A stretch of 62,227 bases of DNA from the IMG/VR virus record IMGVR_UViG_3300011115_000168, positions 1 through 62,227 of that record; one strand, 5' to 3'. The stretch is from a virus. Positions 1 through 62,227 of the stretch are shown here, piece after piece. Each line of letters opens with the position of its first letter. Position 1 is the first letter of the stretch. Under the pieces are notes generated by a model. The model worked only from the letters and a program-made list of their open reading frames with translations. It did no database searches and was not told the origin of the DNA. A program made the translations under genes and the position numbers.

Positions 1-42
1 TTCATCGCACTTGCGGCAATGGGGTTTGTGGTCAGTCATCAT
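1..42 (-). CDS. 5' fragment of the zinc-ribbon mini-protein gene (whole copy at 61936-62142)
   Basis: The first 14 codons of a minus-strand gene, cut by the window edge. It starts with a tandem ATG (42-40 and 39-37) behind a GGAGAACA ribosome-binding site. The complete gene is in the right-hand repeat copy at 61936-62142, where it is described. Its start overlaps the stop codon of the upstream gene (32-34). Confidence 0.85.
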   Translation of the reverse strand, partial: MMTDHKPHCRKCDE

Positions 43-127
43 TGTTCTCCTTTGGGCGAACACCCGCCCAAGCGTTTGCTGTTTGCTGCGCCATCTCGCG
101 CAAGGTGTCATACTGCTTCCATGCCGC
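1..127. repeat. Left copy of 127-base terminal direct repeat
   Basis: Bases 1-127 match 62101-62227 base for base. The window therefore closes on itself to a 62,100-base circle, and genes cut at either end are whole across the junction. An exact overlap of 127 is what a k-mer assembler leaves on a circular or terminally redundant molecule, so I read it as an assembly overlap and not as the phage's physical end. Confidence 0.97.
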
Positions 128-211
128 ACAGATAGGGCATCCCCACTCATAGTCGGGGCAACGCCCGCCCCAATAAAACTCAGTAGCTTCTTCAATTAGA
201 TTACTCACCAT
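32..211 (-). CDS. Hypothetical 59-aa protein with a CPxxxxGCPxC motif
   Basis: I do not recognise this protein. The start at 211 (MVSNLIEEATEF) is chosen because GAGGAGAACAAGC lies directly before it; a longer reading has no such site. The middle holds Cys-Pro-Asp-Tyr-Glu-Trp-Gly-Cys-Pro-Ile-Cys, which could bind a metal as half of a zinc ribbon. It belongs to a chain of overlapping minus-strand mini-genes: its start lies inside the 3' end of the upstream gene (stop at 201-203), and its stop overlaps the start of the next gene at 42. Early expression is likely from strand and position. Function unknown. Confidence 0.75.
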   Translation of the reverse strand: MVSNLIEEATEFYWGGRCPDYEWGCPICAAWKQYDTLREMAQQTANAWAGVRPKENNDD

Positions 212-377
212 GCTTGTTCTCCTCGTGGTCTTCCACACATATCAGGGCAACGATGCCGAACAGAAACCCGCCATTGAAAAGAGACGCATAGCCGAGCCAG
301 CCCTCTATGCCAAGGCCAAAGCCGACACACATACTCCCGAGCAGGGTCAGTCCTGCAACTAGTAATGCACTCATCAT
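201..377 (-). CDS. Small hydrophobic membrane protein, 58 aa
   Basis: A short reading frame starting with tandem ATG at 377 (ATGATGAGTGC) and ending at TAA 201-203. The protein begins MMSALLVAGLTLLGSMCVGF and is hydrophobic over roughly residues 3-22 and 31-47, separated by a short loop, so it could cross the membrane twice; the tail (EDHEENKHGE) is charged. A GGAG site lies 5' of the start, inside the upstream gene, whose TGA overlaps the ATG. It is preferred over a longer frame on the same strand (205-519), whose product is rich in Arg and Ser with no plausible fold. Function unknown; an early host-membrane effector is one possibility. Confidence 0.7.
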   Translation of the reverse strand: MMSALLVAGLTLLGSMCVGFGLGIEGWLGYASLFNGGFLFGIVALICVEDHEENKHGE

Positions 378-547
378 TCGTTCTCCTCAGGTTCCAGTGG
401 TTTAACTGCTGTGTAGATGTCGATGTACCTACCCCAATCCACCACAGCAATGTCCGTGATGGCGTAGCGGATGTCTTGGTCAGCGATGCATACCTCTGTG
501 TTGGGGTTGTAGCCCTCAAGCATCTGTAGTAGTTCGCCTAGCTTCAT
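374..547 (-). CDS. Hypothetical 57-aa acidic protein
   Basis: Starts MKLGELLQMLEGYNPNTEV at 547 and ends EPEENE. The C-terminal Glu-Glu-Asn-Glu is encoded by GAGGAGAACGAATGA, which is also the ribosome-binding site and start of the next gene, so the two genes are translationally coupled. The opening Leu-rich helix (GELLQMLEGYNPNTEV) resembles small phage proteins of unknown role. No catalytic motif seen. Confidence 0.72.
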   Translation of the reverse strand: MKLGELLQMLEGYNPNTEVCIADQDIRYAITDIAVVDWGRYIDIYTAVKPLEPEENE

Positions 548-735
548 GGCAGGTTCCCCTTGGGGTATGTGTATGTGTAGGTGATCTCATACCCGAGCCC
601 CCTCACGCAGGTCAGAACGCGCTCAGTCAGAGTGGTCGTTCCTGCAATGGCGGCAAAGCGGAGGGCATCTTCGCAGACGGGGTACAGCACAGTGTTGCCG
701 TACTGCTGCCGTATCTCAACAGTTATGGTTCTCAT
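544..735 (-). CDS. Hypothetical 63-aa protein
   Basis: Begins MRTITVEIRQQYGNTVLYPVCEDALRFAAIAGTT (shown in part: MRTITVEIRQQYGNTVLYPV) and ends TYTYPKGNLP. The layout looks like a beta strand, a helix around residues 20-30 and further strands, a small alpha/beta fold. GGAG precedes the start at 735 with good spacing. The pattern 'TVEIRQQYGNTVLYPV' then 'CEDALRFAAIAGTTTLTERV' recurs in uncharacterised phage early proteins as far as I recall. It overlaps the next gene by four bases. Function unknown. Confidence 0.75.
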   Translation of the reverse strand: MRTITVEIRQQYGNTVLYPVCEDALRFAAIAGTTTLTERVLTCVRGLGYEITYTYTYPKGNLP

Positions 736-763
736 AATTAATCTCCAATGGATGGGTGGGGGG

Positions 764-985
764 TTAGGTAAGCAGTTGGACTTCGGTCACGGCAAAGAGG
801 TTGACTTCACCGTCCTCGTTGTGTGCGTCAGCTTGGTTGCACAGCCATGCCTCATAGTCGGCTTCGGCCTTGTCCATGTAGGCGTTGCAGGGTTTGCCGC
901 CCATTGTCATTACATAGATAGTCAAGGTCTCAGGTTGGTCGGCGTTGTCCAGTTGCTCAAGGTAGAGGTTCTTCATCTGTCCCAT
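764..985 (-). CDS. Hypothetical 73-aa acidic protein
   Basis: Starts MGQMKNLYLEQLDNADQPET at 985 behind TTTAGGAGAACGAC, a strong ribosome-binding site. It has several Asp/Glu clusters and a central KAEADYEAWLCNQADAH helix. No known domain recognised. It is separated by 20-28 bases from its neighbours, with no terminator between them, so it is probably co-transcribed from the promoter at 1438-1466. Confidence 0.78.
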   Translation of the reverse strand: MGQMKNLYLEQLDNADQPETLTIYVMTMGGKPCNAYMDKAEADYEAWLCNQADAHNEDGEVNLFAVTEVQLLT

Positions 986-1005
986 GTCGTTCTCCTAAAA
1001 AATAA

Positions 1006-1347
1006 TTAGATGTTGTCGTAGCCAGTGCAGAAGGCCCAGAGTGCTTGCTCATTCTCTGGCTCATGGATGGTCAGCCCATCGAACTCATTGTCGATGTCGC
1101 CGAACTCATCAAAGTCGTAAGCCCGATCAAGGAACTCAAGATTCTGTGTGTGATAGGTGTCGATGCGGTACTCCGTCTTCATATAAGAGTCCACTGAGTC
1201 ATGGGAAACTCTATGGCTCGCGGTTGCACGATCATGCTTAGTTGCACGAACTGCACGATACTGCTTGCGGAGGTGGCGTGGCAGGGATGCGAGCCATGCG
1301 GTGGCATCGCGCTGTTGTTCGGCTGTTGCGGTCATAAACGATAGCAT
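1006..1347 (-). CDS. Hypothetical 113-aa protein, first gene after the 1438-1466 promoter
   Basis: I place the start at 1347 (MLSFMTATAEQQRDATAWLA) because CGAAGGAGTAACACA directly precedes it. An in-frame ATG at 1413 would add 22 residues but has a poor ribosome-binding site and would read through the leader hairpin at 1375-1390. The N-terminal part is helical and basic (SLPRHLRKQYRAVRATKHDR); the C-terminal part is very acidic (DFDEFGDIDNEFDG), a split-charge layout often seen in phage DNA mimics or inhibitors. Function unknown. It is the first gene of a minus-strand early transcript that continues through the genome junction. Confidence 0.75.
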   Translation of the reverse strand: MLSFMTATAEQQRDATAWLASLPRHLRKQYRAVRATKHDRATASHRVSHDSVDSYMKTEYRIDTYHTQNLEFLDRAYDFDEFGDIDNEFDGLTIHEPENEQALWAFCTGYDNI

Positions 1348-1374
1348 TGTGTTACTCCTTCGAGGTTTTGAAAT

Positions 1375-1390
1375 CCCACGCATCCGTGGG
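1375..1390 (-). promoter_or_regulatory. 5' leader hairpin CCCACG-N4-CGTGGG
   Basis: A perfect six-base-pair stem (CCCACG / CGTGGG) with a four-base loop in the untranslated leader of the gene starting at 1347. It lies 48 bases downstream of the -10 of the promoter at 1438-1466. Fifteen bases (CCACGCATCCGTGGG) recur exactly at 2057-2071 downstream of a plus-strand promoter, and a related hairpin lies at 61397-61410 downstream of a third. No U-tract follows, so it is more likely a stability or regulatory element than a terminator. Confidence 0.65.
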
Positions 1391-1437
1391 GAACTAATTA
1401 ACGACTGACTCATTGTTCTTCTACGCCCTACGCCCCC

Positions 1438-1466
1438 ATTGTAGGCGATTTTGACTCTTATGTCAA
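1438..1466 (-). promoter_or_regulatory. Strong sigma70-type promoter, leftward
   Basis: On the minus strand TTGACA (1466-1461) and TACAAT (1443-1438) are separated by exactly 17 bases: six of six and five of six matches to the sigma70 consensus. The -35 box forms half of an inverted repeat TTGAC-ATAAGA-GTCAA, a likely operator that is also found in the promoter at 61456-61484. It should drive the early genes from 1347 leftward across the junction. Confidence 0.85.
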
Positions 1467-1511
1467 GGCTTTATTTACATTAGTTAGATAGTGGGGCAGG
1501 GCGTTGGGGCT

Positions 1512-1883
1512 TGTTCTATCTGTTCTACTTGTTCTATTTTCGTGACTTTACTTATAGAACAAGATTTTGTAGGTGGGGTGTTTGTAAGTTGTTGATTTTA
1601 TTCATAAAAAAATATTTTTTAGATAGATAGAGAGAGGTTTGTTCTAATGTTCTACGAATTTTGAGGTAGGACGGTCTTATTTTTGTGTTTTTTACGATTG
1701 GCCTTGCAGTTGCCGCAAAAGGGTCTTGCCGAGCATTTTCTTAAAAAACCAGACCCTATTTCTGAAAAATCGTAGAACATTAGAACAAATCCCGAATTCC
1801 CCTTTAGAATCAAGTACTTAGCTTGTTCTACTCGGTCAAAAAAAGTAGAACATTGCCTGTTTTGTAGAACAGAAAGTAGAACA
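1512..1883. repeat. TGTTCTA heptamer array; candidate replication origin
   Basis: TGTTCTA occurs on the plus strand at 1512, 1521, 1530, 1640, 1648 and 1824, and as its complement TAGAACA at 1555, 1773, 1781, 1846, 1865 and 1877: twelve exact copies in 372 bases. Two pairs form a perfect 20-base inverted repeat (1638-1657 against 1770-1789). The spacing of the first three is 9 bases. Between the first and second groups lies an AT-rich run (about 1584-1624) with a long A/T tract. Iterons beside an AT-rich unwinding tract are the classic layout of an initiator-dependent origin; a multi-site operator or partition site would look similar. Confidence 0.6.
1652..1780 (-). CDS. Possible 42-aa Cys/Lys-rich mini-protein inside the heptamer array
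   Basis: The frame starts MFYDFSEIG at 1780 and ends in TVLPQNS; its ATG lies in one arm and its TAG in the other arm of the 20-base inverted repeat. It contains Cys-x6-Cys-x2-Cys followed by a basic tail (NCKANRKKHKNKT), like half a zinc finger. A GTG at 1924 would extend it to 90 residues but reads through four heptamers. The ribosome-binding site is weak for either start. It may simply be an open frame in a non-coding origin; I keep it because the Cys/basic pattern looks protein-like. Confidence 0.3.
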   Translation of the reverse strand: MFYDFSEIGSGFLRKCSARPFCGNCKANRKKHKNKTVLPQNS

Positions 1884-1979
1884 AACCGCCTCGTTCTGTC
1901 GCGTACCGTTTGCTTAACTGACACTCACCAACTTTTCTCCTCCAATTGTTGCGATTTAGTTGGAATCTGCGAAAAATGC

Positions 1980-2008
1980 TTGACAAGCGGCGAAAAAAAA
2001 GTTAACAT
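1980..2008 (+). promoter_or_regulatory. Rightward sigma70-type promoter with no clear gene
   Basis: TTGACA (1980-1985), 17 bases with an A-tract, then TAACAT (2003-2008): six of six and four of six matches with ideal spacing. A perfect palindrome (2002-2026) covers the -10 and start region. Downstream I see only a 12-codon frame and a hairpin before the convergent gene ending at 2217, so the product may be a short regulatory RNA or leader peptide. Confidence 0.65.
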
Positions 2009-2026
2009 CACTGGATGTGATGTTAA
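2002..2026. promoter_or_regulatory. 25-base operator-like palindrome
   Basis: TTAACATCAC and GTGATGTTAA are perfect inverted ten-base arms around TGGAT. The site covers the -10 box and likely start point of the promoter at 1980-2008, the usual place for a repressor dimer. Candidate binders in this genome are the HTH proteins at 45369-45692, 49806-50072 and 54211-54768; none can be assigned from sequence alone. Confidence 0.65.
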
Positions 2027-2043
2027 AAAACGGAGACGGAGTA

Positions 2044-2082
2044 ATGGCATCAGATTCCACGCATCCGTGGGACGCTATTTAG
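2044..2082 (+). CDS. Possible 12-aa leader peptide MASDSTHPWDAI
   Basis: ATG at 2044 lies five bases after GGAGACGGAGTA, a good ribosome-binding site, and the frame stops at TAG 2080-2082. The CCACG-N4-CGTGG hairpin is within the coding part. Too short to judge as a protein; the combination of strong promoter, ribosome-binding site and hairpin is what makes it worth listing. Confidence 0.3.
   Translation: MASDSTHPWDAI
2057..2071 (+). promoter_or_regulatory. Leader hairpin, second copy
   Basis: CCACG-CATC-CGTGG plus a further G, identical over 15 bases to 1376-1390. It lies 48 bases downstream of the -10 of the plus-strand promoter, the same distance as in the other two promoter-hairpin units. 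Confidence 0.6.
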
Positions 2083-2144
2083 TGGCTTGGTTGCGCTATG
2101 CGCGTTCTAACCCACGCCGACTCACACGCACACACGCGCGCCCT

Positions 2145-2162
2145 AAAATAACTGGTATCAAA
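2145..2162. repeat. 18-base intergenic repeat, copy 1
   Basis: AAAATAACTGGTATCAAA here recurs exactly at 3002-3019. On the minus strand both copies lie just downstream of a terminator hairpin, and both are flanked by GC-alternating sequence. It does not make a sigma70 promoter in either direction. Role unknown. Confidence 0.7.
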
Positions 2163-2173
2163 TAGCAGGGCGC

Positions 2174-2209
2174 AAAAAAAACCCGCTAGGCCTTGCGACC
2201 TAGCGGGTT
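2174..2209 (-). terminator. Rho-independent terminator of the 2217-2858 gene
   Basis: An eleven-base-pair perfect stem (AACCCGCTAGG / CCTAGCGGGTT) with an eight-base loop, followed on the minus strand by a run of eight T. It starts eight bases after the stop codon at 2217. Confidence 0.9.
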
Positions 2210-2216
2210 CGGCTAA

Positions 2217-2858
2217 TTACTTAGCGTTATATGCTTTCCAAAACGCATCTCGCGCCATTCTGAATTGCACGATGTTGGCGGTAGTGTCGCCTTTAGCGGC
2301 CTTCACCTTGACCGACCCTTCGAAGTAGTCCAGCGCCTTTTGCACTGACTGCACGAAGTCCATTGTGGTGCGGGTGCGGGCTGCACCGGACGGGGTAAGT
2401 AATTTCTTCGCGGCGCGTTTTAGGTCGCCCAGTCGGTTCGACGCATAGGTCATAGCCTTATCCCGAATTTCTTTAACCATGCGGTGTTTTTCCGGTTCGG
2501 CGCTATTCAGTTTCCCGAATTCCTGCGAAGTGAAAGCAAAAGCATAATCGATGCCTACTGCGATTTTCTCTACCGCCTTATTATCAATATGCTCAGGCGT
2601 GGCGCGGACATAATGCCCGTTGATAACCGCATATATTACCGGAGGGTTATTCTCCGAATAGCGTTTGTAGTAGCCCGCATACAATTCAGCTTTCGCCTCC
2701 GGTGAAATTTCTTCGGGGAAACCCGAAATTTTCTCTAACGCATACTGCGCGGTTTGCGTCAGAGAATCGCCAATTTTCGCTTGTTTATAGCCTAGGTCAG
2801 TCAGGCCGGAGAATGTCAGGGTTGCGCCTGACGGGGTAGTTGATACAGCTTTAGCCAT
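2217..2858 (-). CDS. Hypothetical 213-aa early protein
   Basis: I do not recognise this protein. It begins MAKAVSTTPSGATLTFSGLT and ends FWKAYNAK; ATAGGAAACTTCACC precedes the start. The sequence is mostly helical and charged, with a low-complexity start, a helix-rich middle (VKEIRDKAMTYASNRLGDL) and a basic stretch (KRAAKKLLTPSGAARTRTT) that could touch nucleic acid. It is a single-gene unit: promoter at 2917-2945, palindrome at 2889-2910 in its leader, terminator at 2174-2209. Such isolated, strongly framed units near an origin are often host-takeover or replication-control genes, but that is inference. Confidence 0.8.
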   Translation of the reverse strand: MAKAVSTTPSGATLTFSGLTDLGYKQAKIGDSLTQTAQYALEKISGFPEEISPEAKAELYAGYYKRYSENNPPVIYAVINGHYVRATPEHIDNKAVEKIAVGIDYAFAFTSQEFGKLNSAEPEKHRMVKEIRDKAMTYASNRLGDLKRAAKKLLTPSGAARTRTTMDFVQSVQKALDYFEGSVKVKAAKGDTTANIVQFRMARDAFWKAYNAK

Positions 2859-2888
2859 GGTGAAGTTTCCTATAAAGGTTGATAAATC

Positions 2889-2910
2889 GTCAGCGCATAA
2901 TCACGCTGAC
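2889..2910. promoter_or_regulatory. Palindrome in the leader of the 2217-2858 gene
   Basis: GTCAGCG and CGCTGAC are perfect seven-base arms around an eight-base spacer. It lies just downstream of the -10 box (2917-2922), so it could be an operator at the start site or a 5' hairpin in the mRNA. Confidence 0.5.
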
Positions 2911-2916
2911 AAATAC

Positions 2917-2945
2917 ATAATGACACAACGACCCCGTTAAGTAAA
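2917..2945 (-). promoter_or_regulatory. Leftward promoter of the 2217-2858 gene
   Basis: On the minus strand TTTACT (2945-2940) and CATTAT (2922-2917) are 17 bases apart. The -35 context AAACTTTACTTA is shared exactly with the promoter at 3536-3564, which also has a C-A-T -10 box and 17-base spacing. The two look like copies of one promoter type. Confidence 0.6.
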
Positions 2946-3001
2946 GTTTCACGGGGGAATGGAACGCTAAATAGCGCGCACGCACTTGGCACGCCCGACC
3001 A

Positions 3002-3019
3002 AAAATAACTGGTATCAAA
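3002..3019. repeat. 18-base intergenic repeat, copy 2
   Basis: Exact second copy of 2145-2162, again directly after a terminator hairpin when read on the minus strand (3020-3033). Confidence 0.7.
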
Positions 3020-3033
3020 GGGGCCGAAGCCCC
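3020..3033 (-). terminator. Hairpin terminator after the 3039-3251 gene
   Basis: GGGGC-TTCG-GCCCC on the minus strand, a stable UUCG-capped stem starting six bases after the stop codon. The following T-run is short (TTTGAT), so it may only be partly efficient or may serve as an RNA end stabiliser. Confidence 0.6.
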
Positions 3034-3038
3034 GATGA

Positions 3039-3251
3039 TTATCTGTACATGGCGCTTGGCGACTCCCATCGGCTGAACTGCACATCATCCCACTTAGCGC
3101 AATGGGTTGCTCGCGCTACTTGCAATCGGGCTTCGTAGGCTAGAACGATGCGCGGGTTGCGGTAGTTGCTGACTGGGCGGCGCGCTTGCATAGCTTCGCG
3201 TCCGGCTTCTTTTACGCAGTATCTCCATAGATTGATTTGTCCTAGTGTCAT
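3039..3251 (-). CDS. Hypothetical 70-aa basic protein
   Basis: Begins MTLGQINLWRYCVKEAGREA at 3251, with TTTTAGGAGCAATCAA before it. Rich in Arg, Ala and aromatic residues and mostly helical (PRIVLAYEARLQVARATHCA). No known domain recognised; it could be a small nucleic-acid-binding protein. Hairpins 3272-3287 and 3020-3033 bracket the gene, so it seems to be read both by run-on from the upstream gene and as its own stable piece. Confidence 0.72.
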   Translation of the reverse strand: MTLGQINLWRYCVKEAGREAMQARRPVSNYRNPRIVLAYEARLQVARATHCAKWDDVQFSRWESPSAMYR

Positions 3252-3271
3252 TTGATTGCTCCTAAAAGAAT

Positions 3272-3287
3272 GGGGGCCGAAGCCCCC
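3272..3287 (-). terminator. Weak terminator-like hairpin between 3293 and 3251
   Basis: GGGGGC-TTCG-GCCCCC on the minus strand followed by ATTCTTTT. It lies six bases after the stop of the 64-aa gene and just before the ribosome-binding site of the next. Probably attenuates or sets an RNA end; the imperfect T-run lowers confidence. Confidence 0.5.
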
Positions 3288-3292
3288 GTTGA

Positions 3293-3487
3293 TTAATACA
3301 CTGCTTGGCGACCACCGAGCAGCTTGCCTCGCTTACCGTACATCACCGCGTAACGCGGCTTGTAGCATCGCAGCCACTCAAGGGCGTCTGCCTCATCACG
3401 TGCCCACCATGAGTGGGCGTATCCGCTGTTGCGGTCCATGGCTATCACCTCATAGTGGGTGAGCCACATCCAGATGGCTTTGAACAT
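3293..3487 (-). CDS. Hypothetical 64-aa Trp-rich basic protein
   Basis: Start at 3487 (MFKAIWMWLTHYEVIAMDRN) is chosen for the ACAAGGAGAACAGC site; a longer reading upstream (to 3634) would translate the promoter and is rejected. Five Trp and many aromatic residues in 64 positions, with a basic end (YGKRGKLLGGRQAVY). The segment WWARDEADALEWLRCYKPRY looks like a compact helix pair. No family recognised. First gene after the 3536-3564 promoter. Confidence 0.75.
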   Translation of the reverse strand: MFKAIWMWLTHYEVIAMDRNSGYAHSWWARDEADALEWLRCYKPRYAVMYGKRGKLLGGRQAVY

Positions 3488-3535
3488 TGCTGTTCTCCTT
3501 GTGTCTGCCTTGCGGGATTGCTTGGCATTGAATAC

Positions 3536-3564
3536 ACTATGGCAGATTCCAGCGTATAAGTAAA
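3536..3564 (-). promoter_or_regulatory. Leftward promoter, twin of 2917-2945
   Basis: TTTACT (3564-3559), 17 bases, CATAGT (3541-3536) on the minus strand, inside AAACTTTACTTA shared with the promoter at 2917-2945. Expected start near 3529, leaving a leader of about 40 bases before the 64-aa gene. Confidence 0.6.
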
Positions 3565-3699
3565 GTTTGGCCGGGGACCGGCACACCCCCCACCCCCCAA
3601 GCGCCCAACGGGTCCCATCCCGTCCCCTATACACTTAGCAATAGACAAACGATTACTTCAATTCTCAAAACACCCCCCGTCACTAAATCCCACCCCCAT

Positions 3700-3716
3700 G
3701 TAAAAAAATTTTTTAC
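3700..3716. promoter_or_regulatory. A/T palindrome between the divergent arms
   Basis: GTAAAAAA-A-TTTTTTAC reads the same on both strands. It sits within C-rich sequence between the leftward promoter and the late leader. A/T palindromes like this can be protein sites or bent DNA; a stem with no loop is unlikely to terminate transcription. Confidence 0.4.
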
Positions 3717-3756
3717 AAAAATCCCCCAAACTCGCCCCCGTGCTATATACTGATAC

Positions 3757-3863
3757 TTGTTGGTGTGGCAGTGCGTAATTGCACACGGGTTACCTTTCCT
3801 AACCGCCTAGTGGCGTACCCTTGCCGGATTACTTGTAATTGGGCGTGGCAGTCACACCAACAA
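3757..3863 (+). promoter_or_regulatory. Folded leader or packaging-site candidate before the small terminase gene
   Basis: An 11-base-pair perfect closing stem (3757-3767 with 3853-3863) encloses further small stems: GTGC/GCAC (3771-3784), GGTTA/TAACC (3788-3804), CGCC/GGCG (3804-3815) and ATTA/TAAT (3828-3839); neighbours partly compete for bases. GTGGCAGT is repeated directly at 3765-3772 and 3845-3852. The element ends 19 bases before the ATG. As RNA it would be a multi-way junction in the late leader; as DNA, repeats and symmetry beside terS are where a terminase recognition (pac or cos) site is commonly found. I cannot choose between these. Confidence 0.5.
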
Positions 3864-3882
3864 CTTATACGGAACGCCCGAC

Positions 3883-4455
3883 ATGACTGCATTGGTGCCT
3901 AACATTGAGGAGAACATTCCTCTACCAGACAACGCCAAGGACGCCTTTCCTGAGCTCACCCCTGCTCAGGAATTGGAGATGCGTGCCAACGTCGTTAAGC
4001 TCATGTCAGACTTAACAGGCGCAGTACTGTCACCCACAAGTGACAACATGGATCAAGCTAGGCAGTTAGCACGCGACATGATCACGGATTCCCAACACCG
4101 ACCCGACTTTGCCAAGTACCCCAACGAAACACTTGCCCTATTAGCGGGTATGGTGGCCCAGATGAACGTATCTATAGTGGAGGAGCTCTCCGACTTCAAG
4201 ATGTACGTGGTCAATAAGCTGGTGCAAGAGGTAGAAAACGCCCGAGACCCCAAGGTACGGCTCACTGCTATTGCTAAATTAGGTGAAGTTGATGGTGTAG
4301 ACGCCTTTAAGAAGCGCACAGAGATCACCCACAAGATACAGACCATCGAAGAGGTCGAAAAAGAGCTACTTGAGACTCTTGGGGCACTGGAAAACCGCGC
4401 AATCGACGTAGAAGCACGCGAAATTGTCCGCCTAGAGCAGCCAGTCGATGACTGA
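3883..4455 (+). CDS. terS: Terminase small subunit (putative)
   Basis: 190 residues, directly upstream of the large terminase with one small gene between. The small subunit recognises the packaging site and hands DNA to the motor. The protein is almost wholly helical: an acidic start, a helical middle (ELEMRANVVKLMSDLTGAVL), a section with VRLTAIAKLGEVDGVDAF that could be the oligomerising core, and a long C-terminal coiled coil (TIEEVEKELLETLGALENRA). I recognise no clear N-terminal HTH, so the call rests on place, size and helical content. The start at 3883 is the first ATG after the folded leader; the GGAA at 3871 is a weak ribosome-binding site, which suggests control by the leader. Confidence 0.7.
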   Translation: MTALVPNIEENIPLPDNAKDAFPELTPAQELEMRANVVKLMSDLTGAVLSPTSDNMDQARQLARDMITDSQHRPDFAKYPNETLALLAGMVAQMNVSIVEELSDFKMYVVNKLVQEVENARDPKVRLTAIAKLGEVDGVDAFKKRTEITHKIQTIEEVEKELLETLGALENRAIDVEAREIVRLEQPVDD

Positions 4456-4630
4456 AGTCCATAAATTTTCTGTTGTAGTAGGGAGCAACCAGTCTATTCT
4501 GGCAATGTCTGAAGAGATGTGTGCGCGGATTAAGGAAGTTGTGTACTCATATGGGGAAAAAGTGCCCTTGTCCGTTGCAATTGGAGTGCTGCACATAGCA
4601 GCTAAAGAGATTTTGGACGGGCAGGCATGA
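4448..4630 (+). CDS. Hypothetical 60-aa protein between the terminase genes
   Basis: Overlaps the stop of the small terminase by eight bases and the start of the large terminase by four (ATGA), so all three are translationally coupled. Sequence begins MTEVHKFSVVVGSNQSILAM and has a predicted beta strand, then helices ending AKEILDGQA. No family recognised. Its position suggests an accessory role in packaging, but nothing in the sequence proves it. Confidence 0.7.
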   Translation: MTEVHKFSVVVGSNQSILAMSEEMCARIKEVVYSYGEKVPLSVAIGVLHIAAKEILDGQA

Positions 4631-6150
4631 CTGAAGCCATAAAACTGACCCAAGAGCAGCTATTTAAGCTGCGGCATGCACTGCCAACCATGCCTGAGAA
4701 ACAAAAAAGGCGTGTTCTTGAGCTTTTGAAGACCTATGACACCCAAATAACGCAGAATTTGGGCAGGGAGAGCTTTCTTGACTTCGTTAAACACGTCTAT
4801 CCGGGGTACAAAGTCGGCCCCCACCATCTTAAACTCGCTCAAATCTTTGAAGACATTGCCAACGGCAAGAAGAAGCGGGTTATCGTCAATATTGCCCCGC
4901 GCCATGGTAAATCTGAGCTAATTTCCTACCTTGCACCGGCATGGTTCTTGGGTAAATACCCCCAAAAGAAGATCATCATGTCGTCCCATACAGCCGATTT
5001 GGCTGTTAATTTTGGTCGGCGCGTGCGTAACTTGGTGGGTTCAGAGTCATACCGGGACATATTTCCGCAGATAGAACTGCAGGCTGACTCAAAGTCGGCC
5101 TCACGATGGGGGACAAACTTCAATGGCGAGTACTTTGCTATCGGTGTCGGCGGCGCTCTTGCTGGGCGCGGTGCTGATCTTTTCATTATTGACGATCCTC
5201 ATTCTGAGCAAGAAGCTAAAACTGGAAAGCCCGAAGTGTTTCTTCCTGCTTGGGAGTGGTTTCAGTCTGGCCCTCTCCAGCGCCTTATGCCGGGAGGCGC
5301 GATTGTGGTTGTTATGACCCGTTGGTCAAAGCTCGACTTGACTGGGCAGATCGTGTCCCAGATGAATAAGGAAGAGGGCGTTGACCGATGGGAAGTGGTT
5401 GAGTTTCCAGCAATCAAGGACGACGGAGAAGCACTGTGGCCTGAGTTTTGGCCCGTGGAAGAGTTGCTGGCTAAGAAAGCTGGGCTGGATGTGCGCTACT
5501 GGAACGCCCAGTACATGCAGAATCCTGTCTCAGAAGAGGGTGCTCTCATCAAGCGGGAGTGGTGGAAGATATGGGATAAGGAAGCCCCGCCCGTCTGCGA
5601 GTTCACTATTATGAGCTTGGATGCGGCACAGGAAGCCTCCAACCGCTCGGACTTCAACGCCCTGACCACTTGGGGGGTGTTTTTCAACGAAGAGACTAGC
5701 AACTTCGCCATCATCCTACTTAATTCAATTAAGAAACGTCTAGAGTATCCAGAGCTTAAGAAATTAGTTCTAGCTGAGTATAAGGAGTGGCAACCGGACG
5801 CCTTCATGGTAGAGAAGAAGTCCAACGGCTCTGCCCTGTACCAAGAATTTAGACGGATGGGTATCCCGGTTGGGGAGTTCACCCCCGGCAAAGGGCAGGA
5901 CAAGATTGCTCGGGTTAATGCGGTCAGCGACCTGTTTGCATCTGGGATAGTATGGGCCCCGGACCGCCGGTGGGCTAAGGATGTTATTGAGGAATGCAAC
6001 GACTTTCCTAGCGGTACTAACGATGACTTGGTAGACTCTACTACGCTGGCCCTATTGAGGTTTCGGCAAGGTGGGTTTTTACGTCTCCCTTCGGATGAGC
6101 CGGAGGATGACTTCCTGTACAAGTACCGCAAAAAAGCGGCGTACTATTAA
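4627..6150 (+). CDS. terL: Terminase large subunit
   Basis: The packaging motor ATPase and nuclease, 507 residues, a usual size. The N-terminal ATPase has a Walker A-type APRHGKSE (residues 90-97, Lys95), Walker B LFIIDD (185-190), and a coupling-type VVVMTRWS (227-234). The C-terminal RNase H-like nuclease shows Asp332 (IMSLDAAQEA), Glu396 (FMVEKKSNG) and the Asp466/467/470 cluster (GTNDDLVDSTT), the three acidic sites expected for terminase nucleases. This belongs to the Terminase_6 / 6C type. Start at 4627 overlaps the previous stop. All key residues are present, so it should be active. Confidence 0.97.
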   Translation: MTEAIKLTQEQLFKLRHALPTMPEKQKRRVLELLKTYDTQITQNLGRESFLDFVKHVYPGYKVGPHHLKLAQIFEDIANGKKKRVIVNIAPRHGKSELISYLAPAWFLGKYPQKKIIMSSHTADLAVNFGRRVRNLVGSESYRDIFPQIELQADSKSASRWGTNFNGEYFAIGVGGALAGRGADLFIIDDPHSEQEAKTGKPEVFLPAWEWFQSGPLQRLMPGGAIVVVMTRWSKLDLTGQIVSQMNKEEGVDRWEVVEFPAIKDDGEALWPEFWPVEELLAKKAGLDVRYWNAQYMQNPVSEEGALIKREWWKIWDKEAPPVCEFTIMSLDAAQEASNRSDFNALTTWGVFFNEETSNFAIILLNSIKKRLEYPELKKLVLAEYKEWQPDAFMVEKKSNGSALYQEFRRMGIPVGEFTPGKGQDKIARVNAVSDLFASGIVWAPDRRWAKDVIEECNDFPSGTNDDLVDSTTLALLRFRQGGFLRLPSDEPEDDFLYKYRKKAAYY

Positions 6151-6159
6151 GGACAGATA

Positions 6160-8688
6160 ATGGCTACTAATATGGACCGGGCGTTATACGCCGCTCCCCA
6201 AGGACTTGACCAGCTTGGCGAGATGGATGACCAAGAACCACTACAGATTACGGTGGTGGACCCTGAGTCAGTAGATATTGAAGGGCCCGGCTTCTCCATG
6301 CACATGGAGCCCTCTGACGAAGAAGACGACTTCGACGACAACCTAGCCGAGAGTATGAGTGAGGGTGACCTAGCTCAGTTGTCAGGCGACCTCATTGAAG
6401 ACTACGATACTGACATTGCCAGCCGCAAGGACTGGGTGCAGACATACGTGGACGGACTGCAGTTGTTGGGCCTGAAGCTTGAAGATCGGATGGAGCCGTG
6501 GCCCGGTGCTTGTGGTGTGTACCACCCGCTGTTGGCAGAGGCCGTGGTCAAGTTCCAAGCTGAGACCATGATGGAGACCTTCCCTGCATCGGGGCCGGTC
6601 AAGACCCAGATCATCGGCAAAGAAACCCCAGAGAAGAAAGCTGCGGCTGAGCGCGTTCAGAACGACATGAATTATCAGATGACTGATGTGATGGTCGAGT
6701 ACCGGCCTGAGCATGAGCGCATGTTGTGGGGCTTGGGCTTGGCGGGCAATGCGTTCAAGAAGGTGTACTTTGACCCGTCGTTGAACCGTCAAGTGTCTAT
6801 GTACGCGCCAGCGGAGGACGTGGTTGTGCCATACGGTGCGTCCAGTCTAGAGTCTTCGGAGCGGGTTACGCACGTCATGCGTAAAACAAAGAACGAACTA
6901 CGCCGACTTCAGCATGAGGGGTTCTACAGGAGTATAGACCTCGGAGACCCTATTAATGTCATGGACGACATTGAGAAGAAGATTGCAGAGAAACTGGGGT
7001 TCCGTGCTACCCAAGACAATCGGTACAAGTTTTTGGAGATGCAGGTTGACCTCGACCTCAAGGGCTACGAGCATGTAGATGAGGACGGTGAAGAGACGGG
7101 TATTGCCCTGCCATATATCGTCACTATTGAGAAGGGGACGGGGGAAGTAATGTCCATCCGTCGCAACTGGAGACCCGAGGATGACCATCATCAGAAACGT
7201 GCTCACTTTGTGCATTACCCTTACATTCCGGGTTTTGGCTTTTATGCTTTTGGCCTCATCCATCTTATTGGCGCTTACTCTAAATCTAGTACTAGTATTC
7301 TTCGTCAGCTTGTGGACGCTGGGACACTTTCTAATCTACCCGGTGGTTTTAAAACTAGGGGCCTTCGGACAAAAGGCGATGACACGCCAATCTCACCGGG
7401 AGAGTTCCGGGACGTAGATGTACCGAGCGGCACTATCAAGGACAACTTGATGGCGCTCCCTTACAAAGAGCCTAGCCAAGTGCTGATGGCCTTGTTGCAG
7501 CAGATGATTCAAGAGGGCCGCAGCTTCGCTGGTTCCATGGAGTTGCAGGCGTCGGACATGTCTGCACAGGCTCCTGTGGGTACGACGTTGGCGATTCTTG
7601 AGCGTAGTCTAAAGACGATGAGTGCTATTCAGGCACGCATCCACTACGCAATGAAGCAAGAGTTCAAGCTCTTGCGAGACATCATCCGTGACTACACCCC
7701 TGATGACTACAGCTACGAGCCCGAGGAAGGTGGGCGGCAAGCCAAGCAGTCTGACTATGACTTGGTAGATGTCATCCCTGTTAGCGATCCCAACGCCACT
7801 ACCATGGCGCAGAAGGTTGTGCAGTATCAGGCGGCTCTACAGTTAGCACAGACGGCTCCTCAGTTGTATGACCTCCCCATCTTGCATCGTCAGATGTTGG
7901 ACGTGCTTGGCATCAAGAACTACCAGAAGCTTGTGCCCATCGAAGACGACATGAAGCCGCGCGACCCCGTGACGGAGAACATGAACATCCTCAAGGGCAA
8001 GCCGGTCAAGGCCTTCTTGTACCAAGACCACAAGGCACACATCGTCGTGCATATGGCGGCGGTGAAAGACCCGCACATCCAAGAGTTGATCGGGCAAGAC
8101 CCCCAGCTTCAGCAGAAAGTACTTGGAGCTATGTCTGCTCACATTGCAGAGCATCTGGGTATGGAGTACCGCAAGCAGCTTGAAGAGGTTATGGGGCAGA
8201 CACTACCAGCCTACGAGGATGACCAAGATGAGGTGATGATGTCTCCAGAGATGGAGGTCAGGGTTTCTCAGTTGGCGGCACAAGCAGGCCAGCAGTTGCT
8301 CCAGCAGCACCAGCAAGAATCTCAGCAAGCTAAGAATGCACAGGCAGCGGCTGATCCGCTACTGCAGCTTCAACAACAAGAACTGCAGATCAAGCAGGGT
8401 GAATTGCAGCGCAAGACCCAAAAAGACATGCAGGATATGCGAGCCAAGATGGCGCAGATTGATGTTGAGATGAAGCGTATTGAAGCCCAGCAGGAAACTG
8501 AAGGAGCCAAGCTTGCGGTACAGGCTCAGAACAGCAAGGAGCAGCGTGACCACCAGCATACGTCGGAAGGCTTTAAGGCCAAGGTGGATATGGTGAAACA
8601 CAATGCACAGCTTCAACAGCAACGAGAAATGCAAGCAGCACAGGCTGCACAAAATCAAGCGGCTAAGCCCGCGAAGAAAGGTGAATGA
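6160..8688 (+). CDS. Portal protein
   Basis: 842 residues, directly after terL. The portal ring sits at one capsid vertex, docks the terminase and later the tail. The N-terminal 70 residues are very acidic (SDEEDDFDDNLAES), followed by the helical clip/stem part (DRMEPWPGACGVYHPLLAEA near residues 107-126, typical of P22-like portals) and a Gln-rich coiled coil from about residue 690 to 830 (QQLLQQHQQESQQAKNAQ) that may form the internal barrel, as in P22. It is longer than P22 gp1 mainly through this barrel. AAGGACAGATA precedes the start. Confidence 0.9.
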   Translation: MATNMDRALYAAPQGLDQLGEMDDQEPLQITVVDPESVDIEGPGFSMHMEPSDEEDDFDDNLAESMSEGDLAQLSGDLIEDYDTDIASRKDWVQTYVDGLQLLGLKLEDRMEPWPGACGVYHPLLAEAVVKFQAETMMETFPASGPVKTQIIGKETPEKKAAAERVQNDMNYQMTDVMVEYRPEHERMLWGLGLAGNAFKKVYFDPSLNRQVSMYAPAEDVVVPYGASSLESSERVTHVMRKTKNELRRLQHEGFYRSIDLGDPINVMDDIEKKIAEKLGFRATQDNRYKFLEMQVDLDLKGYEHVDEDGEETGIALPYIVTIEKGTGEVMSIRRNWRPEDDHHQKRAHFVHYPYIPGFGFYAFGLIHLIGAYSKSSTSILRQLVDAGTLSNLPGGFKTRGLRTKGDDTPISPGEFRDVDVPSGTIKDNLMALPYKEPSQVLMALLQQMIQEGRSFAGSMELQASDMSAQAPVGTTLAILERSLKTMSAIQARIHYAMKQEFKLLRDIIRDYTPDDYSYEPEEGGRQAKQSDYDLVDVIPVSDPNATTMAQKVVQYQAALQLAQTAPQLYDLPILHRQMLDVLGIKNYQKLVPIEDDMKPRDPVTENMNILKGKPVKAFLYQDHKAHIVVHMAAVKDPHIQELIGQDPQLQQKVLGAMSAHIAEHLGMEYRKQLEEVMGQTLPAYEDDQDEVMMSPEMEVRVSQLAAQAGQQLLQQHQQESQQAKNAQAAADPLLQLQQQELQIKQGELQRKTQKDMQDMRAKMAQIDVEMKRIEAQQETEGAKLAVQAQNSKEQRDHQHTSEGFKAKVDMVKHNAQLQQQREMQAAQAAQNQAAKPAKKGE

Positions 8689-8891
8689 TGGACGATGGTC
8701 GCAAGCTAATCAGCATCATTAACCAACGAATTGACGAAGGCGTCAAACACATCGAAGAATCTCTAGCTGCGAAAGGGGCTAAGAGCTTTGACGATTATTG
8801 CGAGATGTGTGGGGTTATCAAAGGTCTGCTCACCGCTCGCTCTTATCTATCAGACCTTACACACCAACTGGAGAAGTTAGACGATGAATGA
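8685..8891 (+). CDS. Hypothetical 68-aa helical protein
   Basis: Starts at ATGATG overlapping the portal stop, behind AAAGGTGA. Entirely helical and charged (IDEGVKHIEESLAAKG, then FDDYCEMCGVIKGLLTARSY). Small proteins with this 'YxxxxGxIxGL' helix occur next to portal genes in other tailed phages as I remember; their role is not known. Overlaps the co-chaperonin gene by eight bases. Confidence 0.75.
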   Translation: MMDDGRKLISIINQRIDEGVKHIEESLAAKGAKSFDDYCEMCGVIKGLLTARSYLSDLTHQLEKLDDE

Positions 8892-9291
8892 AGCTTATGA
8901 CATCAGGGCGGTGGACTTGTCCGCTGTACTGAACACATCAGCAGAAGAGAAAGCAAAGCAGTTACCCATGCCTTCGGGCTATCGGATTCTGTGCGCTATC
9001 CCTGAAGCTGAGAAAGAGTATGAAGGCGGACTAGGTTTGGTTAAGGCAGATGAAACCATGCGCAATGAAGAGTTGCTCACCACGGTTCTGTTTGTCGTTG
9101 ATCTAGGTCCCGACTGCTACAAAGACCCAACTCGGTTCCCCACCGGGCCATGGTGCAAAAAAGGTGATTTTGTCTTGGTTCGGCCTCACGCTGGCACTCG
9201 ACTGCTCATCCATGACCGTGAATTCCGCATCATCAACGACGATTCTGTCGAAGGCGTTGTAGAAGACCCACGGGGAATCAAACGCAAATAA
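8884..9291 (+). CDS. GroES-like co-chaperonin
   Basis: 135 residues. The core from residue 32 (PSGYRILCAIPEAEKEYEGG) through VVDLGPDCYKD, then WCKKGDFVLVRPHAGTRLLI and FRIINDDSVEGVVEDP, follows the GroES fold: an opening strand with Arg-Ile, a mobile loop (EGGLGLVKADETMRNEE), the Gly-Pro turn, the K-x-G-D-x-V-L-V strand, the HAGT turn, and a closing strand with I-x-x-D. T4 gp31 is a phage protein of this type that refits host GroEL to fold the capsid protein. The gene sits between portal and scaffold, just where a capsid-folding helper would be made. The mobile loop lacks the usual IVL edge but keeps hydrophobic LGLV. Confidence 0.75.
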   Translation: MNEAYDIRAVDLSAVLNTSAEEKAKQLPMPSGYRILCAIPEAEKEYEGGLGLVKADETMRNEELLTTVLFVVDLGPDCYKDPTRFPTGPWCKKGDFVLVRPHAGTRLLIHDREFRIINDDSVEGVVEDPRGIKRK

Positions 9292-9300
9292 GGAGCGCAC

Positions 9301-10275
9301 ATGTCTAGATTCGGAGAAGAATACAAGTTTCCTGATGAGATCGATGCCAAGGCAGACGATGAGCAGAAGATGGAAATTACTGTTGAGGGCGATGAAGACG
9401 TAGAAGTCAACATCGTTGATGACACCCCTAAAGAAGACCAGCATATTGACCCGTTGCCGGAGTCAATCAAGGAGGACCTTGAGAAAGCTGATGAATCTGC
9501 TGAATATTCTAAGAATGTAAAACAGAAATTTACACAGTACAAGAAAGCTTGGCACGACGAACGTCGGGCTAAAGAGGCGGCTCTCCGTGAGCAGCAAGAG
9601 GCTTTGGCGGCTGCGCAGCAGATTTTGGATGAGAACCGCCGACTGAGAACCATGGTGCAGAGTGGGGAGAAAGAACTTATCTCCACCTATCAGAGCTCCG
9701 CCGAGATGGAGCTTGAAACAGCTTCTAGGAACTACCGGGAAGCGTATGACTCGGGAGATTCCGAAAAATTGCTATTGGCACAGCGGGCGTTGACACAGGC
9801 GGAGATGAAGCTAGATAAGACTAAAAATTATCGGCCTACTGTACAACCGCCTGAAAATAGTGTACAAACTACACCGCAACCGCAAGCGGCTCCTCAGATG
9901 GACCCTAAGGTCGCAAACTGGGTGTCCAAAAACCCTTGGTTTGTGTCCCGTGACAAAGTGGCAATGCGCAAGTATGCCGAAGGTGTCCACGAAGAGCTAG
10001 AAGTGCGGTACGGTAGAGCATTTGTTGGTACTGATGAATATTTCACCAGTATTGATAAAGAAGTCCAACGTAGGTTCCCAGAAGAATTTACGGCTTCTAA
10101 GAACGATGGCGGTGATAAGCCCCAGCGTACAAGACCAAGCACGGTGGTAGCACCAGCTAAACGCAGTACTGCGCCGAAGCAAGTTCAACTGACTAAAACT
10201 CAGGCTGGCATTGCTAAAAAACTTGGAGTAACTCTTGAGCAATACGCTCGGGAATTTAATAAATTGGAGGCCTAA
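9301..10275 (+). CDS. Scaffolding protein (putative)
   Basis: 324 residues between portal and capsid genes. An acidic, disordered start (EVNIVDDTPKEDQHIDPLPE) leads into a long charged coiled coil (about residues 75-135: KQKFTQYKKAWHDERRAKEA), a Pro/Gln linker, and a basic C-terminal region (residues 275-324) ending in a small helix-turn-helix-like unit (GIAKKLGVTLEQYAREFNKL). Scaffolds of other phages have this extended helical build with a basic coat-binding end. AAATAAGGAGCGCAC precedes the start. Identified by place and composition, not by motif. Confidence 0.75.
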   Translation: MSRFGEEYKFPDEIDAKADDEQKMEITVEGDEDVEVNIVDDTPKEDQHIDPLPESIKEDLEKADESAEYSKNVKQKFTQYKKAWHDERRAKEAALREQQEALAAAQQILDENRRLRTMVQSGEKELISTYQSSAEMELETASRNYREAYDSGDSEKLLLAQRALTQAEMKLDKTKNYRPTVQPPENSVQTTPQPQAAPQMDPKVANWVSKNPWFVSRDKVAMRKYAEGVHEELEVRYGRAFVGTDEYFTSIDKEVQRRFPEEFTASKNDGGDKPQRTRPSTVVAPAKRSTAPKQVQLTKTQAGIAKKLGVTLEQYAREFNKLEA

Positions 10276-10277
10276 AA

Positions 10278-10727
10278 ATGGCTGAGAACAGACTACAACG
10301 CGAGATGACTGCACGGGTGATGGACGAACGTCCTAAGAAGTGGATGCCAGCAGAAATGCTGCCTGAACCTGACAAACAACCGGGCTATGCGTACAGATGG
10401 ATTCGGGTTTCTACTTTGAATGCTGCTGATCCTCGTAATATCTCGGGCAAATTCCGAGAAGGATGGGAACCAGTCGGTATTGAAGAGCAGCCTAGATTTC
10501 GGTTATTGGCTGATCCAACTAGTCGATTCAAAGACAACATTGAGATTGGCGGGCTATTGCTCTGCAAGACACCAGAAGAGTTTGTTGAACAGCGGGATGA
10601 ATTTTTCGCAAATCAATCACGGGCTCAGATGGAAGCTGTAGACAATACCATGATGCGCCAGAGTGACCCGAGGATGCCGCTGTTTAAAGAGCGAAAATCT
10701 TCTACTAGCTTTGGCAAGGGTATTTAA
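10278..10727 (+). CDS. Head-cluster protein of unknown function, 149 aa
   Basis: Follows the scaffold gene by two bases, with TTGGAGGCCTAAAA as ribosome-binding site. Sequence: basic start, then KKWMPAEMLPEPDKQPGYAY and WIRVSTLNAADPRNISGKFR, GWEPVGIEEQPRF, then GLLLCKTPEEFVEQRDEFFA. Proteins with this 'YRWIRVSTLNxxDxxNxxxKxxEGWE' layout are common between scaffold and capsid genes of aquatic phages; I recall no assigned role. Could be a capsid-associated or assembly factor. Confidence 0.75.
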   Translation: MAENRLQREMTARVMDERPKKWMPAEMLPEPDKQPGYAYRWIRVSTLNAADPRNISGKFREGWEPVGIEEQPRFRLLADPTSRFKDNIEIGGLLLCKTPEEFVEQRDEFFANQSRAQMEAVDNTMMRQSDPRMPLFKERKSSTSFGKGI

Positions 10728-10744
10728 TTTTTTTGGAGTTAACT

Positions 10745-11341
10745 ATGGCTTATCCTACCGTTAGCGCTCCGTACGGCCTAAAGCCTGTCAATCGAATTGA
10801 CGGCATGCCTTACGCTGGTGCTTTCCGTCAGATTCCCGTTGCTGCTTCGTTTGCTACTGCTATCTTCTTTGGAGATACGGTTCAAATTGACAGTGATGGC
10901 TATCTGATTAAATCAACCACTACCAACTCGGGTACTATCGTCGGCGTTTGCATGGGCGGTCAGTATGTCAACTCTAGCGGTCAAACCGTTCAGGGTCAGT
11001 ATCTACCGGCTTCTATCTCGACCTCGACTAACCTTGCATACGCATACGTAATTGATGATCCTATGGCCCTGTTCAAGGTCGCCGTGGTTTCGTCTGGTAC
11101 GACCATGAGTTCCGCAGGGCGCACTGTGGTGGGTACTAACTTGGCTTTGGTATTGAACGCTGGCAGCACCACCACTGGTGATTCTGCTTTCGCCGTTACC
11201 TTGACCGGTGCTGGTACTACCGCAACTATCCCAATCCGTGTTATCGACGTAGTGCCTGAAACTGCTACCGCAGCCGACACTTACACCGAGCTATTGGTGA
11301 AGATTAACACTCACCAATATAACAACACCACTGGTGTTTAA
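10745..11341 (+). CDS. Head decoration or minor capsid protein, 198 aa
   Basis: Start at 10745 is chosen because TTGGAGTTAACT precedes it; an upstream TTG at 10733 lacks a site. The protein begins MAYPTVSAPYGLKPVNRIDG, is rich in small and beta-prone residues (Thr, Ser, Ala, Gly), and has GVCMGGQYVNSSGQTVQGQY and a conserved-looking YAYVIDDPMALFKV. It sits right before the major capsid gene, the usual place for a decoration or stabilising protein. The beta-rich make-up supports an exposed head protein; the exact role is not shown. Confidence 0.7.
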   Translation: MAYPTVSAPYGLKPVNRIDGMPYAGAFRQIPVAASFATAIFFGDTVQIDSDGYLIKSTTTNSGTIVGVCMGGQYVNSSGQTVQGQYLPASISTSTNLAYAYVIDDPMALFKVAVVSSGTTMSSAGRTVVGTNLALVLNAGSTTTGDSAFAVTLTGAGTTATIPIRVIDVVPETATAADTYTELLVKINTHQYNNTTGV

Positions 11342-11351
11342 GGAGTAAATC

Positions 11352-12266
11352 ATGGCTATTTCACGCGCACAACTACTTAAAGAGTTGCTCCCCGGTCTGA
11401 ACGCTCTGTTCGGTCTTGAGTATGCTACCTACCAAGAAGAGCACAAGGAACTCTACGAAACTGAGACCTCCGAGCGTTCTTTTGAAGAGGAAACCAAGCT
11501 GTCTGGCTTTAGTGCTGCACCGGTTAAGAACGAGGGTTCTGCCATCCAGTACGACAATGCACAGGAAGCATGGACTGCACGCTACAACCACGAAACCATC
11601 GCTTTGGGCTTCTCCCTGACGGAAGAGGCAATCGAAGACAATCTGTATGACAGCTTGTCCGCTCGTTACACCAAGGCTCTGGCTCGCGGTATGGCGTACA
11701 CCAAGCAAACCAAGGCTGCTGCGGTTTTGAACAATGGCTTCACTAACTCCGCTGCATACTACGGCGGCGACGGTGTACCTCTGTTTAGCACTGCTCACCC
11801 GCTGATTAGCGGCGGCACTAACAGCAATCGTCCTTCCACTAACGCTGACCTGAACGAGACTTCTTTGGAAGCCGCCGTTATCCAGATCGCCGCTTGGACT
11901 GATGAGCGCGGTTTGCTGATTGCAGCTAAGCCCAAGAAGCTGATTGTTCCTCCTGCTCTGCAGTTCGTTGCTACCCGTCTGTTGGAAACCAGCCTCCGTG
12001 TTGGCACTACCGACAACGATATCAACGCGTTGAAGAACAATGGTTCGATCCCCGAAGGCTATACCGTCAACCACTACCTGACCGATACCAATGGCTGGTA
12101 CTTGACGACTGACGTTCCTAACGGTCTGAAGCACTTCGTTCGTACTCCGCTGGCTAACAGCATGGACGGCGACTTCGACACCGGTAACGTCCGTTACAAG
12201 TCCCGCGAGCGTTATTCGTTCGGCTGGTCTGACCCTCTGGGTATGTTCGGTTCACCCGGCGCTTAA
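11352..12266 (+). CDS. Major capsid protein
   Basis: 304 residues, strongest ribosome-binding site of the late arm region (TAAGGAGTAAATC), followed by a strong terminator, as expected for the most abundant protein. The opening helix RAQLLKELLPGLNALFGLEY, then SGFSAAPVKNEGSAIQYDNA, a 'FSLTEEAIEDNLYDSLSARY' helix and LFSTAHPLISGG match the Mu gpT-type major head proteins, a branch of the HK97 fold. The C-terminal part (LIVPPALQFVATRLLETSLR and WYLTTDVPNGLKHFVRTPLA) fits the P domain and A domain of that fold. No protease domain is attached, so the mature form probably is full length. Confidence 0.88.
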   Translation: MAISRAQLLKELLPGLNALFGLEYATYQEEHKELYETETSERSFEEETKLSGFSAAPVKNEGSAIQYDNAQEAWTARYNHETIALGFSLTEEAIEDNLYDSLSARYTKALARGMAYTKQTKAAAVLNNGFTNSAAYYGGDGVPLFSTAHPLISGGTNSNRPSTNADLNETSLEAAVIQIAAWTDERGLLIAAKPKKLIVPPALQFVATRLLETSLRVGTTDNDINALKNNGSIPEGYTVNHYLTDTNGWYLTTDVPNGLKHFVRTPLANSMDGDFDTGNVRYKSRERYSFGWSDPLGMFGSPGA

Positions 12267-12277
12267 GCTGGGGTTGA

Positions 12278-12307
12278 GAAAAGGGGCCTTGTGCCCCTTT
12301 TCTTTTT
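12278..12307 (+). terminator. Rho-independent terminator after the major capsid gene
   Basis: A ten-base-pair stem (GAAAAGGGGC / GCCCCTTTTC) with a five-base loop CTTGT, then TTTTT. It lies 11 bases after the capsid stop codon and would partly or fully separate head genes from the rest of the late arm. Confidence 0.92.
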
Positions 12308-12338
12308 GGTGTATATTGTTCCCATTCCGGGGTTACCG

Positions 12339-12383
12339 GCGCATCAAACTAGTCCCGGCTAGACGACATACCGATTGATGCGC
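12339..12383 (+). promoter_or_regulatory. Folded leader of the 12408 gene
   Basis: A perfect nine-base-pair stem (GCGCATCAA 12339-12347 / TTGATGCGC 12375-12383) encloses a smaller CTAG/CTAG stem. It ends 24 bases before the ATG. A possible promoter lies upstream: TTGTGC inside the terminator loop, 17 bases, TATATT (about 12313-12318). GGGTTACC precedes this element, as it does within the leader at 3787-3794. Confidence 0.5.
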
Positions 12384-12407
12384 TCTACTTGTATGTGAGG
12401 ATTTATC

Positions 12408-12932
12408 ATGGGATTCGCTACTCATCTTGGCCCGTGGCTGCTCGGCACTGTCCGCAACACCACTGGCACTACCGTCGGCACTATTGAAAACTGCGGTGCA
12501 ACCGTTGTTTCTCAGACCTTCAAGAAGAACTACACCGGTCAGGCTGCTTCCGCAACCACTGACACCATCTGCGTACTCCCCGCAGGCGCTCAGATTCACA
12601 ACATCCATATTGATACCATTGTGGCGTTTACAGGCTCTACCGCAGCCAACGTGACTATTGGTGACGGCACTACCGCCGCTTTGTATTGGGCCTCTACAGA
12701 CGTTACAGCCCAAGGTCGTGCGGCAACTAGCAATGCGGCCACTAAGTTGGGCGCATGGTGCGGCGCGGCCTCTACCGCTTCGCCTAACGGTATCGGTATT
12801 GGTGCAACGGATGTCAAAGTAATTGCCACAATGACCCCAACGGTTGCTGCGGTGACTGCTGGTACGGTTCAGTACACGATTCTCTACACCGTAGCCGACT
12901 CTAACGGTACGCAGTTCCCAGCGTCTGCTTAA
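12408..12932 (+). CDS. Virion structural protein, 174 aa
   Basis: Starts MGFATHLGPWLLGTVRNTTG, then a sequence very rich in Thr, Ala, Gly and Val with alternating hydrophobic residues, typical of a beta-sandwich. ICVLPAGAQIHNIHIDTIVA and GTVQYTILYTVADSNGTQFP recur in structural proteins placed just after capsid genes in aquatic phages. TGTGAGGATTTATC precedes the start. Its own leader, between two terminator-like hairpins (12278-12307 and 12940-12957), suggests it is made in large amount; a decoration protein is plausible. Confidence 0.75.
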   Translation: MGFATHLGPWLLGTVRNTTGTTVGTIENCGATVVSQTFKKNYTGQAASATTDTICVLPAGAQIHNIHIDTIVAFTGSTAANVTIGDGTTAALYWASTDVTAQGRAATSNAATKLGAWCGAASTASPNGIGIGATDVKVIATMTPTVAAVTAGTVQYTILYTVADSNGTQFPASA

Positions 12933-12939
12933 TTAGTCT

Positions 12940-12957
12940 CGGGGGCTTCGGCCCCCG
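12940..12957 (+). terminator. UUCG-capped hairpin after the 12408 gene
   Basis: CGGGGGC-TTCG-GCCCCCG, a very stable seven-base-pair stem, followed only by TCTTAC. Without a U-tract it is more likely to stabilise the upstream mRNA end or attenuate than to terminate fully. Confidence 0.55.
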
Positions 12958-12975
12958 TCTTACAGGAGATTAGTT

Positions 12976-13494
12976 ATGATGCAAACAGATGTATTAGCCG
13001 GACACCTTGATGTTTCGGGTTTTATTGCCCCTGCTGGGCGTTTTCGTGTAAAACAAGTTACTTATCAAGGCAGCGGTGGCGGGGCTGGTGTTGTAGAAAT
13101 ATTTGATACAACCGTTGCGCCAACTACAGCTAGCTACGGTAGATCAGGAACATTGGTTACGGTAACTAAATCCGCGCATGGTTTATCAACAGGTAATAGA
13201 GTGGGTATTGGTTTTAGCGCCGCTTCAGGAGCATCTGGAACAGATGGAAATTACACAATAACTGTAGTTGACTCTAGTACTTTTACATTTGATGACCCAA
13301 ATTCAGGAACTGTAACCCCCGGTACAGCTTGCCGATATGTAAACAGTGGCGCTCGTTGGCTGGTTAGTTTTGGTACTTCTACAAGTGTGACAACTCCTGT
13401 GGCCATTTTAATACCTGGAGAAGGTCTTTTGGCGGCTTTGGGTGTTTATGCAAACATATCAAATACCAGCTATGTAACGGTGTTCTATGGCTGA
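12976..13494 (+). CDS. Virion protein with Ig-like/beta repeat, 172 aa
   Basis: Begins MMQTDVLAGHLDVSGFIAPA behind TACAGGAGATTAGTT. Residues 50-100 (YGRSGTLVTVTKSAHGLSTG then RVGIGFS and NYTITVVDSSTFTFDDPNSG) form a small module seen in many phage appendage proteins, where the HGLSTGDxVxI phrase is common. The flanks are beta-rich. Codon use is more AT-rich than in the capsid gene, which may mean separate acquisition. A head appendage or decoration protein is likely; receptor binding is possible. Confidence 0.72.
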   Translation: MMQTDVLAGHLDVSGFIAPAGRFRVKQVTYQGSGGGAGVVEIFDTTVAPTTASYGRSGTLVTVTKSAHGLSTGNRVGIGFSAASGASGTDGNYTITVVDSSTFTFDDPNSGTVTPGTACRYVNSGARWLVSFGTSTSVTTPVAILIPGEGLLAALGVYANISNTSYVTVFYG

Positions 13495-14230
13495 TAAGAG
13501 CTTCAATCTAGTGGGACGCAAGATCATGCTTGCGATTCCGTGTTATGACGGCAAGGTCAATATCAAGACCGCGTTTGCCATTGCACAGCTTGTCCCTATG
13601 CTAGATAAGATGGGTGTTCAGATTCATCTGGCGCACCTGTCTGGCTGCTCGATCATCTCCAAAGCACGGAACAAGTTGGTCGGGAACTTCATGTCCTCTG
13701 ACTGCACCGACCTACTTTTTGTGGATGCGGATGTGGTCATCAACGTCGAGGCAGTTACCCGCTTGCTGGCGCTGTCTACTGACAAGGATGTAGTGGCTGG
13801 AACCTATCCTCGCCGTGCTACCGATGCCAAGTTCTTCCTTGACTTCTACTTGGACGAAGAGAACAAGCTGGAGTTTGATGAGAACGGTCTGATGCGCGTT
13901 GAGAGTGTAGCAACTGGTTTCATGTTGATCCGTCGCCATGTCCTTGAGCACATGATTTCTACCCACCCTGAGTGGCGGTACGCTGGCGATGGTGACGGTG
14001 AAGATGAGTACGCCGTGTTTGACTTCCTACTTGTGGACGGACAGTACATTGGTGAGGACTACACGTTCTGCCGCCGTGCGCGGGCAGAGGGGTTTAAGAT
14101 TTATCTTGACCCGATGATCAGCTTGCCACACATTGGCACACAGGAATTTACCCGTAACTTTGAGCAAGACGCTTTGCAGCCCCTGATAAAGGAACATGCA
14201 CGCTTGCATTTGAAAGTAGTAAATGGCTAA
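13487..14230 (+). CDS. Glycosyltransferase, GT-A fold (family 2-like)
   Basis: 247 residues. The start IMLAIPCYDGKVNIKTAFAI is the nucleotide-sugar-binding strand and helix; CSIISKARNKLVGNFMSSDC and LLFVDADVVI follow, giving the metal-binding Asp80-x-Asp82. ATGFMLIRRHVLEHM and GEDYTFCRRARAEGFKIYLD supply the acceptor-side and catalytic-base regions typical of these enzymes. No signal or membrane segment, so it works in the cytoplasm on a phage or host acceptor. It overlaps the preceding structural gene by eight bases, and is inside the head cluster, which suggests that it sugar-coats a virion protein. All core motifs look intact. Confidence 0.85.
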   Translation: MADKSFNLVGRKIMLAIPCYDGKVNIKTAFAIAQLVPMLDKMGVQIHLAHLSGCSIISKARNKLVGNFMSSDCTDLLFVDADVVINVEAVTRLLALSTDKDVVAGTYPRRATDAKFFLDFYLDEENKLEFDENGLMRVESVATGFMLIRRHVLEHMISTHPEWRYAGDGDGEDEYAVFDFLLVDGQYIGEDYTFCRRARAEGFKIYLDPMISLPHIGTQEFTRNFEQDALQPLIKEHARLHLKVVNG

Positions 14231-14468
14231 AACAGCAGCATGGACTCGCAAAGAAGGCAAGAATCCCAATGGTGGCCTGAACGCCAAAGGGAGAGCATCC
14301 GCAAAAAAACAGGGGATGAATTTAAAACCTCCCCAGCCGGAAGGCGGCAGCAGGCGCGACTCCTTCTGCGCAAGGATGAGTGGGATGAAGAAAAAACTCA
14401 CCAGCGAGAAGACCGCGAACGACCCAAATTCCCGTATCAATAAATCGCTGAAAGCATGGAATTGCTAA
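14223..14468 (+). CDS. Small basic DUF6321-like protein, 81 aa
   Basis: Begins MAKTAAWTRKEGKNPNGGLN, followed by KGRASAKKQGMNLKPPQPEG and SFCARMSGMKKKLTSEKTAN with the end SRINKSLKAWNC. This trp-rich start and the 'RxSFCARMxGMKxKLTSxKTANDPxSRIN' core are what I remember as the DUF6321 family, common in aquatic phages and of unknown function. Very basic, probably nucleic-acid-associated or packaged. Overlaps the glycosyltransferase stop by eight bases. Confidence 0.85.
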   Translation: MAKTAAWTRKEGKNPNGGLNAKGRASAKKQGMNLKPPQPEGGSRRDSFCARMSGMKKKLTSEKTANDPNSRINKSLKAWNC

Positions 14469-14711
14469 ATGGAGTCGCTCAATACAGTATGGTCTGCGGG
14501 CCTAACAATGGCTACGACGGTGATCGGGTTTCTGCTCAAGGAGAAATTTGCAGAACTGAACCGGATAAGCATTTTGCTCAATAAGACACGAGAGGAAATC
14601 GCCCGTGATTACGTTACTCAAACAGAAATTCAGCGCATTACTGACCACATTGACCGGCAGTTTAACAAGCTTGAAGCAAAAATTGACCAGCTTATTCAAG
14701 CGGGGAAGTGA
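14469..14711 (+). CDS. Small membrane-anchored coiled-coil protein, 80 aa
   Basis: An N-terminal hydrophobic segment (VWSAGLTMATTVIGFLLKEK, about residues 7-25) is followed by a helix of about 50 residues with regular hydrophobic spacing (ITDHIDRQFNKLEAKIDQLI), so a membrane anchor plus coiled coil. Starts right after the previous stop. Phages often have such proteins as holin-like, spanin-like or ejection accessory factors; the location among virion genes makes lysis less likely since a lysis cassette exists at 26386-27420. Confidence 0.72.
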   Translation: MESLNTVWSAGLTMATTVIGFLLKEKFAELNRISILLNKTREEIARDYVTQTEIQRITDHIDRQFNKLEAKIDQLIQAGK

Positions 14712-15100
14712 TGCCAAGCAGTAGTGCAAAGCAGCATAGATTCATGGAGGCGGTGGCTCACAACCCATCGTTCGCCAAGAAAGCAGGGGTTCCACAGTCC
14801 GTGGGCCAAGATTTTAGCAAAGCCGATAAAGGCAAAACATTTAAACGAGGTGGTGATATGGCTACAAAGATGGACCCCAAGATGATGGCTATGATGATGA
14901 AGAAAAAATCACCTGCAGCCCCCCGCTCCGCAATGGCTCCCGCCGCCCCTGCTGGTGGTATGGGCATGATGAAAAAGGGTGGCATGGCTAAGATGGCTGG
15001 CGGCGGTTTGGCTGCTGGTCACAAGAGCGCTGATGGCATTGCCTCTAAGGGTAAGACCAAGGGTAAAGAAATCGCAATGAAGCGCGGCGGTAAGTGCTAA
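14711..15100 (+). CDS. Basic virion-cluster protein with ADGIA motif, 129 aa
   Basis: The ATG at 14711 follows GGGGAAGTG; a GTG at 14708 is an alternative. The N-terminal half (SSSAKQHRFMEAVAHNPSFA then KAGVPQSVGQDFSKADKGK) is a compact helical unit widespread in phages. The rest is low-complexity Met, Lys, Gly and Ala, ending SADGIASKGKTKG and KRGGKC. The ADGIA-x-x-GKT-x-G phrase recurs in the next two genes. Function unknown; the basic make-up suggests DNA contact inside the capsid. Confidence 0.8.
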   Translation: MPSSSAKQHRFMEAVAHNPSFAKKAGVPQSVGQDFSKADKGKTFKRGGDMATKMDPKMMAMMMKKKSPAAPRSAMAPAAPAGGMGMMKKGGMAKMAGGGLAAGHKSADGIASKGKTKGKEIAMKRGGKC

Positions 15101-15110
15101 GGAGCTAATC

Positions 15111-15335
15111 ATGGCTACTAAACCCTCCAACTACGACGACGTGATGGATGCCAAGATGCAGGCTAAAAACAATGCTGCATACGACGCTGCTGACAGCACT
15201 CCTGCAAACCCCAAATCCACTGCGGGTGCGGGGCAAGGCATGCGGGGTGTCAAGAAGATGGCTAAGGGTGGTTCCGCTTCTAGCCGTGCGGACGGCATTG
15301 CTCAACGTGGTAAGACTCGCGGCATGATTTGCTAA
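15111..15335 (+). CDS. Basic mini-protein with ADGIAQRGKTRG motif, 74 aa
   Basis: A polar start (NYDDVMDAKMQAKNNAAYDA) leads to MRGVKKMAKGGSASSRADGI and the end AQRGKTRGMIC. The C-terminal 25 residues match the next protein almost exactly, so the two share a tail module. TAAGGAGCTAATC precedes the start. Function unknown. Confidence 0.82.
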   Translation: MATKPSNYDDVMDAKMQAKNNAAYDAADSTPANPKSTAGAGQGMRGVKKMAKGGSASSRADGIAQRGKTRGMIC

Positions 15336-15345
15336 GGAGAACAAA

Positions 15346-15660
15346 ATGGGTAATTTTCTTGAAAATACAGTCAGCGGTATTGGCGATGCTGTAGGCCGTG
15401 TCGGTGAAGGGCTGGGTAATGCCTTTAAGGGCTTGACCGGCGGTTCTGGCATGTCTAATAAATCTGAAGGCGAGATGGGTGAGCTACGCAAAAAAATCAT
15501 AGAGATGGACGAAGCGCAAAAAGGCAAGCAAGGCGTACCTATGAAAAAGGGCGGTTCAGTTTCTAGCGCCTCCAGCCGTGCGGATGGTATTGCTCAGCGT
15601 GGTAAGACTCGCGGCACGATGATCATGTGCGGCGGTGGAATGGCTAGGGGCAAAAAGTGA
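15346..15660 (+). CDS. Mini-protein with ADGIAQRGKTRG motif, 104 aa
   Basis: Begins MGNFLENTVSGIGDAVGRVG, an amphipathic Gly-spaced helix that could insert in membranes, then a charged helix (GEMGELRKKIIEMDEAQKGK), then MKKGGSVSSASSRADGIAQR and GKTRGTMIMCGGGMARGKK. Third copy of the ADGIA tail module in a row. The helix plus basic tail resembles small internal virion proteins, but this is inference. TAAGGAGAACAAA precedes the start. Confidence 0.82.
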   Translation: MGNFLENTVSGIGDAVGRVGEGLGNAFKGLTGGSGMSNKSEGEMGELRKKIIEMDEAQKGKQGVPMKKGGSVSSASSRADGIAQRGKTRGTMIMCGGGMARGKK

Positions 15661-15935
15661 GACCCTCGCGCGGTATGGGTGACATTGCTCCTTCGAAGAT
15701 GCCGAAGGCAAAGACAATTGTCCGTAAAGACAATCCAAACGATGTCACCATGTACGCTGAGGGTGGCGAGGTCAATGCTGCGGGAAACTACACCAAGCCG
15801 AGCTTGCGTAAACGTATCGTGTCCCAAGTGAAGGCTGCGGCTACGCAAGGTACAGGCGCTGGACAGTGGTCAGCCCGTAAAGCGCAGCTTGTAGCTAAGA
15901 AGTACAAGGCTGCTGGTGGAGGATATCGTGATTGA
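15657..15935 (+). CDS. DUF5872-like basic protein, 92 aa
   Basis: GTG start overlapping the previous stop (GTGA), with AGGGGCAAAAA before it; an internal ATG at 15675 is an alternative. The C-terminal half (YTKPSLRKRIVSQVKAAATQ, then GAGQWSARKAQLVAKKYKAA and GGGYRD) carries the GQWSARKxQLxxKxYKxxGGGY signature that I remember as DUF5872, found in phages and large eukaryotic viruses, function unknown. The N-terminal half includes YAEGGEVNAAG, one of the Gly-Gly motifs shared by proteins of this region. Confidence 0.85.
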   Translation: MRPSRGMGDIAPSKMPKAKTIVRKDNPNDVTMYAEGGEVNAAGNYTKPSLRKRIVSQVKAAATQGTGAGQWSARKAQLVAKKYKAAGGGYRD

Positions 15936-16044
15936 ACACACTAAAGACTGTCTGCTTGAAGAAGCCGGTCAATGCACTTGCGATGCAATGACTGACAAAG
16001 AAATTGATGCTGAACTACTTGAAAAAGAGGACGCAAAAGAGTGA
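15928..16044 (+). CDS. Tiny acidic Cys-containing protein, 38 aa
   Basis: GTG start at 15928 with GGTGGAGGATATC before it; ends at 16044, overlapping both neighbours (8 bases before, 4 after). Sequence begins MIEHTKDCLLEEAGQCTCDA and ends ELLEKEDAKE: three Cys and one His in 18 residues followed by an acidic helix, possibly a small metal-binding unit. The tight overlaps and good ribosome-binding site argue that it is translated. Confidence 0.6.
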   Translation: MIEHTKDCLLEEAGQCTCDAMTDKEIDAELLEKEDAKE

Positions 16045-16274
16045 AAGCGCCGCAGCAGTCCCTGAAGAATTGGGGCGACCAGAAATGGCGTACCAAGTCG
16101 GGGAAGCCGTCGTCAAAAACAGGTGAGCGTTACCTCCCTGAAGCTGCTATAAAGTCCTTGTCCCCAGCCGAGTACGCTGCAACCACCAAAGCAAAACGCG
16201 CTGGTAAAGCAGCAGGTAAACAATTCGTAGCGCAGCCCAAGAGCATTGCAAAGAAAACAGCAGGTTTTAGATAA
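16041..16274 (+). CDS. Conserved basic phage protein, 77 aa
   Basis: GTG start (GTGA overlap). Sequence begins MKAPQQSLKNWGDQKWRTKS, then SSKTGERYLPEAAIKSLSPA and EYAATTKAKRAGKAAGKQFV. The W-x(6)-W-R-T-K-S-G-K ... G-x-R-Y-L-P-E-x-A ... S-x-x-E-Y-A-A-T-T-x-A-K-R signature is widespread in aquatic phages and some large eukaryotic viruses, and often sits beside the DUF5872-like gene as here. No function is known to me. Highly basic and probably nucleic-acid-binding. Confidence 0.85.
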   Translation: MKAPQQSLKNWGDQKWRTKSGKPSSKTGERYLPEAAIKSLSPAEYAATTKAKRAGKAAGKQFVAQPKSIAKKTAGFR

Positions 16275-17197
16275 TGGCCTATACCACTGGCACTACCAGC
16301 TTCAACTTAGACCTCAACGATCTGATTGAGGAGGCTTATGAGCGGGCCGGTGTAGAGGTGCGTACGGGCTATGAGTTTCGTACGGCACGTAGGTCTTTGA
16401 ACCTGATGACGATTGAGTGGGCTAACCGGGGCATCAACCTGTGGACCATCCAAGAGGGCGCTATTGCCATGGTTACGGGTCAGGCTATCTACCCCTTACC
16501 AGCAGACACAATCGACCTGCTAGACCACGTTATCCGCCAGAACAATGGCACTGCGAGTACGCAGTCGGATATCAACATAACCCGCATCTCTGAGTCCACC
16601 TACTCCACCATCCCGAACAAGCTAACTAATGGACGGCCCATTCAGGTGTGGGTGAACCGCCAAACGGCGCAGACTAACTCTACGTCTGTGACCCTTAGCT
16701 CTACCATCACCAGTACGGATACAACCATAGCCCTCAGTGATACGTCTGGGCTTACTACTACTGGTTTTATCAAGATTGACTCGGAAACCATCGGGTACAC
16801 CAACGTCAGTGGCAATAGCCTGATCAACTGTCTGCGTGGACAGAATGGGACTACGGCAGCGGCACACACGGCTGCAGCGGCTATCTACGTCCAGAACTTG
16901 CCTTGTATCAACGTCTGGCCTACCCCTGATGCGGGTGGTAACTACACCTTTGTCTACTGGCGGTTACGTCGGTTGCAAGATGCTGGGAATGGCGTGAACG
17001 TCGAAGATATCCCTTTCCGGTTGATTCCCTGCATGGTTGCAGGCTTGGCGTTCTACATCGCGGCTAAGCGGCCTGATGCTGACCCGACACGGGTTGGGTT
17101 CCTAAAGGATGAGTATGAGCAGCAGTGGCTGCTGGCTTCCCAAGAAGACCGGGAAAAAGCCTCGGACCGGTTTGTCCCAAGAATGCTTTTCTATTGA
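16274..17197 (+). CDS. Head-tail connector / tail accessory protein (putative)
   Basis: 307 residues, start codon sharing one base with the previous stop. The start NLDLNDLIEEAYERAGVEVR, then GYEFRTARRSLNLMTIEWAN and GINLWTIQEG is the helical bundle of P22 gp4-like or T7 gp11-like connector proteins that bind below the portal. A beta-rich insert (residues 130-205; TSVTLSSTITSTDTTIALSD, then IKIDSETIGYTNVSGNSLIN) separates it from a helical C-terminus (FRLIPCMVAGLAFYIAAKRP and LKDEYEQQWLLASQEDREKA). The C-terminal helices complete the connector fold. The inserted domain may be an outward-facing decoration. Confidence 0.7.
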   Translation: MAYTTGTTSFNLDLNDLIEEAYERAGVEVRTGYEFRTARRSLNLMTIEWANRGINLWTIQEGAIAMVTGQAIYPLPADTIDLLDHVIRQNNGTASTQSDINITRISESTYSTIPNKLTNGRPIQVWVNRQTAQTNSTSVTLSSTITSTDTTIALSDTSGLTTTGFIKIDSETIGYTNVSGNSLINCLRGQNGTTAAAHTAAAAIYVQNLPCINVWPTPDAGGNYTFVYWRLRRLQDAGNGVNVEDIPFRLIPCMVAGLAFYIAAKRPDADPTRVGFLKDEYEQQWLLASQEDREKASDRFVPRMLFY

Positions 17198-17205
17198 GGT
17201 GAAGC

Positions 17206-17595
17206 GTGGCTACTAAATACGCTTCTGGCAAGTTTGCGATTGCAGAATGTGACCGATGCGGGCAACGATACAAACTTAGTGAGCTCAAGAAAGAGGTCAT
17301 TAAGACAAAGCTTTTTCAGATCAAAGTCTGCCCCACCTGTTGGGACCCAGACCAACCTCAGCTATCATTAGGTTTGTACCCAGTAAATGACCCGCAAGCG
17401 GTGCGTGAACCCCGTCCTGATGTGTCTTATGTAACCTCAGGAACAGACGTAAACGGCTACCTTGCAGGGGGGTCTAGGGACATTCAGTGGGGTTGGGCTC
17501 CAGTTGGCGGGGCTAGTTATTTTGATATAGGTTTAACACCCAACTACTTGGTCGGAACCACAAGTGTTGGCACGGTAACAGTAACGGTTTCATAG
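17206..17595 (+). CDS. Zinc-ribbon structural protein, 129 aa
   Basis: GTG start with TTGAGGTGAAGC before it. Residues 15-19 (CDRCG) and 42-45 (CPTC) form a four-cysteine zinc ribbon; the segment between is basic (KLSELKKEVIKTKLFQIKVC). The rest is beta-rich: LGLYPVNDPQAVREPRPDVS, then WGWAPVGGASYFDIGLTPNY and a Val/Thr-rich end. Similar zinc-ribbon proteins sit after the connector gene in many related phages. Probably a tail or neck component. Confidence 0.75.
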   Translation: MATKYASGKFAIAECDRCGQRYKLSELKKEVIKTKLFQIKVCPTCWDPDQPQLSLGLYPVNDPQAVREPRPDVSYVTSGTDVNGYLAGGSRDIQWGWAPVGGASYFDIGLTPNYLVGTTSVGTVTVTVS

Positions 17596-17601
17596 GAGTC
17601 C

Positions 17602-17814
17602 ATGATGGCTAAAAGTGACAGCAAAGAAGACATGAAAAGTGACACGGCGCAGGACAAGGCCATGATCAAGAAGGCGTTCAAGCAGCATGATGCTCAAGAG
17701 CATAAAGGCAGCAAGGGCACTACGCTGAAGCTGAAGAAGGGTGGGCCCACTACGGATGACCGTATGCGCCTTGGTCGTAACATGTCCCGCGCTAAAAACC
17801 AAGGGAGCAAGTAA
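17602..17814 (+). CDS. Basic mini-protein with KKGG motif, 70 aa
   Basis: Tandem ATG start behind AGGAGTCC. MAKSDSKEDMKSDTAQDKAM, then KKAFKQHDAQEHKGSKGTTL and KLKKGGPTTDDRMRLGRNMS. The 'DxxMIKKAFKQHDxQEHKGxKGTxLKLKKGG' pattern is conserved among aquatic phages to my knowledge; role unknown. It carries the Lys-Gly-Gly motif shared by the other small proteins of the region. Confidence 0.8.
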   Translation: MMAKSDSKEDMKSDTAQDKAMIKKAFKQHDAQEHKGSKGTTLKLKKGGPTTDDRMRLGRNMSRAKNQGSK

Positions 17815-18065
17815 TGGCATACACCATGAAACAAGGTGGCAAAGAGGTTGGCCCCGCCAGCGTCTATGCACCTCCACACACAATGGATGGTAAGCCCATG
17901 AAGGGTTCTTCAGGCCCCAACCAAAGCAAATTGGATACGCTTGATATTGCTATTGGCCCGTATAGCAAGTCCGCTGGTAGCGAACAACCTAAGACAACTG
18001 GTATCAAAATCCGTGGTACTGGCTGCGCTACCAAAGGCACGATGGCACGAGGACCAATGGGATGA
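17814..18065 (+). CDS. Basic mini-protein with RGTGCATKG motif, 83 aa
   Basis: Start shares one base with the previous stop (TAATG). Ends in TTGIKIRGTGCATKGTMARG plus PMG; the I-R-G-T-G-x-A-T-K-G-x-x-A-R-G-P-M tail is one of the commonest short motifs of aquatic phage genomes and has no function known to me. The start has MKQGGKEVGPASVYAPPHTM. Likely extended, without a compact fold, and perhaps packaged. Confidence 0.82.
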   Translation: MAYTMKQGGKEVGPASVYAPPHTMDGKPMKGSSGPNQSKLDTLDIAIGPYSKSAGSEQPKTTGIKIRGTGCATKGTMARGPMG

Positions 18066-18757
18066 ACTATTCTGAGCTTTCGGCGGCAATACAGACCTAC
18101 ACGGAAAATAATTTTCCGGCGATTACCCTTGCGGATTCGTCTACGGTCTCGTCTACGGCTCAGATTAACCGCTTCATACAGCAGGCAGAGCAACGCATTT
18201 ACAACTCGGTGCAGTTCCCCTCGTTACGTAAGAATGTGACCGGAACCGTTGCAGCAAACGCCAAGTACTTATCTGCCCCTGATGATTTTCTTGCCCCGTA
18301 TTCAATGGCAGTTTATTCAGGCACTGGGCCATACACGTACCTGTTGAACAAGGATGTGAACTTCATTCGTGAAGCCTATCCAACTCCTACTGATACTGGC
18401 ACACCTAAGTACTACGCACTGTTTGGCCCAACGGTTGCAAACTCCGTGATTACTACAGAACTGTCGTTCATCATTGGTCCTACGCCCGATGCAACGTACT
18501 CAACTGAGCTTCACTATTACTACTACCCTGAGTCCATTACCACAGCATCGACAACATGGTTGGGCGACAACTTTGATACAGCATTGTTGTACGGTTCGCT
18601 AGTAGAGGCATACACCTTTATGAAGGGCGAAGCAGACTTGGTTGCTCTATACGACGGCAAGTACAAGGAAGCCCTTGCACTGGCTAAACGTCTGGGTGAT
18701 GGCATGGAGCGGCAGGATGCGTACCGCAGTGGTCAATTTAGGCAGGCGGTGACATGA
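18062..18757 (+). CDS. Head-tail adaptor (SU10 adaptor-like), 231 aa
   Basis: Begins MNYSELSAAIQTYTENNFPA, continues TAQINRFIQQAEQRIYNSVQ, a helical start typical of adaptor proteins of SU10-like and other podoviruses. The middle is beta-rich (YLSAPDDFLAPYSMAVYSGT then YYALFGPTVANSVITTELSF) and the C-terminus helical (TALLYGSLVEAYTFMKGEAD, then YKEALALAKRLGDGMERQDA). This split fold, helical bundle plus beta insertion, matches T7 gp11/P22 gp4-type adaptors. With the protein at 16274-17197 there are two connector-type genes, so one may be a second neck ring. Confidence 0.75.
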   Translation: MNYSELSAAIQTYTENNFPAITLADSSTVSSTAQINRFIQQAEQRIYNSVQFPSLRKNVTGTVAANAKYLSAPDDFLAPYSMAVYSGTGPYTYLLNKDVNFIREAYPTPTDTGTPKYYALFGPTVANSVITTELSFIIGPTPDATYSTELHYYYYPESITTASTTWLGDNFDTALLYGSLVEAYTFMKGEADLVALYDGKYKEALALAKRLGDGMERQDAYRSGQFRQAVT

Positions 18758-19170
18758 GCATCGTCCAAACGCAGACCACCAGCTTCAAGAAGGAGTTGTA
18801 TCAGGCCGTTCATAACCTGTCCACGGACACCCTCAAGATTGCGCTCTACACGGGTAATGCCAACTTGAACGCAGACACTACAGTCTATTCAACTACCGAC
18901 GAGGTTGTAGCGTCTGGCTATACAGCAGGTGGCAATACGTTGACTGGAGTGGCTATCAGTTCTGCTGACTACACAGCGTATGTGAACTGGGCAAACACAT
19001 CTTGGACGGCGGCTTTGACGGCCCGGTGCGCTTTGATTTACAACGTGACCCAAGGCAATAAATCCATTGCAGTGATTGACTTTGGGGCGGACAAAACCTC
19101 GACCACGACCTTTACAATCACCATGCCTGCCAACACGTCCACCACCGCACTTATCAGGAGTTCAAATTGA
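18754..19170 (+). CDS. Tail appendage protein, paralogue A, 138 aa
   Basis: Starts MSIVQTQTTSFKKELYQAVH; then TLKIALYTGNANLNADTTVY, EVVASGYTAGGNTLTG, ALIYNVTQGNKSIAVIDFGA and TFTITMPANTSTTALIR. The same order of motifs is in the protein at 19365-19841, so the two are paralogues. Such beta-rich proteins with a 'SFKxELxxAxHN' start are frequent among phage appendage genes. ATGA overlap with the previous gene. Probably a virion surface component. Confidence 0.78.
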   Translation: MSIVQTQTTSFKKELYQAVHNLSTDTLKIALYTGNANLNADTTVYSTTDEVVASGYTAGGNTLTGVAISSADYTAYVNWANTSWTAALTARCALIYNVTQGNKSIAVIDFGADKTSTTTFTITMPANTSTTALIRSSN

Positions 19171-19355
19171 TTGTCACTACGACCAAAGGTGAGATGGATG
19201 ATTCCTTGCTGGAACACCGTTCGGGTGAGGTGGACAATGAAAACGAGTTGACTACGTGGACAGAGTATTGGCTGAATGACGAATTGGTTCATCGGTCAGT
19301 GCATGTTACGTTGAAAAAGATGCCTCCACTGGGTGGCGAAACCGGTACTTTTTAA
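19167..19355 (+). CDS. Hypothetical 62-aa protein, TTG start
   Basis: TTG start overlapping the previous stop (TTGA), with CAGGAGTTCAAA as a clear ribosome-binding site. Sequence: MIVTTTKGEMDDSLLEHRSG, EVDNENELTTWTEYWLNDEL, then a beta strand HRSVHVTLKKMPPLGGETGT. It sits between the two paralogous appendage genes and reads like a small beta-rich protein, perhaps a linker or chaperone of them. No family recognised. Confidence 0.65.
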   Translation: MIVTTTKGEMDDSLLEHRSGEVDNENELTTWTEYWLNDELVHRSVHVTLKKMPPLGGETGTF

Positions 19356-19364
19356 GGATTCATC

Positions 19365-19841
19365 ATGGCAAACACCGCTTCAATGTGTACCTCCTTTATG
19401 GGGGAACTCCTGACTGCTACACATAATTTTGGTGTAGCCCCTATCCGTGCAGCTACCACTGCCGATACGTTTAAAGGCGCGTTGTATCTGACGAGCGCAA
19501 CCATCAATGCGGCTACTACGGCCTACACAGTTACCGGTGAAGTTTCCGGTACTGGCTATTCGGCTGGTGGGGTTACAGTGACTAACGCTACGGCTCCTTC
19601 GTCTACCAACAGTTCATCGACTGCTGGTGTGGCTTACTGGACTCCGTCTGCGTCAATCACATACACATCGGTCACTTTGACTACGGCGTTTGATACGGTG
19701 CTGATGTACAACTCGACGCAAAGCAATAAAGCTGTGGCTGTTTATACGTTTGGCAGTCAGACCGTTACGGCTGGTACGTTCACGTTGACCATGCCGTCTA
19801 ACACTACGACTACTGCTTTGTTGCGGTTGGCGACAACCTAA
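19365..19841 (+). CDS. Tail appendage protein, paralogue B, 158 aa
   Basis: Shares with 18754-19170 the order: SFMGELLTATHNF, KGALYLTSATINAATTAYTV, GYSAGGVTVTNA, AYWTPSASITYTSVTLTTAF, VLMYNSTQSNKAVAVYTFGS and FTLTMPSNTTTTALLRLA. Slightly longer through an insertion near the start. All beta-rich with no charged clusters. Two related copies in a row suggest a hetero-oligomeric appendage or duplication with divergence. TTAAGGATTCATC precedes the start. Confidence 0.78.
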   Translation: MANTASMCTSFMGELLTATHNFGVAPIRAATTADTFKGALYLTSATINAATTAYTVTGEVSGTGYSAGGVTVTNATAPSSTNSSSTAGVAYWTPSASITYTSVTLTTAFDTVLMYNSTQSNKAVAVYTFGSQTVTAGTFTLTMPSNTTTTALLRLATT

Positions 19842-19850
19842 AGGTAGGTT

Positions 19851-20459
19851 ATGGCTGGCTGGGGCGTAGGCGCTTGGGGTCTAGGCACTTGGGGCAATGG
19901 CGAAACCATCCTTGTAGGGGATGCAACAACCGGTTCCGTAGGCACAGCAGGCGTAGAAATCACAGTCGCCCTTACGGGGGTTTCTGCTACGGGGGCCAGT
20001 GGGACTGAGAACCCGAACAGGACGGTTGCGTTAACAGGGGTTGAAGGTTCAGGCGCTGTTGGGGCTTTAGAGGTAAGCGGCTCACCAGCTTTGTCGGGTG
20101 TGGAAGCTAGTGGAGCAGTTGGAACTGTAATACCCGGTAAAGCTTATGCGCTGACTGGGGTTGAGGCGCTGGGTGCTACGGGGTCAGTTATTGTCCCCCT
20201 GTTACCAGATACGGCGATAGGCGAAATTGGCACAGTTGGATACGAGACGGTTGTTGAGTTGTCTGGTGTGTCTGCCAGTGGCGCTGTGGGCTCGTTGAGC
20301 CTTGGGCCAAGAAGTTTTGCGCTTACGGGCAATTATGCCCAAGCGGATATTGGAGTTGTTGTGGCGGTTTACTGGAAGCTGATTGATGACGTGCAAGACG
20401 CAAACTGGCAAAAGATAAACAACTCCCAAACGGCAAATTGGACTACCATAGTAAATTGA
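19851..20459 (+). CDS. Repeat structural protein with ALTGVxAxGAxG repeats, 202 aa
   Basis: N-terminal GWGVGAWGLGTWGNG is a Trp-Gly motif (similar to GWGSSTWGSGAWGIG inside the protein at 27429-29546). Then about seven repeats of the form ALTGV-x-A-x-GA-x-G spaced by 20-30 residues (VALTGVSATGASG, VALTGVEGSGAVG, ALSGVEASGAVG, ALTGVEALGATG, ELSGVSASGAVG), each probably a beta-strand unit. The C-terminus VYWKLIDDVQDANWQKINNS and QTANWTTIVN has the W-x-x-I-x-x-x-Q-x-x-N-W tail found on various phage structural proteins. Likely a fibrous virion part. Confidence 0.78.
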   Translation: MAGWGVGAWGLGTWGNGETILVGDATTGSVGTAGVEITVALTGVSATGASGTENPNRTVALTGVEGSGAVGALEVSGSPALSGVEASGAVGTVIPGKAYALTGVEALGATGSVIVPLLPDTAIGEIGTVGYETVVELSGVSASGAVGSLSLGPRSFALTGNYAQADIGVVVAVYWKLIDDVQDANWQKINNSQTANWTTIVN

Positions 20460-20467
20460 GGTAACAA

Positions 20468-21418
20468 ATGACTACTGCATACACCTCCCTCTTGGGTCTC
20501 GCCCTTCCGGTGACGGGCGAACTGTCGGGTACGTGGGGCGACACGGTTAACAACTCCATCACTTCGTTGCTGGACTCTGCCATTGCTGGCACGACCACAC
20601 TGAGTTCTGATACTGACGTAACCCTAACGACCACCACTGGAGCAGCCAACACTGCCCGCGAAGCAATCCTGTTGTGGACAGCAGGGGGCACGGTAACCCG
20701 CAACATCACAGCCCCAGCGCAATCCAAGGTTTACATCGTCATCAATGCAAGCTCTAGCACTCAGAGCATTGTTCTGCGTGGGGTAGGCCCGACTTCTGGA
20801 GTAACCATCCTCAAGGGGGAAGTGGCGGTTTGTGTTTGGAATGGTTCTGACTTTGTCAAGTCTGCCAATATCGGCGCGGCTACCTTTACATCGGTGACGG
20901 ATTCTGGCCTGACATCGGGCCGAGTGACCTACGCATCCACAGGTGGCTTGCTGGTTGATTCAGCAAACTTGACCTACAACGGCGTTACCTTGACGACCGC
21001 AGGAGCATCAACGGCCTCTGCCTTCAAGACACCCAACATCACTGAAGTGGACACCATCTCTGCAACTGCGGCGACCGGAACTATCAACTTTGATATCACC
21101 ACGCAGTCCGTGCTGTACTACACCAGCAATGCATCGGGTAACTGGACGTTGAACTTCCGTGGCTCCAGCGGCACATCGCTGAACACTGTGATGGCTACTG
21201 GAGAATCTCTGTCCGCTACCTTCCTCGTCACCAACGGCACAACGGCCTACTACAACAGCGCTGTGACCATTGACGGCACATCGGTAACTCCAAAGTGGCA
21301 GGGCGGCTCTGCGCCCACCAGCGGCAACGCAAGCTCCACTGACTGCTATACCTACGTCATCCAGAAAACAGGCAGCGCCACCTACGTTGTGCTGGCCTCG
21401 CAGACCAAGTTCGCATAA
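20468..21418 (+). CDS. Tail fibre or appendage protein, 316 aa
   Basis: Begins MTTAYTSLLGLALPVTGELS and continues GTWGDTVNNSITSLLDSAIA, a start widespread in fibres of aquatic phages (a short helix that probably attaches to the particle). The body is a Thr/Ser/Gly-rich beta structure (residues 45-300), including SKVYIVINASSSTQSIVLRG and VCVWNGSDFVKSA. The C-terminal part (LNFRGSSGTSLNTVMATGES and LVTNGTTAYYNSAVTIDG) looks like a knob. TTGAGGTAACAA precedes the start. Receptor contact is plausible. Confidence 0.78.
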   Translation: MTTAYTSLLGLALPVTGELSGTWGDTVNNSITSLLDSAIAGTTTLSSDTDVTLTTTTGAANTAREAILLWTAGGTVTRNITAPAQSKVYIVINASSSTQSIVLRGVGPTSGVTILKGEVAVCVWNGSDFVKSANIGAATFTSVTDSGLTSGRVTYASTGGLLVDSANLTYNGVTLTTAGASTASAFKTPNITEVDTISATAATGTINFDITTQSVLYYTSNASGNWTLNFRGSSGTSLNTVMATGESLSATFLVTNGTTAYYNSAVTIDGTSVTPKWQGGSAPTSGNASSTDCYTYVIQKTGSATYVVLASQTKFA

Positions 21419-21428
21419 GGGATAACCG

Positions 21429-24400
21429 ATGCCACGCCTATCAAAAGTTGGAGCCGCCGCACTTGCTGCCTTTGGGTGGACTGGTGGAGCATCTGTTTCT
21501 GCAAGCTACCTTGTAGTTGCTGGTGGGGGTGGTGGTGGTTCTACAGGCGGCGGTGGCGGTGCAGGTGGGTATAGGACGGGAACAGCATCATTAAACCCAA
21601 CACTTTCATACACCGTAACAGTTGGGGCTGGGGGTACTTCAGCATCTACAGGAAATAATGGTGGGAATGGCGGAGATTCCGTATTTAACGCCATTACATC
21701 AACAGGTGGCGGCGGCGGTGCTGGAAATCCCAATAGCACATCTCCTAATGGCGGTTCTGGCGGTGGCGGCGCGTATGGCGGCGTAAACGGTACTGGAGGC
21801 TCTGGAAATACTCCATCTACCAGCCCATCTCAGGGTAATAGCGGAGGAAATGGATTCCTTGGTTCAACCGGAGGTGGCGGCGGCGGCGGCGCTAGTGCTT
21901 CGGGAACAAATGGTTCTGCATCAGGCAGCGGAACAGGTGGCAATGGCGGGGCAGGAACTGCAAGCACCATAAGTGGCTCTAGCGTAACTTACGCTGGAGG
22001 TGGCGGCGGCGGCGGTAATACAACTGGAGGCACGGGCGGCGCTGGTGGAGGTGGTAATGGCGGCGGCGGCTCATCTTCAGGAACTATTGGAATAACTGCT
22101 GGAACGGCAAATACTGGAGGTGGCGGCGGCGGTAGCGGTTTTAGCCCATCAACTTCTGTTGCAGGCGGCTCCGGTGTCGTAATCATCTCCTATGCTGGCG
22201 CACAGCAATTCGGTGGCGGCGTTGTCACATCTGATGGCACAAACACCATCCACACATTCACCACATCGGGAACCCTGTCGCCTTTGTCTTCGTTGACAGC
22301 GCAGTACCTGATTGTTGCTGGTGGAGCAGGTGGTGGTGGCAACTATCACACCGTGGCTACTGGCGGCGGTGGCGGCGCTGGCGGTCTGTTGACTGGTACT
22401 GGGTTGACCATCGATGCCAACTCTAACTACGTTGTGGTTGTAGGCGCAGGCGGAGCAGGCGGTACTGGCGGTGCTGGCACAAATGGTGTTAACGGCACTA
22501 ACTCCACATTCAGCATGGTCGCTACTGCGGCTGTCGGTGGCGGCTACGGAGCAACAAACCAACAAGCGGGTGGGAATGGTGGCTCAGGTGGTGGCGCATC
22601 AGGCCCAACCACTTCGGGTACTTTTGCTGGCGGCACTGCAACATCAGGACAGGGTAATGCTGGCGGCTCTGCCAATCAATTTCAAGGTGGCGGTGGTGGC
22701 GGTGCTGGTGCTGCTGGCGCTTCTGGCGCAACTGGAAACGGGGGAAACGGACTTGCATCTTCTATAAGTGGCTCATCAGTCACTTATGCTGGCGGCGGCG
22801 GTCAAACTGGTGGAACTGGGGGTGGTGGTAATGCAGGCGTTGCTGGCACAGCGAATACTGGGGGTGGTGGTGGCATGGGGGCTGGTGGCGCAAACAATGC
22901 TGGTGGCGCAGGCGGATCCGGTATTGTCATCATCTCCTATTCTGGCAGTACCCAGCAAATGGCTGGTGGCACTGTGACCATCTCTGGCGGCAATGTCATC
23001 CACACATTCACATCCAGCGGCTACCTCACGCCCATCAAGTACGCAAGCCGTTCACTGCGGTTCCGTAGCAGCGCAAATGCATATTTGAACCGGACTCCCG
23101 CAAAGGCATCCAACCAAAAAACATGGACATGGAGTGGCTGGACAAAACGTGGAAACATGGCGACAGGTTCGGCGCAATTTCTTTTTACGGCAAAAAGTGG
23201 TACGCCTTGGGGTGGCATTGTTTTTGAAAATTCCACAGGCCAACTTCAAGTAACATTTACTGCGGGGTCATCTGGAGGAACTTACACTTCAGCCTATTAT
23301 CGTGACCCATCTGCTTGGTATCACATAGTCGTTGCAGTTGACACCACACAAGCAACCGCAGCAGACCGAATCAAAATATATGTTAATGGGGTGCAAGTAA
23401 CTTCGTTCTCAAGCACGAACTACCCAGCACAAAACTTTGACACGCAGTTCAATAGTGCAATTGCTCATTATTTAGGCTGCTCATCGTCCGGTACTGAGAA
23501 TGTTGACGGCTACATGACCGAAGTCAACTTCATTGACGGCGCAGCCCTGACCCCATCCAGCTTTGGCACGTTCAACAGCTACGGCGTATGGCAACCCATC
23601 ACCTACGGCGGCTCATACGGCACGAACGGGTTCTACCTGACCTTTGGTGACAACACATCGACCACCACGCTGGGCTACGACACCAGCCCGCAGGGTAACA
23701 ACTGGACGACGAACAACATCAGCCTGACCGCTGGGTATACCTACGACTCCATGACGGATGTGCCAACGCTGACAAGCGCGACAGTGGCAAACTACCCCAC
23801 ATTAAACCCGCTTATTGGAACAGCCTCCGCAAGCTACACGCTCAACGACGGCAATTTGAAACTAGCTAGTAGTGCAATGAGTGGGCATATCAACGCCACT
23901 ATGGCGGCAACAAGCGGTAAATATTACTGGGAGTGCATAGTAGTTTCTGTATCTAGCAACAACGATTTTAGTGTTGGGGTTGACATATATGGTACGGCTA
24001 GTTTGAGCGCATCAATGGGCCAAAGTGCTGGAAGCTACACCATATACAGCTACGCTGGAAACACCTATCTACAAAAGCGAACCAATTCATCAGGCACATT
24101 AACAAACACTACTGCGGCAGTCACTAACGACATCATCATGGTTGCTATGGATGTTGGCGCTGGTTATGTGTGGTGGGGCAAGAATGGCACTTGGATTGAC
24201 AGCGGCAACCCTGCTACTGGCGCAAACCCAATGTATACCGGATTGACGGGGACACTGATACCCGGCGTAAATGGCGGTGGCGGTAGCACTAGCACGACCA
24301 CTTTGTCCCACAACTTTGGGCAGCAAGGGTTCACCTACACCCCACCAAGCGGCTTTGTTGCGCTGAACACCTACAACCTGTCCACGCCTACGATACCCAA

Positions 24401-25415
24401 CGGCGCGGTGTACATGGCGGCTACGACCTACACGGGTACGGGCGCTACGCAAGTGGTTGCCAACACGGTCAACGGCACAGCAATGCAGCCTGATTTTGTA
24501 TGGTTAAAAAGCCGAAGTGTTAATCGTGACCATCGGTTAATGGATACCAATCGTGGAATTAACTACATACTTTATTCAGATTTAACAATTGCTGAAGCTA
24601 CTGGTTCTGCTTTATCTAGCGTTAACAGCAACGGGTTTACGCTCAACACCGCCGACCAAGGCAATAACAGCGGCGAAACCTACGTTGCATGGCAATGGAA
24701 AGCCAACGCTGGAACCAACGTATCTAACACCAGCGGCTCTATTACTAGCACGGTGAGCGCAAACACTACAGCTGGATTCAGCGTCGTGACCTACACGGGT
24801 ACAGGCGCTAACGCTACGGTGGGGCATGGGTTGGGTGTTGCACCAAGCATGGTGATTGTGAAGCAGCGCAATTCTGCCGCTGATTGGGTAGTCAAGCACG
24901 TTTCTTTGTCTAGTAACGACTCCACTTTAATTCTTGACAATACTTCAGCGGCAACTGTGTATTCGCCATCTGTTTGGAACAATACCGCTCCAACGTCCAC
25001 GGTGTTTTCAATTGGCACAAACACCGCCATCAACGTAAACACCAACACTTACGTTGCCTACTGCTTTGCCGCAGTAGCAGGCTACAGCGCATTTGGCAGC
25101 TACACGGGCAATGGTTCTGCGGACGGTACGTTTGTTTACCTTGGATTTCGACCACGGTTTATTATTGTAAAAAATACCTCAGGGGCAGATGCTTGGCAAA
25201 TGTGGGATACCACAAGAACCCCATACAACGTAGTTAATGGCGTTTTGTACCCAAACTTTAATACTGTGGAGACATCCAGCGGAACAAGTGATATTGACAT
25301 CCTATCCAACGGGTTTAAGGTTCGCACAAGCAATTCAAATGTAGGAACAAATGGCGCAACTTACATCTACATGGCCTTTGCCGAAAACCCATTCAAGTAC
25401 AGTAACGCCCGTTAA
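21429..25415 (+). CDS. Large modular fibre/adhesin with two glycine-rich domains and lectin-like domains, 1328 aa
   Basis: Modules in order: a short start (to about residue 25); glycine-rich domain 1 (about 26-258, YLVVAGGGGGG to VVIISYAGAQQ); glycine-rich domain 2 (about 292-515, YLIVAGGAGGGG to IVIISYSGSTQ); a LamG/concanavalin-like domain (about 535-735, KTWTWSGWTKRGNM, WYHIVVAVDTTQATA, IKIYVNGVQV); a SPRY-like unit (about 800-985, GHINATMAATSGKYYWECIV); and a C-terminal tandem region (about 1000-1328) with DFVWLKSRSVNRDH, VGHGLGVAPSMVIVKQRN and LGFRPRFIIVKNTSGADAWQ, the DUF7483-like repeats of phage fibres. Gly-rich sheets and lectin-like domains bind surface sugars, so this is the best receptor-binding candidate. 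Confidence 0.85.
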   Translation: MPRLSKVGAAALAAFGWTGGASVSASYLVVAGGGGGGSTGGGGGAGGYRTGTASLNPTLSYTVTVGAGGTSASTGNNGGNGGDSVFNAITSTGGGGGAGNPNSTSPNGGSGGGGAYGGVNGTGGSGNTPSTSPSQGNSGGNGFLGSTGGGGGGGASASGTNGSASGSGTGGNGGAGTASTISGSSVTYAGGGGGGGNTTGGTGGAGGGGNGGGGSSSGTIGITAGTANTGGGGGGSGFSPSTSVAGGSGVVIISYAGAQQFGGGVVTSDGTNTIHTFTTSGTLSPLSSLTAQYLIVAGGAGGGGNYHTVATGGGGGAGGLLTGTGLTIDANSNYVVVVGAGGAGGTGGAGTNGVNGTNSTFSMVATAAVGGGYGATNQQAGGNGGSGGGASGPTTSGTFAGGTATSGQGNAGGSANQFQGGGGGGAGAAGASGATGNGGNGLASSISGSSVTYAGGGGQTGGTGGGGNAGVAGTANTGGGGGMGAGGANNAGGAGGSGIVIISYSGSTQQMAGGTVTISGGNVIHTFTSSGYLTPIKYASRSLRFRSSANAYLNRTPAKASNQKTWTWSGWTKRGNMATGSAQFLFTAKSGTPWGGIVFENSTGQLQVTFTAGSSGGTYTSAYYRDPSAWYHIVVAVDTTQATAADRIKIYVNGVQVTSFSSTNYPAQNFDTQFNSAIAHYLGCSSSGTENVDGYMTEVNFIDGAALTPSSFGTFNSYGVWQPITYGGSYGTNGFYLTFGDNTSTTTLGYDTSPQGNNWTTNNISLTAGYTYDSMTDVPTLTSATVANYPTLNPLIGTASASYTLNDGNLKLASSAMSGHINATMAATSGKYYWECIVVSVSSNNDFSVGVDIYGTASLSASMGQSAGSYTIYSYAGNTYLQKRTNSSGTLTNTTAAVTNDIIMVAMDVGAGYVWWGKNGTWIDSGNPATGANPMYTGLTGTLIPGVNGGGGSTSTTTLSHNFGQQGFTYTPPSGFVALNTYNLSTPTIPNGAVYMAATTYTGTGATQVVANTVNGTAMQPDFVWLKSRSVNRDHRLMDTNRGINYILYSDLTIAEATGSALSSVNSNGFTLNTADQGNNSGETYVAWQWKANAGTNVSNTSGSITSTVSANTTAGFSVVTYTGTGANATVGHGLGVAPSMVIVKQRNSAADWVVKHVSLSSNDSTLILDNTSAATVYSPSVWNNTAPTSTVFSIGTNTAINVNTNTYVAYCFAAVAGYSAFGSYTGNGSADGTFVYLGFRPRFIIVKNTSGADAWQMWDTTRTPYNVVNGVLYPNFNTVETSSGTSDIDILSNGFKVRTSNSNVGTNGATYIYMAFAENPFKYSNAR

Positions 25416-25424
25416 GGAGAACAC

Positions 25425-25757
25425 ATGAGCCATTTTGCAAAAGTAGAGAACGGCATCGTCACTCAGGTGATTGTTGCTGAACAGGATTTCATCGACACTG
25501 GTGCGCTGGGCCACGGCTGGGTGCAGACCAGCTACAACACGCACGGCGGGCAACACCCCGAAGGCCGTCCGCTGCGCAAGAACTACGCTGGTATCGGCTA
25601 CGCCTACGATGAGGGCCGTGATGCCTTTATCCCGCCCAAGCCGTACCCATCGTGGACGCTGAACGAAGACACCTGCTTGTGGGATGCGCCGACTGCAATG
25701 CCCACCGACGGCATGTACACATGGGATGAAGCTACCACTTCTTGGGTGGCTGCATAA
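25425..25757 (+). CDS. Conserved phage protein of the fibre region, 110 aa
   Basis: Begins MSHFAKVENGIVTQVIVAEQ and contains WVQTSYNTHGGQHPEGRPLR, KNYAGIGYAYDEGRDAFIPP and a Trp-rich end (WTLNEDTCLWDAPTAM, YTWDEATTSWV). Proteins with the same order are common in cyanophages and other aquatic phages, often next to fibre genes, and remain unassigned as far as I know. Probably structural: a fibre tip or assembly factor. TTAAGGAGAACAC precedes the start. Confidence 0.85.
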   Translation: MSHFAKVENGIVTQVIVAEQDFIDTGALGHGWVQTSYNTHGGQHPEGRPLRKNYAGIGYAYDEGRDAFIPPKPYPSWTLNEDTCLWDAPTAMPTDGMYTWDEATTSWVAA

Positions 25758-25760
25758 ATC

Positions 25761-25922
25761 GTGATTGACCAAGTTGTCTCTGCTGAAAACCCGTGGCCCA
25801 ATACCGAAACCAAAACGGTATTGGTCTGCCGCATCCCTAAGAAGGATGATAGGCCGAGTACAAACGAGTTTGTAGACAAAGACGGACGTATCTGCCGCTG
25901 GGTAGTGATGGACAAAAAATGA
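25761..25922 (+). CDS. Hypothetical 53-aa protein, GTG start
   Basis: GTG at 25761; ends TGA at 25920-25922, overlapping the ATG of the next gene. MIDQVVSAENPWPNTETKTV, then LVCRIPKKDDRPSTNEFVDK and ICRWVVMDKK. Two Cys and a strongly beta-like end. Ribosome-binding site weak (GGGTGGCTGC). The frame fills the otherwise empty gap exactly and is coupled to the next gene, which supports it. Confidence 0.5.
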   Translation: MIDQVVSAENPWPNTETKTVLVCRIPKKDDRPSTNEFVDKDGRICRWVVMDKK

Positions 25923-26389
25923 TAGACCCTTTCACCGCGTTTGCAGCCGCTCAGGCAGCGGTGAAGGGAATCCAAGCAGCTATCAAGCTGGGCAAGGATG
26001 TGCAGGGTATTGCGGCAGACCTGAGCAAGTTTTTTGAAGCCAAGGACATTGTTCAGCAGGCGGCGAACAACCCTAAAAAGTTCAAGTCGGACACGGCACA
26101 GGCGCTAGAGACGGTGATGCAAGCCAAGCAACTTGCGGAGGCCGAGACAGAACTGAAGAACGCGCTGATATGGTCGGGCAATGCGGATGTATGGGAAGGC
26201 GTGCTGCTAGAGCGGAACAACATCATCCAGCGGCGCAAGAAGGAAGAGATGGAAGCGGCAATGGCAAGGGCCAAGAAGCGCCAGCAGATAATGGAGGCCG
26301 TTAGTATGGTCTTCTGGATTTCGGTGTTCTTGGCGGCAATTGGCCTGAGTTATTTTTTCACAACTCTATTTTTGGAGAGACGCGCATGA
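25919..26389 (+). CDS. Helical protein with C-terminal membrane anchor, 156 aa
   Basis: Begins MIDPFTAFAAAQAAVKGIQA; long charged helices (AIKLGKDVQGIAADLSKFFE, QALETVMQAKQLAEAETELK, then an Arg/Lys/Glu-rich helix RRKKEEMEAAMARAKKRQQI) and one transmembrane segment (VFWISVFLAAIGLSYFFTTL, about residues 131-150). Proteins with this start occur upstream of holin genes in many aquatic phages and are of unknown role; the place suggests a lysis-timing or spanin-like function. ATGA overlaps on both sides. Confidence 0.8.
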   Translation: MIDPFTAFAAAQAAVKGIQAAIKLGKDVQGIAADLSKFFEAKDIVQQAANNPKKFKSDTAQALETVMQAKQLAEAETELKNALIWSGNADVWEGVLLERNNIIQRRKKEEMEAAMARAKKRQQIMEAVSMVFWISVFLAAIGLSYFFTTLFLERRA

Positions 26390-26898
26390 TTCCAATCCTT
26401 GGTGCATTGCTGGGCACACTGGCTGAAAACGGTCTGGGGCTGCTGTCCTCTGCTATTCAGGCCAAAGGCAAAGAGGTGGTCGAGAACACCTTGGGCGTAA
26501 AGATACCCGACAACCCTACCCCTGAAGATGTTGCCAAGCTGCGGCAGCTTCAGTACGAGCATGAAGAGCGCCTGATTGAACTCGGCATTGAAAAAGCCAA
26601 AATGGAGTTGGCTGAACTGGAACTGCTTGCCAAAGCCGCACAAGCCGATGCCGACAACATCACAGACCGCTGGCAGGCTGACATGTCTTCCGACTCTTGG
26701 CTGTCTAAGAACATCCGACCTATGTCGCTGGTTGCGCTGTTTTTGGGCTACTTCTTGTTTGCCATGATGTCTGCTTACGGTTACAACGCCAATGAGAGCT
26801 ACGTAACTTTGCTGGGAAATTGGGGACAGCTAATCATGGGCGCATATTTTGGCGGGCGCACAATTGAAAAGCTGGCTGAAATGAGAATCAAAAAGTGA
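26386..26898 (+). CDS. Holin, 3-TM superfamily
   Basis: 170 residues. An N-terminal hydrophobic/amphipathic helix (IPILGALLGTLAENGLGLLS), a charged helical linker (about 45-105), then two membrane segments: SLVALFLGYFLFAMMSAYGY (about 114-133) and the one before GAYFGGRTIEKL (about 140-156). SKNIRPMS ahead of the second segment and the GRTIEK tail are the signature of the 3-TM holin family. It would make membrane holes that let the endolysin out. Directly followed by the small Cys-rich gene and the endolysin, and starts at an ATGA overlap. Confidence 0.88.
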   Translation: MIPILGALLGTLAENGLGLLSSAIQAKGKEVVENTLGVKIPDNPTPEDVAKLRQLQYEHEERLIELGIEKAKMELAELELLAKAAQADADNITDRWQADMSSDSWLSKNIRPMSLVALFLGYFLFAMMSAYGYNANESYVTLLGNWGQLIMGAYFGGRTIEKLAEMRIKK

Positions 26899-27092
26899 TA
26901 TCCATTCCCGTCCTCTACATTTGCGTTGCAGCACACTGCGAGTTCTTGCAGCAGCTTACCCATTACGCTGATAGGAAGCTGTGCATGGAAGCCGCAGAAG
27001 CAAAGAAGCAGGAGTACATCAGGCTGGGCGCTAAAGTAGACGCAACGTGTATTGACCTAATTGTTCAAAAAAGGGGTAGTTATGAGTCTTAG
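26895..27092 (+). CDS. Small Cys-containing, possibly exported protein of the lysis cassette, 65 aa
   Basis: GTG start overlapping the holin stop. Begins MISIPVLYICVAAHCEFLQQ, a hydrophobic start with Cys, then KLCMEAAEAKKQEYIRLGAK and DATCIDLIVQKRGSYES. Four Cys over 52 residues suggest disulfides, so an export to the periplasm is plausible, with the short hydrophobic start as a weak signal. It sits between holin and endolysin, where spanins or lysis inhibitors often lie. No family recognised. Confidence 0.6.
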   Translation: MISIPVLYICVAAHCEFLQQLTHYADRKLCMEAAEAKKQEYIRLGAKVDATCIDLIVQKRGSYES

Positions 27093-27420
27093 TACCGAAC
27101 AAGCAGCGTTTCTGCTGGATTTCTGTAAGCTGGTGCAGTACGCCACCGACCAAGGTTTTATGGTTACCGGCGGGGAACTTGCCCGTACCCCGGAGCAGCA
27201 GGCCATCTACTTCAAGACAGGCCGGTCTAAGACCATGAACTCCATCCACCTCAAGCGTTGCGCTGCCGACCTGAACTTCTTCCGTGATGGCAAAATCATC
27301 TGGGACAAGGCCACCATTGCTCCGCTGGGTGCGTACTGGGAGACGTTACACCCAAAAAATCGCTGGGGCGGAAACTTTAAGAGCTTGGTAGACTGCCCGC
27401 ACTTTGAACGGAACGTGTAA
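27082..27420 (+). CDS. Endolysin, M15 family peptidase (VanY-like)
   Basis: 112 residues; start at 27082 is chosen for the AAGGGGTAGTT site and not the upstream in-frame ATG. Residues Ser54-x-His56 (NSIHLKRCAADL), Asp63 and His107 (DCPHFE) make the zinc site of M15 D,D-/L,D-carboxypeptidases and T5-type endolysins, with KIIWDKATIAPLGAYWETLH as the substrate-side helix. It cuts the peptide part of peptidoglycan. No signal peptide, so it depends on the holin at 26386-26898 for release. Small but typical for the family. Confidence 0.9.
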   Translation: MSLSTEQAAFLLDFCKLVQYATDQGFMVTGGELARTPEQQAIYFKTGRSKTMNSIHLKRCAADLNFFRDGKIIWDKATIAPLGAYWETLHPKNRWGGNFKSLVDCPHFERNV

Positions 27421-27428
27421 CCGCCACC

Positions 27429-29546
27429 ATGCCACTACAAAAAGTCATTCTCAAGCCCGGTGTAAATAGGGAGAACACCCGCTACACCAACGAGGGCGGG
27501 TACTACGAATCTGACAAGGTTCGGTTCCGCCAAGGCACGCCTGAGAAAATTGGTGGGTGGCAGCGCATCTCGGCAAATACGTTCAGCGGCCTGTGCCGCT
27601 CTCTGTGGAATTGGATAACGCTGGGTTCGTTAAACCTGCTGGGTGTTGGTACTAACCTCAAGTTCTACATTGAGCGCGGCGGTGCGTACTACGACATCAC
27701 TCCTATCCGTACTACCAACACGCTGACCAACCCGTTTACCACAGCTACGTCTACCAATACAGGCACAACGACTACGGTCTTAGTTACTGACGCTAACGGC
27801 GGGTTCATCAACAACGACTACGTCACTTTCGATGTGGGCGGCGCGGCCTCGGTCACGTTCAACGGCATCACCATCACCACCAATACTGAGTACCAGATTA
27901 CGTACGTAAGCTCCTCGACCTACAACATTACGGTAACCGGCACAGCATCGGCAAGTTCTGCTGGTGGCGGAACCATCTACGCTGTCTACCAAATCAACAC
28001 AGGCCCATCTTATGCGGCTCCTTTGGTTGGATGGGGTTCAAGTACTTGGGGCTCTGGCGCTTGGGGTATTGGTACTGCGTCTACGGACGCTTTGCGCATT
28101 TGGAACCAAGTTAACTGGGGTGAAGACCTTGTGTACGGCCCTCGTGGTGGGCCTTTGTATTACTGGGACGCAGCTAAGAATGTGAACGGCTCCATAGCTA
28201 CGCTGACCATTGCGTCTCCTTGTGTAGTCACAGCCAATGTAAGCCTTGCAGATGGCACACCAATTAGTTTCTCTACTACTGGGTGGTTACCGACTGGGCT
28301 GTTGCCGGGAGTTACGTACTACACTAAATACATATCTGCGTTTACGTTTAATTTAGCAGCCACGTCGGGCGGTGCTTCTATTAATACAAGCGGTACGCAA
28401 TCTGGTACGCAGACCATCAATGCTAACGGGGTACTACTGTCTTCCTTGACCGGCGCGGATGGGTACACCCCGCTGTACCAGAACTACTTTACGGTGTCTG
28501 ATGTCAGCCGGTTCTTACTTGTTTTTGGCACGAACGATTACGGCAGCACTACGCTTGACCCCATGCTTATCCGGTGGTCTGACCAAGAATCGTTGACTAC
28601 GTGGTATCCGGCAGTGACTAACCAAGCGGGCAGTGTGCGCTTGTCCCATGGCTCTAAAATTGTTGTTTCACTGCAAAGCCGTCAGGAGCTTCTGGTCTTC
28701 ACTGACCAAGCCCTTTATTCGCTTCAGTACCTTGGCCCCCCATATGTGTGGGGCACACAACTGCTTGTAGACAATGTATCGATTGCAGGGCCAAATGCAG
28801 CGGCTATTGCTTCGGGTGTTACCTATTGGATGGGCGTAGACAAGTTCTACAAATACGATGGACGGGTTCAAACTTTGCGTTGCGACCTACGTCAGTACAT
28901 CTATAGTGACATCAATACCCTTCAATACGACCAGATATTTGCTGGGACGAATGAGGGCTTCAATGAGGTATGGTGGTTCTATTGCTCACAAAATAGTGTG
29001 GACAGCAGGATTGACCGGTATGTTGTCTACAACTACGCAGAAGATATTTGGTACTACGGGTCTATGGCCCGTACTGCTTGGCTGGATACTGGCTTACGCA
29101 ACTTCCCCATTGCAGCCACATATAGCTACAACATCGTGAACCATGAGTCCGGTGTGGACAACAACGAGACCGCAACCGCACTGCCTATTGAATCATCTAT
29201 TACTACCGCCCAGTACGACATTGGGGATGGGCACAACTTTGCGTTTGTGTACCGCATGATTCCTGACTTGACGTTTCGTGGGTCTACGTCTGGGACTACA
29301 CCACAAGTGACCATGTATCTGCAGGGTCTGAACAACTCGGGCTCTGGCATCACGCAGACCGGCAACGCTAATGTGGTCAACACAGGTTCGGCCCCTTCGG
29401 TCATCAACGTAGATGAATTTACCGGGCAGGTTTATATCCGCGTCCGTGGTCGCCAGATGCAAATGAAGATTACTTCCAACACGCTTGGTACGCAGTGGCA
29501 GCTTGGCGCTCCCCGCGTTGATATCCGTCCTGACGGCAGAAGGTAG
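27429..29546 (+). CDS. Tail nozzle / stabilisation-type protein, 705 aa (putative)
   Basis: Begins MPLQKVILKPGVNRENTRYT, NEGGYYESDKVRFRQGTPEK, IGGWQRISANTFSGLCRSLW, then NLLGVGTNLKFYIERGGAYY. This start is common in large tail proteins of aquatic podoviruses, where it is compared with P22 gp10 or T7 gp12 (tail needle-end or nozzle). The body is beta-rich, with an insert LVGWGSSTWGSGAWGIG like the one at 19851, and repeats of TITTNTEYQITYVSSSTYNI type. C-terminal IRVRGRQMQMKITSNTLGTQ is conserved-looking and basic. A nozzle ring fits the position before the ejection proteins; not proven by sequence. Confidence 0.7.
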   Translation: MPLQKVILKPGVNRENTRYTNEGGYYESDKVRFRQGTPEKIGGWQRISANTFSGLCRSLWNWITLGSLNLLGVGTNLKFYIERGGAYYDITPIRTTNTLTNPFTTATSTNTGTTTTVLVTDANGGFINNDYVTFDVGGAASVTFNGITITTNTEYQITYVSSSTYNITVTGTASASSAGGGTIYAVYQINTGPSYAAPLVGWGSSTWGSGAWGIGTASTDALRIWNQVNWGEDLVYGPRGGPLYYWDAAKNVNGSIATLTIASPCVVTANVSLADGTPISFSTTGWLPTGLLPGVTYYTKYISAFTFNLAATSGGASINTSGTQSGTQTINANGVLLSSLTGADGYTPLYQNYFTVSDVSRFLLVFGTNDYGSTTLDPMLIRWSDQESLTTWYPAVTNQAGSVRLSHGSKIVVSLQSRQELLVFTDQALYSLQYLGPPYVWGTQLLVDNVSIAGPNAAAIASGVTYWMGVDKFYKYDGRVQTLRCDLRQYIYSDINTLQYDQIFAGTNEGFNEVWWFYCSQNSVDSRIDRYVVYNYAEDIWYYGSMARTAWLDTGLRNFPIAATYSYNIVNHESGVDNNETATALPIESSITTAQYDIGDGHNFAFVYRMIPDLTFRGSTSGTTPQVTMYLQGLNNSGSGITQTGNANVVNTGSAPSVINVDEFTGQVYIRVRGRQMQMKITSNTLGTQWQLGAPRVDIRPDGRR

Positions 29547-29548
29547 AC

Positions 29549-29848
29549 ATGGGACAAAAAAACGTAGTCGCGCCCCGGCTTCCTGCTGCCCCGGAAATGT
29601 ATGACCGTCAGGCTATGAATGAGATTTTTCGGGTTCTTTCGATATACTTCAGGCAATTGGACAACAACGGCCCTATAGCTATCAGCACTCAGCGAAATGG
29701 TACAGATGTTGTTGCAGCGTTAAGCGCCCCGCCTACAGGTAATACATCGGTTCCCAGCTTGCCAACGCAGGCAGATTTGGCTAGTTTGCGGGTTGGGGAC
29801 ATCTACTACGACACAAGCGCAAGTAATGTGCTTAAGGTCAAGACGTAA
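29549..29848 (+). CDS. Small structural protein, 99 aa
   Basis: Begins MGQKNVVAPRLPAAPEMYDR, then NEIFRVLSIYFRQLDNNGPI, a Ser/Thr/Pro-rich middle and the beta-rich end LASLRVGDIYYDTSASNVLK. The helix with IYFRQLDNNGP recurs in phages beside tail genes to my memory. Two bases from the previous gene. Probably a linker or tail-associated protein. Confidence 0.78.
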   Translation: MGQKNVVAPRLPAAPEMYDRQAMNEIFRVLSIYFRQLDNNGPIAISTQRNGTDVVAALSAPPTGNTSVPSLPTQADLASLRVGDIYYDTSASNVLKVKT

Positions 29849-29862
29849 GAAAGAGGTAAATT

Positions 29863-32199
29863 ATGGCCTTCGGTTTTGATGATTTTGCAGGTTTATTTGA
29901 CCCCATATCCGACGTACTAGGTACGTCTGGGCGCAAAGGCGTAGGCCTACTCCAACAAGAACCCGAAGACCTTCAACGCGCAGCTATGTTGGCTGCCCTA
30001 GCTGCATCTGGATATGGCATGTTAACTGCCGCTGCCCCCGGAGCCGCTGGGGTTGCCGCCGCTGGAGCCCCCGCTACTCTTGTTACACCCAGCGCCGGTA
30101 TTTTGGCAGCGGCCCCTGAAGCTGCGGCAGTGGTAGCTCCCGAAGTTGCGTCCTTAGGCGCGGAAGAAGCCACTAGACTTGCAATGGAAGAAGCTGCAAA
30201 GGAAGCTGCACAGGAAAGTATTGTGCAATCAGCCAAACTAGACCCTGGTTTGCTACGCGATGTAAGCGCGGATGGTATTCAAACCGCCGACGCAGGTGGC
30301 AATTATCTTGAAACTATACGGGATAAACTTTTTGGCAAACCAGTTGAGTTAGACCCTTCCAAAATGCCACCGGATTATGTGTCGCTTCACGCAGAACAAC
30401 CATTTGCAAGGACTAGCGCTTATGCAGATTTAAATGCAGTGCCTCCCGGCCTAGAAGCTGAAATTAATGCCCAACAAATTGCTGATTATGGAACGCAACC
30501 TATTAGAGGTGGGGCTTCTACTTATTTAGATGAACCAACTGAAGAGTTAATTAAACAAAACACTCCCGAGTACGCTAATTATTTAGACGCAACAAACACT
30601 AGCCGTTATAGAGGCAGTTTTGACGACTATCAAAGAATTAATCTAGAAAATGAGTTTGCTAAAAGGTCCGCCGCTGCGCCGCCTTCTACTATTCAGCATT
30701 TTGATAACCCCGCATCTACTACCCAAAACGTATTCCGGGGTAACCCTGCTGAAGCGGGTTTTCAACCGCCTCAAGTAACAAGAGGTGGGTACTTCAACAA
30801 CGGTATCAATGGTGAATACACCGATACGCTGACTCCATTTGAGCGGGGGATGGATACTGCTGGAAGATACTTTGATAAAACAACAGACTACATAGAGAAG
30901 AATCCCTATAAATCTGCTGGCCTAGCTTATTTTGGTGCATCTAAACTGGGGCTGCTTGATCCACCTAAGCAAGAACCCATTGCGGACAATTACAAGAACC
31001 CGTACACCATGACTGGGTTCCGTCGGTCTTCGCCTAGTCCGTCTGCTTATCAGTACAAGCCCCGCTATGCCCAAGGTGGTATTGCCAGCGTACAAGGCTA
31101 CGCAAAGGGCGGACGGTCTAAGGCTGAGTCGGCGATGGACTTCTACGATGCCATGAACCCCCAGCAGGAAGCGCCACCTCTCAGGCACGGTGACCCCGGC
31201 ATTTACTATGACATGGACCCAGACACGCGGTATCTAGACCCAATGGAAGCCGCCATGGTGCGCATGTCCAAGCTCAACAGCCGTACCAACGTGCAGGCTC
31301 CTACTATGGCTCCGTCTAGGCGCATGGGTGAGTTGGACTTCAAACCCGTTGCCGCTGCGCAAGGCGGGATCATGGGCTACGCTAGTGGTGGAGATGTCCC
31401 TATTGAGGAAAATCAGTTCAATAAGCTAACTGGGCGTGGTAATGGTAGGCCTGAGGATCACAACCCTGCGTGGACTAATGCTACTCCAGCAGAAAAAGCT
31501 GCTTATTACAAAGAACGCCCAATGCAAGGAGCTTTTAATCGTGTTTTGTACCAAGGATTGAAATTTGCGCCTTTTATTGGCCCAACATTACGCCTTCAAG
31601 AAATGACAAACCCTGAGTTTGTAGCTAACCAACAAGCTATATGGAATGGGTATGACCCCGCTGCATTTGCGGAAGGCCCTCCAGACCCAAATTTCAACGG
31701 TCAAGCAGCCGCAGCAGCACGTCAAGAAGGTCAAATAGCGGCAGTAAATGCGGCAAATGCAGCGGGTGCAGGGTTGGCAGCTAATCCTATGAGTACAGAC
31801 CCCTCACAACGAGGTGGCGGTGGTGGCGGTGGTGGGGCTAGTAATAGCAATCCGGGAGACACCGGTAGAGGTGGTGGCGGCGCGCATTTAGCTCAAGGCG
31901 GTGGCATCATGGGGTACAACCTCGGTGGCTATGCTTCTGGGGGAAACCCTAGGTTACTTCGTGGGCCCGGAGATGGCATGAGTGACCACATCCCTGCTAC
32001 CATCAACAATCGCCAACCAGCACGCTTAGCCGACGGAGAGTACGTAATCACTGCGGATGTGGTGTCACATCTGGGCAATGGCTCAACCGAAGCGGGTGCA
32101 AGACAACTAGATGCAATGATGAAACGAATTCGCAAAGGTCGGACGGGCACTCCTAAACAGGGTAAGCAGATTAACCCTCGTAAGTACTTGCCTGCATGA
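29863..32199 (+). CDS. Internal virion / ejection-type protein with GG motifs, 778 aa
   Basis: An Ala-rich hydrophobic start (AAMLAALAASGYGMLTAAAP to about residue 110) could insert into membranes. The middle is polar and repetitive, and the C-terminal half carries recurring Gly-Gly motifs: ARYAQGGIASVQGYAKGGRS (shown as YAQGGIASVQGYAKGG), AAQGGIMGYASGGD, AQGGGIMGYNLGGYASGG. The C-terminus GDGMSDHIPATINNRQPARL, ADGEYVITADVVSHLGNGST and MMKRIRKGRTGTPKQGKQIN is a conserved unit of aquatic phage virion proteins. Place and length suggest a protein that leaves with the DNA. Confidence 0.65.
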   Translation: MAFGFDDFAGLFDPISDVLGTSGRKGVGLLQQEPEDLQRAAMLAALAASGYGMLTAAAPGAAGVAAAGAPATLVTPSAGILAAAPEAAAVVAPEVASLGAEEATRLAMEEAAKEAAQESIVQSAKLDPGLLRDVSADGIQTADAGGNYLETIRDKLFGKPVELDPSKMPPDYVSLHAEQPFARTSAYADLNAVPPGLEAEINAQQIADYGTQPIRGGASTYLDEPTEELIKQNTPEYANYLDATNTSRYRGSFDDYQRINLENEFAKRSAAAPPSTIQHFDNPASTTQNVFRGNPAEAGFQPPQVTRGGYFNNGINGEYTDTLTPFERGMDTAGRYFDKTTDYIEKNPYKSAGLAYFGASKLGLLDPPKQEPIADNYKNPYTMTGFRRSSPSPSAYQYKPRYAQGGIASVQGYAKGGRSKAESAMDFYDAMNPQQEAPPLRHGDPGIYYDMDPDTRYLDPMEAAMVRMSKLNSRTNVQAPTMAPSRRMGELDFKPVAAAQGGIMGYASGGDVPIEENQFNKLTGRGNGRPEDHNPAWTNATPAEKAAYYKERPMQGAFNRVLYQGLKFAPFIGPTLRLQEMTNPEFVANQQAIWNGYDPAAFAEGPPDPNFNGQAAAAARQEGQIAAVNAANAAGAGLAANPMSTDPSQRGGGGGGGGASNSNPGDTGRGGGGAHLAQGGGIMGYNLGGYASGGNPRLLRGPGDGMSDHIPATINNRQPARLADGEYVITADVVSHLGNGSTEAGARQLDAMMKRIRKGRTGTPKQGKQINPRKYLPA

Positions 32200-32627
32200 T
32201 TGAAGTCTCGATGGTTCCTAGGGAGTACATAGATACTTGTTGGGACAAAGTTGAGGCGTATTTAGAAAAAGCAGCCGAGCACACGCACGGGCGCTTTACA
32301 GTTGACGACATCTATAATTCCATTATTGGTTATGACCATGACCTGTGGGTGGCTTATGACGGTGTTGATATAAAAGGCGCTGTAGTCACTAATTTTGCCG
32401 TGTATCCACGCAGCAAGTACTTGACGATGCAGTTTTGTGGTGGTGTAGAGCTAAAGAGTTGGAAAGACCCTATGCTGAGCTTGCTGAGACGTTACGCTAA
32501 AGACATGGGATGCGACGGCATCGAGTCCACAGCACGCCGGGGCTGGGCTAAAGTCTTTCAAGACGACGGATACAAAGGTACTTGGGTTACTTTCCAACTG
32601 CCTCTTGAAGGAGTAAATCATGGGTAA
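32196..32627 (+). CDS. GNAT-fold-like protein in the ejection gene cluster, 143 aa
   Basis: Begins MIEVSMVPREYIDTCWDKVE; an internal ATG at 32211 is an alternative start. The order VAYDGVDIKGAVVTNFAVYP, then KYLTMQFCGGVELKSWKDPM and LLRRYAKDMGCDGIESTARR, GWAKVFQDDGYKGTWVTFQL looks like the acetyltransferase (GNAT) fold with strands 2-5 and helix 3; a tight R-x-G-W-A-K motif is in the place of acyl-CoA-proximal residues, but the classical Q/R-x-x-G-x-G/A loop is not clear. Proteins of this type occur in the place of T7 gp13 in aquatic podoviruses. Enzymatic activity is uncertain. Confidence 0.65.
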   Translation: MIEVSMVPREYIDTCWDKVEAYLEKAAEHTHGRFTVDDIYNSIIGYDHDLWVAYDGVDIKGAVVTNFAVYPRSKYLTMQFCGGVELKSWKDPMLSLLRRYAKDMGCDGIESTARRGWAKVFQDDGYKGTWVTFQLPLEGVNHG

Positions 32628-35475
32628 AGGCAGCAGTGGCGGTGGGCAACCCACGCAGACTAGCAGTAATGTAACGAACACCAACGTACCTGAGTACGCA
32701 CGTCCGTATGTGGAGAACATGCTGTCGGCAACTCAAAGCCAACTGTTCAAGATGGATGGGAGCAATATAAGTGGCTTCCAACCCTACAAAGCATACGGCG
32801 GTACATACGACGAAGCTGGCAACCAAACAGCCTACGATCCTAGCAAAGCAATTGCTGGATTTAGCCCCCTGCAACAAAGGGCTATGGACATGTCTAGTGG
32901 GCCTGAGGGGTTTGCACAGAATGTGGGCGGCTACATGTCGCCCTACATGCAGAACGTAACGGACATTCAGAAACGTGAAGCCGCCCGTCAGTCGGGCATT
33001 CAAGGAATTCAACAACAAGCCCAAGCTACTCAGGCCGGTGCGTTTGGCGGTAGCCGTGATGCTATTCAACGCGCAGAACGCGAACGCAATCTTGCCCAGC
33101 AGATGGGTGATATTCAAGCGCAGGGTTCACAAGCTGCGTTTGCCAATGCACAAAATCAGTTCAATACCAACCTTGGGCAGATGAGCGCTGCTGGCGCACT
33201 CCAGCAGCAGAACCAACAGCAGGCTATTAATCAGTCCATGCAGGACTACGCCAACGCACAGCAGTACCCGTTGATGCAGTTGGGCACAATGTCTAACATG
33301 CTACGTGGCCTGCCCATGCAGGCTCAGACTACCCAGCAGTACCAAGCACAAGCTAACCCCATCACGCAGGGCATTGGTGCTATTGGCTCACTAGGCTCCT
33401 TAGCGCAAGTGAAAGCTGAAGGCGGTGCTGTTCGTAGCATGGCCTCAGGTGGCATTACGTCCATCCCCCGCTATGACGTTGGCGGCGCGGTAGTGAGCCA
33501 ACTTGCAACCATGCCCGATGAGGCGTTGAAGAAAGAGGCTATGGAGTCTCCTAGCCCCCGTGTTCGTGAGATGGCTGCAGCGATCCTCAAGCAACGCCAA
33601 GCTGGCCTAAATGCAGAGCCACAGATGGAAACTGCTCCTCAAGGCGTGGGCCCCATGGGTGTGGACTACAACGCCAACTACGCTGGCGGTGGCATCATTG
33701 CGTTTGCTGATGGCAAGAAAGTCGATGCAGAAGAGGCAGCGCGTTTGGCTAAGCAAACGGAGATGTACATAGCAGGGGCCAAACTAGCCGCTGATCAACG
33801 CGACGCTGATAGGTTAGAAGCCCTAGCCAAACAACCTGCTTCTAAAGGTATTCCCGCACTTCTTGATCGAAATGCCCCTGCATATACAAGCGCTAGCGCT
33901 GCAGCACCGGGTCAAACTCTTATTCAGCGTCAACCTAATGAGTCCTTTGAACAGTTTAGGCAGCGGGAAATTCAAGCACAAACTGCTGCCCAAGCGCAAA
34001 GAGCTTTAGCGTTACAAGATCAAACTGAGAAAGAACGCCTTGCAGAACTAGCTAAACGCAGAGAAGCAGGGCAGATACCCGCTCCAAGTCCTTTTGTAGA
34101 TGCTACTAAACTTCCTGATGTTGGTTCAGCACGTAAGAAGACTCTATCGCAAGACGAAATGCGGGCAGCGGCAGCAAATACAGCGAATAGCAGTGGCATA
34201 AAACCCTATGTTGGCCCAAGCGGTAAAGCTTCAGAAATCTCTACTCTGCTGCAAGGGGGCCGTGAGCCTATTGGCATAGATAGCGTAGGTACTACTGCTG
34301 AGAAACGCGCCCCCGTTGTTACTGAAAAACGCGCCCCTGTTGTAGTTAAAGAAGCCGCCGCCCCAGTTGTTGTAGCTAAAGCTCCTCCCGCGCTTCTTGA
34401 TAGAAATGCTCCGCCCTATACAGGCGTGGCTGTTGAAGCTGCGCCTACGGGGATTGCTGCTGTTGATCCGTTGGCTGATTCAAGGGCGACTCTTAAAACT
34501 CTTCAATCCGAAGCTAACAAGACTCAAGAACAAATCTACAAAGAAAACCAAGCGGCGTTGAAAGCGCAAGGGCTTGACACCTCTGAGGCACGCGACCAAT
34601 ACATGAAGGCTCAGCAAGCCCAACGCGCTGAGACCGAGAAGAGCTTCCAGAACCGTGAGTACCTGCGCCGCGCTGCGTTCTTTGCTAAGTGGGGTTCTAC
34701 GCCCGGTAACACTCTGGTTGCTGGCATGTCGGCATTGAAAGAAACAATTCCTGATGTTATCCAAGACGCCACGGAAAAACGTGCGGCGTTGCAACTGGCA
34801 GATAAAGCTATCTACGAATTGGGCGAAGCCGTCCGGTTGGAGAAGCTTGGCATGTGGGAGAAAGCTGCTGCACAAAAACTTAAAGCAGCCGAAACTGCAG
34901 CTACCTTGCAAGGCCAGATCACGCAAGCTTCGGCAAGCATTGAAGGTCATAGGATTAGCGCTAAGGGCACGACTGACGCTGCTGGCATACGCGCAGCGTC
35001 GGATGAGAAAACCACCGAAATGACTGCCTCTGCTACTAGATATTCTGCTGACCAACGTCTGGCGGCTGAAAAACTTTCTTCAGCAGCTTCTGCAAGGGCT
35101 ACAGCAGAGGCAGCGGCTGGTCGCCTAAATAAAGTTCAATTTGAGGCTATCAATAGAGCAGCGGAAAAACTTAACCGCCTACCTAGTGAAATTGAAGCAG
35201 TACACAGTAAAAACCCTGATTATGTGGCTGCTGTCAAAGCCAAAGCTACGGCAGAGCGGGTGCTTGCTAATAACCCTGACAGCGCGCCAATGAAAGCGCA
35301 ACTAGCTAACGCACAGAAAGTGATTAGCGGATTTACGGCAGGTGATAACAAGATACTTGGCGAAGCTAGACAAAGGCTAGAGGCGATGGAAAAACGCTAC
35401 TATGGCCCTGACTATGTTGCTAGCCCTGCTGCTTCTGCAGATGCTGACCCCCTAGGACTCAGAAAGTCTAAATAA
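32620..35475 (+). CDS. Internal virion / ejection-type protein, 951 aa
   Basis: Begins MGKGSSGGGQPTQTSSNVTN; then PEYARPYVENMLSATQSQLF, a Gln/Ala-rich helical region (about 110-245; QQQAQATQAGAFGGSRDAIQ), GG motifs (AEGGAVRSMASGGITSIPRY, YAGGGIIAFADGKK), and a C-terminal half of long helices (about 580-930). The opening unit with 'YARPYVEN(M)L' and 'GAFGGSRxAxxxAE' is common in proteins of podovirus ejection cores, analogous to T7 gp15. Predominantly helical, without enzymatic motifs that I can see. Overlaps neighbours by eight bases and one base. Confidence 0.7.
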   Translation: MGKGSSGGGQPTQTSSNVTNTNVPEYARPYVENMLSATQSQLFKMDGSNISGFQPYKAYGGTYDEAGNQTAYDPSKAIAGFSPLQQRAMDMSSGPEGFAQNVGGYMSPYMQNVTDIQKREAARQSGIQGIQQQAQATQAGAFGGSRDAIQRAERERNLAQQMGDIQAQGSQAAFANAQNQFNTNLGQMSAAGALQQQNQQQAINQSMQDYANAQQYPLMQLGTMSNMLRGLPMQAQTTQQYQAQANPITQGIGAIGSLGSLAQVKAEGGAVRSMASGGITSIPRYDVGGAVVSQLATMPDEALKKEAMESPSPRVREMAAAILKQRQAGLNAEPQMETAPQGVGPMGVDYNANYAGGGIIAFADGKKVDAEEAARLAKQTEMYIAGAKLAADQRDADRLEALAKQPASKGIPALLDRNAPAYTSASAAAPGQTLIQRQPNESFEQFRQREIQAQTAAQAQRALALQDQTEKERLAELAKRREAGQIPAPSPFVDATKLPDVGSARKKTLSQDEMRAAAANTANSSGIKPYVGPSGKASEISTLLQGGREPIGIDSVGTTAEKRAPVVTEKRAPVVVKEAAAPVVVAKAPPALLDRNAPPYTGVAVEAAPTGIAAVDPLADSRATLKTLQSEANKTQEQIYKENQAALKAQGLDTSEARDQYMKAQQAQRAETEKSFQNREYLRRAAFFAKWGSTPGNTLVAGMSALKETIPDVIQDATEKRAALQLADKAIYELGEAVRLEKLGMWEKAAAQKLKAAETAATLQGQITQASASIEGHRISAKGTTDAAGIRAASDEKTTEMTASATRYSADQRLAAEKLSSAASARATAEAAAGRLNKVQFEAINRAAEKLNRLPSEIEAVHSKNPDYVAAVKAKATAERVLANNPDSAPMKAQLANAQKVISGFTAGDNKILGEARQRLEAMEKRYYGPDYVASPAASADADPLGLRKSK

Positions 35476-38400
35476 TGAACATCCAAGATATTCGGCAAAA
35501 GTACCCCCAGTACAACGACCTGTCGGATAAAGACCTTGTTGATGGGCTGCATGGTAAGTTCTATTCTGATATACCCGTCAATGATTTCTACCAGAAGGTA
35601 GGGTTCCAAGCTACGCCTGTGCAGCAGGGGGCAAAGGTCCTTCCTGACACAGACACGTCCAGTGATTTCATGCGGGGGATTAAAAACTACCCCGGACAGT
35701 TTGAGTCAATAGTTGGAGCAGGGCAAGCCCTAACAGGTTTAGCCGCCAAGAAACTGGGCTTTGAAGACACCGGTAAGAGCCTTATCCAAAAAGGTCTGGG
35801 CAAAATTGAAGAAGGTGAAGGCAGGACTGTATCTAAGAAGTCGGATGAGTTCACTACTGCTTGGGAAAAAGGCATTGGCACAGTCCTAACAGACTGGTTG
35901 CCGTATCAGGTTGGCACGGGCGCAGCTAACATCGCAGAATCTCTTGCTTTTGCGGGGCTTGGCGCTGGCGTAGGCGCGGTTACAGGGTTTGGTGCTGGCG
36001 CAGTTCCCGGCGCGGCGGCTGGCTTTGTGTCTAAGACCCTCGTGAAGCAGGGCATCAAAGAAGCTGCTGAAAAAGTCCTCAAAGAAGAGGGCAAAGAAGC
36101 TGCGCAAGCATTTGTTGAGAACGAGGCTAAAAAAGTCATTGTTGCAACGGCTGGCAAAGAAGCGTTTGAGAAAGGTGCTACTGAGTACGCCAAGGCTGGG
36201 GCTAAGAAGGTCGGCTCTTATGCTGGTACAGGGGTTCAGGCTGGCATTCATGGCGCTGGTGAAGTTGGTGGGCGCGCTATCCAAGAAGGTCAACAACGTG
36301 GTGAGACCATAGAAGACATTGACCTTGGTCGTGTACTTCCTATGGCAACAGTGCATGCCGTTGCGGACTTTGTAAATGACCGTATTGGGCTTGGTGCGCT
36401 CAAAATTGGTGACACAGCTTCTAAGTCCCTTATTGCTGAGATAGCTAAACGTGTTGGTATGACTGGGCTTAAAGAGACCGGTGGGGAAGAAGTCCAAGCC
36501 ATTGCAGAACGCTATGGCGCTAAGCTGTCCCTGACCGATGCAGAGGCACTCAAAGAGTACGTCAACACCGCCGCCGCTTCGTTTGCTATGGCAGTGGCTC
36601 CCGGCACGATTGGTGGAGTTAGAACCCACCTTGCCCAACAAGCACGACTCCAGCCCCCTACCGGTACAGAAGGCACGCAGACTGAGGCAGAAAAGAAAGC
36701 TGCAGCGGGTGCGCCCGCTATGACTGATGAAGAGTTCAACAAGCGGATGGAGGAGATTAAAGCCGCCAAAGTTGTTGAACCAGCCAAAGAAACTGCTACT
36801 ACAGATGTCCCCGACCTAAAAGGAACTACCGATGGCACTCAAGCCGCTCAAGCCCAGCAAACAGAAACGCAAAAACAAGAGACAACCTCAGCCGCAGATG
36901 TAGCTGCGCAAAAAACAGAGTCAATTCGCACTGCTATTGATGGAGCTATCAAGCAGGGGTACTCCCCTGACCAAGCGTATGAAGAACTGTTTAAAAATGT
37001 TGTTGACAAAGAGACCCTTACTGCGGCTAGAGAATATGCAGACAGCTTAAAACCCGTTGTTGCGCCAGAAGTCCAAGCAGAGATTAACCGGCGGCAGGCC
37101 AAGATAGATGAGCTAAGAGAAAACGGCGCTGCTGATGCGCGCATTAAAAAAGCTGAGGATGGCCTCAATACGTACAAAGCAAGCGTAGGCATTGAGGGGC
37201 CAGTGTTAAGCGCTAAGGCTAAGTTAACCCCTGCACAGGAACAAGAGGCTAAAGACACTGCTTTAAAGGACAGGGCTGAAGAAAAAACACGCCAAGCAGA
37301 TTTGAAAGAATCACTTGCTAGGTCAGAGCCTAGGTATGAACAAAAAAATATTCCTGAAAATGCTGAAGAGCTCTATAACGATACGCGGGAAACCGTAAAT
37401 GAAAAAATAAATGTAGACAATGAAAAGCGTGCGGAGTTAGTCAAACAACATGACGAGCTTGCTCAACAGTTAAAAGCAATTGAAGCTGAACGCGAAGCAT
37501 TGGATGCTAAGAGTGATGAAGCAAACAAGCAATTTACAACTGCAAAAAATGCTGCTGCTAGAGAAACAGCTAAGGCTCAAGAAGATGAATTTTTAAATCA
37601 AGCTGATGCATTAGCTAAGCAAGAAGCTGCTATCAATGAAAAATTAAAAAGCGCTGCGCAATCTTTGCAAGACCATGGTGTTGCGCAAAATTCTATGCCT
37701 GAGTGGTACAAGCTGACCAGCGATGAGAAAGACTTGTACTTTGGCTATATCAGCCGTAATACGCTTGAAGAGCATGGTAAAGCAGCACAAGCATTGCGTG
37801 AATACAGAAAGCAGAAGGGCTCCCGTGAAGGTGGCTATGGCAAGAAAAAAATGTCTGCCACGGAGCATCGGATAGCCCTTGCTTATGAAGATAACCGTGA
37901 GCATTACAGCAAACTGTTTCCAGTTAAATTTCCTCGTTGGAATGACCTGTCTGATACAGCAAAAGGTATTTTTCTACAAAAAGTAGTACAGACTACAGTA
38001 GACCCAATTACGGGTAAGACCACATACAAATACACTGGCGCTGGGCTACAGCAGGATGCGGCCTTTGCTGAACTTGGCGTTCACTTGCTTAGTGAAAAAG
38101 GCGGGATGGACAAAACCACCCGTGTTAAAGCTGAAGAGAATTTCAAGAAAATTCAACGGCGGATAGCTGAAGAAACTAAGCTCTATGAAGAGCGCAAAGC
38201 TAAGCATGAACGTGATCAGCAGCGTTGGCAGCAGATCATGGGTATATCTAATGAAGGCGTACCGGGTACTAGCTATGCCCGTCCATCCATACTACCTAGT
38301 CGTGTAGTGCAGATGATTAAAAGCAATAACCTCAAAGGCGTATTGCAATACCTACGCTTTTTGGGCGAGGTAAAGACTGACAATAAACCAGCTTCATTTA

Positions 38401-41400
38401 GCAACAAGATACTGAAAACCATTGCACAAACTGTGTTTTCAATGGATTTAAAAACACGTATTCAATACAGAGAAACATTGCCCGGCGGTGATTTAGCTAT
38501 ATACGATCCGGTAAAAGACACCATCTACGTTACCGCTGAAGGCATGACAGACCATGTGGTACTGCACGAAATCATCCATGCGGCTACAGTAAAAATCCTT
38601 AACCACTATACAAAAGGTGAACTGAAATACTTAACGTCAGGGCAAATTGAAGCCAGCAAACAACTCATAGACATTATGAATGCCACTAAAAATATAGTGG
38701 CTGGCGACGAAGGCGAAACCATGCGGGAACTACATCCCCGCGCGTATGAAAACATCTTTGAGTTTGTGGCCTATGCGTTGACTGACGAGCAAATGCAAGC
38801 TGACTTGGCTAACCCTGAGTTGATAGCGCAGCAGCAGATAGATCAGACATGGAACCAAGATACGATAGAACTTTCATCCATATTGCCAGAGAAAAGAAGC
38901 GCGTGGTCTGAATTTAAGCTGTCGATGGCAAAGCTGTTGAAGCTGGACAAGTTCCTGTTCGATAAAAAAGGCGAGCTTCGACCCACACAAAGAAAAAACC
39001 TGTTGATGGAAATATCAGCAGCGTTTGAGAGCATCCTTGCGGTTTCAACAGAACCTATCTACTTAGATCAGCTTGCGGCAAGGGGGGCCCAAGAGGCTCC
39101 AAGACAGGCAGCAATGCCGCGCACGGAAGACTCGTACAAGCTACCGAGTGATGTCGCACCCAAGTCTTTCACGCAGCATATTAGAGAGTTGTTCTTGACA
39201 CAGTCGGGGCACTCACGGCTTGAGTACTTCTTCCAGAACAAACGCGCTGTGTTGAGGAAGCTATCCGAGCAGATGGCTAAAGCTGGGGTTATTGTCTATA
39301 CGGGTGACAGGATCAACGACATCTATGGGCAAATCACTACCGCCGTGGCTGATGCCAAAAACTACTTTAATGCGTACGTCGATCAAGACCTAGAGGAACT
39401 TAACACCGCTGTGGGTAAGTATGCTCGTGCTGCAAAGCTGACCACTAAAGAAGCGCTTGAAAAATTGCATCCTCTACTTGAGGCCTTGCATGAGCCTGAG
39501 CGCCGCATGGTTAAGTATTTACTTACCGTACCGCTGACTCCCCAAGCAGATGCGCAACGCGCTGCAATTGTTGACGCGCTTGATACCCAAGTACTGACTG
39601 AGGCACAGGCAAAACAGCTAAGGGCAATGCTTGATGGCATTGTGTTTACAACCGATGCCCAAGGTAACCGTACCATCACTAACAACGTAGATACGCTGGG
39701 GGACAAGTACGACATAAATGCCCCTGAGTACAACGCTACGGGTATGACTAGAGAAGATGTTCAGAAATACACAGACATGCTGCGGGATGATCCGCACAAA
39801 GAAGAGTTTAAGGAAATTGTAGATGCCATGAAAAAACTTGGGGTGTCTACTGCCGAGTTGAACAAGATAGGCCACTATTGGTCACAGCCTGTTAGCAACC
39901 GTGTGGCGTTCTATGGGTGGGAGTATTACGTCCCACTGAAAGGCAACCCCCAACATAGCAAAGTAGATGAGCTACTTGATTTTGATAGCCAAGCAATGGG
40001 GCGTGAACTGCAAGATTCGTCTGGTGCGTTTGGTGGTCGTTTTAGCGTTTCGAAAAACCCCATCCTGCAGATGTCTGTGGATGCAACGCGCGCTGCAATC
40101 CGTGCGGGGCAACGCAACCTCACGCTTGCAATTAAAAACTCACTTGAGAAGAGCAAACTTAACCCTAACGGGCAAGGACTCATAGCAGGCAAAGTAGTAG
40201 ATACCATCCTCTTTAAAGAGCGCACCAACAAAGAAATCCTTGATAAGTACCGTGGCGAAAACCACATCTTCCATTACAACGATGATGGCACTATTGATAT
40301 CTTGCTGGTACAAGACAAAAACTTGCGTAATGCTATTCGGCAGACATTCAAATCAAGCAGCCCGTTGATTGACAAAGCCAACATGATTACCGGCCTGATT
40401 GCCCAAGGGCACACTCGGTACAACTACAACTTTGCCCCAATGAACTTTGTGCGCGATGCGCTGACAAATGCGTTTGTGATTGGCGCAGACATGTCTCCTG
40501 CTAAAGCAGCGCAGTACATCAAGGCAGTTGCTTCTATCGTAGTTAACGGTGGTATGTACAAAGCTATGACGGCGGCTCGATTGCTTCAGAGTGGTCATAA
40601 AGCTGACGTAGCGCGGCTTAAACAGCTAGGTGAAACCGATACGTTCTTTCAGCATATGTATGAGTTGACGGTTGAGCGCGGCGGCATGGTTACCCATCTG
40701 TCTGGCCTGTCTTTGAAGAGCCAATTTCAAGAATTGAAAAAGCAAATTGGCCCCTCTGGAATAATGACTAAGAAGGAGCAGTTTGATAAGTTTGTTGATA
40801 CGTGGACAAACATGTTTGAAATTGCCAGCCGTACCTCTGCATACATGGTCGCTAAGCAAGGCTACCTTGCTGAAAATTTAGCGCGTGGTATGGACGAAGC
40901 AACAGCAACGGAAGAGGCTAAAGCTCGCGCTGTGTCGTTTACTAAGAACCTTGCTAACTTTGAGCAGGTGGGAGAGTGGGGCAAGGCAATGGGTGCGCTC
41001 TACATGTTCTTCCGTCCAGCAGCTACTGGCGCTGCGCGTTCACTTCAATCAATCACTCCTGCGTTCACTAGCTTGCAAAGTGCGGTAGAAGGTCTACCCC
41101 CGTCAATTAAGAACAACCCCACGGCGCTGGCAGAGTTCAAGAAAAACTACGCTACGCATCAGAAGAATGCCAAGATAATGATAATGAGCCTAATAGCTTT
41201 AGGTTTCTTTGCCCACACCATGTCTAAGATGATGGCCCCGGATGATGACTTGGGTCGTAATACCGTAGATGCAGATGACATGGATAGGTGGACTCGTTAT
41301 GCGCGGTTCCACATACCAAACGGAATTTCTAAGCCACTAGGACTTGGAGAAAATGTTGTGTTCCAGATGCCATGGGGTATGGGGCTTGGCGCGTTTGCTG

Positions 41401-42224
41401 CTGCGGGGGCACAGTTGTCTGCCATGTACGATGGCAAAACATCCGTAGGCAAGGGCTTAGCCAACATCTTCGGGTCTATTGCGATGGACTCGTTTGTGCC
41501 TATCCCTGTGTCCAAGATGCCAATCACTGAGATGCCGTTGCAATGGATGCTGGACTCTGTAGCACCCAGCATGGCGCGTCCTGCGCTGGAGTTGGCCCTT
41601 AACAAGAACGGCTTGGGTCAAGCTATCCACAATGAACAGAGCCGTAGGTTTGGCGATGCATACACGGGTGGCGACAACATCCCCGAAATTTACAAAGATG
41701 CAGCAAGAGGCATTGCCAACGCTACGACTGGTGATTTTGACTGGAACCCCAACACACTGTATTTCCTGACCAACACCTACATGGATGGCCCCGCTCGGGT
41801 TATTGAGACTCTGTATGGCATCAATGACTTAGCGCAAGGGCAGAAGGGCTTCAACCCCAAGACTGACATCCCGTTAATGGGTTCGTTCTTTGGCTCCAAA
41901 GTGAACATCGATGCGCAGCAGTTTTCCAAAGTAGAAAATCAAATTAAACGCATCGAAGGCGTTATGAAACAGTTTGCTACCGACCCTGAGCGCGAAGCCC
42001 AGTACATGGAAAAGTATCCGTTCCACGAAGCCGTGGTTGAGTTTTACAACGTAGAACTGAATGGTACTTTGAAGGAACTACGCACAGAAGCTAACGAATA
42101 CCGGCTGGATAAATACCTCTCGGAAAAAGATCGCAAAGAGCTACTGAAGCTAAACACCATGCAAGCCAATATCGTGAAGAACGAGATGATTCAAGTGTTC
42201 AAGTCCTACGGCATCGAACCCTAG
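35475..42224 (+). CDS. Giant internal virion (DNA ejection) protein with HEIIH metallopeptidase motif, 2249 aa
   Basis: The last late gene. Start: MNIQDIRQKYPQYNDLSDKD, a small unit shared by many large phage internal proteins. Residues about 155-190 are Gly/Ala-rich (FAGLGAGVGAVTGFGAGAVP) and may enter membranes. Residues about 400-740 are Ala/Lys/Glu coiled coil. Around 1015-1100 lies a zinc-peptidase unit: DTIYVTAEGMTDHVVLHEII with His1031-Glu1032-x-x-His1035, and Glu1092/Glu1096 as possible third ligand. The C-terminal 700 residues include YNFAPMNFVRDALTNAFVIG and RDALTN-type helices of the 'large polyvalent protein' kind and a membrane segment (MIMSLIALGFFAHTMSKMMA, about 1902-1921). T7 gp16 (about 1300 aa) has a lysozyme-like unit; here a peptidase may take its place. 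Confidence 0.8.
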   Translation: MNIQDIRQKYPQYNDLSDKDLVDGLHGKFYSDIPVNDFYQKVGFQATPVQQGAKVLPDTDTSSDFMRGIKNYPGQFESIVGAGQALTGLAAKKLGFEDTGKSLIQKGLGKIEEGEGRTVSKKSDEFTTAWEKGIGTVLTDWLPYQVGTGAANIAESLAFAGLGAGVGAVTGFGAGAVPGAAAGFVSKTLVKQGIKEAAEKVLKEEGKEAAQAFVENEAKKVIVATAGKEAFEKGATEYAKAGAKKVGSYAGTGVQAGIHGAGEVGGRAIQEGQQRGETIEDIDLGRVLPMATVHAVADFVNDRIGLGALKIGDTASKSLIAEIAKRVGMTGLKETGGEEVQAIAERYGAKLSLTDAEALKEYVNTAAASFAMAVAPGTIGGVRTHLAQQARLQPPTGTEGTQTEAEKKAAAGAPAMTDEEFNKRMEEIKAAKVVEPAKETATTDVPDLKGTTDGTQAAQAQQTETQKQETTSAADVAAQKTESIRTAIDGAIKQGYSPDQAYEELFKNVVDKETLTAAREYADSLKPVVAPEVQAEINRRQAKIDELRENGAADARIKKAEDGLNTYKASVGIEGPVLSAKAKLTPAQEQEAKDTALKDRAEEKTRQADLKESLARSEPRYEQKNIPENAEELYNDTRETVNEKINVDNEKRAELVKQHDELAQQLKAIEAEREALDAKSDEANKQFTTAKNAAARETAKAQEDEFLNQADALAKQEAAINEKLKSAAQSLQDHGVAQNSMPEWYKLTSDEKDLYFGYISRNTLEEHGKAAQALREYRKQKGSREGGYGKKKMSATEHRIALAYEDNREHYSKLFPVKFPRWNDLSDTAKGIFLQKVVQTTVDPITGKTTYKYTGAGLQQDAAFAELGVHLLSEKGGMDKTTRVKAEENFKKIQRRIAEETKLYEERKAKHERDQQRWQQIMGISNEGVPGTSYARPSILPSRVVQMIKSNNLKGVLQYLRFLGEVKTDNKPASFSNKILKTIAQTVFSMDLKTRIQYRETLPGGDLAIYDPVKDTIYVTAEGMTDHVVLHEIIHAATVKILNHYTKGELKYLTSGQIEASKQLIDIMNATKNIVAGDEGETMRELHPRAYENIFEFVAYALTDEQMQADLANPELIAQQQIDQTWNQDTIELSSILPEKRSAWSEFKLSMAKLLKLDKFLFDKKGELRPTQRKNLLMEISAAFESILAVSTEPIYLDQLAARGAQEAPRQAAMPRTEDSYKLPSDVAPKSFTQHIRELFLTQSGHSRLEYFFQNKRAVLRKLSEQMAKAGVIVYTGDRINDIYGQITTAVADAKNYFNAYVDQDLEELNTAVGKYARAAKLTTKEALEKLHPLLEALHEPERRMVKYLLTVPLTPQADAQRAAIVDALDTQVLTEAQAKQLRAMLDGIVFTTDAQGNRTITNNVDTLGDKYDINAPEYNATGMTREDVQKYTDMLRDDPHKEEFKEIVDAMKKLGVSTAELNKIGHYWSQPVSNRVAFYGWEYYVPLKGNPQHSKVDELLDFDSQAMGRELQDSSGAFGGRFSVSKNPILQMSVDATRAAIRAGQRNLTLAIKNSLEKSKLNPNGQGLIAGKVVDTILFKERTNKEILDKYRGENHIFHYNDDGTIDILLVQDKNLRNAIRQTFKSSSPLIDKANMITGLIAQGHTRYNYNFAPMNFVRDALTNAFVIGADMSPAKAAQYIKAVASIVVNGGMYKAMTAARLLQSGHKADVARLKQLGETDTFFQHMYELTVERGGMVTHLSGLSLKSQFQELKKQIGPSGIMTKKEQFDKFVDTWTNMFEIASRTSAYMVAKQGYLAENLARGMDEATATEEAKARAVSFTKNLANFEQVGEWGKAMGALYMFFRPAATGAARSLQSITPAFTSLQSAVEGLPPSIKNNPTALAEFKKNYATHQKNAKIMIMSLIALGFFAHTMSKMMAPDDDLGRNTVDADDMDRWTRYARFHIPNGISKPLGLGENVVFQMPWGMGLGAFAAAGAQLSAMYDGKTSVGKGLANIFGSIAMDSFVPIPVSKMPITEMPLQWMLDSVAPSMARPALELALNKNGLGQAIHNEQSRRFGDAYTGGDNIPEIYKDAARGIANATTGDFDWNPNTLYFLTNTYMDGPARVIETLYGINDLAQGQKGFNPKTDIPLMGSFFGSKVNIDAQQFSKVENQIKRIEGVMKQFATDPEREAQYMEKYPFHEAVVEFYNVELNGTLKELRTEANEYRLDKYLSEKDRKELLKLNTMQANIVKNEMIQVFKSYGIEP

Positions 42225-42415
42225 CGGACACGCCAAGCGCGAACTCCTAAGTGCCCATCCTTATGGGTCACAAAGGACTTGACCAGTATCCCAGCGCGCT
42301 TGGCCCCGCAGTCTAGGGCATAGATCATCTCCGCAAAGCGAAGGGTGGGGATGAAGAAGCTGTCCCCAACCTCCATGCCGCTAAACGGGAACAGCCACTC
42401 AGGTTCCAGAATCAT
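42221..42415 (-). CDS. Hypothetical 64-aa protein, end of the early arm
   Basis: Begins MILEPEWLFPFSGMEVGDSF and continues FIPTLRFAEMIYALDCGAKR, VTHKDGHLGVRAWRV. The order (strand, 'MEVGDSFFIPTL', helix, 'K-x-x-x-x-H-K-D-G-x-L-G-V-R-x-W-R') is a small phage fold common next to replication genes as I remember, function unknown. Start at 42415 overlaps the primase-helicase stop by 17 bases. Its stop codon overlaps the plus-strand stop of the ejection gene. Confidence 0.78.
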   Translation of the reverse strand: MILEPEWLFPFSGMEVGDSFFIPTLRFAEMIYALDCGAKRAGILVKSFVTHKDGHLGVRAWRVR

Positions 42416-45245
42416 CAAAGATATCCAGTTCGGTTTTGAACCAGTACAGGTACGCTGGGTCTACTTGGATAGCTGACTTCCAGCCAGTGGTTAACCGGCC
42501 CTTCTTATCGTCTATCAAGACCTTGTTGTTCCGCATCTCAAACTCAAACTCGCGTGTACTGATATTCTTCTCGTTAAGAAACTTCTTGAACTCGGACTTT
42601 GATATTTGCAGCAGGTGATCATCACTGCAAATCCTAGCTACGATCTGCCCACGGGGTTCCATTGTCACCTTGTTATCCTTGATGACCAGTATGTTGCCCA
42701 TGTTCTTATTTACAAAGTCGCCCAGCAGTGAAGGGTAGTCAGTACGGTTGACCTTGACCACTTTGTCCTTGATCTCAATCATGGCGCGGACAGTCCCGTT
42801 ATAGATGCTGTCAAGGGCAAAGTCTGTGACCCCAGCTAAGTTAGCAATCTCGGCTCCTGCTAGGTTTGCCGACACCAAGTTCTCATAGAACCGGTACTCA
42901 ACGTGGTTGCCAAAGTCACTCTTGAACCGGTCTTCCCATTTCGCTACGGTGTCGAGCACAAAGTTATCTCCACGGCGCAGCACCTCTTGGACAAACATCG
43001 GCCCCGCATGCCCGTAGTTGAAGTTGAAAGCATCGAAGATATGTTTGCCCAATCGGGGTTCCTTATCCAATAGCGATGGCCTATGAATGTGAAACTCAAT
43101 CAATCGCGCTGCCTCTCCATCAGGGTTGGCTTTGAGTCCCTCCAACTTGCCGTAGATGGTGTGGTTGGTAGTGAACGTGGCAATCATGGATGCGGACATC
43201 TCGTATTCCCGCTCAGCGTTGACGGACGCTTGCATCTTGACCTTGGCTTTGCCGTGTGACACGTTGTGGATAAGGCCACCCAACTCCTCAGCCTTCTTAT
43301 CACCGATCTCATCAAGACCAAACATCAAGTTGTGCAAGGCAAGGTAGCGGCCTGTTAAACCGTTGTCAGTGGACTTCACAATGCTCAAGTTCTTGGGGTT
43401 GCCAAAGACGCTCAAACCCGCATACATAGCGCCGGTCTTGGCGTTGCCCGACTTCCCAAAAAGGCTCACAGAGACGCCTGAAGTTGACGTATAACACATC
43501 AATGGAGAACCAAACCCGCACATCGCTGTAAAGGCGTGCAATTCAAACTCAGGCTTGTTCAAGTAGTCGATTGACTCACGCCAACGGGCGAACGTACCGT
43601 GGGTTGTTATGTGCTTTGATAGGCCACGGACAAACGGTGATGATGGCGCGTTCACTACCTCACCGGTAAGGGTGATTTCTTTCCTGCCAATCACGAAGCT
43701 ACGCTTGGCCCACTCAGGGGCATCTGTCCGTTCAGCAGTCCAGCCCATCTGCATACGCATCTGATCAGCCTTAGCTACTGTCTGCATGTACTGACCCCAC
43801 TTCACTACATAGTTCATAAGATGCTCCGTGTTATGGCTTGAAGGGAATACCCCGTTAGAGGCCATGAGCGCTTTGAATGTCTCTTTTGCATACACCTGCT
43901 TCATTGGTACGAGAAAGTCCCGTATGTCGTCTTTAGGAAGAACCAACCGCATCAGTAAGCATTCGCCATCGTGTGGGCTGAACATCCGCTGAATAGGGTA
44001 TAGGTCATGGGGGAGGATGAGGATAGGATCGTCTTGGTGCTTAGTGCCTTTTTTGTCTATCTTGGGTGCAGGGACGAAGTAGATACCGCCGTTGATGCCC
44101 TGCACAAAGGGCATTAGGAAGTCTGGAAATTCTGAAACCTCTTTGGTATCCGGTTCTTCCCGAACTGATTCCTCTTTATCAGCTTTTGTTGCTGGCTTGA
44201 ACTCGCGCCCGAGGACGATGGGGCTAACAATCTTTCCCCGGTGTTGACAGCCATCGCATCGTTCGGGGTAGTTCTCAATGAACCATGAGCAGGTGCGCGG
44301 AGCAGGAAAGCGACTTGCCTTGTCTTCTGTTTTATCATAGTTGTAGTCAGGGTGTTCGTTAGATATGTCGTGGATTGCTGTAGCCCCGTCATCGCAGAAC
44401 TTGGCTATGGATAGCCCTGCAAACCACATTGGCTCTTCAAGCGTTGCGGCGTTCTCCAGCATGTGCTTGACTTGGTTGCAGCCACCTTCGTCATCCACGC
44501 TCTTCTGCGCCAGCGCTGCAAACGTCTTGCTAAAGTTGTCCAGCTTGAGCATGGCCTTGGTGTCATCGTCCAGCCCCTTGGGAATCTCGGCAAGGATGTC
44601 TGCTACGGCTACGGGCAGTGCCTCTTCAGCCTGTGCCCCTTCTGCTGCTGGGCCACCTAGGAACTCACGGAACTCCTGCCAGCCATAGACATGAATCGTG
44701 TCGCTGATAACCGACGTAGGGCGCGGCGGGTCTGTCTTGAAGTTGAACGTGTCAGGCGAACGCATGATGCGGGCAGCATCGGCAGTCACCACGGGGTCGA
44801 TAGTGATGTGGGACATGCACAGCGCCTTGAACTTCTCAGCGTATGTCTTCCACTCTTCAGTGGGTATGTCTTCGTCCATCAGCCAGTAAGCATGGATGCC
44901 ACCGCCTGAGTCAACCACCACTGGGTCGGGTAGACCAGCAGCGCCTTGTAGCTTGAATAGCGCAGTGTGCGCGTCAGCCTTGTCCTTGTAATCCTTCTTC
45001 TCACCAACGTCTAGGTCAATAAAGAATGACCGCACATACATGCAATCAATCGCCTTGCGGCTGTAGCCCTCAAAGGAGCCTAATGCTACGAATACGTTCT
45101 GTGTCTTTTTTAGTCTCTCAATCGTGCTCAATACATCATCGAGTGTTTCTGCAAATCTGTTGCTGACCTTGCCGGTTTTGTCTATGCCACTGATACAGTA
45201 AACACCCTGCGTGGGTAATGCTTTCTCGTAGAATTGTTTTAACAT
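42399..45245 (-). CDS. Primase-helicase, AEP-like primase with DUF927-type helicase, 948 aa
   Basis: N-terminal part: SFFIDLDVGEKKDYKDKADA gives Asp77-x-Asp79, VVDSGGGIHAYWLMDEDI and ADAARIMRSPDTFNFK follow: the catalytic and nucleotide-binding pattern of archaeo-eukaryotic-type (RepB/Prim-pol-like) primases. A four-cysteine-type region (CSWFIENYPERCDGCQHRGK, about residues 320-340) may bind zinc. The C-terminal ATPase has GKSGNAKTG (about residue 595), LMFGLDEIGDKKAEE (Walker B) and IATFTTNHT (sensor), typical of the DUF927/superfamily 3-like helicases that often join such primases. It should prime and unwind at the fork. No separate ring helicase is seen in the window, so this is likely the replicative one. 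Confidence 0.85.
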   Translation of the reverse strand: MLKQFYEKALPTQGVYCISGIDKTGKVSNRFAETLDDVLSTIERLKKTQNVFVALGSFEGYSRKAIDCMYVRSFFIDLDVGEKKDYKDKADAHTALFKLQGAAGLPDPVVVDSGGGIHAYWLMDEDIPTEEWKTYAEKFKALCMSHITIDPVVTADAARIMRSPDTFNFKTDPPRPTSVISDTIHVYGWQEFREFLGGPAAEGAQAEEALPVAVADILAEIPKGLDDDTKAMLKLDNFSKTFAALAQKSVDDEGGCNQVKHMLENAATLEEPMWFAGLSIAKFCDDGATAIHDISNEHPDYNYDKTEDKASRFPAPRTCSWFIENYPERCDGCQHRGKIVSPIVLGREFKPATKADKEESVREEPDTKEVSEFPDFLMPFVQGINGGIYFVPAPKIDKKGTKHQDDPILILPHDLYPIQRMFSPHDGECLLMRLVLPKDDIRDFLVPMKQVYAKETFKALMASNGVFPSSHNTEHLMNYVVKWGQYMQTVAKADQMRMQMGWTAERTDAPEWAKRSFVIGRKEITLTGEVVNAPSSPFVRGLSKHITTHGTFARWRESIDYLNKPEFELHAFTAMCGFGSPLMCYTSTSGVSVSLFGKSGNAKTGAMYAGLSVFGNPKNLSIVKSTDNGLTGRYLALHNLMFGLDEIGDKKAEELGGLIHNVSHGKAKVKMQASVNAEREYEMSASMIATFTTNHTIYGKLEGLKANPDGEAARLIEFHIHRPSLLDKEPRLGKHIFDAFNFNYGHAGPMFVQEVLRRGDNFVLDTVAKWEDRFKSDFGNHVEYRFYENLVSANLAGAEIANLAGVTDFALDSIYNGTVRAMIEIKDKVVKVNRTDYPSLLGDFVNKNMGNILVIKDNKVTMEPRGQIVARICSDDHLLQISKSEFKKFLNEKNISTREFEFEMRNNKVLIDDKKGRLTTGWKSAIQVDPAYLYWFKTELDIFDDSGT

Positions 45246-45311
45246 GTCTCGCAGAGTTAAGAAGAGCGGAACTATGCCCGCTCTGTTAATAAGGTGGAGG
45301 TACTCGCTGCA

Positions 45312-45350
45312 CTAGCAACATAGGCTTTCGTACTCGTCGCCATCCAGCAT
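45312..45350 (-). CDS. Possible 12-aa frame MLDGDEYESLCC
   Basis: In the 123-base gap between the HTH gene and the primase-helicase gene. ATG follows GGGGGGAAAGCGG. MLDGDEYESLCC resembles the start (M-x-D-G-D-E-Y-D-x-L) of a small protein found in many other phages, so it may be the stump of a longer gene that has been lost, or a conserved leader peptide. The rest of the gap shows only a weak inverted repeat, GAGCGGGC and GTTCCGCTC. Confidence 0.3.
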   Translation of the reverse strand: MLDGDEYESLCC

Positions 45351-45368
45351 CCGCTTTCCCCCCAAAAA

Positions 45369-45692
45369 CTATCTCACATTAGGGTATATCCTTCCTACCA
45401 TTGCTTCAAGATATTCCAGTGCCGCCTTGTTGGACTTAGCGGGTAGCAAGCCTTTGGCAGTGTCACTCTCAACAAGGTCTGTAAAGGTCTCGACCTTCAG
45501 TAGATTACGGTGTCGGATAGGTTTGCCACGGAACCAGCTAAACGCAGTCATCCTCGTCACATCAAGTGCCCACGCCACGTACTTAGCGGGTAGGTTAGCT
45601 TTGACGCATGCTAGCGCCAGCGCAGTGCCAGCCCTGTTGGGGTTGGCCTTGTGCAACTCAATTAAAAACGCTTCGCTGTATGACCGTGACAT
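45369..45692 (-). CDS. HTH DNA-binding protein, 107 aa (putative regulator)
   Basis: The segment ALACVKANLPAKYVAWALDV then TRMTAFSWFRGKPIRHRNLL (about residues 24-62) is a helix-turn-helix: LPAKYVAWALDVTRMTAFSWF has the helix, turn and recognition helix with a Trp-Phe-Arg-Gly end, as in Cro/XRE-like units. The rest (VETFTDLVESDTAKGLLPAK) is helical and may make a dimer. It sits between the Cys-rich protein and the primase-helicase. It could bind one of the operator-like palindromes at 2002-2026 or TTGAC-N6-GTCAA; this is inference. Starts 9 bases from the upstream stop. Confidence 0.65.
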   Translation of the reverse strand: MSRSYSEAFLIELHKANPNRAGTALALACVKANLPAKYVAWALDVTRMTAFSWFRGKPIRHRNLLKVETFTDLVESDTAKGLLPAKSNKAALEYLEAMVGRIYPNVR

Positions 45693-45701
45693 TCCTATTC
45701 C

Positions 45702-46562
45702 TTACTTCTTAGACCATTTTTTAACCACATCCGAGATGTCCTTCTCAGCAGCGGCGGGCTTTGTGGACTCGCGTTTGACTGGCTCTTCAACTTCGGGCTG
45801 TGGCTCGGGGGCGATGTCGTTACGATGGCTCGGCACTTCATCGGCTACATCTGCTTGGAAGACGTTCATCTTGATAGCAGACTCGGCGGCGGGGCTCTTT
45901 GCTTGCTGGGCGATGATGGGCAAGTCTTCATCAGGCACTTTGCCAGCGGGGGTGAACACAACCTTCGGCGCGGTGGCCTTGGTATCAAACGCCATGCGAG
46001 TGATGACCCGTCCTGCGCTGACGTTGTGCGACGCCAAGTGCTGGATGTAAGACCGGAAGGGAAATCGTCCGTTATCTTCTTTGCCGAAGGCCGACGTAGC
46101 GGGCAGCACCAGCTGCATCACATCACCAGCAGGGTCGTTAGGCAGAACCACCGCAGTACGCCAAGACAGGCGGCATGCAGTACCCGTACCGTTCTGACCG
46201 GAACCTTTAACCGCTTTGGGGCAGTCAAGGCAAGCGGAGGCCAAGGGGTTCTTCACATCCGCATCGGGCTTCTCAGAGTCGGTAGACCAGCAAGCAGGGC
46301 TCACCTTCTGACCTTCTTGGAAAACGCCCTCGTAAAACATACGCGAGGCCTTGTGTGCCATCTTCACAAAGATGACGTTCATGTGGCGGTCTTCGATAGC
46401 GCCAATCTCTTTCCCGCCAGCGTACTTACGGAACACACCACCTTTGATGGAGATGCGTTTGCTCTGCCGCATACCACCCGCTACTGCAAGGGTATCTTCG
46501 TCGAGGCCTTCGATGGGAGCCATCACTGCGCCGCTGAACAGGGTTGCGAGGTCATTACTCAT
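45702..46562 (-). CDS. Cys-rich replication-cluster protein, possible ssDNA-binding protein, 286 aa
   Basis: Starts MSNDLATLFSGAVMAPIEGL. The central part PACWSTDSEKPDADVKNPLA, SACLDCPKAVKGSGQNGTGT and ACRLSWRTAVVLP has four Cys in a zinc-knuckle-like spacing inside a beta-rich region (VMQLVLPATSAFG, PFRSYIQHLASHN) that could be an OB-like fold. The C-terminal 60 residues are acidic and disordered (EPQPEVEEPVKRESTKPAAA) with the end SDVVKKWSKK. A zinc-containing ssDNA-binding protein as in T4 gp32 would fit a place next to helicase and primase. I am not certain; it might bind other nucleic acid. Confidence 0.6.
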   Translation of the reverse strand: MSNDLATLFSGAVMAPIEGLDEDTLAVAGGMRQSKRISIKGGVFRKYAGGKEIGAIEDRHMNVIFVKMAHKASRMFYEGVFQEGQKVSPACWSTDSEKPDADVKNPLASACLDCPKAVKGSGQNGTGTACRLSWRTAVVLPNDPAGDVMQLVLPATSAFGKEDNGRFPFRSYIQHLASHNVSAGRVITRMAFDTKATAPKVVFTPAGKVPDEDLPIIAQQAKSPAAESAIKMNVFQADVADEVPSHRNDIAPEPQPEVEEPVKRESTKPAAAEKDISDVVKKWSKK

Positions 46563-46588
46563 TTCAATTTTCCTTGTTACTAAATTTA

Positions 46589-47011
46589 CTAGTTGGAGGG
46601 TTTGCGCACGACAATCGTGAACTCCCTCATTACATTCACTCCGGGAGGTAGCCCATCGGCTTGGTTCTCCTTGAGGAACTCCTTGAAGTTGCCCTGATGA
46701 ATCCGTGCTTCAAACAGGTCAACTGCGCCATTCGACAGGATGAATTTACGGAAGCTGTCTCCGTCATTTACGGTGTAACGCTCGTTCAACTTCCGAATAA
46801 CTGTGCCGTAACTCGTCCGTATGCTCTTCGCGTTACTCTCGTTGCATGTGGACATAAAGGTCTGTTCAAGGAGGCCCAACTCATCATCAAGCTCCTTCAT
46901 TTGGCTCTTCATCTCCGCTTCCATCCTGTCTCGCTCATTACGTATTGTCAAGTATACCTTGACCAATTCATCCAACTTTGTAGTTGCGATTTCATCTTTT
47001 TCTTCAATCAC
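46589..47011 (-). CDS. Coiled-coil replication-cluster protein, 140 aa
   Basis: Residues 5-55 are a long charged helix (LDELVKVYLTIRNERDRMEA, EMKSQMKELDDELGLLEQTF), followed by an alpha/beta part (SYGTVIRKLNERYTVNDGDS, FRKFILSNGAVDLFEARIHQ, GVNVMREFTIVVRKPSN). The layout resembles Gam-like or Gp157-like phage proteins that bind DNA ends, but I cannot confirm a family. ATGA overlap with the SNF2-type helicase suggests a partner of it. Confidence 0.68.
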   Translation of the reverse strand: MIEEKDEIATTKLDELVKVYLTIRNERDRMEAEMKSQMKELDDELGLLEQTFMSTCNESNAKSIRTSYGTVIRKLNERYTVNDGDSFRKFILSNGAVDLFEARIHQGNFKEFLKENQADGLPPGVNVMREFTIVVRKPSN

Positions 47012-48564
47012 AGTCCTATCTCCTGTCTATATAAATCGACTAGTGCCTCATGGGAGTTCACCTTACCTTGCAGCATCTGATAGACCTTGCGTTCAGCTTC
47101 TGAGCCTTGCAGGTGAACCACAGTCATGCTGTTCACTTGCCCCACTCGGTCTATCCGCGCAACGCATTGCAGGTAGGTCTCGACGCTCATAACGGGAGAC
47201 CAAAAGACAACGGTGTCTGCGGCAGTAAGGGTGACGCCATGCGAGGCAGCTTGTGGTTGTATAACCAAGACCCGTGGGTCTGTCGCGGTCTGAAATCGAT
47301 TGATGATGTCAGCGCGTGTTCTTGCGGGAACGTCTCCGTTAATTACTTCATTAGTGACTCCTTCTTTAGTTAGATGGCGTGAAACAAGATCGATCGTGTG
47401 CCGAAACGGGACAAAAATAATCACCTTTTGCTCAGTTTCTTCTAGCACTTCCATCAAAGCATTGAGGCGCGGGGCTATGTCGAACTCCACCACCTCATGC
47501 GTATCGGTGTAGATTGCTCCACCCGAAATCTGTAGCAGCTTGCTCAACTGAGCCGCCGCATTGACTGCGCTGATCTGCTCTCCCGCAGCCTCAATCAGCA
47601 TCTGACTCTTTAGCTGCTGGTAGTACTTCAAGACCATCGGGGACAGCGGCACTTCGCGTGTCTGATACACCAGCGGTGGCAAGTCCAAGCACTGCGCTTT
47701 CTCAAACCGGATGGCGGGCTGCAAGCAGTCGAACACTAGCTGCTTGGCGTAGGACTTGGGTATCCACTTGAAGCGCGTAATCTGCTGCATCACCTTGTCG
47801 CGCCATGCTGTGAAGTACTTGGGTACGCCGTTGGGGTTGACTAGCTTAGCAAGGCCGAACGCATCCAGTGGAGACTGTGAGGCAGGTGTGCCTGTCATCA
47901 TCCATAGTCGTGTCGAGGGGGTGATTAGCTTCGCCAAGGTACGCCAGCGCTTAGTAGTCACCGTTTTATATGCGTTGGCCTCGTCAATCACAATCAGGTC
48001 AAACCCTGCCTTGGCTATCTCAGGGGAGACTGTGTTCACCCCGTCGTAGTTGATGATGACGAACTCGTAGCTGCCCTTGACTATCTTGGCTCGTTTTGCT
48101 GCATCGCCATAAGCCACGCCCACAGTGCGGTGCATCGCTGTTTTAAATATATCTGCTTGCCATGCGGAGTACATGATGGACAGTGGGCAGATGATGAGAA
48201 CGCGCTTCACTTGCCCTATCTGCATGAGGTAGTCAACGGCCCAAATGACTGAGGATGTCTTACCCGTGCCAGCTTCGTTGAAGCAGAAGCAACGGTCACG
48301 TAGCGCTAGGAATGATGCAGTAGTTTCTTGATGCTTGAACGGCGTATACAAGCCAGGCCATGTGTACTCTTTGCTCATCGGGTTGGGTGCATCCCCGTAG
48401 ATTTTGACCAAGCGTTGCATCTCGGTCAGCCCCCAGTAGACTAGGACTTCTGCATCTGTCCCGTCGTCCTTCAGCACTTCACACTTGTCTATGAATCCTA
48501 CGATGTGTTTCAAATCGGAGGACGGCACTTTGAGATGCACTGCCGTGTCTTCAACTACAACCAT
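47008..48564 (-). CDS. SNF2-type superfamily 2 helicase, 518 aa
   Basis: Motif I FNEAGTGKTSSVIWAV (Lys102-Thr103), motif Ia RVLIICPLSIMYSAW, motif II LIVIDEANAY (DEAN 194-197), motif III WMMTGTPASQSPLDAFGL, motif IV VIIFVPFRHTIDL, motif V VLVIQPQAASHGVTLT, motif VI YLQCVARIDRVGQ. This is the full SF2/SNF2 set, so a DNA translocase or remodelling helicase rather than a fork helicase. N-terminal ~70 residues are phage-specific. Common in phages of this size; it may help replication restart or recombination. Confidence 0.92.
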   Translation of the reverse strand: MVVVEDTAVHLKVPSSDLKHIVGFIDKCEVLKDDGTDAEVLVYWGLTEMQRLVKIYGDAPNPMSKEYTWPGLYTPFKHQETTASFLALRDRCFCFNEAGTGKTSSVIWAVDYLMQIGQVKRVLIICPLSIMYSAWQADIFKTAMHRTVGVAYGDAAKRAKIVKGSYEFVIINYDGVNTVSPEIAKAGFDLIVIDEANAYKTVTTKRWRTLAKLITPSTRLWMMTGTPASQSPLDAFGLAKLVNPNGVPKYFTAWRDKVMQQITRFKWIPKSYAKQLVFDCLQPAIRFEKAQCLDLPPLVYQTREVPLSPMVLKYYQQLKSQMLIEAAGEQISAVNAAAQLSKLLQISGGAIYTDTHEVVEFDIAPRLNALMEVLEETEQKVIIFVPFRHTIDLVSRHLTKEGVTNEVINGDVPARTRADIINRFQTATDPRVLVIQPQAASHGVTLTAADTVVFWSPVMSVETYLQCVARIDRVGQVNSMTVVHLQGSEAERKVYQMLQGKVNSHEALVDLYRQEIGL

Positions 48565-48717
48565 ACTGTTCCTTACTAAATTTAATATGGCCCCTTACGG
48601 GGGCTAGTCGGTCAGGTCAGTGCCGAAAGGAGCAAACACCTCTGACTGGTACGGTTATGGGGGGAAAGCCAAAATCCAAAAACCCCCTGAGCGCCCACTC
48701 GTACCTTACGGCGATTC
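48565..48717. other. 153-base gap with a GC hairpin
   Basis: GCCCC-TTACG-GGGGC (48590-48604) lies 26 bases upstream of the helicase start, in its minus-strand leader. It has no T-run after it. The rest of the gap holds no convincing reading frame. It might attenuate transcription into the helicase gene. Confidence 0.45.
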
Positions 48718-48972
48718 TTACTTCATTGACCCATCAGACTTGCGGGCAAACGAACGGTTCTTGTGTGGGCTCTCAAGCCGCACACCATCTTTATTGGAGC
48801 CACCTTTAGACAATGCTTTGACATGGGCTACATCTTTGCCAGTGCGGTCAACGCCCTTGGCATCAAGCTTCCTTCGCGCACGTTGGCGCTCCATGCGGTT
48901 AGGTAGTTCACCTCGGTCTTGCTGCTGCTCGTACTCTTTCTTGTACGGCCTTGCTTTATTAACGTATGGCAT
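48718..48972 (-). CDS. HNH nuclease-like small protein, 84 aa
   Basis: A basic helical start (MPYVNKARPYKKEYEQQQDR, RMERQRARRKLDAKG) leads to KDVAHVKALSKGGSNKDGVR and LESPHKNRSFARKSDGS. Asp47-x-x-His50, Asn60 and the H-K-N-R-S end match the D-x-x-H...G-G-S-N...N-R-S core of HNH endonucleases, without the usual Cys pairs. Such short HNH proteins are frequent in phages and may nick or cut DNA during replication or packaging. CAGGAGAACAGCG precedes the start, in the end of the upstream gene. Confidence 0.82.
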   Translation of the reverse strand: MPYVNKARPYKKEYEQQQDRGELPNRMERQRARRKLDAKGVDRTGKDVAHVKALSKGGSNKDGVRLESPHKNRSFARKSDGSMK

Positions 48973-49147
48973 CGCTGTTCTCCTGCATATGAATGGTCGC
49001 TACACTCGCGGCGCGGGTTTCGATGATGGCTAGTTTAAGCTGGTCTAGTGCTAATTCATAGTCCCTGTCCAGCAGATAGTCATGCGCCTTCTTCAGCGCC
49101 CGCTCAGCCATCATCATGGGGTGTGCATAGTCAATCAAAGTACTCAT
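48959..49147 (-). CDS. Hypothetical 62-aa helical protein
   Basis: Begins MSTLIDYAHPMMMAERALKK, then AHDYLLDRDYELALDQLKLA and IIETRAASVATIHMQE. All helix. The pattern 'AERALKxAHxxLLDRDYELA' is that of TPR-like small phage proteins. Overlaps the HNH gene by 14 bases, and the nuclease gene upstream by four. Function unknown. Confidence 0.78.
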   Translation of the reverse strand: MSTLIDYAHPMMMAERALKKAHDYLLDRDYELALDQLKLAIIETRAASVATIHMQENSDAIR

Positions 49148-49809
49148 CGTTTTTCCTTGTAGTAGTCACAGGTTTTAACAGGACACCATCCACAGAGAGG
49201 CGTCGGGTTGGGGTTCCATACGTCCGATGCGTATGAAGTATCCAGTTTAGCTAGTTGCTGGTGGAAATGAGTCCAGAGCGTATCGATATCTTCTCGCTTG
49301 TAAGACTCATCCATGAAGCTATCGTAAGCAATAAAAAGCAGCCCCGCCTTGATGGTCTGCACCTGAGGGAAGTGAGCAAAAGTCATTAGCGCCATCAGCT
49401 TCAACTGCAAGGGCTCGGCGTACTTGTTGTTGCCCGTCTTGTAGTCAATGATGTGCGCTGTGTCGCCGTTAAGAATCAGTAAGTCCACGATGCCCCGCAC
49501 CCAGTAGCCTTTGCCGTACTCACAGGCGTTACCATCTCTATCCAGTGCCATCCTGTACTCAGGTAGCTTCTCACCCTCGGTCTCTATCAACACATCCAAG
49601 ACAGGCTTGAAGCTAAGATAGTTCTTAGCCAGCGGTGTGCCATCCTTGACGTAGTTCTCCGCTGCCTTGTGCGCCTCATTGCCATACGTCATCGCTGCCG
49701 TTGGAGCCTTGAAGAAGCGCTTGAGCACCTTGATTTCTTGATACTGCTTGGGACAGTTCATGTAGTCCTTCAAGGAGGAGAACGACCATGTGTAGGTAGG
49801 GGTAGTCAT
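49144..49809 (-). CDS. Cas4/RecB-like PD-(D/E)XK exonuclease with Fe-S cysteines, 221 aa
   Basis: Start at 49809 (MTTPTYTWSFSSLKDYMNCP), where the previous stop overlaps the ATG. Motifs in order: Cys19; His47 (YGNEAHKAAE, RecB motif I); Asp109 (GIVDLLI); Asp122-x-Lys124 (HIIDYKTG); Gln135-type motif (LQLKLMALM); Cys206, Cys209 and Cys214 (LCGWCPVKTCDYY). The four cysteines in this spacing are the iron-sulfur site of Cas4- and AddB-like nucleases. It would resect or process DNA ends during replication or recombination. Confidence 0.88.
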   Translation of the reverse strand: MTTPTYTWSFSSLKDYMNCPKQYQEIKVLKRFFKAPTAAMTYGNEAHKAAENYVKDGTPLAKNYLSFKPVLDVLIETEGEKLPEYRMALDRDGNACEYGKGYWVRGIVDLLILNGDTAHIIDYKTGNNKYAEPLQLKLMALMTFAHFPQVQTIKAGLLFIAYDSFMDESYKREDIDTLWTHFHQQLAKLDTSYASDVWNPNPTPLCGWCPVKTCDYYKEKR

Positions 49810-50072
49810 TTTGTTCGTACTCGCTTTGTTTTGTCTTTTTTCAGTGGGGATGGGCAGTGCGGAGGGACATACGCCACACGCCACTTTGCAGCCACGTACT
49901 TGCCCTCAGTCCAACCTGCAATGTATGCGTCAGGCATTTTGTTTAGCACCCTATAGATATGGCGCTCTTCCGTTTCCAGTCGAGTGCTTATGTCTTGTGC
50001 TGTCAAGCCATCTATGCTTGCTCGTAGCAATTTGCGAATAAGCGGGGCTTTGTGTTCATACGGTTTTCTCAT
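49806..50072 (-). CDS. Winged-helix DNA-binding protein, 88 aa
   Basis: Begins MRKPYEHKAPLIRKLLRASI, then DGLTAQDISTRLETEERHIY and RVLNKMPDAYIAGWTEGKYV. DGLTAQDISTRLETEERHIYRVL is a helix-turn-helix and GWTEGKYVAAKWRV a beta wing, thus a small winged-helix domain, with a basic disordered tail (PSPLKKDKTKRVRTK). Could be a phage transcription regulator or a DNA-end factor. Start chosen at 50072 with AAAGAGAAAGA upstream; longer reading has no site. Confidence 0.72.
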   Translation of the reverse strand: MRKPYEHKAPLIRKLLRASIDGLTAQDISTRLETEERHIYRVLNKMPDAYIAGWTEGKYVAAKWRVAYVPPHCPSPLKKDKTKRVRTK

Positions 50073-50224
50073 TCTTTCTCTTTCAAGATGATGCGCTCCA
50101 GTATCTTCATTGCTGTGCCTACGTCCTCTATCAAGTAATCGGGTATCCGGTTCGTTTGGCTGAACGCCCACGACTCCATCGCACTCAACAGCCTGACAAG
50201 TTTCAATGCTTCTTCTTTGCTCAT
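50069..50224 (-). CDS. Hypothetical 51-aa helical protein
   Basis: Starts MSKEEALKLVRLLSAMESWA at 50224 behind TCAAGGAGAAGAACAC; ends TAMKILERIILKEKE. Helical throughout, mixed charge. The stop (TGA) overlaps the next ATG. Part of the train of overlapping mini-genes between 49806 and 51567. Function unknown. Confidence 0.72.
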   Translation of the reverse strand: MSKEEALKLVRLLSAMESWAFSQTNRIPDYLIEDVGTAMKILERIILKEKE

Positions 50225-50496
50225 GTGTTCTTCTCCTTGATGAGAGCCTGTAGTGTTCTGCCGAATTGAATCTGAGCCCAAGGCATTGCCGCACCCCGAT
50301 GTCGCTTTACAAAGTCAAAGTAAACCTGCTCAATCTGCGAGTCGCTCAGGTCTACCCACGGCTTCTTGTAGTCCTGTATGTCATCGTCGTCTCCAACACG
50401 GGCTTTTGCCATTGCTTGCTTAGCCTTAAATCCACCGCCCCACGCACCTTGCTTGCGGGCTATCTCATCAAAGGCTTCATCCTCTGCATCTTTCAT
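50221..50496 (-). CDS. Hypothetical 91-aa protein
   Basis: Start at 50496 (MKDAEDEAFDEIARKQGAWG) with AAGGAGCAAGC before it; an upstream in-frame ATG is not used because it lies inside the previous gene without a site. Middle FKAKQAMAKARVGDDDDIQD, end QIQFGRTLQALIKEKNT. Mixed charge, helical. The C-terminal K-E-K-N-T is coded by the ribosome-binding site of the next gene. Function unknown. Confidence 0.72.
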   Translation of the reverse strand: MKDAEDEAFDEIARKQGAWGGGFKAKQAMAKARVGDDDDIQDYKKPWVDLSDSQIEQVYFDFVKRHRGAAMPWAQIQFGRTLQALIKEKNT

Positions 50497-50669
50497 GCTT
50501 GCTCCTTCAGTTGTCGGTTTATCTCGTTGTAGGTAATGGCGTACTGCTGCGCCCACTCTCTAGGGTCTACCCCTGCCTTGCGACCAGCTTCGCTCACTTC
50601 AACAAGCGCACGCAAAAACGCTGTTCTTTCTTCTTCGGGCATTGCTTTAAATTGCTCTGCAAGAGTCAT
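50493..50669 (-). CDS. Hypothetical 58-aa protein of the mini-gene train
   Basis: MTLAEQFKAMPEEERTAFLR, then ALVEVSEAGRKAGVDPREWA and QQYAITYNEINRQLKEQA. Helical, charged. The start at 50669 has AAGGAGCAAGC before it and its own end (AAGGAGCAAGCATGA) contains the site and start of the next gene, giving the K-E-Q-A tail. Below the usual length cut-off of gene finders, but tight coupling supports it. Function unknown. Confidence 0.72.
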   Translation of the reverse strand: MTLAEQFKAMPEEERTAFLRALVEVSEAGRKAGVDPREWAQQYAITYNEINRQLKEQA

Positions 50670-50815
50670 GCTTGCTCCTTTATCTTGTCAAACACTGCAT
50701 CCAATGTGGGGTACACGGGATACCAATTGCTATGGTAGACATTCCACCATGCATTGTCTGCGCCTCTAAACAGCCACCATCCATTTTTAGTAGGTTGTAT
50801 CTTCCATGTAGTCAT
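50666..50815 (-). CDS. Trp-rich 49-aa protein of the mini-gene train
   Basis: MTTWKIQPTKNGWWLFRGAD, then NAWWNVYHSNWYPVYPTLDA and VFDKIKEQA. Six Trp in 49 residues. The strands 'GWWLFRG' and 'WWNVYHSNWYPVY' suggest a small beta-sheet with a C-terminal helix. Stop overlaps the next ATG (ATGA), and the tail K-E-Q-A is again read from the shared ribosome-binding site. Role unknown. Confidence 0.72.
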   Translation of the reverse strand: MTTWKIQPTKNGWWLFRGADNAWWNVYHSNWYPVYPTLDAVFDKIKEQA

Positions 50816-50940
50816 ACTACTAACCCCCATACAACTGCGCCGATAGTGACCACAAACAGCACAAAGAAAAACAAAGCAATGGCGGTCTTCAAAAAGTCAA
50901 CAAAGAAGTCACCGCCCGCATCGGTATCGTCGTCGTTCAT
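50812..50940 (-). CDS. Single-pass membrane mini-protein, 42 aa
   Basis: MNDDDTDAGGDFFVDFLKTA then IALFFFVLFVVTIGAVVWGL and VV. An acidic start and one transmembrane helix from about residue 19 to the end. GGAGCAAAGC lies before the ATG at 50940, and its stop overlaps the next start. Phages use such small early membrane proteins to block host functions or superinfection; no specific role can be shown. Confidence 0.72.
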   Translation of the reverse strand: MNDDDTDAGGDFFVDFLKTAIALFFFVLFVVTIGAVVWGLVV

Positions 50941-51131
50941 GCTTTGCTCCTTGCTCTGATTGCGTCTGCAATGTTGTCAACAAAATCCTCATCATGCTCC
51001 CAGTTGTCAACCATCTTGGCGCACTCTTCACGCTCATGTGCCATTGCAAACTCTAGCTTCTCGTCTTCGCCCAAACTGTCCCACTGGTTCTGATGGTCTG
51101 CTTGGCTGTTCCACAGTTCTTTGATGTTCAT
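50937..51131 (-). CDS. Acidic 64-aa protein with ADAIRAR end
   Basis: Start at 51131 (MNIKELWNSQADHQNQWDSL) with CGGGAGGCGAA before it. Then GEDEKLEFAMAHEREECAKM, a tail DNWEHDEDFVDNIADAIRAR and SKA. Very acidic and helical. The I-A-D-A-I-x-A-R end is similar to motifs in the proteins at 51128 and 54755. Function unknown. Confidence 0.75.
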   Translation of the reverse strand: MNIKELWNSQADHQNQWDSLGEDEKLEFAMAHEREECAKMVDNWEHDEDFVDNIADAIRARSKA

Positions 51132-51373
51132 TTCGCCTCCCTCGCGGCAAGCATTGCGTCTGCCATCATGTAGGATGTAACAGCAACTTCTTGTTTGACG
51201 TCCTTTCCCAAATGGCAATACATATCAATTAACTCTTTATCTGCTATGTAAGTTTGCATAGCCAACGCTGCGTAGTAATCACGCATGGTCATGTCACGGG
51301 CAAAGCCGCCTGTCTTCGCCATCCATGTGTCATCGCCTTTTGGCTGTGACATCAAGTGTGTTTGGTCTTTCAT
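51128..51373 (-). CDS. Conserved small phage protein with ADAMLAAR end, 81 aa
   Basis: MKDQTHLMSQPKGDDTWMAK, then MTMRDYYAALAMQTYIADKE and YCHLGKDVKQEVAVTSYMMA, DAMLAAREAK. 'GMTxRDYxAAxAMQ' and 'AYxxADAMLxAR' are known to me as a common pair in uncharacterised proteins of many phages and prophages. Strong AAGGAGAGCAAGC before the start. Role unknown. Confidence 0.82.
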   Translation of the reverse strand: MKDQTHLMSQPKGDDTWMAKTGGFARDMTMRDYYAALAMQTYIADKELIDMYCHLGKDVKQEVAVTSYMMADAMLAAREAK

Positions 51374-51567
51374 GCTTGCTCTCCTTGCAGTTCAGTTACT
51401 CGGCGCTTCAGTCGTTCGATTCGTTGGGTGTTGTATTCAACAATGCTGTAGGCGTAGTCCAATGCAGACTCAGCTTCCAGCTTCTCGCGCTGTGCTTTCA
51501 CCAACTCACACGCTGCCATCTCTAGGGGAGTGGGCGCAGCCAACAGTCTCTTCGTAAATTCAATCAT
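51370..51567 (-). CDS. Coiled-coil 65-aa protein
   Basis: Start at 51567 (MIEFTKRLLAAPTPLEMAAC) chosen for AAAGGAAGCTT; an ATG seven codons upstream has no site. Residues 20-60 form a charged coiled coil (ELVKAQREKLEAESALDYAY, RIERLKRRVTELQGEQA). G-E-Q-A tail from the ribosome-binding site of the next gene. First of the mini-gene train after the polymerase. Function unknown. Confidence 0.75.
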   Translation of the reverse strand: MIEFTKRLLAAPTPLEMAACELVKAQREKLEAESALDYAYSIVEYNTQRIERLKRRVTELQGEQA

Positions 51568-51591
51568 AAGCTTCCTTTCGTTTGACATATA

Positions 51592-53457
51592 TTAACACTC
51601 TCCGTAGCTGTTTGCATGCTTTGCTTCGCAAGCCACGGGTAAACCCCTAGCCCAATCGGGAGGCACAGACATGCACTCGACGATGTATGCCATGGCGCTA
51701 TCTAATTCCTCCTCAGGAACCACGCACACCGCCGCGTCATGGACTGTCAGCGCCACGCGATAGCGTTGATTTATCTTGAGCATCTGCTCCCCTACGACGA
51801 TGCGCGCCAAGGCTTGCACCACGTTCTCAACCAGTGCGCCGCCCCATATGGAGACCTTACCCTTGCGTGAGGTGTATGCGTAGCCTGACTTCGGCCCTGT
51901 GGTGTCCAGCTTTAAGTCGGGGTAGCGGATGTACAGGCCATTGGGCAGTTGGATGCCCTCCTTAACAACCTTGAGGCACTTGTGTTCGCCGTATGTGTAG
52001 GGTTCTGTGTCGCCCCAGTTGGCTAAATCTTTCAATACCGCATCGCCATCCTTCCATAACTGTATAACTTTGTCGTTAGTCTTGCGGTAAATATCAACAT
52101 AGTTATTTGCTTCGTCTTCCGTAACCGTGATCCCGGGTGGCGTAGTCTTCAGCGTGTGCTGTAGTTTTAATTTCCCAGTGCCATAACCGAGGCCGAGGAT
52201 GCAAGTCTTGCCCACAAAACGCTCGATAGGGTTGGCTTTGGAAATGGGGCGGTCATATATCTTGGATGCAAACACCGAGTACACATCCTCACCATCGGCA
52301 AACTGCTTCACCACATCGTCCTGACCAGCCAGCCACACAAGCACCCTTGCCTCAATCTGAGAAGAGTCACAGTTGATGACCACATGACCATCGGGCGGAA
52401 TGACTGCGTTCTTCAACGCCTTCTTCTTTTTATCCCTTGATGGAAGGTTTTGGAAGTTCACCTTGTCGGAGCCAGCCCACCGACCTGTGTGTGCGCCGTA
52501 GTACTTCAAGGGGATGGGTAGATACCCTTTGTTGCGCTTGCCTACATCTATGAATCTTTCAATCCGTGACTCTTCAATGGTGGACTTCGTACCAAGGCGC
52601 ACAGCACATAGCTGTTGAACGAACGGCTCTTCATGCTCCATCAACTCTAGGAATCCTTCGTCGTTCTTAGCCAACGCATAAGTCTCCTTGCCTGTGGTCT
52701 TGCTAATTTTCATGGGGACTTTGACTTTGCGCTCAGCTAGTGCTTGTGCAAACTGCTTGTTGCTTGCCAGCTTCTTACGAACGCCCTCAGCATCGCTGCA
52801 ATTGAGCCCACCCATCAGGTCTTCCAACAAGTAACGCTTATCTTTTTCCAATTCGATAGCGCGGTCTTGCAGCAACGCATCGTCAACCATGAACACCGGA
52901 TGCGTAAACATCCTCAGCGTCATATCGATAAGGCCCAACTCATCGTCAGGGAACGCGCTCGACAAACCTAGCCATAACTTGTAAGTTAACTCAACGTCGT
53001 TGATACAGTAGTCGCCGTATGTAGCGAGTTCTTCTTTGGTGAAGTCCTCTCTGCGCTTGCCCTCAGCTTTGAGCACCTCATCGCCTTTTTTGCCGATGCC
53101 ATAGCGCGCACTAAGTGATGCCAGTGACCCACCTACATCCACGCCGTGAAGTGCCCGCGCCATGCAAAGTGTGTCGAGCATGAACATAGGGTTGACCCCA
53201 AAGTGCCAGCTAAGGATGCAACCATCGAACAAGGTGTTGTGGCACAGCAGGGCATTAGTGTCCCACGGGAGGGTGGACAGATAGTTATGAATCTCACTCT
53301 TAGTCCCTGAGAACCAAGTAGCCGGTGCATCGTCTATCTTCACGCCCACGCCTATCACTTCAAAGCGTCTGTCCCGTACATACTCCTCGGTGGTCTGAGT
53401 CTTGAACCCCAACCCCTTGGTGTAGTAGGTCTCAAAATCAAGCGTGATGATGCTCAT
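51592..53457 (-). CDS. DNA polymerase, family A, with 3'-5' exonuclease
   Basis: 621 residues. Proofreading domain: Asp7-x-Glu9 (TLDFETYY), Asp78 (HNTLFDG), Asp154 (YCINDVELT). Polymerase domain: motif A INCDSSQIEARVLVWLAG (Asp364; usual form DYSQIELR), O-helix Arg413-x3-Lys417-x3-Leu421-x3-Tyr425-Gly426, motif C VHDAA (His573-Asp574-Ala575). At the site of E. coli Phe762 there is Leu421, and the Glu883-equivalent is Ala. Both catalytic Asp remain, so it should be active. No 5'-3' nuclease domain, as in T7-like phage polymerases. It is the replicase of the phage. Confidence 0.96.
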   Translation of the reverse strand: MSIITLDFETYYTKGLGFKTQTTEEYVRDRRFEVIGVGVKIDDAPATWFSGTKSEIHNYLSTLPWDTNALLCHNTLFDGCILSWHFGVNPMFMLDTLCMARALHGVDVGGSLASLSARYGIGKKGDEVLKAEGKRREDFTKEELATYGDYCINDVELTYKLWLGLSSAFPDDELGLIDMTLRMFTHPVFMVDDALLQDRAIELEKDKRYLLEDLMGGLNCSDAEGVRKKLASNKQFAQALAERKVKVPMKISKTTGKETYALAKNDEGFLELMEHEEPFVQQLCAVRLGTKSTIEESRIERFIDVGKRNKGYLPIPLKYYGAHTGRWAGSDKVNFQNLPSRDKKKKALKNAVIPPDGHVVINCDSSQIEARVLVWLAGQDDVVKQFADGEDVYSVFASKIYDRPISKANPIERFVGKTCILGLGYGTGKLKLQHTLKTTPPGITVTEDEANNYVDIYRKTNDKVIQLWKDGDAVLKDLANWGDTEPYTYGEHKCLKVVKEGIQLPNGLYIRYPDLKLDTTGPKSGYAYTSRKGKVSIWGGALVENVVQALARIVVGEQMLKINQRYRVALTVHDAAVCVVPEEELDSAMAYIVECMSVPPDWARGLPVACEAKHANSYGEC

Positions 53458-53888
53458 ACGAACGGTTTAAAGTCGATGCTGTTTTGTAGGCCGCGCTGTT
53501 CGGAATAAATCCGTTGTTGTGTAGCGGTGTTGTAAGCCGCTTGCTGCCTCGCAGCGTTCGCTTGTTTCGCGGCAAGCATTGGGTCGTTTATTACGGCTTG
53601 TCCAAACACGGCTCGGGGGTCTGTCCACCCTTGGCTGTATCTTTCTTGCGCTCTGTATTTCGCAGTGCTAGGCGGTGGTGCGCTTTCCTCACCCGCGAGT
53701 CGCTTGAGTACCGCCTCATTGAACAGGTCACGCATCACCTCGCTACGGGCGGCTTTGAGCGCACCTCGCTCTTCTTCAGTAAAGCACTCTCCAAAATCCT
53801 CTATCAGCGTATCCCACTTGCGGGTGAGGAGGAATTCATCGGGATGGTCTTTCATTCGCGCTATCAGTATCTCTAGTCCAGTAAGCAT
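53454..53888 (-). CDS. Hypothetical 144-aa protein upstream of the polymerase
   Basis: MLTGLEILIARMKDHPDEFL, then a helical section (CFTEEERGALKAARSEVMRD) and a disordered basic half (STAKYRAQERYSQGWTDPRA, Gln/Ala-rich RQQAAYNTATQQRIYSEQRG). Helical and mixed; no known domain. Overlaps the polymerase start by four bases, so the two are translated together. TAAGGAGACAACG precedes its start. A polymerase accessory factor is possible by position only. Confidence 0.72.
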   Translation of the reverse strand: MLTGLEILIARMKDHPDEFLLTRKWDTLIEDFGECFTEEERGALKAARSEVMRDLFNEAVLKRLAGEESAPPPSTAKYRAQERYSQGWTDPRAVFGQAVINDPMLAAKQANAARQQAAYNTATQQRIYSEQRGLQNSIDFKPFV

Positions 53889-53898
53889 CGTTGTCTCC

Positions 53899-54141
53899 TT
53901 AGGGGTTGAGGAATGGTTTGATGAGGCAATACACCACGGCTTGCTCCCATGTGTAATATCCCAAATTGTTTGCCCACATTTCGCTACCGCTTACTGCTGT
54001 TTGGGCAAAACCCATACTTGTCAGGTACTCGCGTATGTCCGGTGGTGTCCTTTGCGGTGGCATATTGACTGATGCGGTGATGGTGCTAGTACTCCCATTG
54101 TTCATAAGAGAAACTGTAGGGGTGTAAGGCCCGTTCATCAT
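53899..54141 (-). CDS. Hypothetical 80-aa protein
   Basis: Tandem ATG at 54141 behind TAAGGATAAGCCA. Start MMNGPYTPTVSLMNNGSTST with low-complexity Ser/Thr, then a compact part REYLTSMGFAQTAVSGSEMW and NLGYYTWEQAVVYCLIKPFL. An upstream in-frame ATG lies next to the terminator hairpin and is rejected. Function unknown. First gene after the terminator at 54175-54202, so it needs read-through or its own promoter. Confidence 0.68.
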   Translation of the reverse strand: MMNGPYTPTVSLMNNGSTSTITASVNMPPQRTPPDIREYLTSMGFAQTAVSGSEMWANNLGYYTWEQAVVYCLIKPFLNP

Positions 54142-54174
54142 TGGCTTATCCTTAAATAACAAATTCAATAGATA

Positions 54175-54202
54175 CAAAAAAAGGCATGGCGAACCATGCC
54201 TC
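54175..54202 (-). terminator. Rho-independent terminator after the HTH-DUF3310 gene
   Basis: GAGGCATGG-TTCG-CCATGCCTTTTTTTT on the minus strand: a UUCG-capped eight-base-pair stem followed by eight T. It lies nine bases after the stop of the gene at 54211-54768 and splits the early arm between this gene and the polymerase group. Confidence 0.93.
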
Positions 54203-54210
54203 GTAAGGGT

Positions 54211-54768
54211 TTAGGAAACAGTCTTCAGCCTGTTGGCGTACCACACCAACTTACCAAGGTCTTCGCTTGTGTCGCCTTTGAGTCCTGCTCGGCTAGAGTA
54301 CTTCAGCACATTGCCCTTGAGATACCCACGAAACTCCTCAGGGGTTAGCTTCGCTTGGATGTAGTCAATGGTCTCGATACCCCCTGCGGTGTAGTGCGGA
54401 GGATGGTTAACCATGTCTACATTTGCCTCAGGCTCTTCCATCGTGATGGGCAAGAGTGAATCCTCAAGAACCTTCTTCAATGCGCGGTTACTCAAAGTGG
54501 TTTCAAGGATGGGCGCATTGGATGTTTGTACCTCTATCAAGCGTGGCTTAGATTTCGTCCCACCCTTGGATGGGGTCTTAGTTATGCCAGTCATCTTGCG
54601 CGCCTGTGCGATAAGCATGTAAACATACTTGTCTGTGCATTTGAACTGCGCGGCAAGTGTTTTCACATCAGGCTTTTCCCCGTTGTGTAGCATTTGCCCA
54701 ATCACGCGCACCTTGTCGTGCATCGCGCCCCACTTACCCCTCTTCAACTTCGGTTTAGTTACTGTCAT
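54211..54768 (-). CDS. HTH-DUF3310 fusion protein, 185 aa
   Basis: C-terminal part (about residues 118-183): VNHPPHYTAGGIETIDYIQA, KLTPEEFRGYLKGNVLKYSS, RAGLKGDTSEDLGKLVWYAN. This is the DUF3310 (SaV-like, related to T7 gp1.7 nucleotide kinase) pattern of HPxHY, E-x-I-D, GN-x-x-K-Y-x-x-R and D-L-x-K-x-x-W-Y. N-terminal part: PDVKTLAAQFKCTDKYVYML (about 33-55) is a helix-turn-helix. Fusion of a DNA-binding head to DUF3310 is not the common form. It may couple DNA contact to nucleotide metabolism. Followed by a strong terminator. Confidence 0.83.
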   Translation of the reverse strand: MTVTKPKLKRGKWGAMHDKVRVIGQMLHNGEKPDVKTLAAQFKCTDKYVYMLIAQARKMTGITKTPSKGGTKSKPRLIEVQTSNAPILETTLSNRALKKVLEDSLLPITMEEPEANVDMVNHPPHYTAGGIETIDYIQAKLTPEEFRGYLKGNVLKYSSRAGLKGDTSEDLGKLVWYANRLKTVS

Positions 54769-54961
54769 GTGCCTTCTCCTTCTTTAGATGGCGTTTTACT
54801 GAAACGATGCCAGCGGATTCTGACCTCGCTGTCAACATAGAGTCTGCTAGCTGATACGCGCGGCGTGGTATGTCCTCGTCATAAACTCCTTTCATCAAAA
54901 GACCCACCATTGCAAGCCCCGCATGGACTTCTCGCAGTTGCTCTAAATCTTGTTCATTCAT
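54755..54961 (-). CDS. Small helical protein with ADSMLTAR motif, 68 aa
   Basis: MNEQDLEQLREVHAGLAMVG, then LLMKGVYDEDIPRRAYQLAD and SMLTARSESAGIVSVKRHLK. The A-Y-x-L-A-D-S-M-L-x-A-R segment matches the tail motif of the protein at 51128 and, loosely, at 50937. Overlaps neighbours on both sides (14 and 4 bases). Function unknown. Confidence 0.78.
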   Translation of the reverse strand: MNEQDLEQLREVHAGLAMVGLLMKGVYDEDIPRRAYQLADSMLTARSESAGIVSVKRHLKKEKAHDSN

Positions 54962-55263
54962 TCGGTTCCCTTTGTAAAAAACGCAGACATCAATTCGCGC
55001 AAGTCACCGACATTGTGTTCATCAACCACGAACGCAATGCCATGGTTTTTACGGATGTCCTCTAAGTTTTTCTCTTGTAACGCTGTGGTCTTGCCACCAT
55101 TCGCTTTGCACTCAAGACCAATGAATCGCCCGCGATAGCAAACAAGGAAGTCAGGCACACCGCTACTGCCATATCCACCTGTAGCGGGCATGGCGTAGTA
55201 CGCACCCAACTCCTTGAGTACCTTCTTAACTTTGTCCTTAACCTTGCGCTCGGGCGTTAGCAT
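54958..55263 (-). CDS. VRR-NUC nuclease, 101 aa
   Basis: Residues 29-63 (GGYGSSGVPDFLVCYRGRFI, GLECKANGGKTTALQ) carry the VRR-NUC/PD-(D/E)XK site: Gly-x-Pro-Asp38, Glu51-x-Lys53, and Gln63. Phage VRR-NUC proteins are structure-specific nucleases, often regarded as Holliday-junction resolvase-like. It would resolve branched DNA before packaging. All key residues present. ATGA-type overlaps with neighbours. Confidence 0.92.
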   Translation of the reverse strand: MLTPERKVKDKVKKVLKELGAYYAMPATGGYGSSGVPDFLVCYRGRFIGLECKANGGKTTALQEKNLEDIRKNHGIAFVVDEHNVGDLRELMSAFFTKGTE

Positions 55264-56162
55264 GGTGTCACCACATAGGTATGGTCGTAGTGAGTCGGGC
55301 GCGTGTCGTAGAAGAACACAGCATCAAGTGAATCGTTGTACTCATCAGCAATAGGTAGTCCACAATGCATGGAATGCCCGCCGTTCTCATAGACTGCTTT
55401 GGTCATGGTCATAAACGCAATCAGGTTAGGGTAATCCTCTATGGACTTGTAACGCTTGAAGTCCTCAACCATCTCCACTTTGGTTTCATCCCTATCAGTC
55501 GGAAGCATCCGCATCTTGCCAATGAGATAGTCGCCAAACTCGTCCACGCCAATCATGTAGAAAGGGTTTCGGAAAAACGCATCGGCCTTTTCATCTTTCA
55601 TACGCTTGATGCTATCAGCTTTATCACATTTGTCAAGTATATTTTTACATTCACTTCGGTCAAGCGATAGCCCTCGACTATCGATTTCGCCATGCAAGTA
55701 GTGGGCAAGTAAGGCATGAACAGAATTGCTGCTCAGACTAACTTCCTTATTGGAATCTCCTAGCGAACGCCTAAGGTAGCGTACCGGCGCACCAAGCATT
55801 TTTATCTTGCGCTCAATCATTACTGCTGCTGTTGGGATGACTTTTTTAGCCTTCAGCACACCCATCAACGATGACAGCTTTGTGCTATGAATAGTCTCTT
55901 TGTCAGCCCTGTCTGAGCCGCGCTCCTTCATGTAGTAAGGCGAGCGCCATGTGTACTCCAGCACACCTTCGGGGTTCTTGGTGCAGTTAGCCTTACCCAC
56001 GGCGATGCCGTATTGGTTGCACATCAACCACCCCGTGTTGGTACGCCGCGCCACGCGCAAGCCATGCTTGAATACAATCTCACGCACCAGTGGGAACGCA
56101 GGTGATTCGGTCAACTCGCGTCTTATCGTGCTGTCCTCAAAGCCATCAAGAAATAATGTCAT
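55257..56162 (-). CDS. Hypothetical early protein, 301 aa
   Basis: I do not recognise this protein. Begins MTLFLDGFEDSTIRRELTES. It has beta-rich parts (RRTNTGWLMCNQYGIAVGKA, LEYTWRSPYYMKE), a helical centre (LSSNSVHALLAHYLHGEIDS) and an acidic/aromatic end (EYNDSLDAVFFYDTRPTHYD). No catalytic motif. Codon use resembles its neighbours. It overlaps the VRR-NUC gene by seven bases and the upstream gene by four. With the 324-aa protein at 56506 it forms a pair of large unknown early proteins. Confidence 0.75.
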   Translation of the reverse strand: MTLFLDGFEDSTIRRELTESPAFPLVREIVFKHGLRVARRTNTGWLMCNQYGIAVGKANCTKNPEGVLEYTWRSPYYMKERGSDRADKETIHSTKLSSLMGVLKAKKVIPTAAVMIERKIKMLGAPVRYLRRSLGDSNKEVSLSSNSVHALLAHYLHGEIDSRGLSLDRSECKNILDKCDKADSIKRMKDEKADAFFRNPFYMIGVDEFGDYLIGKMRMLPTDRDETKVEMVEDFKRYKSIEDYPNLIAFMTMTKAVYENGGHSMHCGLPIADEYNDSLDAVFFYDTRPTHYDHTYVVTPC

Positions 56163-56503
56163 GCTTGTTCTCCTTTAGATTTCAATTCCGCTTCTGCTTT
56201 TCGTTTGTTGTACCACCACAGCCATGTGGTTTCATCTTTATCCTCCAGTGCTTCTTCTAATGCGGAAGCTACATTCCTCTGCAAGTCAATTAGTTGGTCG
56301 TAACGCATCACTTGAAAATCTTCTCCATCACTGTAATGTCGTTTCTTAGCCGCTTTCCATACTTGCTTCCAACCTTCATCCCAGTCGGTCATATCAAACC
56401 ATCCTAGGTAGCCATACACCCCCTCCTCTAGACCAATCATGTAGAACCGCACATGACCATTTTTGTGTGGGATTCCTTCTCTATTCATCCAATCTTTTTC
56501 CAT
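56159..56503 (-). CDS. Hypothetical 114-aa protein
   Basis: Start at 56503 (MEKDWMNREGIPHKNGHVRF) is chosen because GGAGTATGAGC gives eight-base spacing; an ATG six bases upstream is too near that site. Sequence is rich in Trp and acidic (GYLGWFDMTDWDEGWKQVWK) with a Lys-rich end (TWLWWYNKRKAEAELKSKGE, QA). The G-E-Q-A tail comes from the next gene's ribosome-binding site. Function unknown. Confidence 0.75.
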   Translation of the reverse strand: MEKDWMNREGIPHKNGHVRFYMIGLEEGVYGYLGWFDMTDWDEGWKQVWKAAKKRHYSDGEDFQVMRYDQLIDLQRNVASALEEALEDKDETTWLWWYNKRKAEAELKSKGEQA

Positions 56504-56505
56504 GC

Positions 56506-57480
56506 TCATACTCCATGTCCGTATTGTTTAACTTCAGTGCCATCAACCATCAACGTGTAGCCCCACACGCTAGGCGGGTACACCTTGCCCATCTCATAGG
56601 TAACAGTCTTGAATGTGCTTGCGTTCTCCTTGTAGATTTGATGGCACAACTTAGCCTTCATCGAATCAAACACCGCAACCCCATCCTTGTGGTGATGCCA
56701 TGACGATGGGTTTCTAATCCTCCATCTGAAGTCACGGTCTAGGCCAAACGCATAGAGAGCCATCGCATCAAGTGGCGCGGAAGACTTCATTGCCTCAGCA
56801 AGCATTAAGATTTCATCAGGTAATTTATGTTCTATCTCATTCTCAAGATAGATAGTCTTAGCTGTGTCCAACCATGATTCAAGAGTCATCGCCTTGCACA
56901 TGGTCTCAGTTACTGTAAAGAAGTCTTTGTGGTTAGCCATCAGATTTCTAGACGCTTTCCTGTTGACATGCTTACCGATGATGGTGATGTCCTTCGTAGG
57001 CTTCATGGTCTTGATGTCCACCCGCATCCCGTGGTGTATGGGATAGAACTTACGCCCTCCCTTAAACACCATCCCACCCCGCCGTGAGTCGTTATGGAAG
57101 TACCCGTAACTCACATCGCTAAGAAACTGCCGCGCACCTTGGGGGTAGCTACTTGATGTGAACTCAAAGGTGTTGTCCGAACGCACAACGCCCATCTCAT
57201 GGGGCTTGTGAACCCACAGATAGTTTTGCCCGTTGGACGAGTCATAGTAAATATTCTTACCCTGATTCGTGAACTCAGCGGCTTCCTCAAGCGTGATGGG
57301 TAGTTGGGAGTAAGTCCATCCATACATAACTCTGAAGATGGTCTCGCCGTTCTCCTCCTCAGCTAAGAAGTACTTAGTGTTCTGTCGGCGACCCATGGTC
57401 GGGAACCGATTGGTGCTGCCCCGATATGGCTTCTCGGACAGGCTGATTCGTTTCAGTCGCGCATAACTTAGCTGTATCAT
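56506..57480 (-). CDS. Hypothetical early protein, 324 aa
   Basis: Start at 57480 (MIQLSYARLKRISLSEKPYR) is chosen for CGAAAGGAAGCAAG. Sequence has strands and helices without a motif I know: TKYFLAEEENGETIFRVMYG, KFYPIHHGMRVDIKTMKPTK, and an end VYPPSVWGYTLMVDGTEVKQ. Another feature is the many aromatic residues and a HHH cluster (WHHHKDGVAVF). It may be a phage-specific enzyme or binding protein. Starts inside the 3' end of the gene at 57374-57709. Confidence 0.75.
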   Translation of the reverse strand: MIQLSYARLKRISLSEKPYRGSTNRFPTMGRRQNTKYFLAEEENGETIFRVMYGWTYSQLPITLEEAAEFTNQGKNIYYDSSNGQNYLWVHKPHEMGVVRSDNTFEFTSSSYPQGARQFLSDVSYGYFHNDSRRGGMVFKGGRKFYPIHHGMRVDIKTMKPTKDITIIGKHVNRKASRNLMANHKDFFTVTETMCKAMTLESWLDTAKTIYLENEIEHKLPDEILMLAEAMKSSAPLDAMALYAFGLDRDFRWRIRNPSSWHHHKDGVAVFDSMKAKLCHQIYKENASTFKTVTYEMGKVYPPSVWGYTLMVDGTEVKQYGHGV

Positions 57481-57709
57481 CTTGCTTCCTTTCGTTAATA
57501 ATTTCATCTAGCGTTGTCAACACATCGCGCCACAGGCGTGCTGAATGTGTTTGGTCACGGGACTCCAACGCATCTAGGGCATGCATGTGGGCAAAGGCTC
57601 CGTATCGGTGTAGCAACTCCTCAGCCACCTGACGCGAGAACCTCATCCTTGATTGGGGGTGCGCCTCCCATACAACGTCCCCTCCTGCTATTGAAATCCT
57701 AATCGTCAT
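57374..57709 (-). CDS. Hypothetical 111-aa protein, long overlap with next gene
   Basis: ATG at 57709 overlaps the stop of the VWA gene (11 bases). MTIRISIAGGDVVWEAHPQS, RMRFSRQVAEELLHRYGAFA, then helices and a polar tail (NQPVREAISGQHQSVPDHGS, PTEH). The last 35 residues lie in another frame of the gene starting at 57480, an unusually long overlap of 107 bases; the tail may be unselected. Function unknown. Confidence 0.68.
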   Translation of the reverse strand: MTIRISIAGGDVVWEAHPQSRMRFSRQVAEELLHRYGAFAHMHALDALESRDQTHSARLWRDVLTTLDEIINERKQDDTAKLCATETNQPVREAISGQHQSVPDHGSPTEH

Positions 57710-59003
57710 AGCTGACCATGACTTTCTTGCCCAATGGAGGGTTGAACGATTTGCATTGGGTCACCATCCACAGGGTTGGGCTGAAGATGTTCCACTTCAC
57801 GTTGTCCTCGACATACCCGTCTGTGAACACAATCACGCAGTCCGCGCTGAGGCGTTCCTTGTTTATGTACTCACTGACACATGAGACGTTAGTTCCACCG
57901 CCGCCTTCGGGCTTGAGCATGGATGCAATGCCGGTGTAGTCACCGGAAAACTCCTGCGTCCCCGCCACTTCAGCGTCCCACCAAATGATGGTCACCTTCT
58001 CAGGTGAAGCCACCTCGCAAATTGAGACCAGTTCTGTAGCAAACTCGTTCAACTCCTTCTCGCCTATTGAGCCAGAAGTATCAATAGCCACGATAACCCC
58101 GCCGATAGTCTCGTTGTCCATGCTTGGCAGATAGATGTCATTAGCCATGTGACGCTTGTTCATGCGCCGCCATGTGTACTCGTCCTTACCACGCACCGAT
58201 GCAGACACGAACTCGCGCAACTCATCGCGCCAATCTACCTTGGGCTCCAACATGTCGGAGATGGCTCGGGGCATCTTGCCACCCATGCGCCCTGCAAGGA
58301 TGCCGCCTTCGCGCAATGCTCTATCAATCTCCTCGTTCAAGTCCTTGCGTTCCTCATGGGACAGCTTGCTGATGTCGATGATGTCGTGCTCATCTGCGTT
58401 AGACAAGTCATAGGTCTTGCCGTTAACAGTCACCGATTCCCATTCATCTTGACTATCACCCTCACCATTTTGCGTCCCACCTTGGGATGGGTCGTTACCT
58501 TGCCCACCGCCTGACCCGCCCTGCCCCTTACCCTTGCACTTAGGCTTCGCGTGTTTCTTCAGATAGTTGTACACCTCACGCATCGACCAATCGTGGAACA
58601 TGGGGTCATAAACACCCCCATCCGGCAACTCGACCAAGCGTTCGTGTGAGTTATTAACTGTCCCATCGATACAGGTGATGATGTCGTTCACCACAAAGTC
58701 AGCGGCAAGGTTTGCCATCTGACGGTTCTCCTTGAACATGGGTACACCGAAGATGGTCTGCTTGAGGGCAATGTGTAGGTTCTCGTGAAGTACCAACCCA
58801 CGCAGTTGTGGTTCCTTAGTTATCTGCTCAATGAACTTGCGCCCGTACCGCTTGTTCACCCCATCGGTGTATGCGGTAGGACAGTTGTCAATGACCGCAC
58901 TCGTACCCATCAGCATCACGCCCGAGTAGAGCGCAGTCTGTGGGTGCTTGAACATGGTCATGTGAGCCCGCTTGATGCGGGCGGTCTGTGCGTCTCGTAA
59001 CAT
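57699..59003 (-). CDS. VWA / metallopeptidase-like protein (MoxR partner), 434 aa
   Basis: N-terminal zinc-site-like part: LRGLVLHENLHIALKQTIFG gives His73-Glu74-x-x-His77. A Gly/Lys-rich linker (about 155-185) follows, then acidic helices. The VWA domain (about 300-434) has VIVAIDTSGSIGEKELNE (Asp308-x-Ser310-x-Ser312), Thr371 (GGGGTNVSC) and CVIVFTDGYVED (Asp395): a complete MIDAS metal site. This matches the DUF2201-type pairing of a metallopeptidase-like part with a VWA-like part that goes with MoxR-type ATPases, as found at 59238-60374. The pair probably remodels or cuts a protein target. Its stop overlaps the next gene. Confidence 0.88.
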   Translation of the reverse strand: MLRDAQTARIKRAHMTMFKHPQTALYSGVMLMGTSAVIDNCPTAYTDGVNKRYGRKFIEQITKEPQLRGLVLHENLHIALKQTIFGVPMFKENRQMANLAADFVVNDIITCIDGTVNNSHERLVELPDGGVYDPMFHDWSMREVYNYLKKHAKPKCKGKGQGGSGGGQGNDPSQGGTQNGEGDSQDEWESVTVNGKTYDLSNADEHDIIDISKLSHEERKDLNEEIDRALREGGILAGRMGGKMPRAISDMLEPKVDWRDELREFVSASVRGKDEYTWRRMNKRHMANDIYLPSMDNETIGGVIVAIDTSGSIGEKELNEFATELVSICEVASPEKVTIIWWDAEVAGTQEFSGDYTGIASMLKPEGGGGTNVSCVSEYINKERLSADCVIVFTDGYVEDNVKWNIFSPTLWMVTQCKSFNPPLGKKVMVSYDD

Positions 59004-59191
59004 TATTTAATCTCCTCAAAGATAAAAGCCTTGCCATCGTCCACAAGTCGGACTTCCTTCTTGTAGAGCCTACGCAGATGATGGATAGTCATGTAACTAA
59101 ACATCCGCAACTCCTCACACACCTTGACCCATAGCATCGTCATCACGATTGCCCACGCGCCAAGGAACATCTCAGCCATACTGAACTCCAT
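59003..59191 (-). CDS. Small membrane protein between AAA and VWA genes, 62 aa
   Basis: MEFSMAEMFLGAWAIVMTML then WVKVCEELRMFSYMTIHHLR and RLYKKEVRLVDDGKAFIFEE. One membrane helix (about residues 8-24) and a basic cytoplasmic part. Strong AGGAGG before the start. Its stop shares a base with the VWA gene's start, so the two are coupled; it could anchor the VWA/AAA machine to the membrane. Placed after a terminator (59203-59231). Confidence 0.75.
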   Translation of the reverse strand: MEFSMAEMFLGAWAIVMTMLWVKVCEELRMFSYMTIHHLRRLYKKEVRLVDDGKAFIFEEIK

Positions 59192-59202
59192 AGAACCTCC
59201 TG

Positions 59203-59231
59203 AAAAAATAGAACCCCACCCATCGGTGGGG
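59203..59231 (-). terminator. Terminator / attenuator inside the AAA-VWA operon
   Basis: CCCCACC-GATG-GGTGGGG then TTCTATTTTTT on the minus strand: a perfect seven-base-pair stem with a T-rich end, six bases after the ATPase stop. The stem and its flank resemble the leader hairpin at 1375-1390 (same GATG loop). It would lower expression of the membrane and VWA genes relative to the ATPase. Confidence 0.8.
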
Positions 59232-59237
59232 AGTTAG

Positions 59238-60374
59238 TTAGAACAAGTCGTGATTGTTCTTAGCCCACTCAGCGATCTTGAGATTGTTCCGCGCCAACTT
59301 CACGGACTTGGCTGTCCGCATCATCATGGTGAAGAACACACCTTGAATCTCGTTGGACGGAATGCGCTCAACATACTCCATGAACTTAGACAGTTGGTCT
59401 TGCGTCTCCAACACATCTACTGCTTGAAACATAATCATCAACTGCGCGCTGATGTCCTTAGCCACCTCGATGGTTGACGGCGCTTTGATGATGTCTTTCA
59501 CATCGGTTAAGGATTTCTCCAACGCCATGAACGCCGCCATGTCGCCCGCCGCGCTGTGACCAATCGTGCCTGACAACGCAGCTTGCGTACCATGCTCACC
59601 AATCGCATCACGGTAACGCACGATGACATCGCACTTCGCCAATGAGCGCGGAGACACAAAGGACAACGCGCTCTTGTTGGGTTGAAAGATATATGGATTA
59701 TCTTTCTGTGCATCGCCTTCTTTGTACGATGCCAAGCTCCGTGGGAACATAGCAACGAACGCACGAACCACGCGAGAGATGCCGTTCTCAGTCGCCCACT
59801 CAAGCCACTCGTTCGGGGTCGGCTTTGCCATCTGCAAGATACACACACGATTGCCCGCATGAGAAAGCATCGAGTCACCTACGCCATCGCTTGCATTGTT
59901 AGATGTTGCAATGACAATGGACTTCCGCTTGTTCTTCAAGTCCTCAGGCAGAGGCACATCGCCCACCATACGCTCAAGCATGAGTCGCGTAAAGATGATT
60001 TGCAAAAGCTTGGGTGCTTTCATAAACTCATCAAGCATGATGACCTTAGGCTTACCATTGTGGATGTCGAACAGGCTCGACACGTAATACTCCAACTGCT
60101 GAGTCGCATGGTTGGGGATGGTCATGCCGATGTCCGACATGTCCTTGACGGGGCAATCAACATAGATGTAGTCGTACTTGTCGCCTTCGATGGATGTGCC
60201 ATCGCGCGGTGAACGCCAGCTATCCCCGTTATCCATGGCAATCATAGACAACAGCGAGGTCTTGCCACAACCGGGCTCACTTTGCACGACTACAGTTAGT
60301 TCCTCACCGATGAGTGGGATGATTTTCCGCAATTCCTTGATGGACACGGTTTGGGTGAAACTGATTTTGGACAT
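59238..60374 (-). CDS. MoxR-type AAA+ ATPase, 378 aa
   Basis: Walker A VVVQSEPGCGKTSLLS (Gly35-Cys-Gly-Lys38-Thr39), Walker B KVIMLDEFMKAP (Asp115-Glu116), sensor 1 SIVIATSNN (Asn159), and an Arg-rich section around residue 180-200. The overall order, size and the VWA partner downstream fit the MoxR branch of AAA+ proteins. MoxR ATPases, together with VWA proteins, act as chaperones in assembling or activating target complexes. In the window it starts the module after the 60449-61384 gene. AAAGAAAG stands for the ribosome-binding site. Confidence 0.88.
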   Translation of the reverse strand: MSKISFTQTVSIKELRKIIPLIGEELTVVVQSEPGCGKTSLLSMIAMDNGDSWRSPRDGTSIEGDKYDYIYVDCPVKDMSDIGMTIPNHATQQLEYYVSSLFDIHNGKPKVIMLDEFMKAPKLLQIIFTRLMLERMVGDVPLPEDLKNKRKSIVIATSNNASDGVGDSMLSHAGNRVCILQMAKPTPNEWLEWATENGISRVVRAFVAMFPRSLASYKEGDAQKDNPYIFQPNKSALSFVSPRSLAKCDVIVRYRDAIGEHGTQAALSGTIGHSAAGDMAAFMALEKSLTDVKDIIKAPSTIEVAKDISAQLMIMFQAVDVLETQDQLSKFMEYVERIPSNEIQGVFFTMMMRTAKSVKLARNNLKIAEWAKNNHDLF

Positions 60375-60408
60375 GATATAAACTTTCTTTAACTATGGTT
60401 GAACTGAT

Positions 60409-60434
60409 GGCATTAGTACTTAATGCCGTTTTTG
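60409..60434 (+). terminator. Hairpin with a T-tract on the plus strand, upstream of the ATPase gene
   Basis: GGCATTA-GTACT-TAATGCC followed by GTTTTT on the plus strand. The genes here run the other way, so it could stop antisense transcripts, act as a stem in the minus-strand leader of the ATPase, or be an operator. No plus-strand gene ends nearby. Confidence 0.4.
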
Positions 60435-60448
60435 ACTACTTGCTTTAC

Positions 60449-61384
60449 CTATACGCATTGAAACGCACCGAACTTCGAGAGAATGCTGTCCACATCCCCC
60501 TTCACATTCGCGCGCACAGCGTCACTATCGCGGATTAACTCCGCATCCACGCCCGTGAGGGCAACTTCCAATGAGGCGCGGGCTTCCTCCAATTCCGCAT
60601 TGCCTGTCAGGTTGAACTGCTTAAACGACTCGCACATCTCCTTTGCCTTTTGGATAGTGCTGTCATAAATCTTGCGCTTCTTAACCTTGGTCTCCCCTGT
60701 GTTGTCATCCACACCCATGTCCTCCACGCCACAGCAATGGCTGATGGATTTCATAACCTCAATGAACCTTGATTGCTGCTCCACCATAACGTGGGACACT
60801 ATCTGCTCCGCTTGCTTGCTGTATGTGGTGAACAAATCCTCAGCGATGTCAGACGCAATCCCGCAACGCCAATCACTCATCGGCACTTCGGACACGAACA
60901 GCTTGATGTCGAACCGATGCTCCAACTGCTCCTTGGGCGGGTAGTCTGTGCGATTGAACATGTCGCCCATGCCCGCTGCATTGAACGCCATGTTGGACAC
61001 GATGCCATCGTAGTCAGCGAGAAACTCGGCCTTCAGCAAAGCAAATTGCGTCTCATGCTCGTGGTACTCCTTCATAAAGACGGGCATGTCCACAGAGGGC
61101 AGGAGATGGTTGCCCTTATTCCACGGGTACGTCCTACGCTGAAGCCAGTTATATACTGTCTGCCGATAGTTCGCCAAGGCTTTGTGCTTGGGATGGTCTG
61201 CCAACAGATGCTTAACATACCGGCCAGCGTTCTTACTAGCATGCTTTGCCGTAGTAACTTCATTACTGATAACTCTGTCCTGCTTGGTAGCTGACCACAC
61301 ATTGATGTCTACGCACACAAGCACAGCCGATGATGCAAGGCTGATGAGGTGCTGAGGCTTTTGCAATTCCATTTGATTCTCCAT
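60449..61384 (-). CDS. Unknown 311-aa protein upstream of the MoxR ATPase (DUF3150-like)
   Basis: Begins MENQMELQKPQHLISLASSA, then VLVCVDINVWSATKQDRVIS, a polar helix (AKHASKNAGRYVKHLLADHP), QTVYNWLQRRTYPWNKGNHL, and long amphipathic helices (KEYHEHETQFALLKAEFLAD, then KIYDSTIQKAKEMCESFKQF). The start and helix pattern are like proteins that precede MoxR ATPases in other phages; I think of DUF3150, but cannot confirm. Since it is first in the operon and coupled to AAA/VWA, it may be the substrate adaptor or target. Its leader has the hairpin at 61397-61410 and promoter at 61456-61484. Confidence 0.75.
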   Translation of the reverse strand: MENQMELQKPQHLISLASSAVLVCVDINVWSATKQDRVISNEVTTAKHASKNAGRYVKHLLADHPKHKALANYRQTVYNWLQRRTYPWNKGNHLLPSVDMPVFMKEYHEHETQFALLKAEFLADYDGIVSNMAFNAAGMGDMFNRTDYPPKEQLEHRFDIKLFVSEVPMSDWRCGIASDIAEDLFTTYSKQAEQIVSHVMVEQQSRFIEVMKSISHCCGVEDMGVDDNTGETKVKKRKIYDSTIQKAKEMCESFKQFNLTGNAELEEARASLEVALTGVDAELIRDSDAVRANVKGDVDSILSKFGAFQCV

Positions 61385-61396
61385 TCGTTTAACAAA

Positions 61397-61410
61397 CCAC
61401 GTTACCGTGG
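61397..61410 (-). promoter_or_regulatory. Leader hairpin CCACG-GTAA-CGTGG
   Basis: A five-base-pair stem with a GTAA loop (a GNRA-type cap in RNA), 46 bases downstream of the -10 of the promoter at 61456-61484 and 13 bases before the start of the 311-aa gene. It is the third member of the CCACG/CGTGG hairpin set. Confidence 0.6.
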
Positions 61411-61455
61411 GACACTAAGTCGGGCCGCGCTAAGGATGCTTTCCGACTTGCTTTG

Positions 61456-61484
61456 AGTATAACACAACTTGACCTTTGAGTCAA
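61456..61484 (-). promoter_or_regulatory. Strong leftward sigma70-type promoter of the AAA-VWA operon
   Basis: TTGACT (61484-61479), 17 bases, TATACT (61461-61456): five of six matches in each box. As at 1438-1466, the -35 box is half of TTGAC-N6-GTCAA (TTGAC-TCAAAG-GTCAA), and AGCC precedes it in both. One regulator may therefore control both early promoters. Confidence 0.85.
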
Positions 61485-61502
61485 GGCTCTTGGGTAACTT
61501 TC

Positions 61503-61949
61503 TTACTTAGGGTGCGCGACAGCATTGTTTCCAAGAATAGGGTCTCGGCGCGTGAAGTGCGCTTCATCCACAGCCAGCCTGTGGAAATCATCTTGGTGCG
61601 TGTGGTCTGCATCTCCTCCCATGTACTCATCACTACCACGTTGCCTTTCGCCCATTAGTATCTTAGTGAGCACGATTAACAACTCCTCATCTGTGGTGTG
61701 ACCCATGGGTTCCTCGCCGTTCACGCGATACTCGTACGGCGCATCGGGGCTGCAATAGAACAGCGGCCCACTTATCACAGACACCTCTACCCCATTTGGG
61801 AATTTGTATCGCGCGTGATAGTGCTTGCCCAACTTGCCGCTATCCATTAACGCCGCCCCATGTTCGCCATGGGTTACTAGGAATTCCCTGTAGGGTAGCA
61901 ATGGCGTGTTGAATATCTCAGCCATGTGGTTCATGTTATTGAGACGCAT
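61503..61949 (-). CDS. Hypothetical 148-aa His-rich protein
   Basis: ATG at 61949 overlaps the previous stop; ATGs at 61934 and 61925 are alternatives, as no start has a strong ribosome-binding site. Sequence MAEIFNTPLLPYREFLVTHG, then EHGAALMDSGKLGKHYHARY and VEVSVISGPLFYCSPDAPYE, EYMGGDADHTHQDDFHRLAV. Beta-rich and His/Asp-rich near the end (DADHTHQDDFHR), which might bind a metal. No family recognised. Last gene before the promoter at 61456-61484. Confidence 0.7.
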   Translation of the reverse strand: MRLNNMNHMAEIFNTPLLPYREFLVTHGEHGAALMDSGKLGKHYHARYKFPNGVEVSVISGPLFYCSPDAPYEYRVNGEEPMGHTTDEELLIVLTKILMGERQRGSDEYMGGDADHTHQDDFHRLAVDEAHFTRRDPILGNNAVAHPK

Positions 61950-62142
61950 ACTTGTTCAAGCCTTTCAAAAGGGTTAGGTCAGTCACTAGGATGTAGTTGG
62001 ACTTCGCCATGGGTACGATGGTGCGGGTAGGCGCAATCTCCTGCTCAGCACATGGCATACACATCTTGTATCCAAGAGCCCACCTTGCGGTGGGATACTG
62101 TTCATCGCACTTGCGGCAATGGGGTTTGTGGTCAGTCATCAT
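61936..62142 (-). CDS. Zinc-ribbon mini-protein, 68 aa
   Basis: Tandem ATG at 62142/62139 behind GGAGAACA; an upstream in-frame ATG near the window end lacks a site and overlaps another gene. MMTDHKPHCRKCDEQYPTAR, ALGYKMCMPCAEQEIAPTRT: Cys9-x2-Cys12 and Cys32-x2-Cys35 make a four-cysteine zinc ribbon, then a strand-rich tail (NYILVTDLTLLKGLNKYASQ). Its 5' end is repeated at 1-42. May be a DNA- or protein-binding adaptor; function unknown. Confidence 0.82.
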   Translation of the reverse strand: MMTDHKPHCRKCDEQYPTARWALGYKMCMPCAEQEIAPTRTIVPMAKSNYILVTDLTLLKGLNKYASQ

Positions 62143-62227
62143 TGTTCTCCTTTGGGCGAACACCCGCCCAAGCGTTTGCTGTTTGCTGCGCCATCTCGCG
62201 CAAGGTGTCATACTGCTTCCATGCCGC
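62101..62227. repeat. Right copy of the 127-base terminal repeat
   Basis: Identical to 1-127. See the left copy. Confidence 0.97.
62132..62227 (-). CDS. 3' fragment of the 59-aa gene (whole copy at 32-211)
   Basis: Thirty-one C-terminal codons and stop of the gene described at 32-211, cut by the window edge. Not a separate gene. Confidence 0.9.
   Translation of the reverse strand, partial: AAWKQYDTLREMAQQTANAWAGVRPKENNDD

Follow-up and report, generated by a model that had tools for sequence, protein, structure and literature searches.

A DUF3150, MoxR-like ATPase and metallopeptidase-VWA gene module of phages and conjugative plasmids

Described MoxR-VWA pairs and the locus studied here

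The closest described counterparts of the locus studied here are gp24 and gp25 of phage N4. They are middle genes of unknown function that belong to the core shared by all of the 25 N4-like phages compared, and in some N4-like roseophages they have genes for virion proteins nearby (PMC4193335). A pair of MoxR and metallopeptidase-vWA proteins was also described in jumbo phages, where virion assembly with peptidolytic processing was proposed (Iyer et al. 2021, PMC7824862). In the NorQ/NorD, CbbQ/CbbO and RavA/ViaA systems, a MoxR ring is likewise combined with a VWA cofactor carrying a MIDAS, but an HExxH domain is not known in these cofactors and their targets are metabolic enzymes. Ternary MoxR-vWA conflict systems also include a third protein, VMAP, which has effector domains (Kaur et al. 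2020, PMC7159879).

The window, as we call the whole stretch of DNA analyzed, comprises 62,227 nucleotides of the virus record IMGVR_UViG_3300011115_000168 (IMG/VR). No close phage isolate was found by megablast against phages. All elements of the module named in the first-pass annotation were located at or near the places given there, on the minus strand (Table 1). They follow each other in the order sigma-70 promoter with operator dyad, protein of 307–311 aa, MoxR-like ATPase, 62-aa single-TM protein and HExxH-VWA protein, and the key residues of the ATPase and of the HExxH-VWA protein are all intact. The first-pass annotation knew of no described role for MoxR/VWA pairs in phages; the pair itself is already described from N4 and the jumbo phages. 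What is added here is DUF3150 as a recurring third partner. The N4 and Schitoviridae pairs match those of the window in consisting of an adjacent phrog_1297 ATPase and phrog_1314 metallopeptidase-VWA protein, in having identical catalytic and MIDAS residues and in preceding replication genes. However, they are only 25–27% identical to the window proteins, and both N4 and PG11 lack the DUF3150 partner as well as a TM protein between the pair. The jumbo-phage pair has the same domain design and was earlier assigned a chaperone role, but it was put to virion assembly, whereas the module of the window is placed as early and replication-linked; DUF3150 is not mentioned in the available part of that account (PMC7824862). 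Despite the similar three-part composition, the DUF3150 protein belongs to a different family than VMAP (PMC7159879), and no VMAP protein or effector domain is present among the Pfam matches of the module and flanking proteins.

Table 1. Features of the module and its surroundings in the window.
Feature	Coordinates	Strand	Basis
DUF3150-superfamily protein, 307 aa (311 aa from 61384)	60449..61372	-	profiles, model, linkage
MoxR/midasin-like AAA+ ATPase, 378 aa	59238..60374	-	phrog_1297, structure matches, invariant residues
62-aa single-TM accessory protein	59003..59191	-	hydropathy
DUF2201 metallopeptidase-VWA protein, 434 aa, N4 gp25 relative	57699..59003	-	Pfam, phrog, model, motifs
Endonuclease	54958..55263	-	phrog_93
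DNA polymerase, downstream on same strand	51592..53457	-	phrog_17, E=1e-82
DNA helicase	47008..48564	-	phrog_62, E=2e-102
Sigma-70-type promoter TTGACT-17-TATACT	61456..61484	-	sequence; top site in 20-kb region
Operator-like dyad TTGAC-N6-GTCAA, overlapping -35 box	61469..61484	.	sequence, copy count, conservation
Second early promoter TTGACA-17-TACAAT with same dyad	1438..1466	-	sequence
Leader hairpin CCACG-GTAA-CGTGG, upstream of DUF3150 gene	61397..61411	-	sequence
Intergenic hairpin 3' of ATPase gene	59214..59231	-	terminator scan, covariation

Protein families and linkage of the module

The ATPase matches phrog_1297, the family of N4 gp24 (E=9e-48). Its Walker A (SEPGCGKT, K38), Walker B (D115, E116) and sensor 1 (N159), read as intact in the first-pass annotation, are invariant across 24 ATPase sequences that include those of very distant phages. 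The same is true of R176 and R243, which fit the arginine positions of an AAA+ core (arginine finger, sensor 2). The best solved relatives are midasin (5e-19), followed by Clp and other AAA+ proteins and the MoxR protein 2r44 (2e-5), and phage homologues carry the MoxR annotation. By these solved relatives and annotations, the ATPase groups with the MoxR clade rather than with other AAA+ proteins.

The peptidase-VWA protein matches DUF2201_N (E=4e-26, 92.6 bits versus a cut-off of 23.2), DUF2201 (E=7e-17, 62.1 bits versus 26.4) and phrog_1314 (E=6e-77). The joining of an HExxH site (HENLH at position 73) to a full MIDAS (D308/S310/S312, T371, D395) holds throughout: both motifs are invariant in 26 VWA sequences, including N4 gp25, phage G gp576 and very distant phages. 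The zincin HExxH and the downstream N98/D102 are invariant in phage members. The structural model (pLDDT 81) matches VWA folds, including BatB, the midasin MIDAS and NorD. Cleavage is not universal in the family, since some bacterial homologues have lost the catalytic glutamate (HAVMH, HTVMH, HLVMH). The label of phrog_1314 is HNH endonuclease, but no HNH domain is found in the window protein or in N4 gp25, both of which contain only the DUF2201_N and DUF2201/VWA domains. Many RefSeq records also call the second protein of the pair an HNH endonuclease.

The 311-aa ORF (60449–61384), previously left as a protein of unknown function, encodes a helical protein that can be assigned to the DUF3150 superfamily through a chain of profile and structure matches. 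The direct Pfam match (PF11348) is below the curated cut-off (17.0 versus 24.9 bits), and weak PF11348 matches occur in 6 of 20 members of the phage family. The profile of this family, however, matches a Tannerella protein (1e-23) that itself passes the Pfam cut-off for DUF3150 (36 bits), as well as a plasmid protein annotated as DUF3150, the latter with a profile that includes the Tannerella row. In addition, the top viral structure match of the model (pLDDT 81) is a DUF3150 protein (E=1e-17); a fold search of the PDB gave nothing (best E=0.4). The true start is probably at 61372 rather than at 61384, because the first four codons of the longer ORF contain a GGAGA ribosome site and relatives begin with MELQ. 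We found no literature on DUF3150 and only incidental mentions of DUF2201.

The ordered DUF3150-ATPase-VWA trio is present in 47 of 47 phage loci, a count restricted to those with room for the trio, while the pair of ATPase and peptidase-VWA proteins matches hundreds of phage records. The trio is also found on conjugative plasmids, including those of Burkholderiales, and in several bacterial contigs; we found no description of these in the literature. Bacterial loci with the pair only exist as well. With D, A and V standing for DUF3150, ATPase and VWA, the gene orders among phage, plasmid and bacterial trios are D-A-V, A-D-V and A-V-D. The plasmids of Cupriavidus (pRK1-1), Simplicispira and Burkholderia resemble the window in having adjacent DUF3150 and VWA genes with the ATPase upstream, but differ in order (A-D-V) and in that no TM protein is seen between the genes. 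SXT/R391 integrative elements may have a link to the module too. No DUF3150 match is present in N4, phage G, RaK2, CRP-7, Phosso and PG11, so the protein is not needed everywhere. Phage G gp569, of similar size and encoded between the ATPase and VWA genes, was considered as a DUF3150 candidate and rejected, since it is a generic coiled coil and does not match DUF3150. On the tree, seven changes of DUF3150 presence are needed, at least four of them forced by starred branches.

The 62-aa protein, whose stop codon overlaps the VWA start (TAATG), has one hydrophobic segment of borderline strength (Kyte-Doolittle maximum 1.53). A comparable single-TM ORF is present in 33 of 58 relatives; the remainder carry either no ORF or a soluble, unrelated one. 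Thus, of the four genes proposed to be conserved together, DUF3150, ATPase and peptidase-VWA form the actual three-gene module, whereas the membrane protein is an accessory rather than a constant part.

Promoter, hairpins and replication operon

The strong promoter and operator-like repeat described in the first-pass annotation are real and conserved. Most relatives retain the promoter, in sequence and position, ahead of their DUF3150 gene, and in far relatives the site is a perfect TTGACA-17-TATAAT. The dyad has three copies in the window against 0.07 expected (three copies in 0 of 100 shuffles), and its half-sites are kept in relatives while the centre varies. The second copy (1451–1466) overlaps another promoter, which is upstream of the module when the genome is read across its ends. 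Leaders of relatives contain hairpins resembling that of the window. The intergenic hairpin, taken earlier for an attenuator, is terminator-like in the window, with a perfect stem and a T-run, and is backed by covariation above all 500 shuffles. Most relatives keep the stem but lack the T-run, so the conserved role of the hairpin is not termination, and we do not retain attenuation as such.

The trio is the head of an early replication operon, with polymerase, helicase, exonuclease and primase genes downstream on the same strand and structural genes on the opposite strand. The co-conservation of three of the four genes and the conserved promoter with its dyad support the earlier proposal of a MoxR/VWA remodelling machine encoded as one transcription unit. 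The phrog_93 endonuclease stays beside the module even in far relatives. In Vibrio phage PG11, the pair is one gene ahead of the DNA polymerase gene, followed by primase; it is upstream of the DNA polymerase gene in CRP-7 and near primase/twinkle in MinM2. The pRK1-1 trio is near PRTRC, SbcCD-like and repair nuclease genes. Guilt by neighbourhood is a weak argument here, as genes with no relation to each other are common in the early operons of phages.

Possible functions of the module

There is an even chance, in our estimate, that the module encodes an ATP-driven three-part machine that remodels and probably cuts proteins, acting early on a nucleic-acid-handling complex rather than on virions. 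Host RNA polymerase would transcribe it early from the dyad-controlled promoter with which the replication operon begins. The ATPase would form a ring, as is typical of its family; by analogy with NorQD (PMC9976466, PMC13036017) and CbbQO, the peptidase-VWA protein would dock on this ring and grip the target through the MIDAS metal site. The HExxH domain, its site being intact, may clip the target or a bound partner. From its constant linkage we infer that the DUF3150 protein is an adaptor or substrate-selecting subunit, and in this clade the single-TM protein may hold the machine at the inner membrane. The target could be the replication or recombination proteins of the element itself, or a host complex to be converted or removed.

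Alternatively, the pair might act as a chaperone-protease of virion assembly or maturation, with the peptidase trimming structural proteins, as proposed for jumbo phages (PMC7824862). Such a role has been shown in part for the archaeal virus ATV, in which the virion MoxR ATPase p618 interacts with tail proteins and with the VWA protein p892 (PMC4124505), and in roseophage RPP1 gp24/gp25 have a second structural module in their vicinity (PMC4193335). However, the ATV system is described as having no peptidase domain, gp24/gp25 are middle genes in N4, and the promoter in the window is of an early host type. A virion-only role is further disfavoured because the operon and the structural genes occupy opposite strands and because the trio sits on conjugative plasmids, which make no virions. 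We consider virion maturation, one of the roles suggested in the first-pass annotation, quite unlikely, whereas an early, replication-linked role is favoured by position and by the plasmids. That annotation also named host defence as a target. A machine that acts early by unfolding or cleaving a protein of host defence or regulation would agree with the predicted early expression, the intact peptidase site and the spread over phages and plasmids facing the same host barriers, and a variant tethered to the membrane would fit targets that are themselves membrane-bound. No PADLOC model, from a library of defence rather than counter-defence systems, matches any module component, and core status in all N4-like phages compared is more in line with a housekeeping step than with an optional anti-defence gene (PMC4193335); such counter-defence or host takeover appears unlikely. 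Very improbable is metal insertion of the CobS/CobT or NorQ/NorD kind, activating a metalloenzyme such as nucleotide reductase. Although this is a common job of MoxR/VWA pairs (NorQD; PMC9976466, PMC13036017), the module has no match to CobT, CobS or chelatase families in Pfam or NCBIfam, the HExxH domain is foreign to CobS/CobT and NorQ/NorD, and the lineages share no linked candidate metalloenzyme.

An early remodelling machine thus remains our preferred reading. A broader and doubtful extension of it is that DUF3150-MoxR-DUF2201 systems constitute a distinct class of ATP-dependent proteases across mobile elements, with the peptidase carried on the VWA cofactor and the substrate selected by DUF3150. 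Early after entry, phages and conjugative plasmids would use it for processing a host or replication target that they share, and some phages would tether it to the membrane. The pair is core to the N4-like phages compared. That DUF3150 recurs as its partner both in phages and on plasmids speaks against a role in virions only and provides a concrete complex to test, and the core pair is directly testable through N4 in E. coli.

Components of the module

All the elements that the first-pass annotation had named are present on the minus strand of the 62,227-base viral record. A direct terminal repeat of 127 bases makes it probable that the record is a complete genome, circular or permuted. The coordinates are collected in the table. 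The first gene of the module had been read as 311 codons from position 61384. The gene stands, with its start probably at 61372 (307 aa), because the first four codons of the longer reading contain a GGAGA ribosome site and relatives begin with MELQ. Judging from profile and structure comparisons, its product is a DUF3150 relative. The direct Pfam DUF3150 match is under the cut-off (17.0 versus 24.9 bits). A profile built from 20 phage homologues retrieved (1e-23) a protein on a Tannerella contig, which adjoins ATPase and VWA genes and is itself over the DUF3150 cut-off (36 bits), together with more proteins beside such genes in contigs of Bacillota, Armatimonadota, Pseudovibrio, Draconibacterium and Desulfobacteraceae. 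Extended with these bacterial-contig proteins, the profile matched plasmid proteins (4e-50 and 4e-79), of which one bears the DUF3150 annotation, and the DUF3150 protein of phage MinM2 (1e-50). The predicted structure (pLDDT 81, pTM 0.48) has long helices and found no match in a PDB fold search; its top viral structure match is the DUF3150 protein of an uncultured phage (1e-17).

The ATPase matches PHROG 1297, the family of N4 gp24 (9e-48). Against solved structures, its profile places midasin at the top and the MoxR protein 2r44 lower in the list. Walker A K38, Walker B D115/E116, sensor-1 N159 and R176/R243 do not vary.

The peptidase-VWA protein matches Pfam DUF2201_N (92.6 bits, cut-off 23.2), DUF2201 (62.1 bits, cut-off 26.4) and PHROG 1314 (6e-77). 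Its phage matches run into hundreds (690 records), with N4 gp25 among the closest named relatives (25% identity, E=2e-18). Residues H73, E74, H77, N98 and D102, as well as the MIDAS residues D308, S310, S312, T371 and D395, are invariant across 26 sequences including N4 and phage G. The AlphaFold model (mean pLDDT 81) matches the VWA domains of BatB, Ro60, midasin and NorD. In three bacterial homologues the catalytic glutamate of HExxH is gone while both histidines are kept (loci L075, HAVMH; L079, HLVMH; L082, HTVMH), a loss found in none of the phage members examined. In these three bacterial proteins, catalysis has probably been lost in a MoxR/VWA cofactor; thus, the HExxH domain of cellular homologues would sometimes be a binding fold only. 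PHROG 1314 and many RefSeq phage records carry the family label 'HNH endonuclease'. This label looks wrong, since the proteins carry a DUF2201 metallopeptidase domain and a VWA domain, and neither the window protein nor N4 gp25 (NC_008720) had an HNH hit.

Features of the module and its surroundings
Feature	Position	Strand	Evidence
DUF3150 relative	60449-61384 (or 61372)	minus	profiles, predicted structure
MoxR-like ATPase	59238-60374	minus	PHROG, profile vs solved structures, motifs
Peptidase-VWA protein	57699-59003	minus	Pfam, PHROG, motifs, AlphaFold model
Module promoter, TTGACT-17-TATACT	61456-61484	minus	conservation
Second promoter, overlapped by dyad copy	1438-1466	minus	
Dyad copy distant from both promoters	8731-8746		
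Hairpin after ATPase gene	59214-59231	minus	covariation
Other CCCACG-loop-CGTGG hairpins	61397-61411, 2057-2071, 1376-1390		
111-aa ORF	57374-57709		conserved
333-aa ORF	56506-57507		conserved
2249-aa ORF	35475-42224	plus	
Direct terminal repeat	1-127, 62101-62227		

Linkage and gene order

Among 64 related viral loci, the sequence ahead of the VWA gene is 2.6 kb or longer in 47, and all 47 show DUF3150-ATPase-VWA in the same order on one strand. Part of this linkage is vertical inheritance inside one phage group. Independent evidence is the trio on Burkholderiales plasmids, where the DUF3150 and VWA genes are adjacent in 15/15 compared, in MinM2 and in bacterial contigs. The window has the order DUF3150-ATPase-VWA, plasmid pRK1-1 and MinM2 have ATPase-DUF3150-VWA (with small genes interspersed in MinM2), and loci L070 and L073 have ATPase-VWA-DUF3150. 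The pair of ATPase and VWA genes stands alone in N4, phage G, RaK2, CRP-7, Phosso and PG11, in which no DUF3150 was found. In a quick tree built from 38 VWA proteins, where some branches are long and absence was judged within each locus's available sequence, DUF3150 presence requires seven changes, at least four of them forced by starred branches. Thus, DUF3150 appears to have been gained and lost repeatedly beside one same engine. The nearest non-viral relatives are L069, from a binned beta-proteobacterium (36%), and L070, from a binned Bacillota genome (32%); both may be phage contigs inside MAGs.

The pair itself is already known, from N4-like core genes and from Iyer et al. 2021 (PMC7824862). 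No mention of DUF3150 was found in the searchable literature, subscription papers aside, so that neither the three-part unit nor its distribution across phages and plasmids seems to have been described there.

Accessory gene and control elements

In 33 of 58 relatives, counted by hand, the ATPase and VWA genes are separated by an ORF with a single TM segment, 61-82 aa long (one open reading is longer); the others have no ORF there or an unrelated soluble one of 59-64 aa. The membrane protein, initially taken for a constant part of the module, is thus accessory. The stop codon of its gene and the VWA start codon share bases (TAATG), suggesting that the two genes are translationally coupled. The gap between TM gene and VWA gene is a small insertion spot in close relatives, with an additional ORF of 123 or 65 aa in loci L001 (9636-10007), L002 (9636-10007) and L003 (2424-2621).

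The strong promoter proposed ahead of the module is borne out: most relatives have it at almost the same spacing to the gene, and in distant ones its sequence is the exact consensus. Chance sites do not explain it, since promoter-like sites are fewer across the whole region than in shuffled sequence. The operator-like dyad TTGAC-N6-GTCAA likewise holds, with three copies in the window versus 0.07 expected, and relatives conserve its half-site inside the promoter spacer, the centre being variable. Another dyad copy overlaps the second promoter, which is ~2.2 kb upstream when the genome ends are joined; the same two dyad/promoter sites recur in relatives at similar spacing (e.g. L001, 4970 and 7152). 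Together they look like a two-promoter early regulon. Of the attenuator suggested after the ATPase gene, the hairpin stem is real, since its covariation score (0.210 versus 0.092 in shuffles) was reached in 0/500 shuffles; the T-run after it is missing in most relatives. Hairpins of the CCCACG-loop-CGTGG type recur close to where minus-strand genes start or end, in many cases preceded by a TTAG-like flank, and are possibly an RNA-processing or stability element.

Genomic context and proposed mechanism

Downstream of the module, the same strand encodes an endonuclease, a nucleotide-kinase-like protein, a DNA polymerase, an exonuclease, a helicase and a primase/helicase. The plus strand holds the terminase, portal, capsid and tail genes. 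Two conserved ORFs on the downstream side (111 and 333 aa) overlap out of frame by ~134 bases; the longer may start at 57480, where the ribosome site is better. The 2249-aa ORF lies within the structural region, and neither it nor its 951- and 778-aa neighbours has a PHROG match. In Vibrio phage PG11, DNA polymerase comes one gene after the pair and primase after that; in CRP-7 DNA polymerase lies 3.6 kb downstream of the pair; in MinM2 a primase/twinkle gene follows, and plasmid pRK1-1 has genes for a DNA repair exonuclease and for a double-strand-break-repair ATPase nearby. N4 gp24 and gp25 belong to middle transcripts and are core genes without assigned function (PMC4193335).

In NorQD, the VWA protein plugs the MoxR hexamer and holds the target by its MIDAS; with ATP hydrolysis, the partner is twisted and the target remodelled (PMC9976466, PMC13036017). 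In the window, the VWA protein has an intact zincin-type site; remodelling could therefore expose a target segment for cleavage by that site. DUF3150 would be a natural candidate for target choice, or the processed partner itself. Complex formation, cleavage and target are what we infer. Virion assembly has been proposed for the pair, by Iyer et al. 2021, by analogy with ATV p618/p892 (PMC7824862, PMC4124505). Timing, strand and plasmid occurrence make virions less likely targets, and replication, recombination or early host complexes would be the likelier ones.
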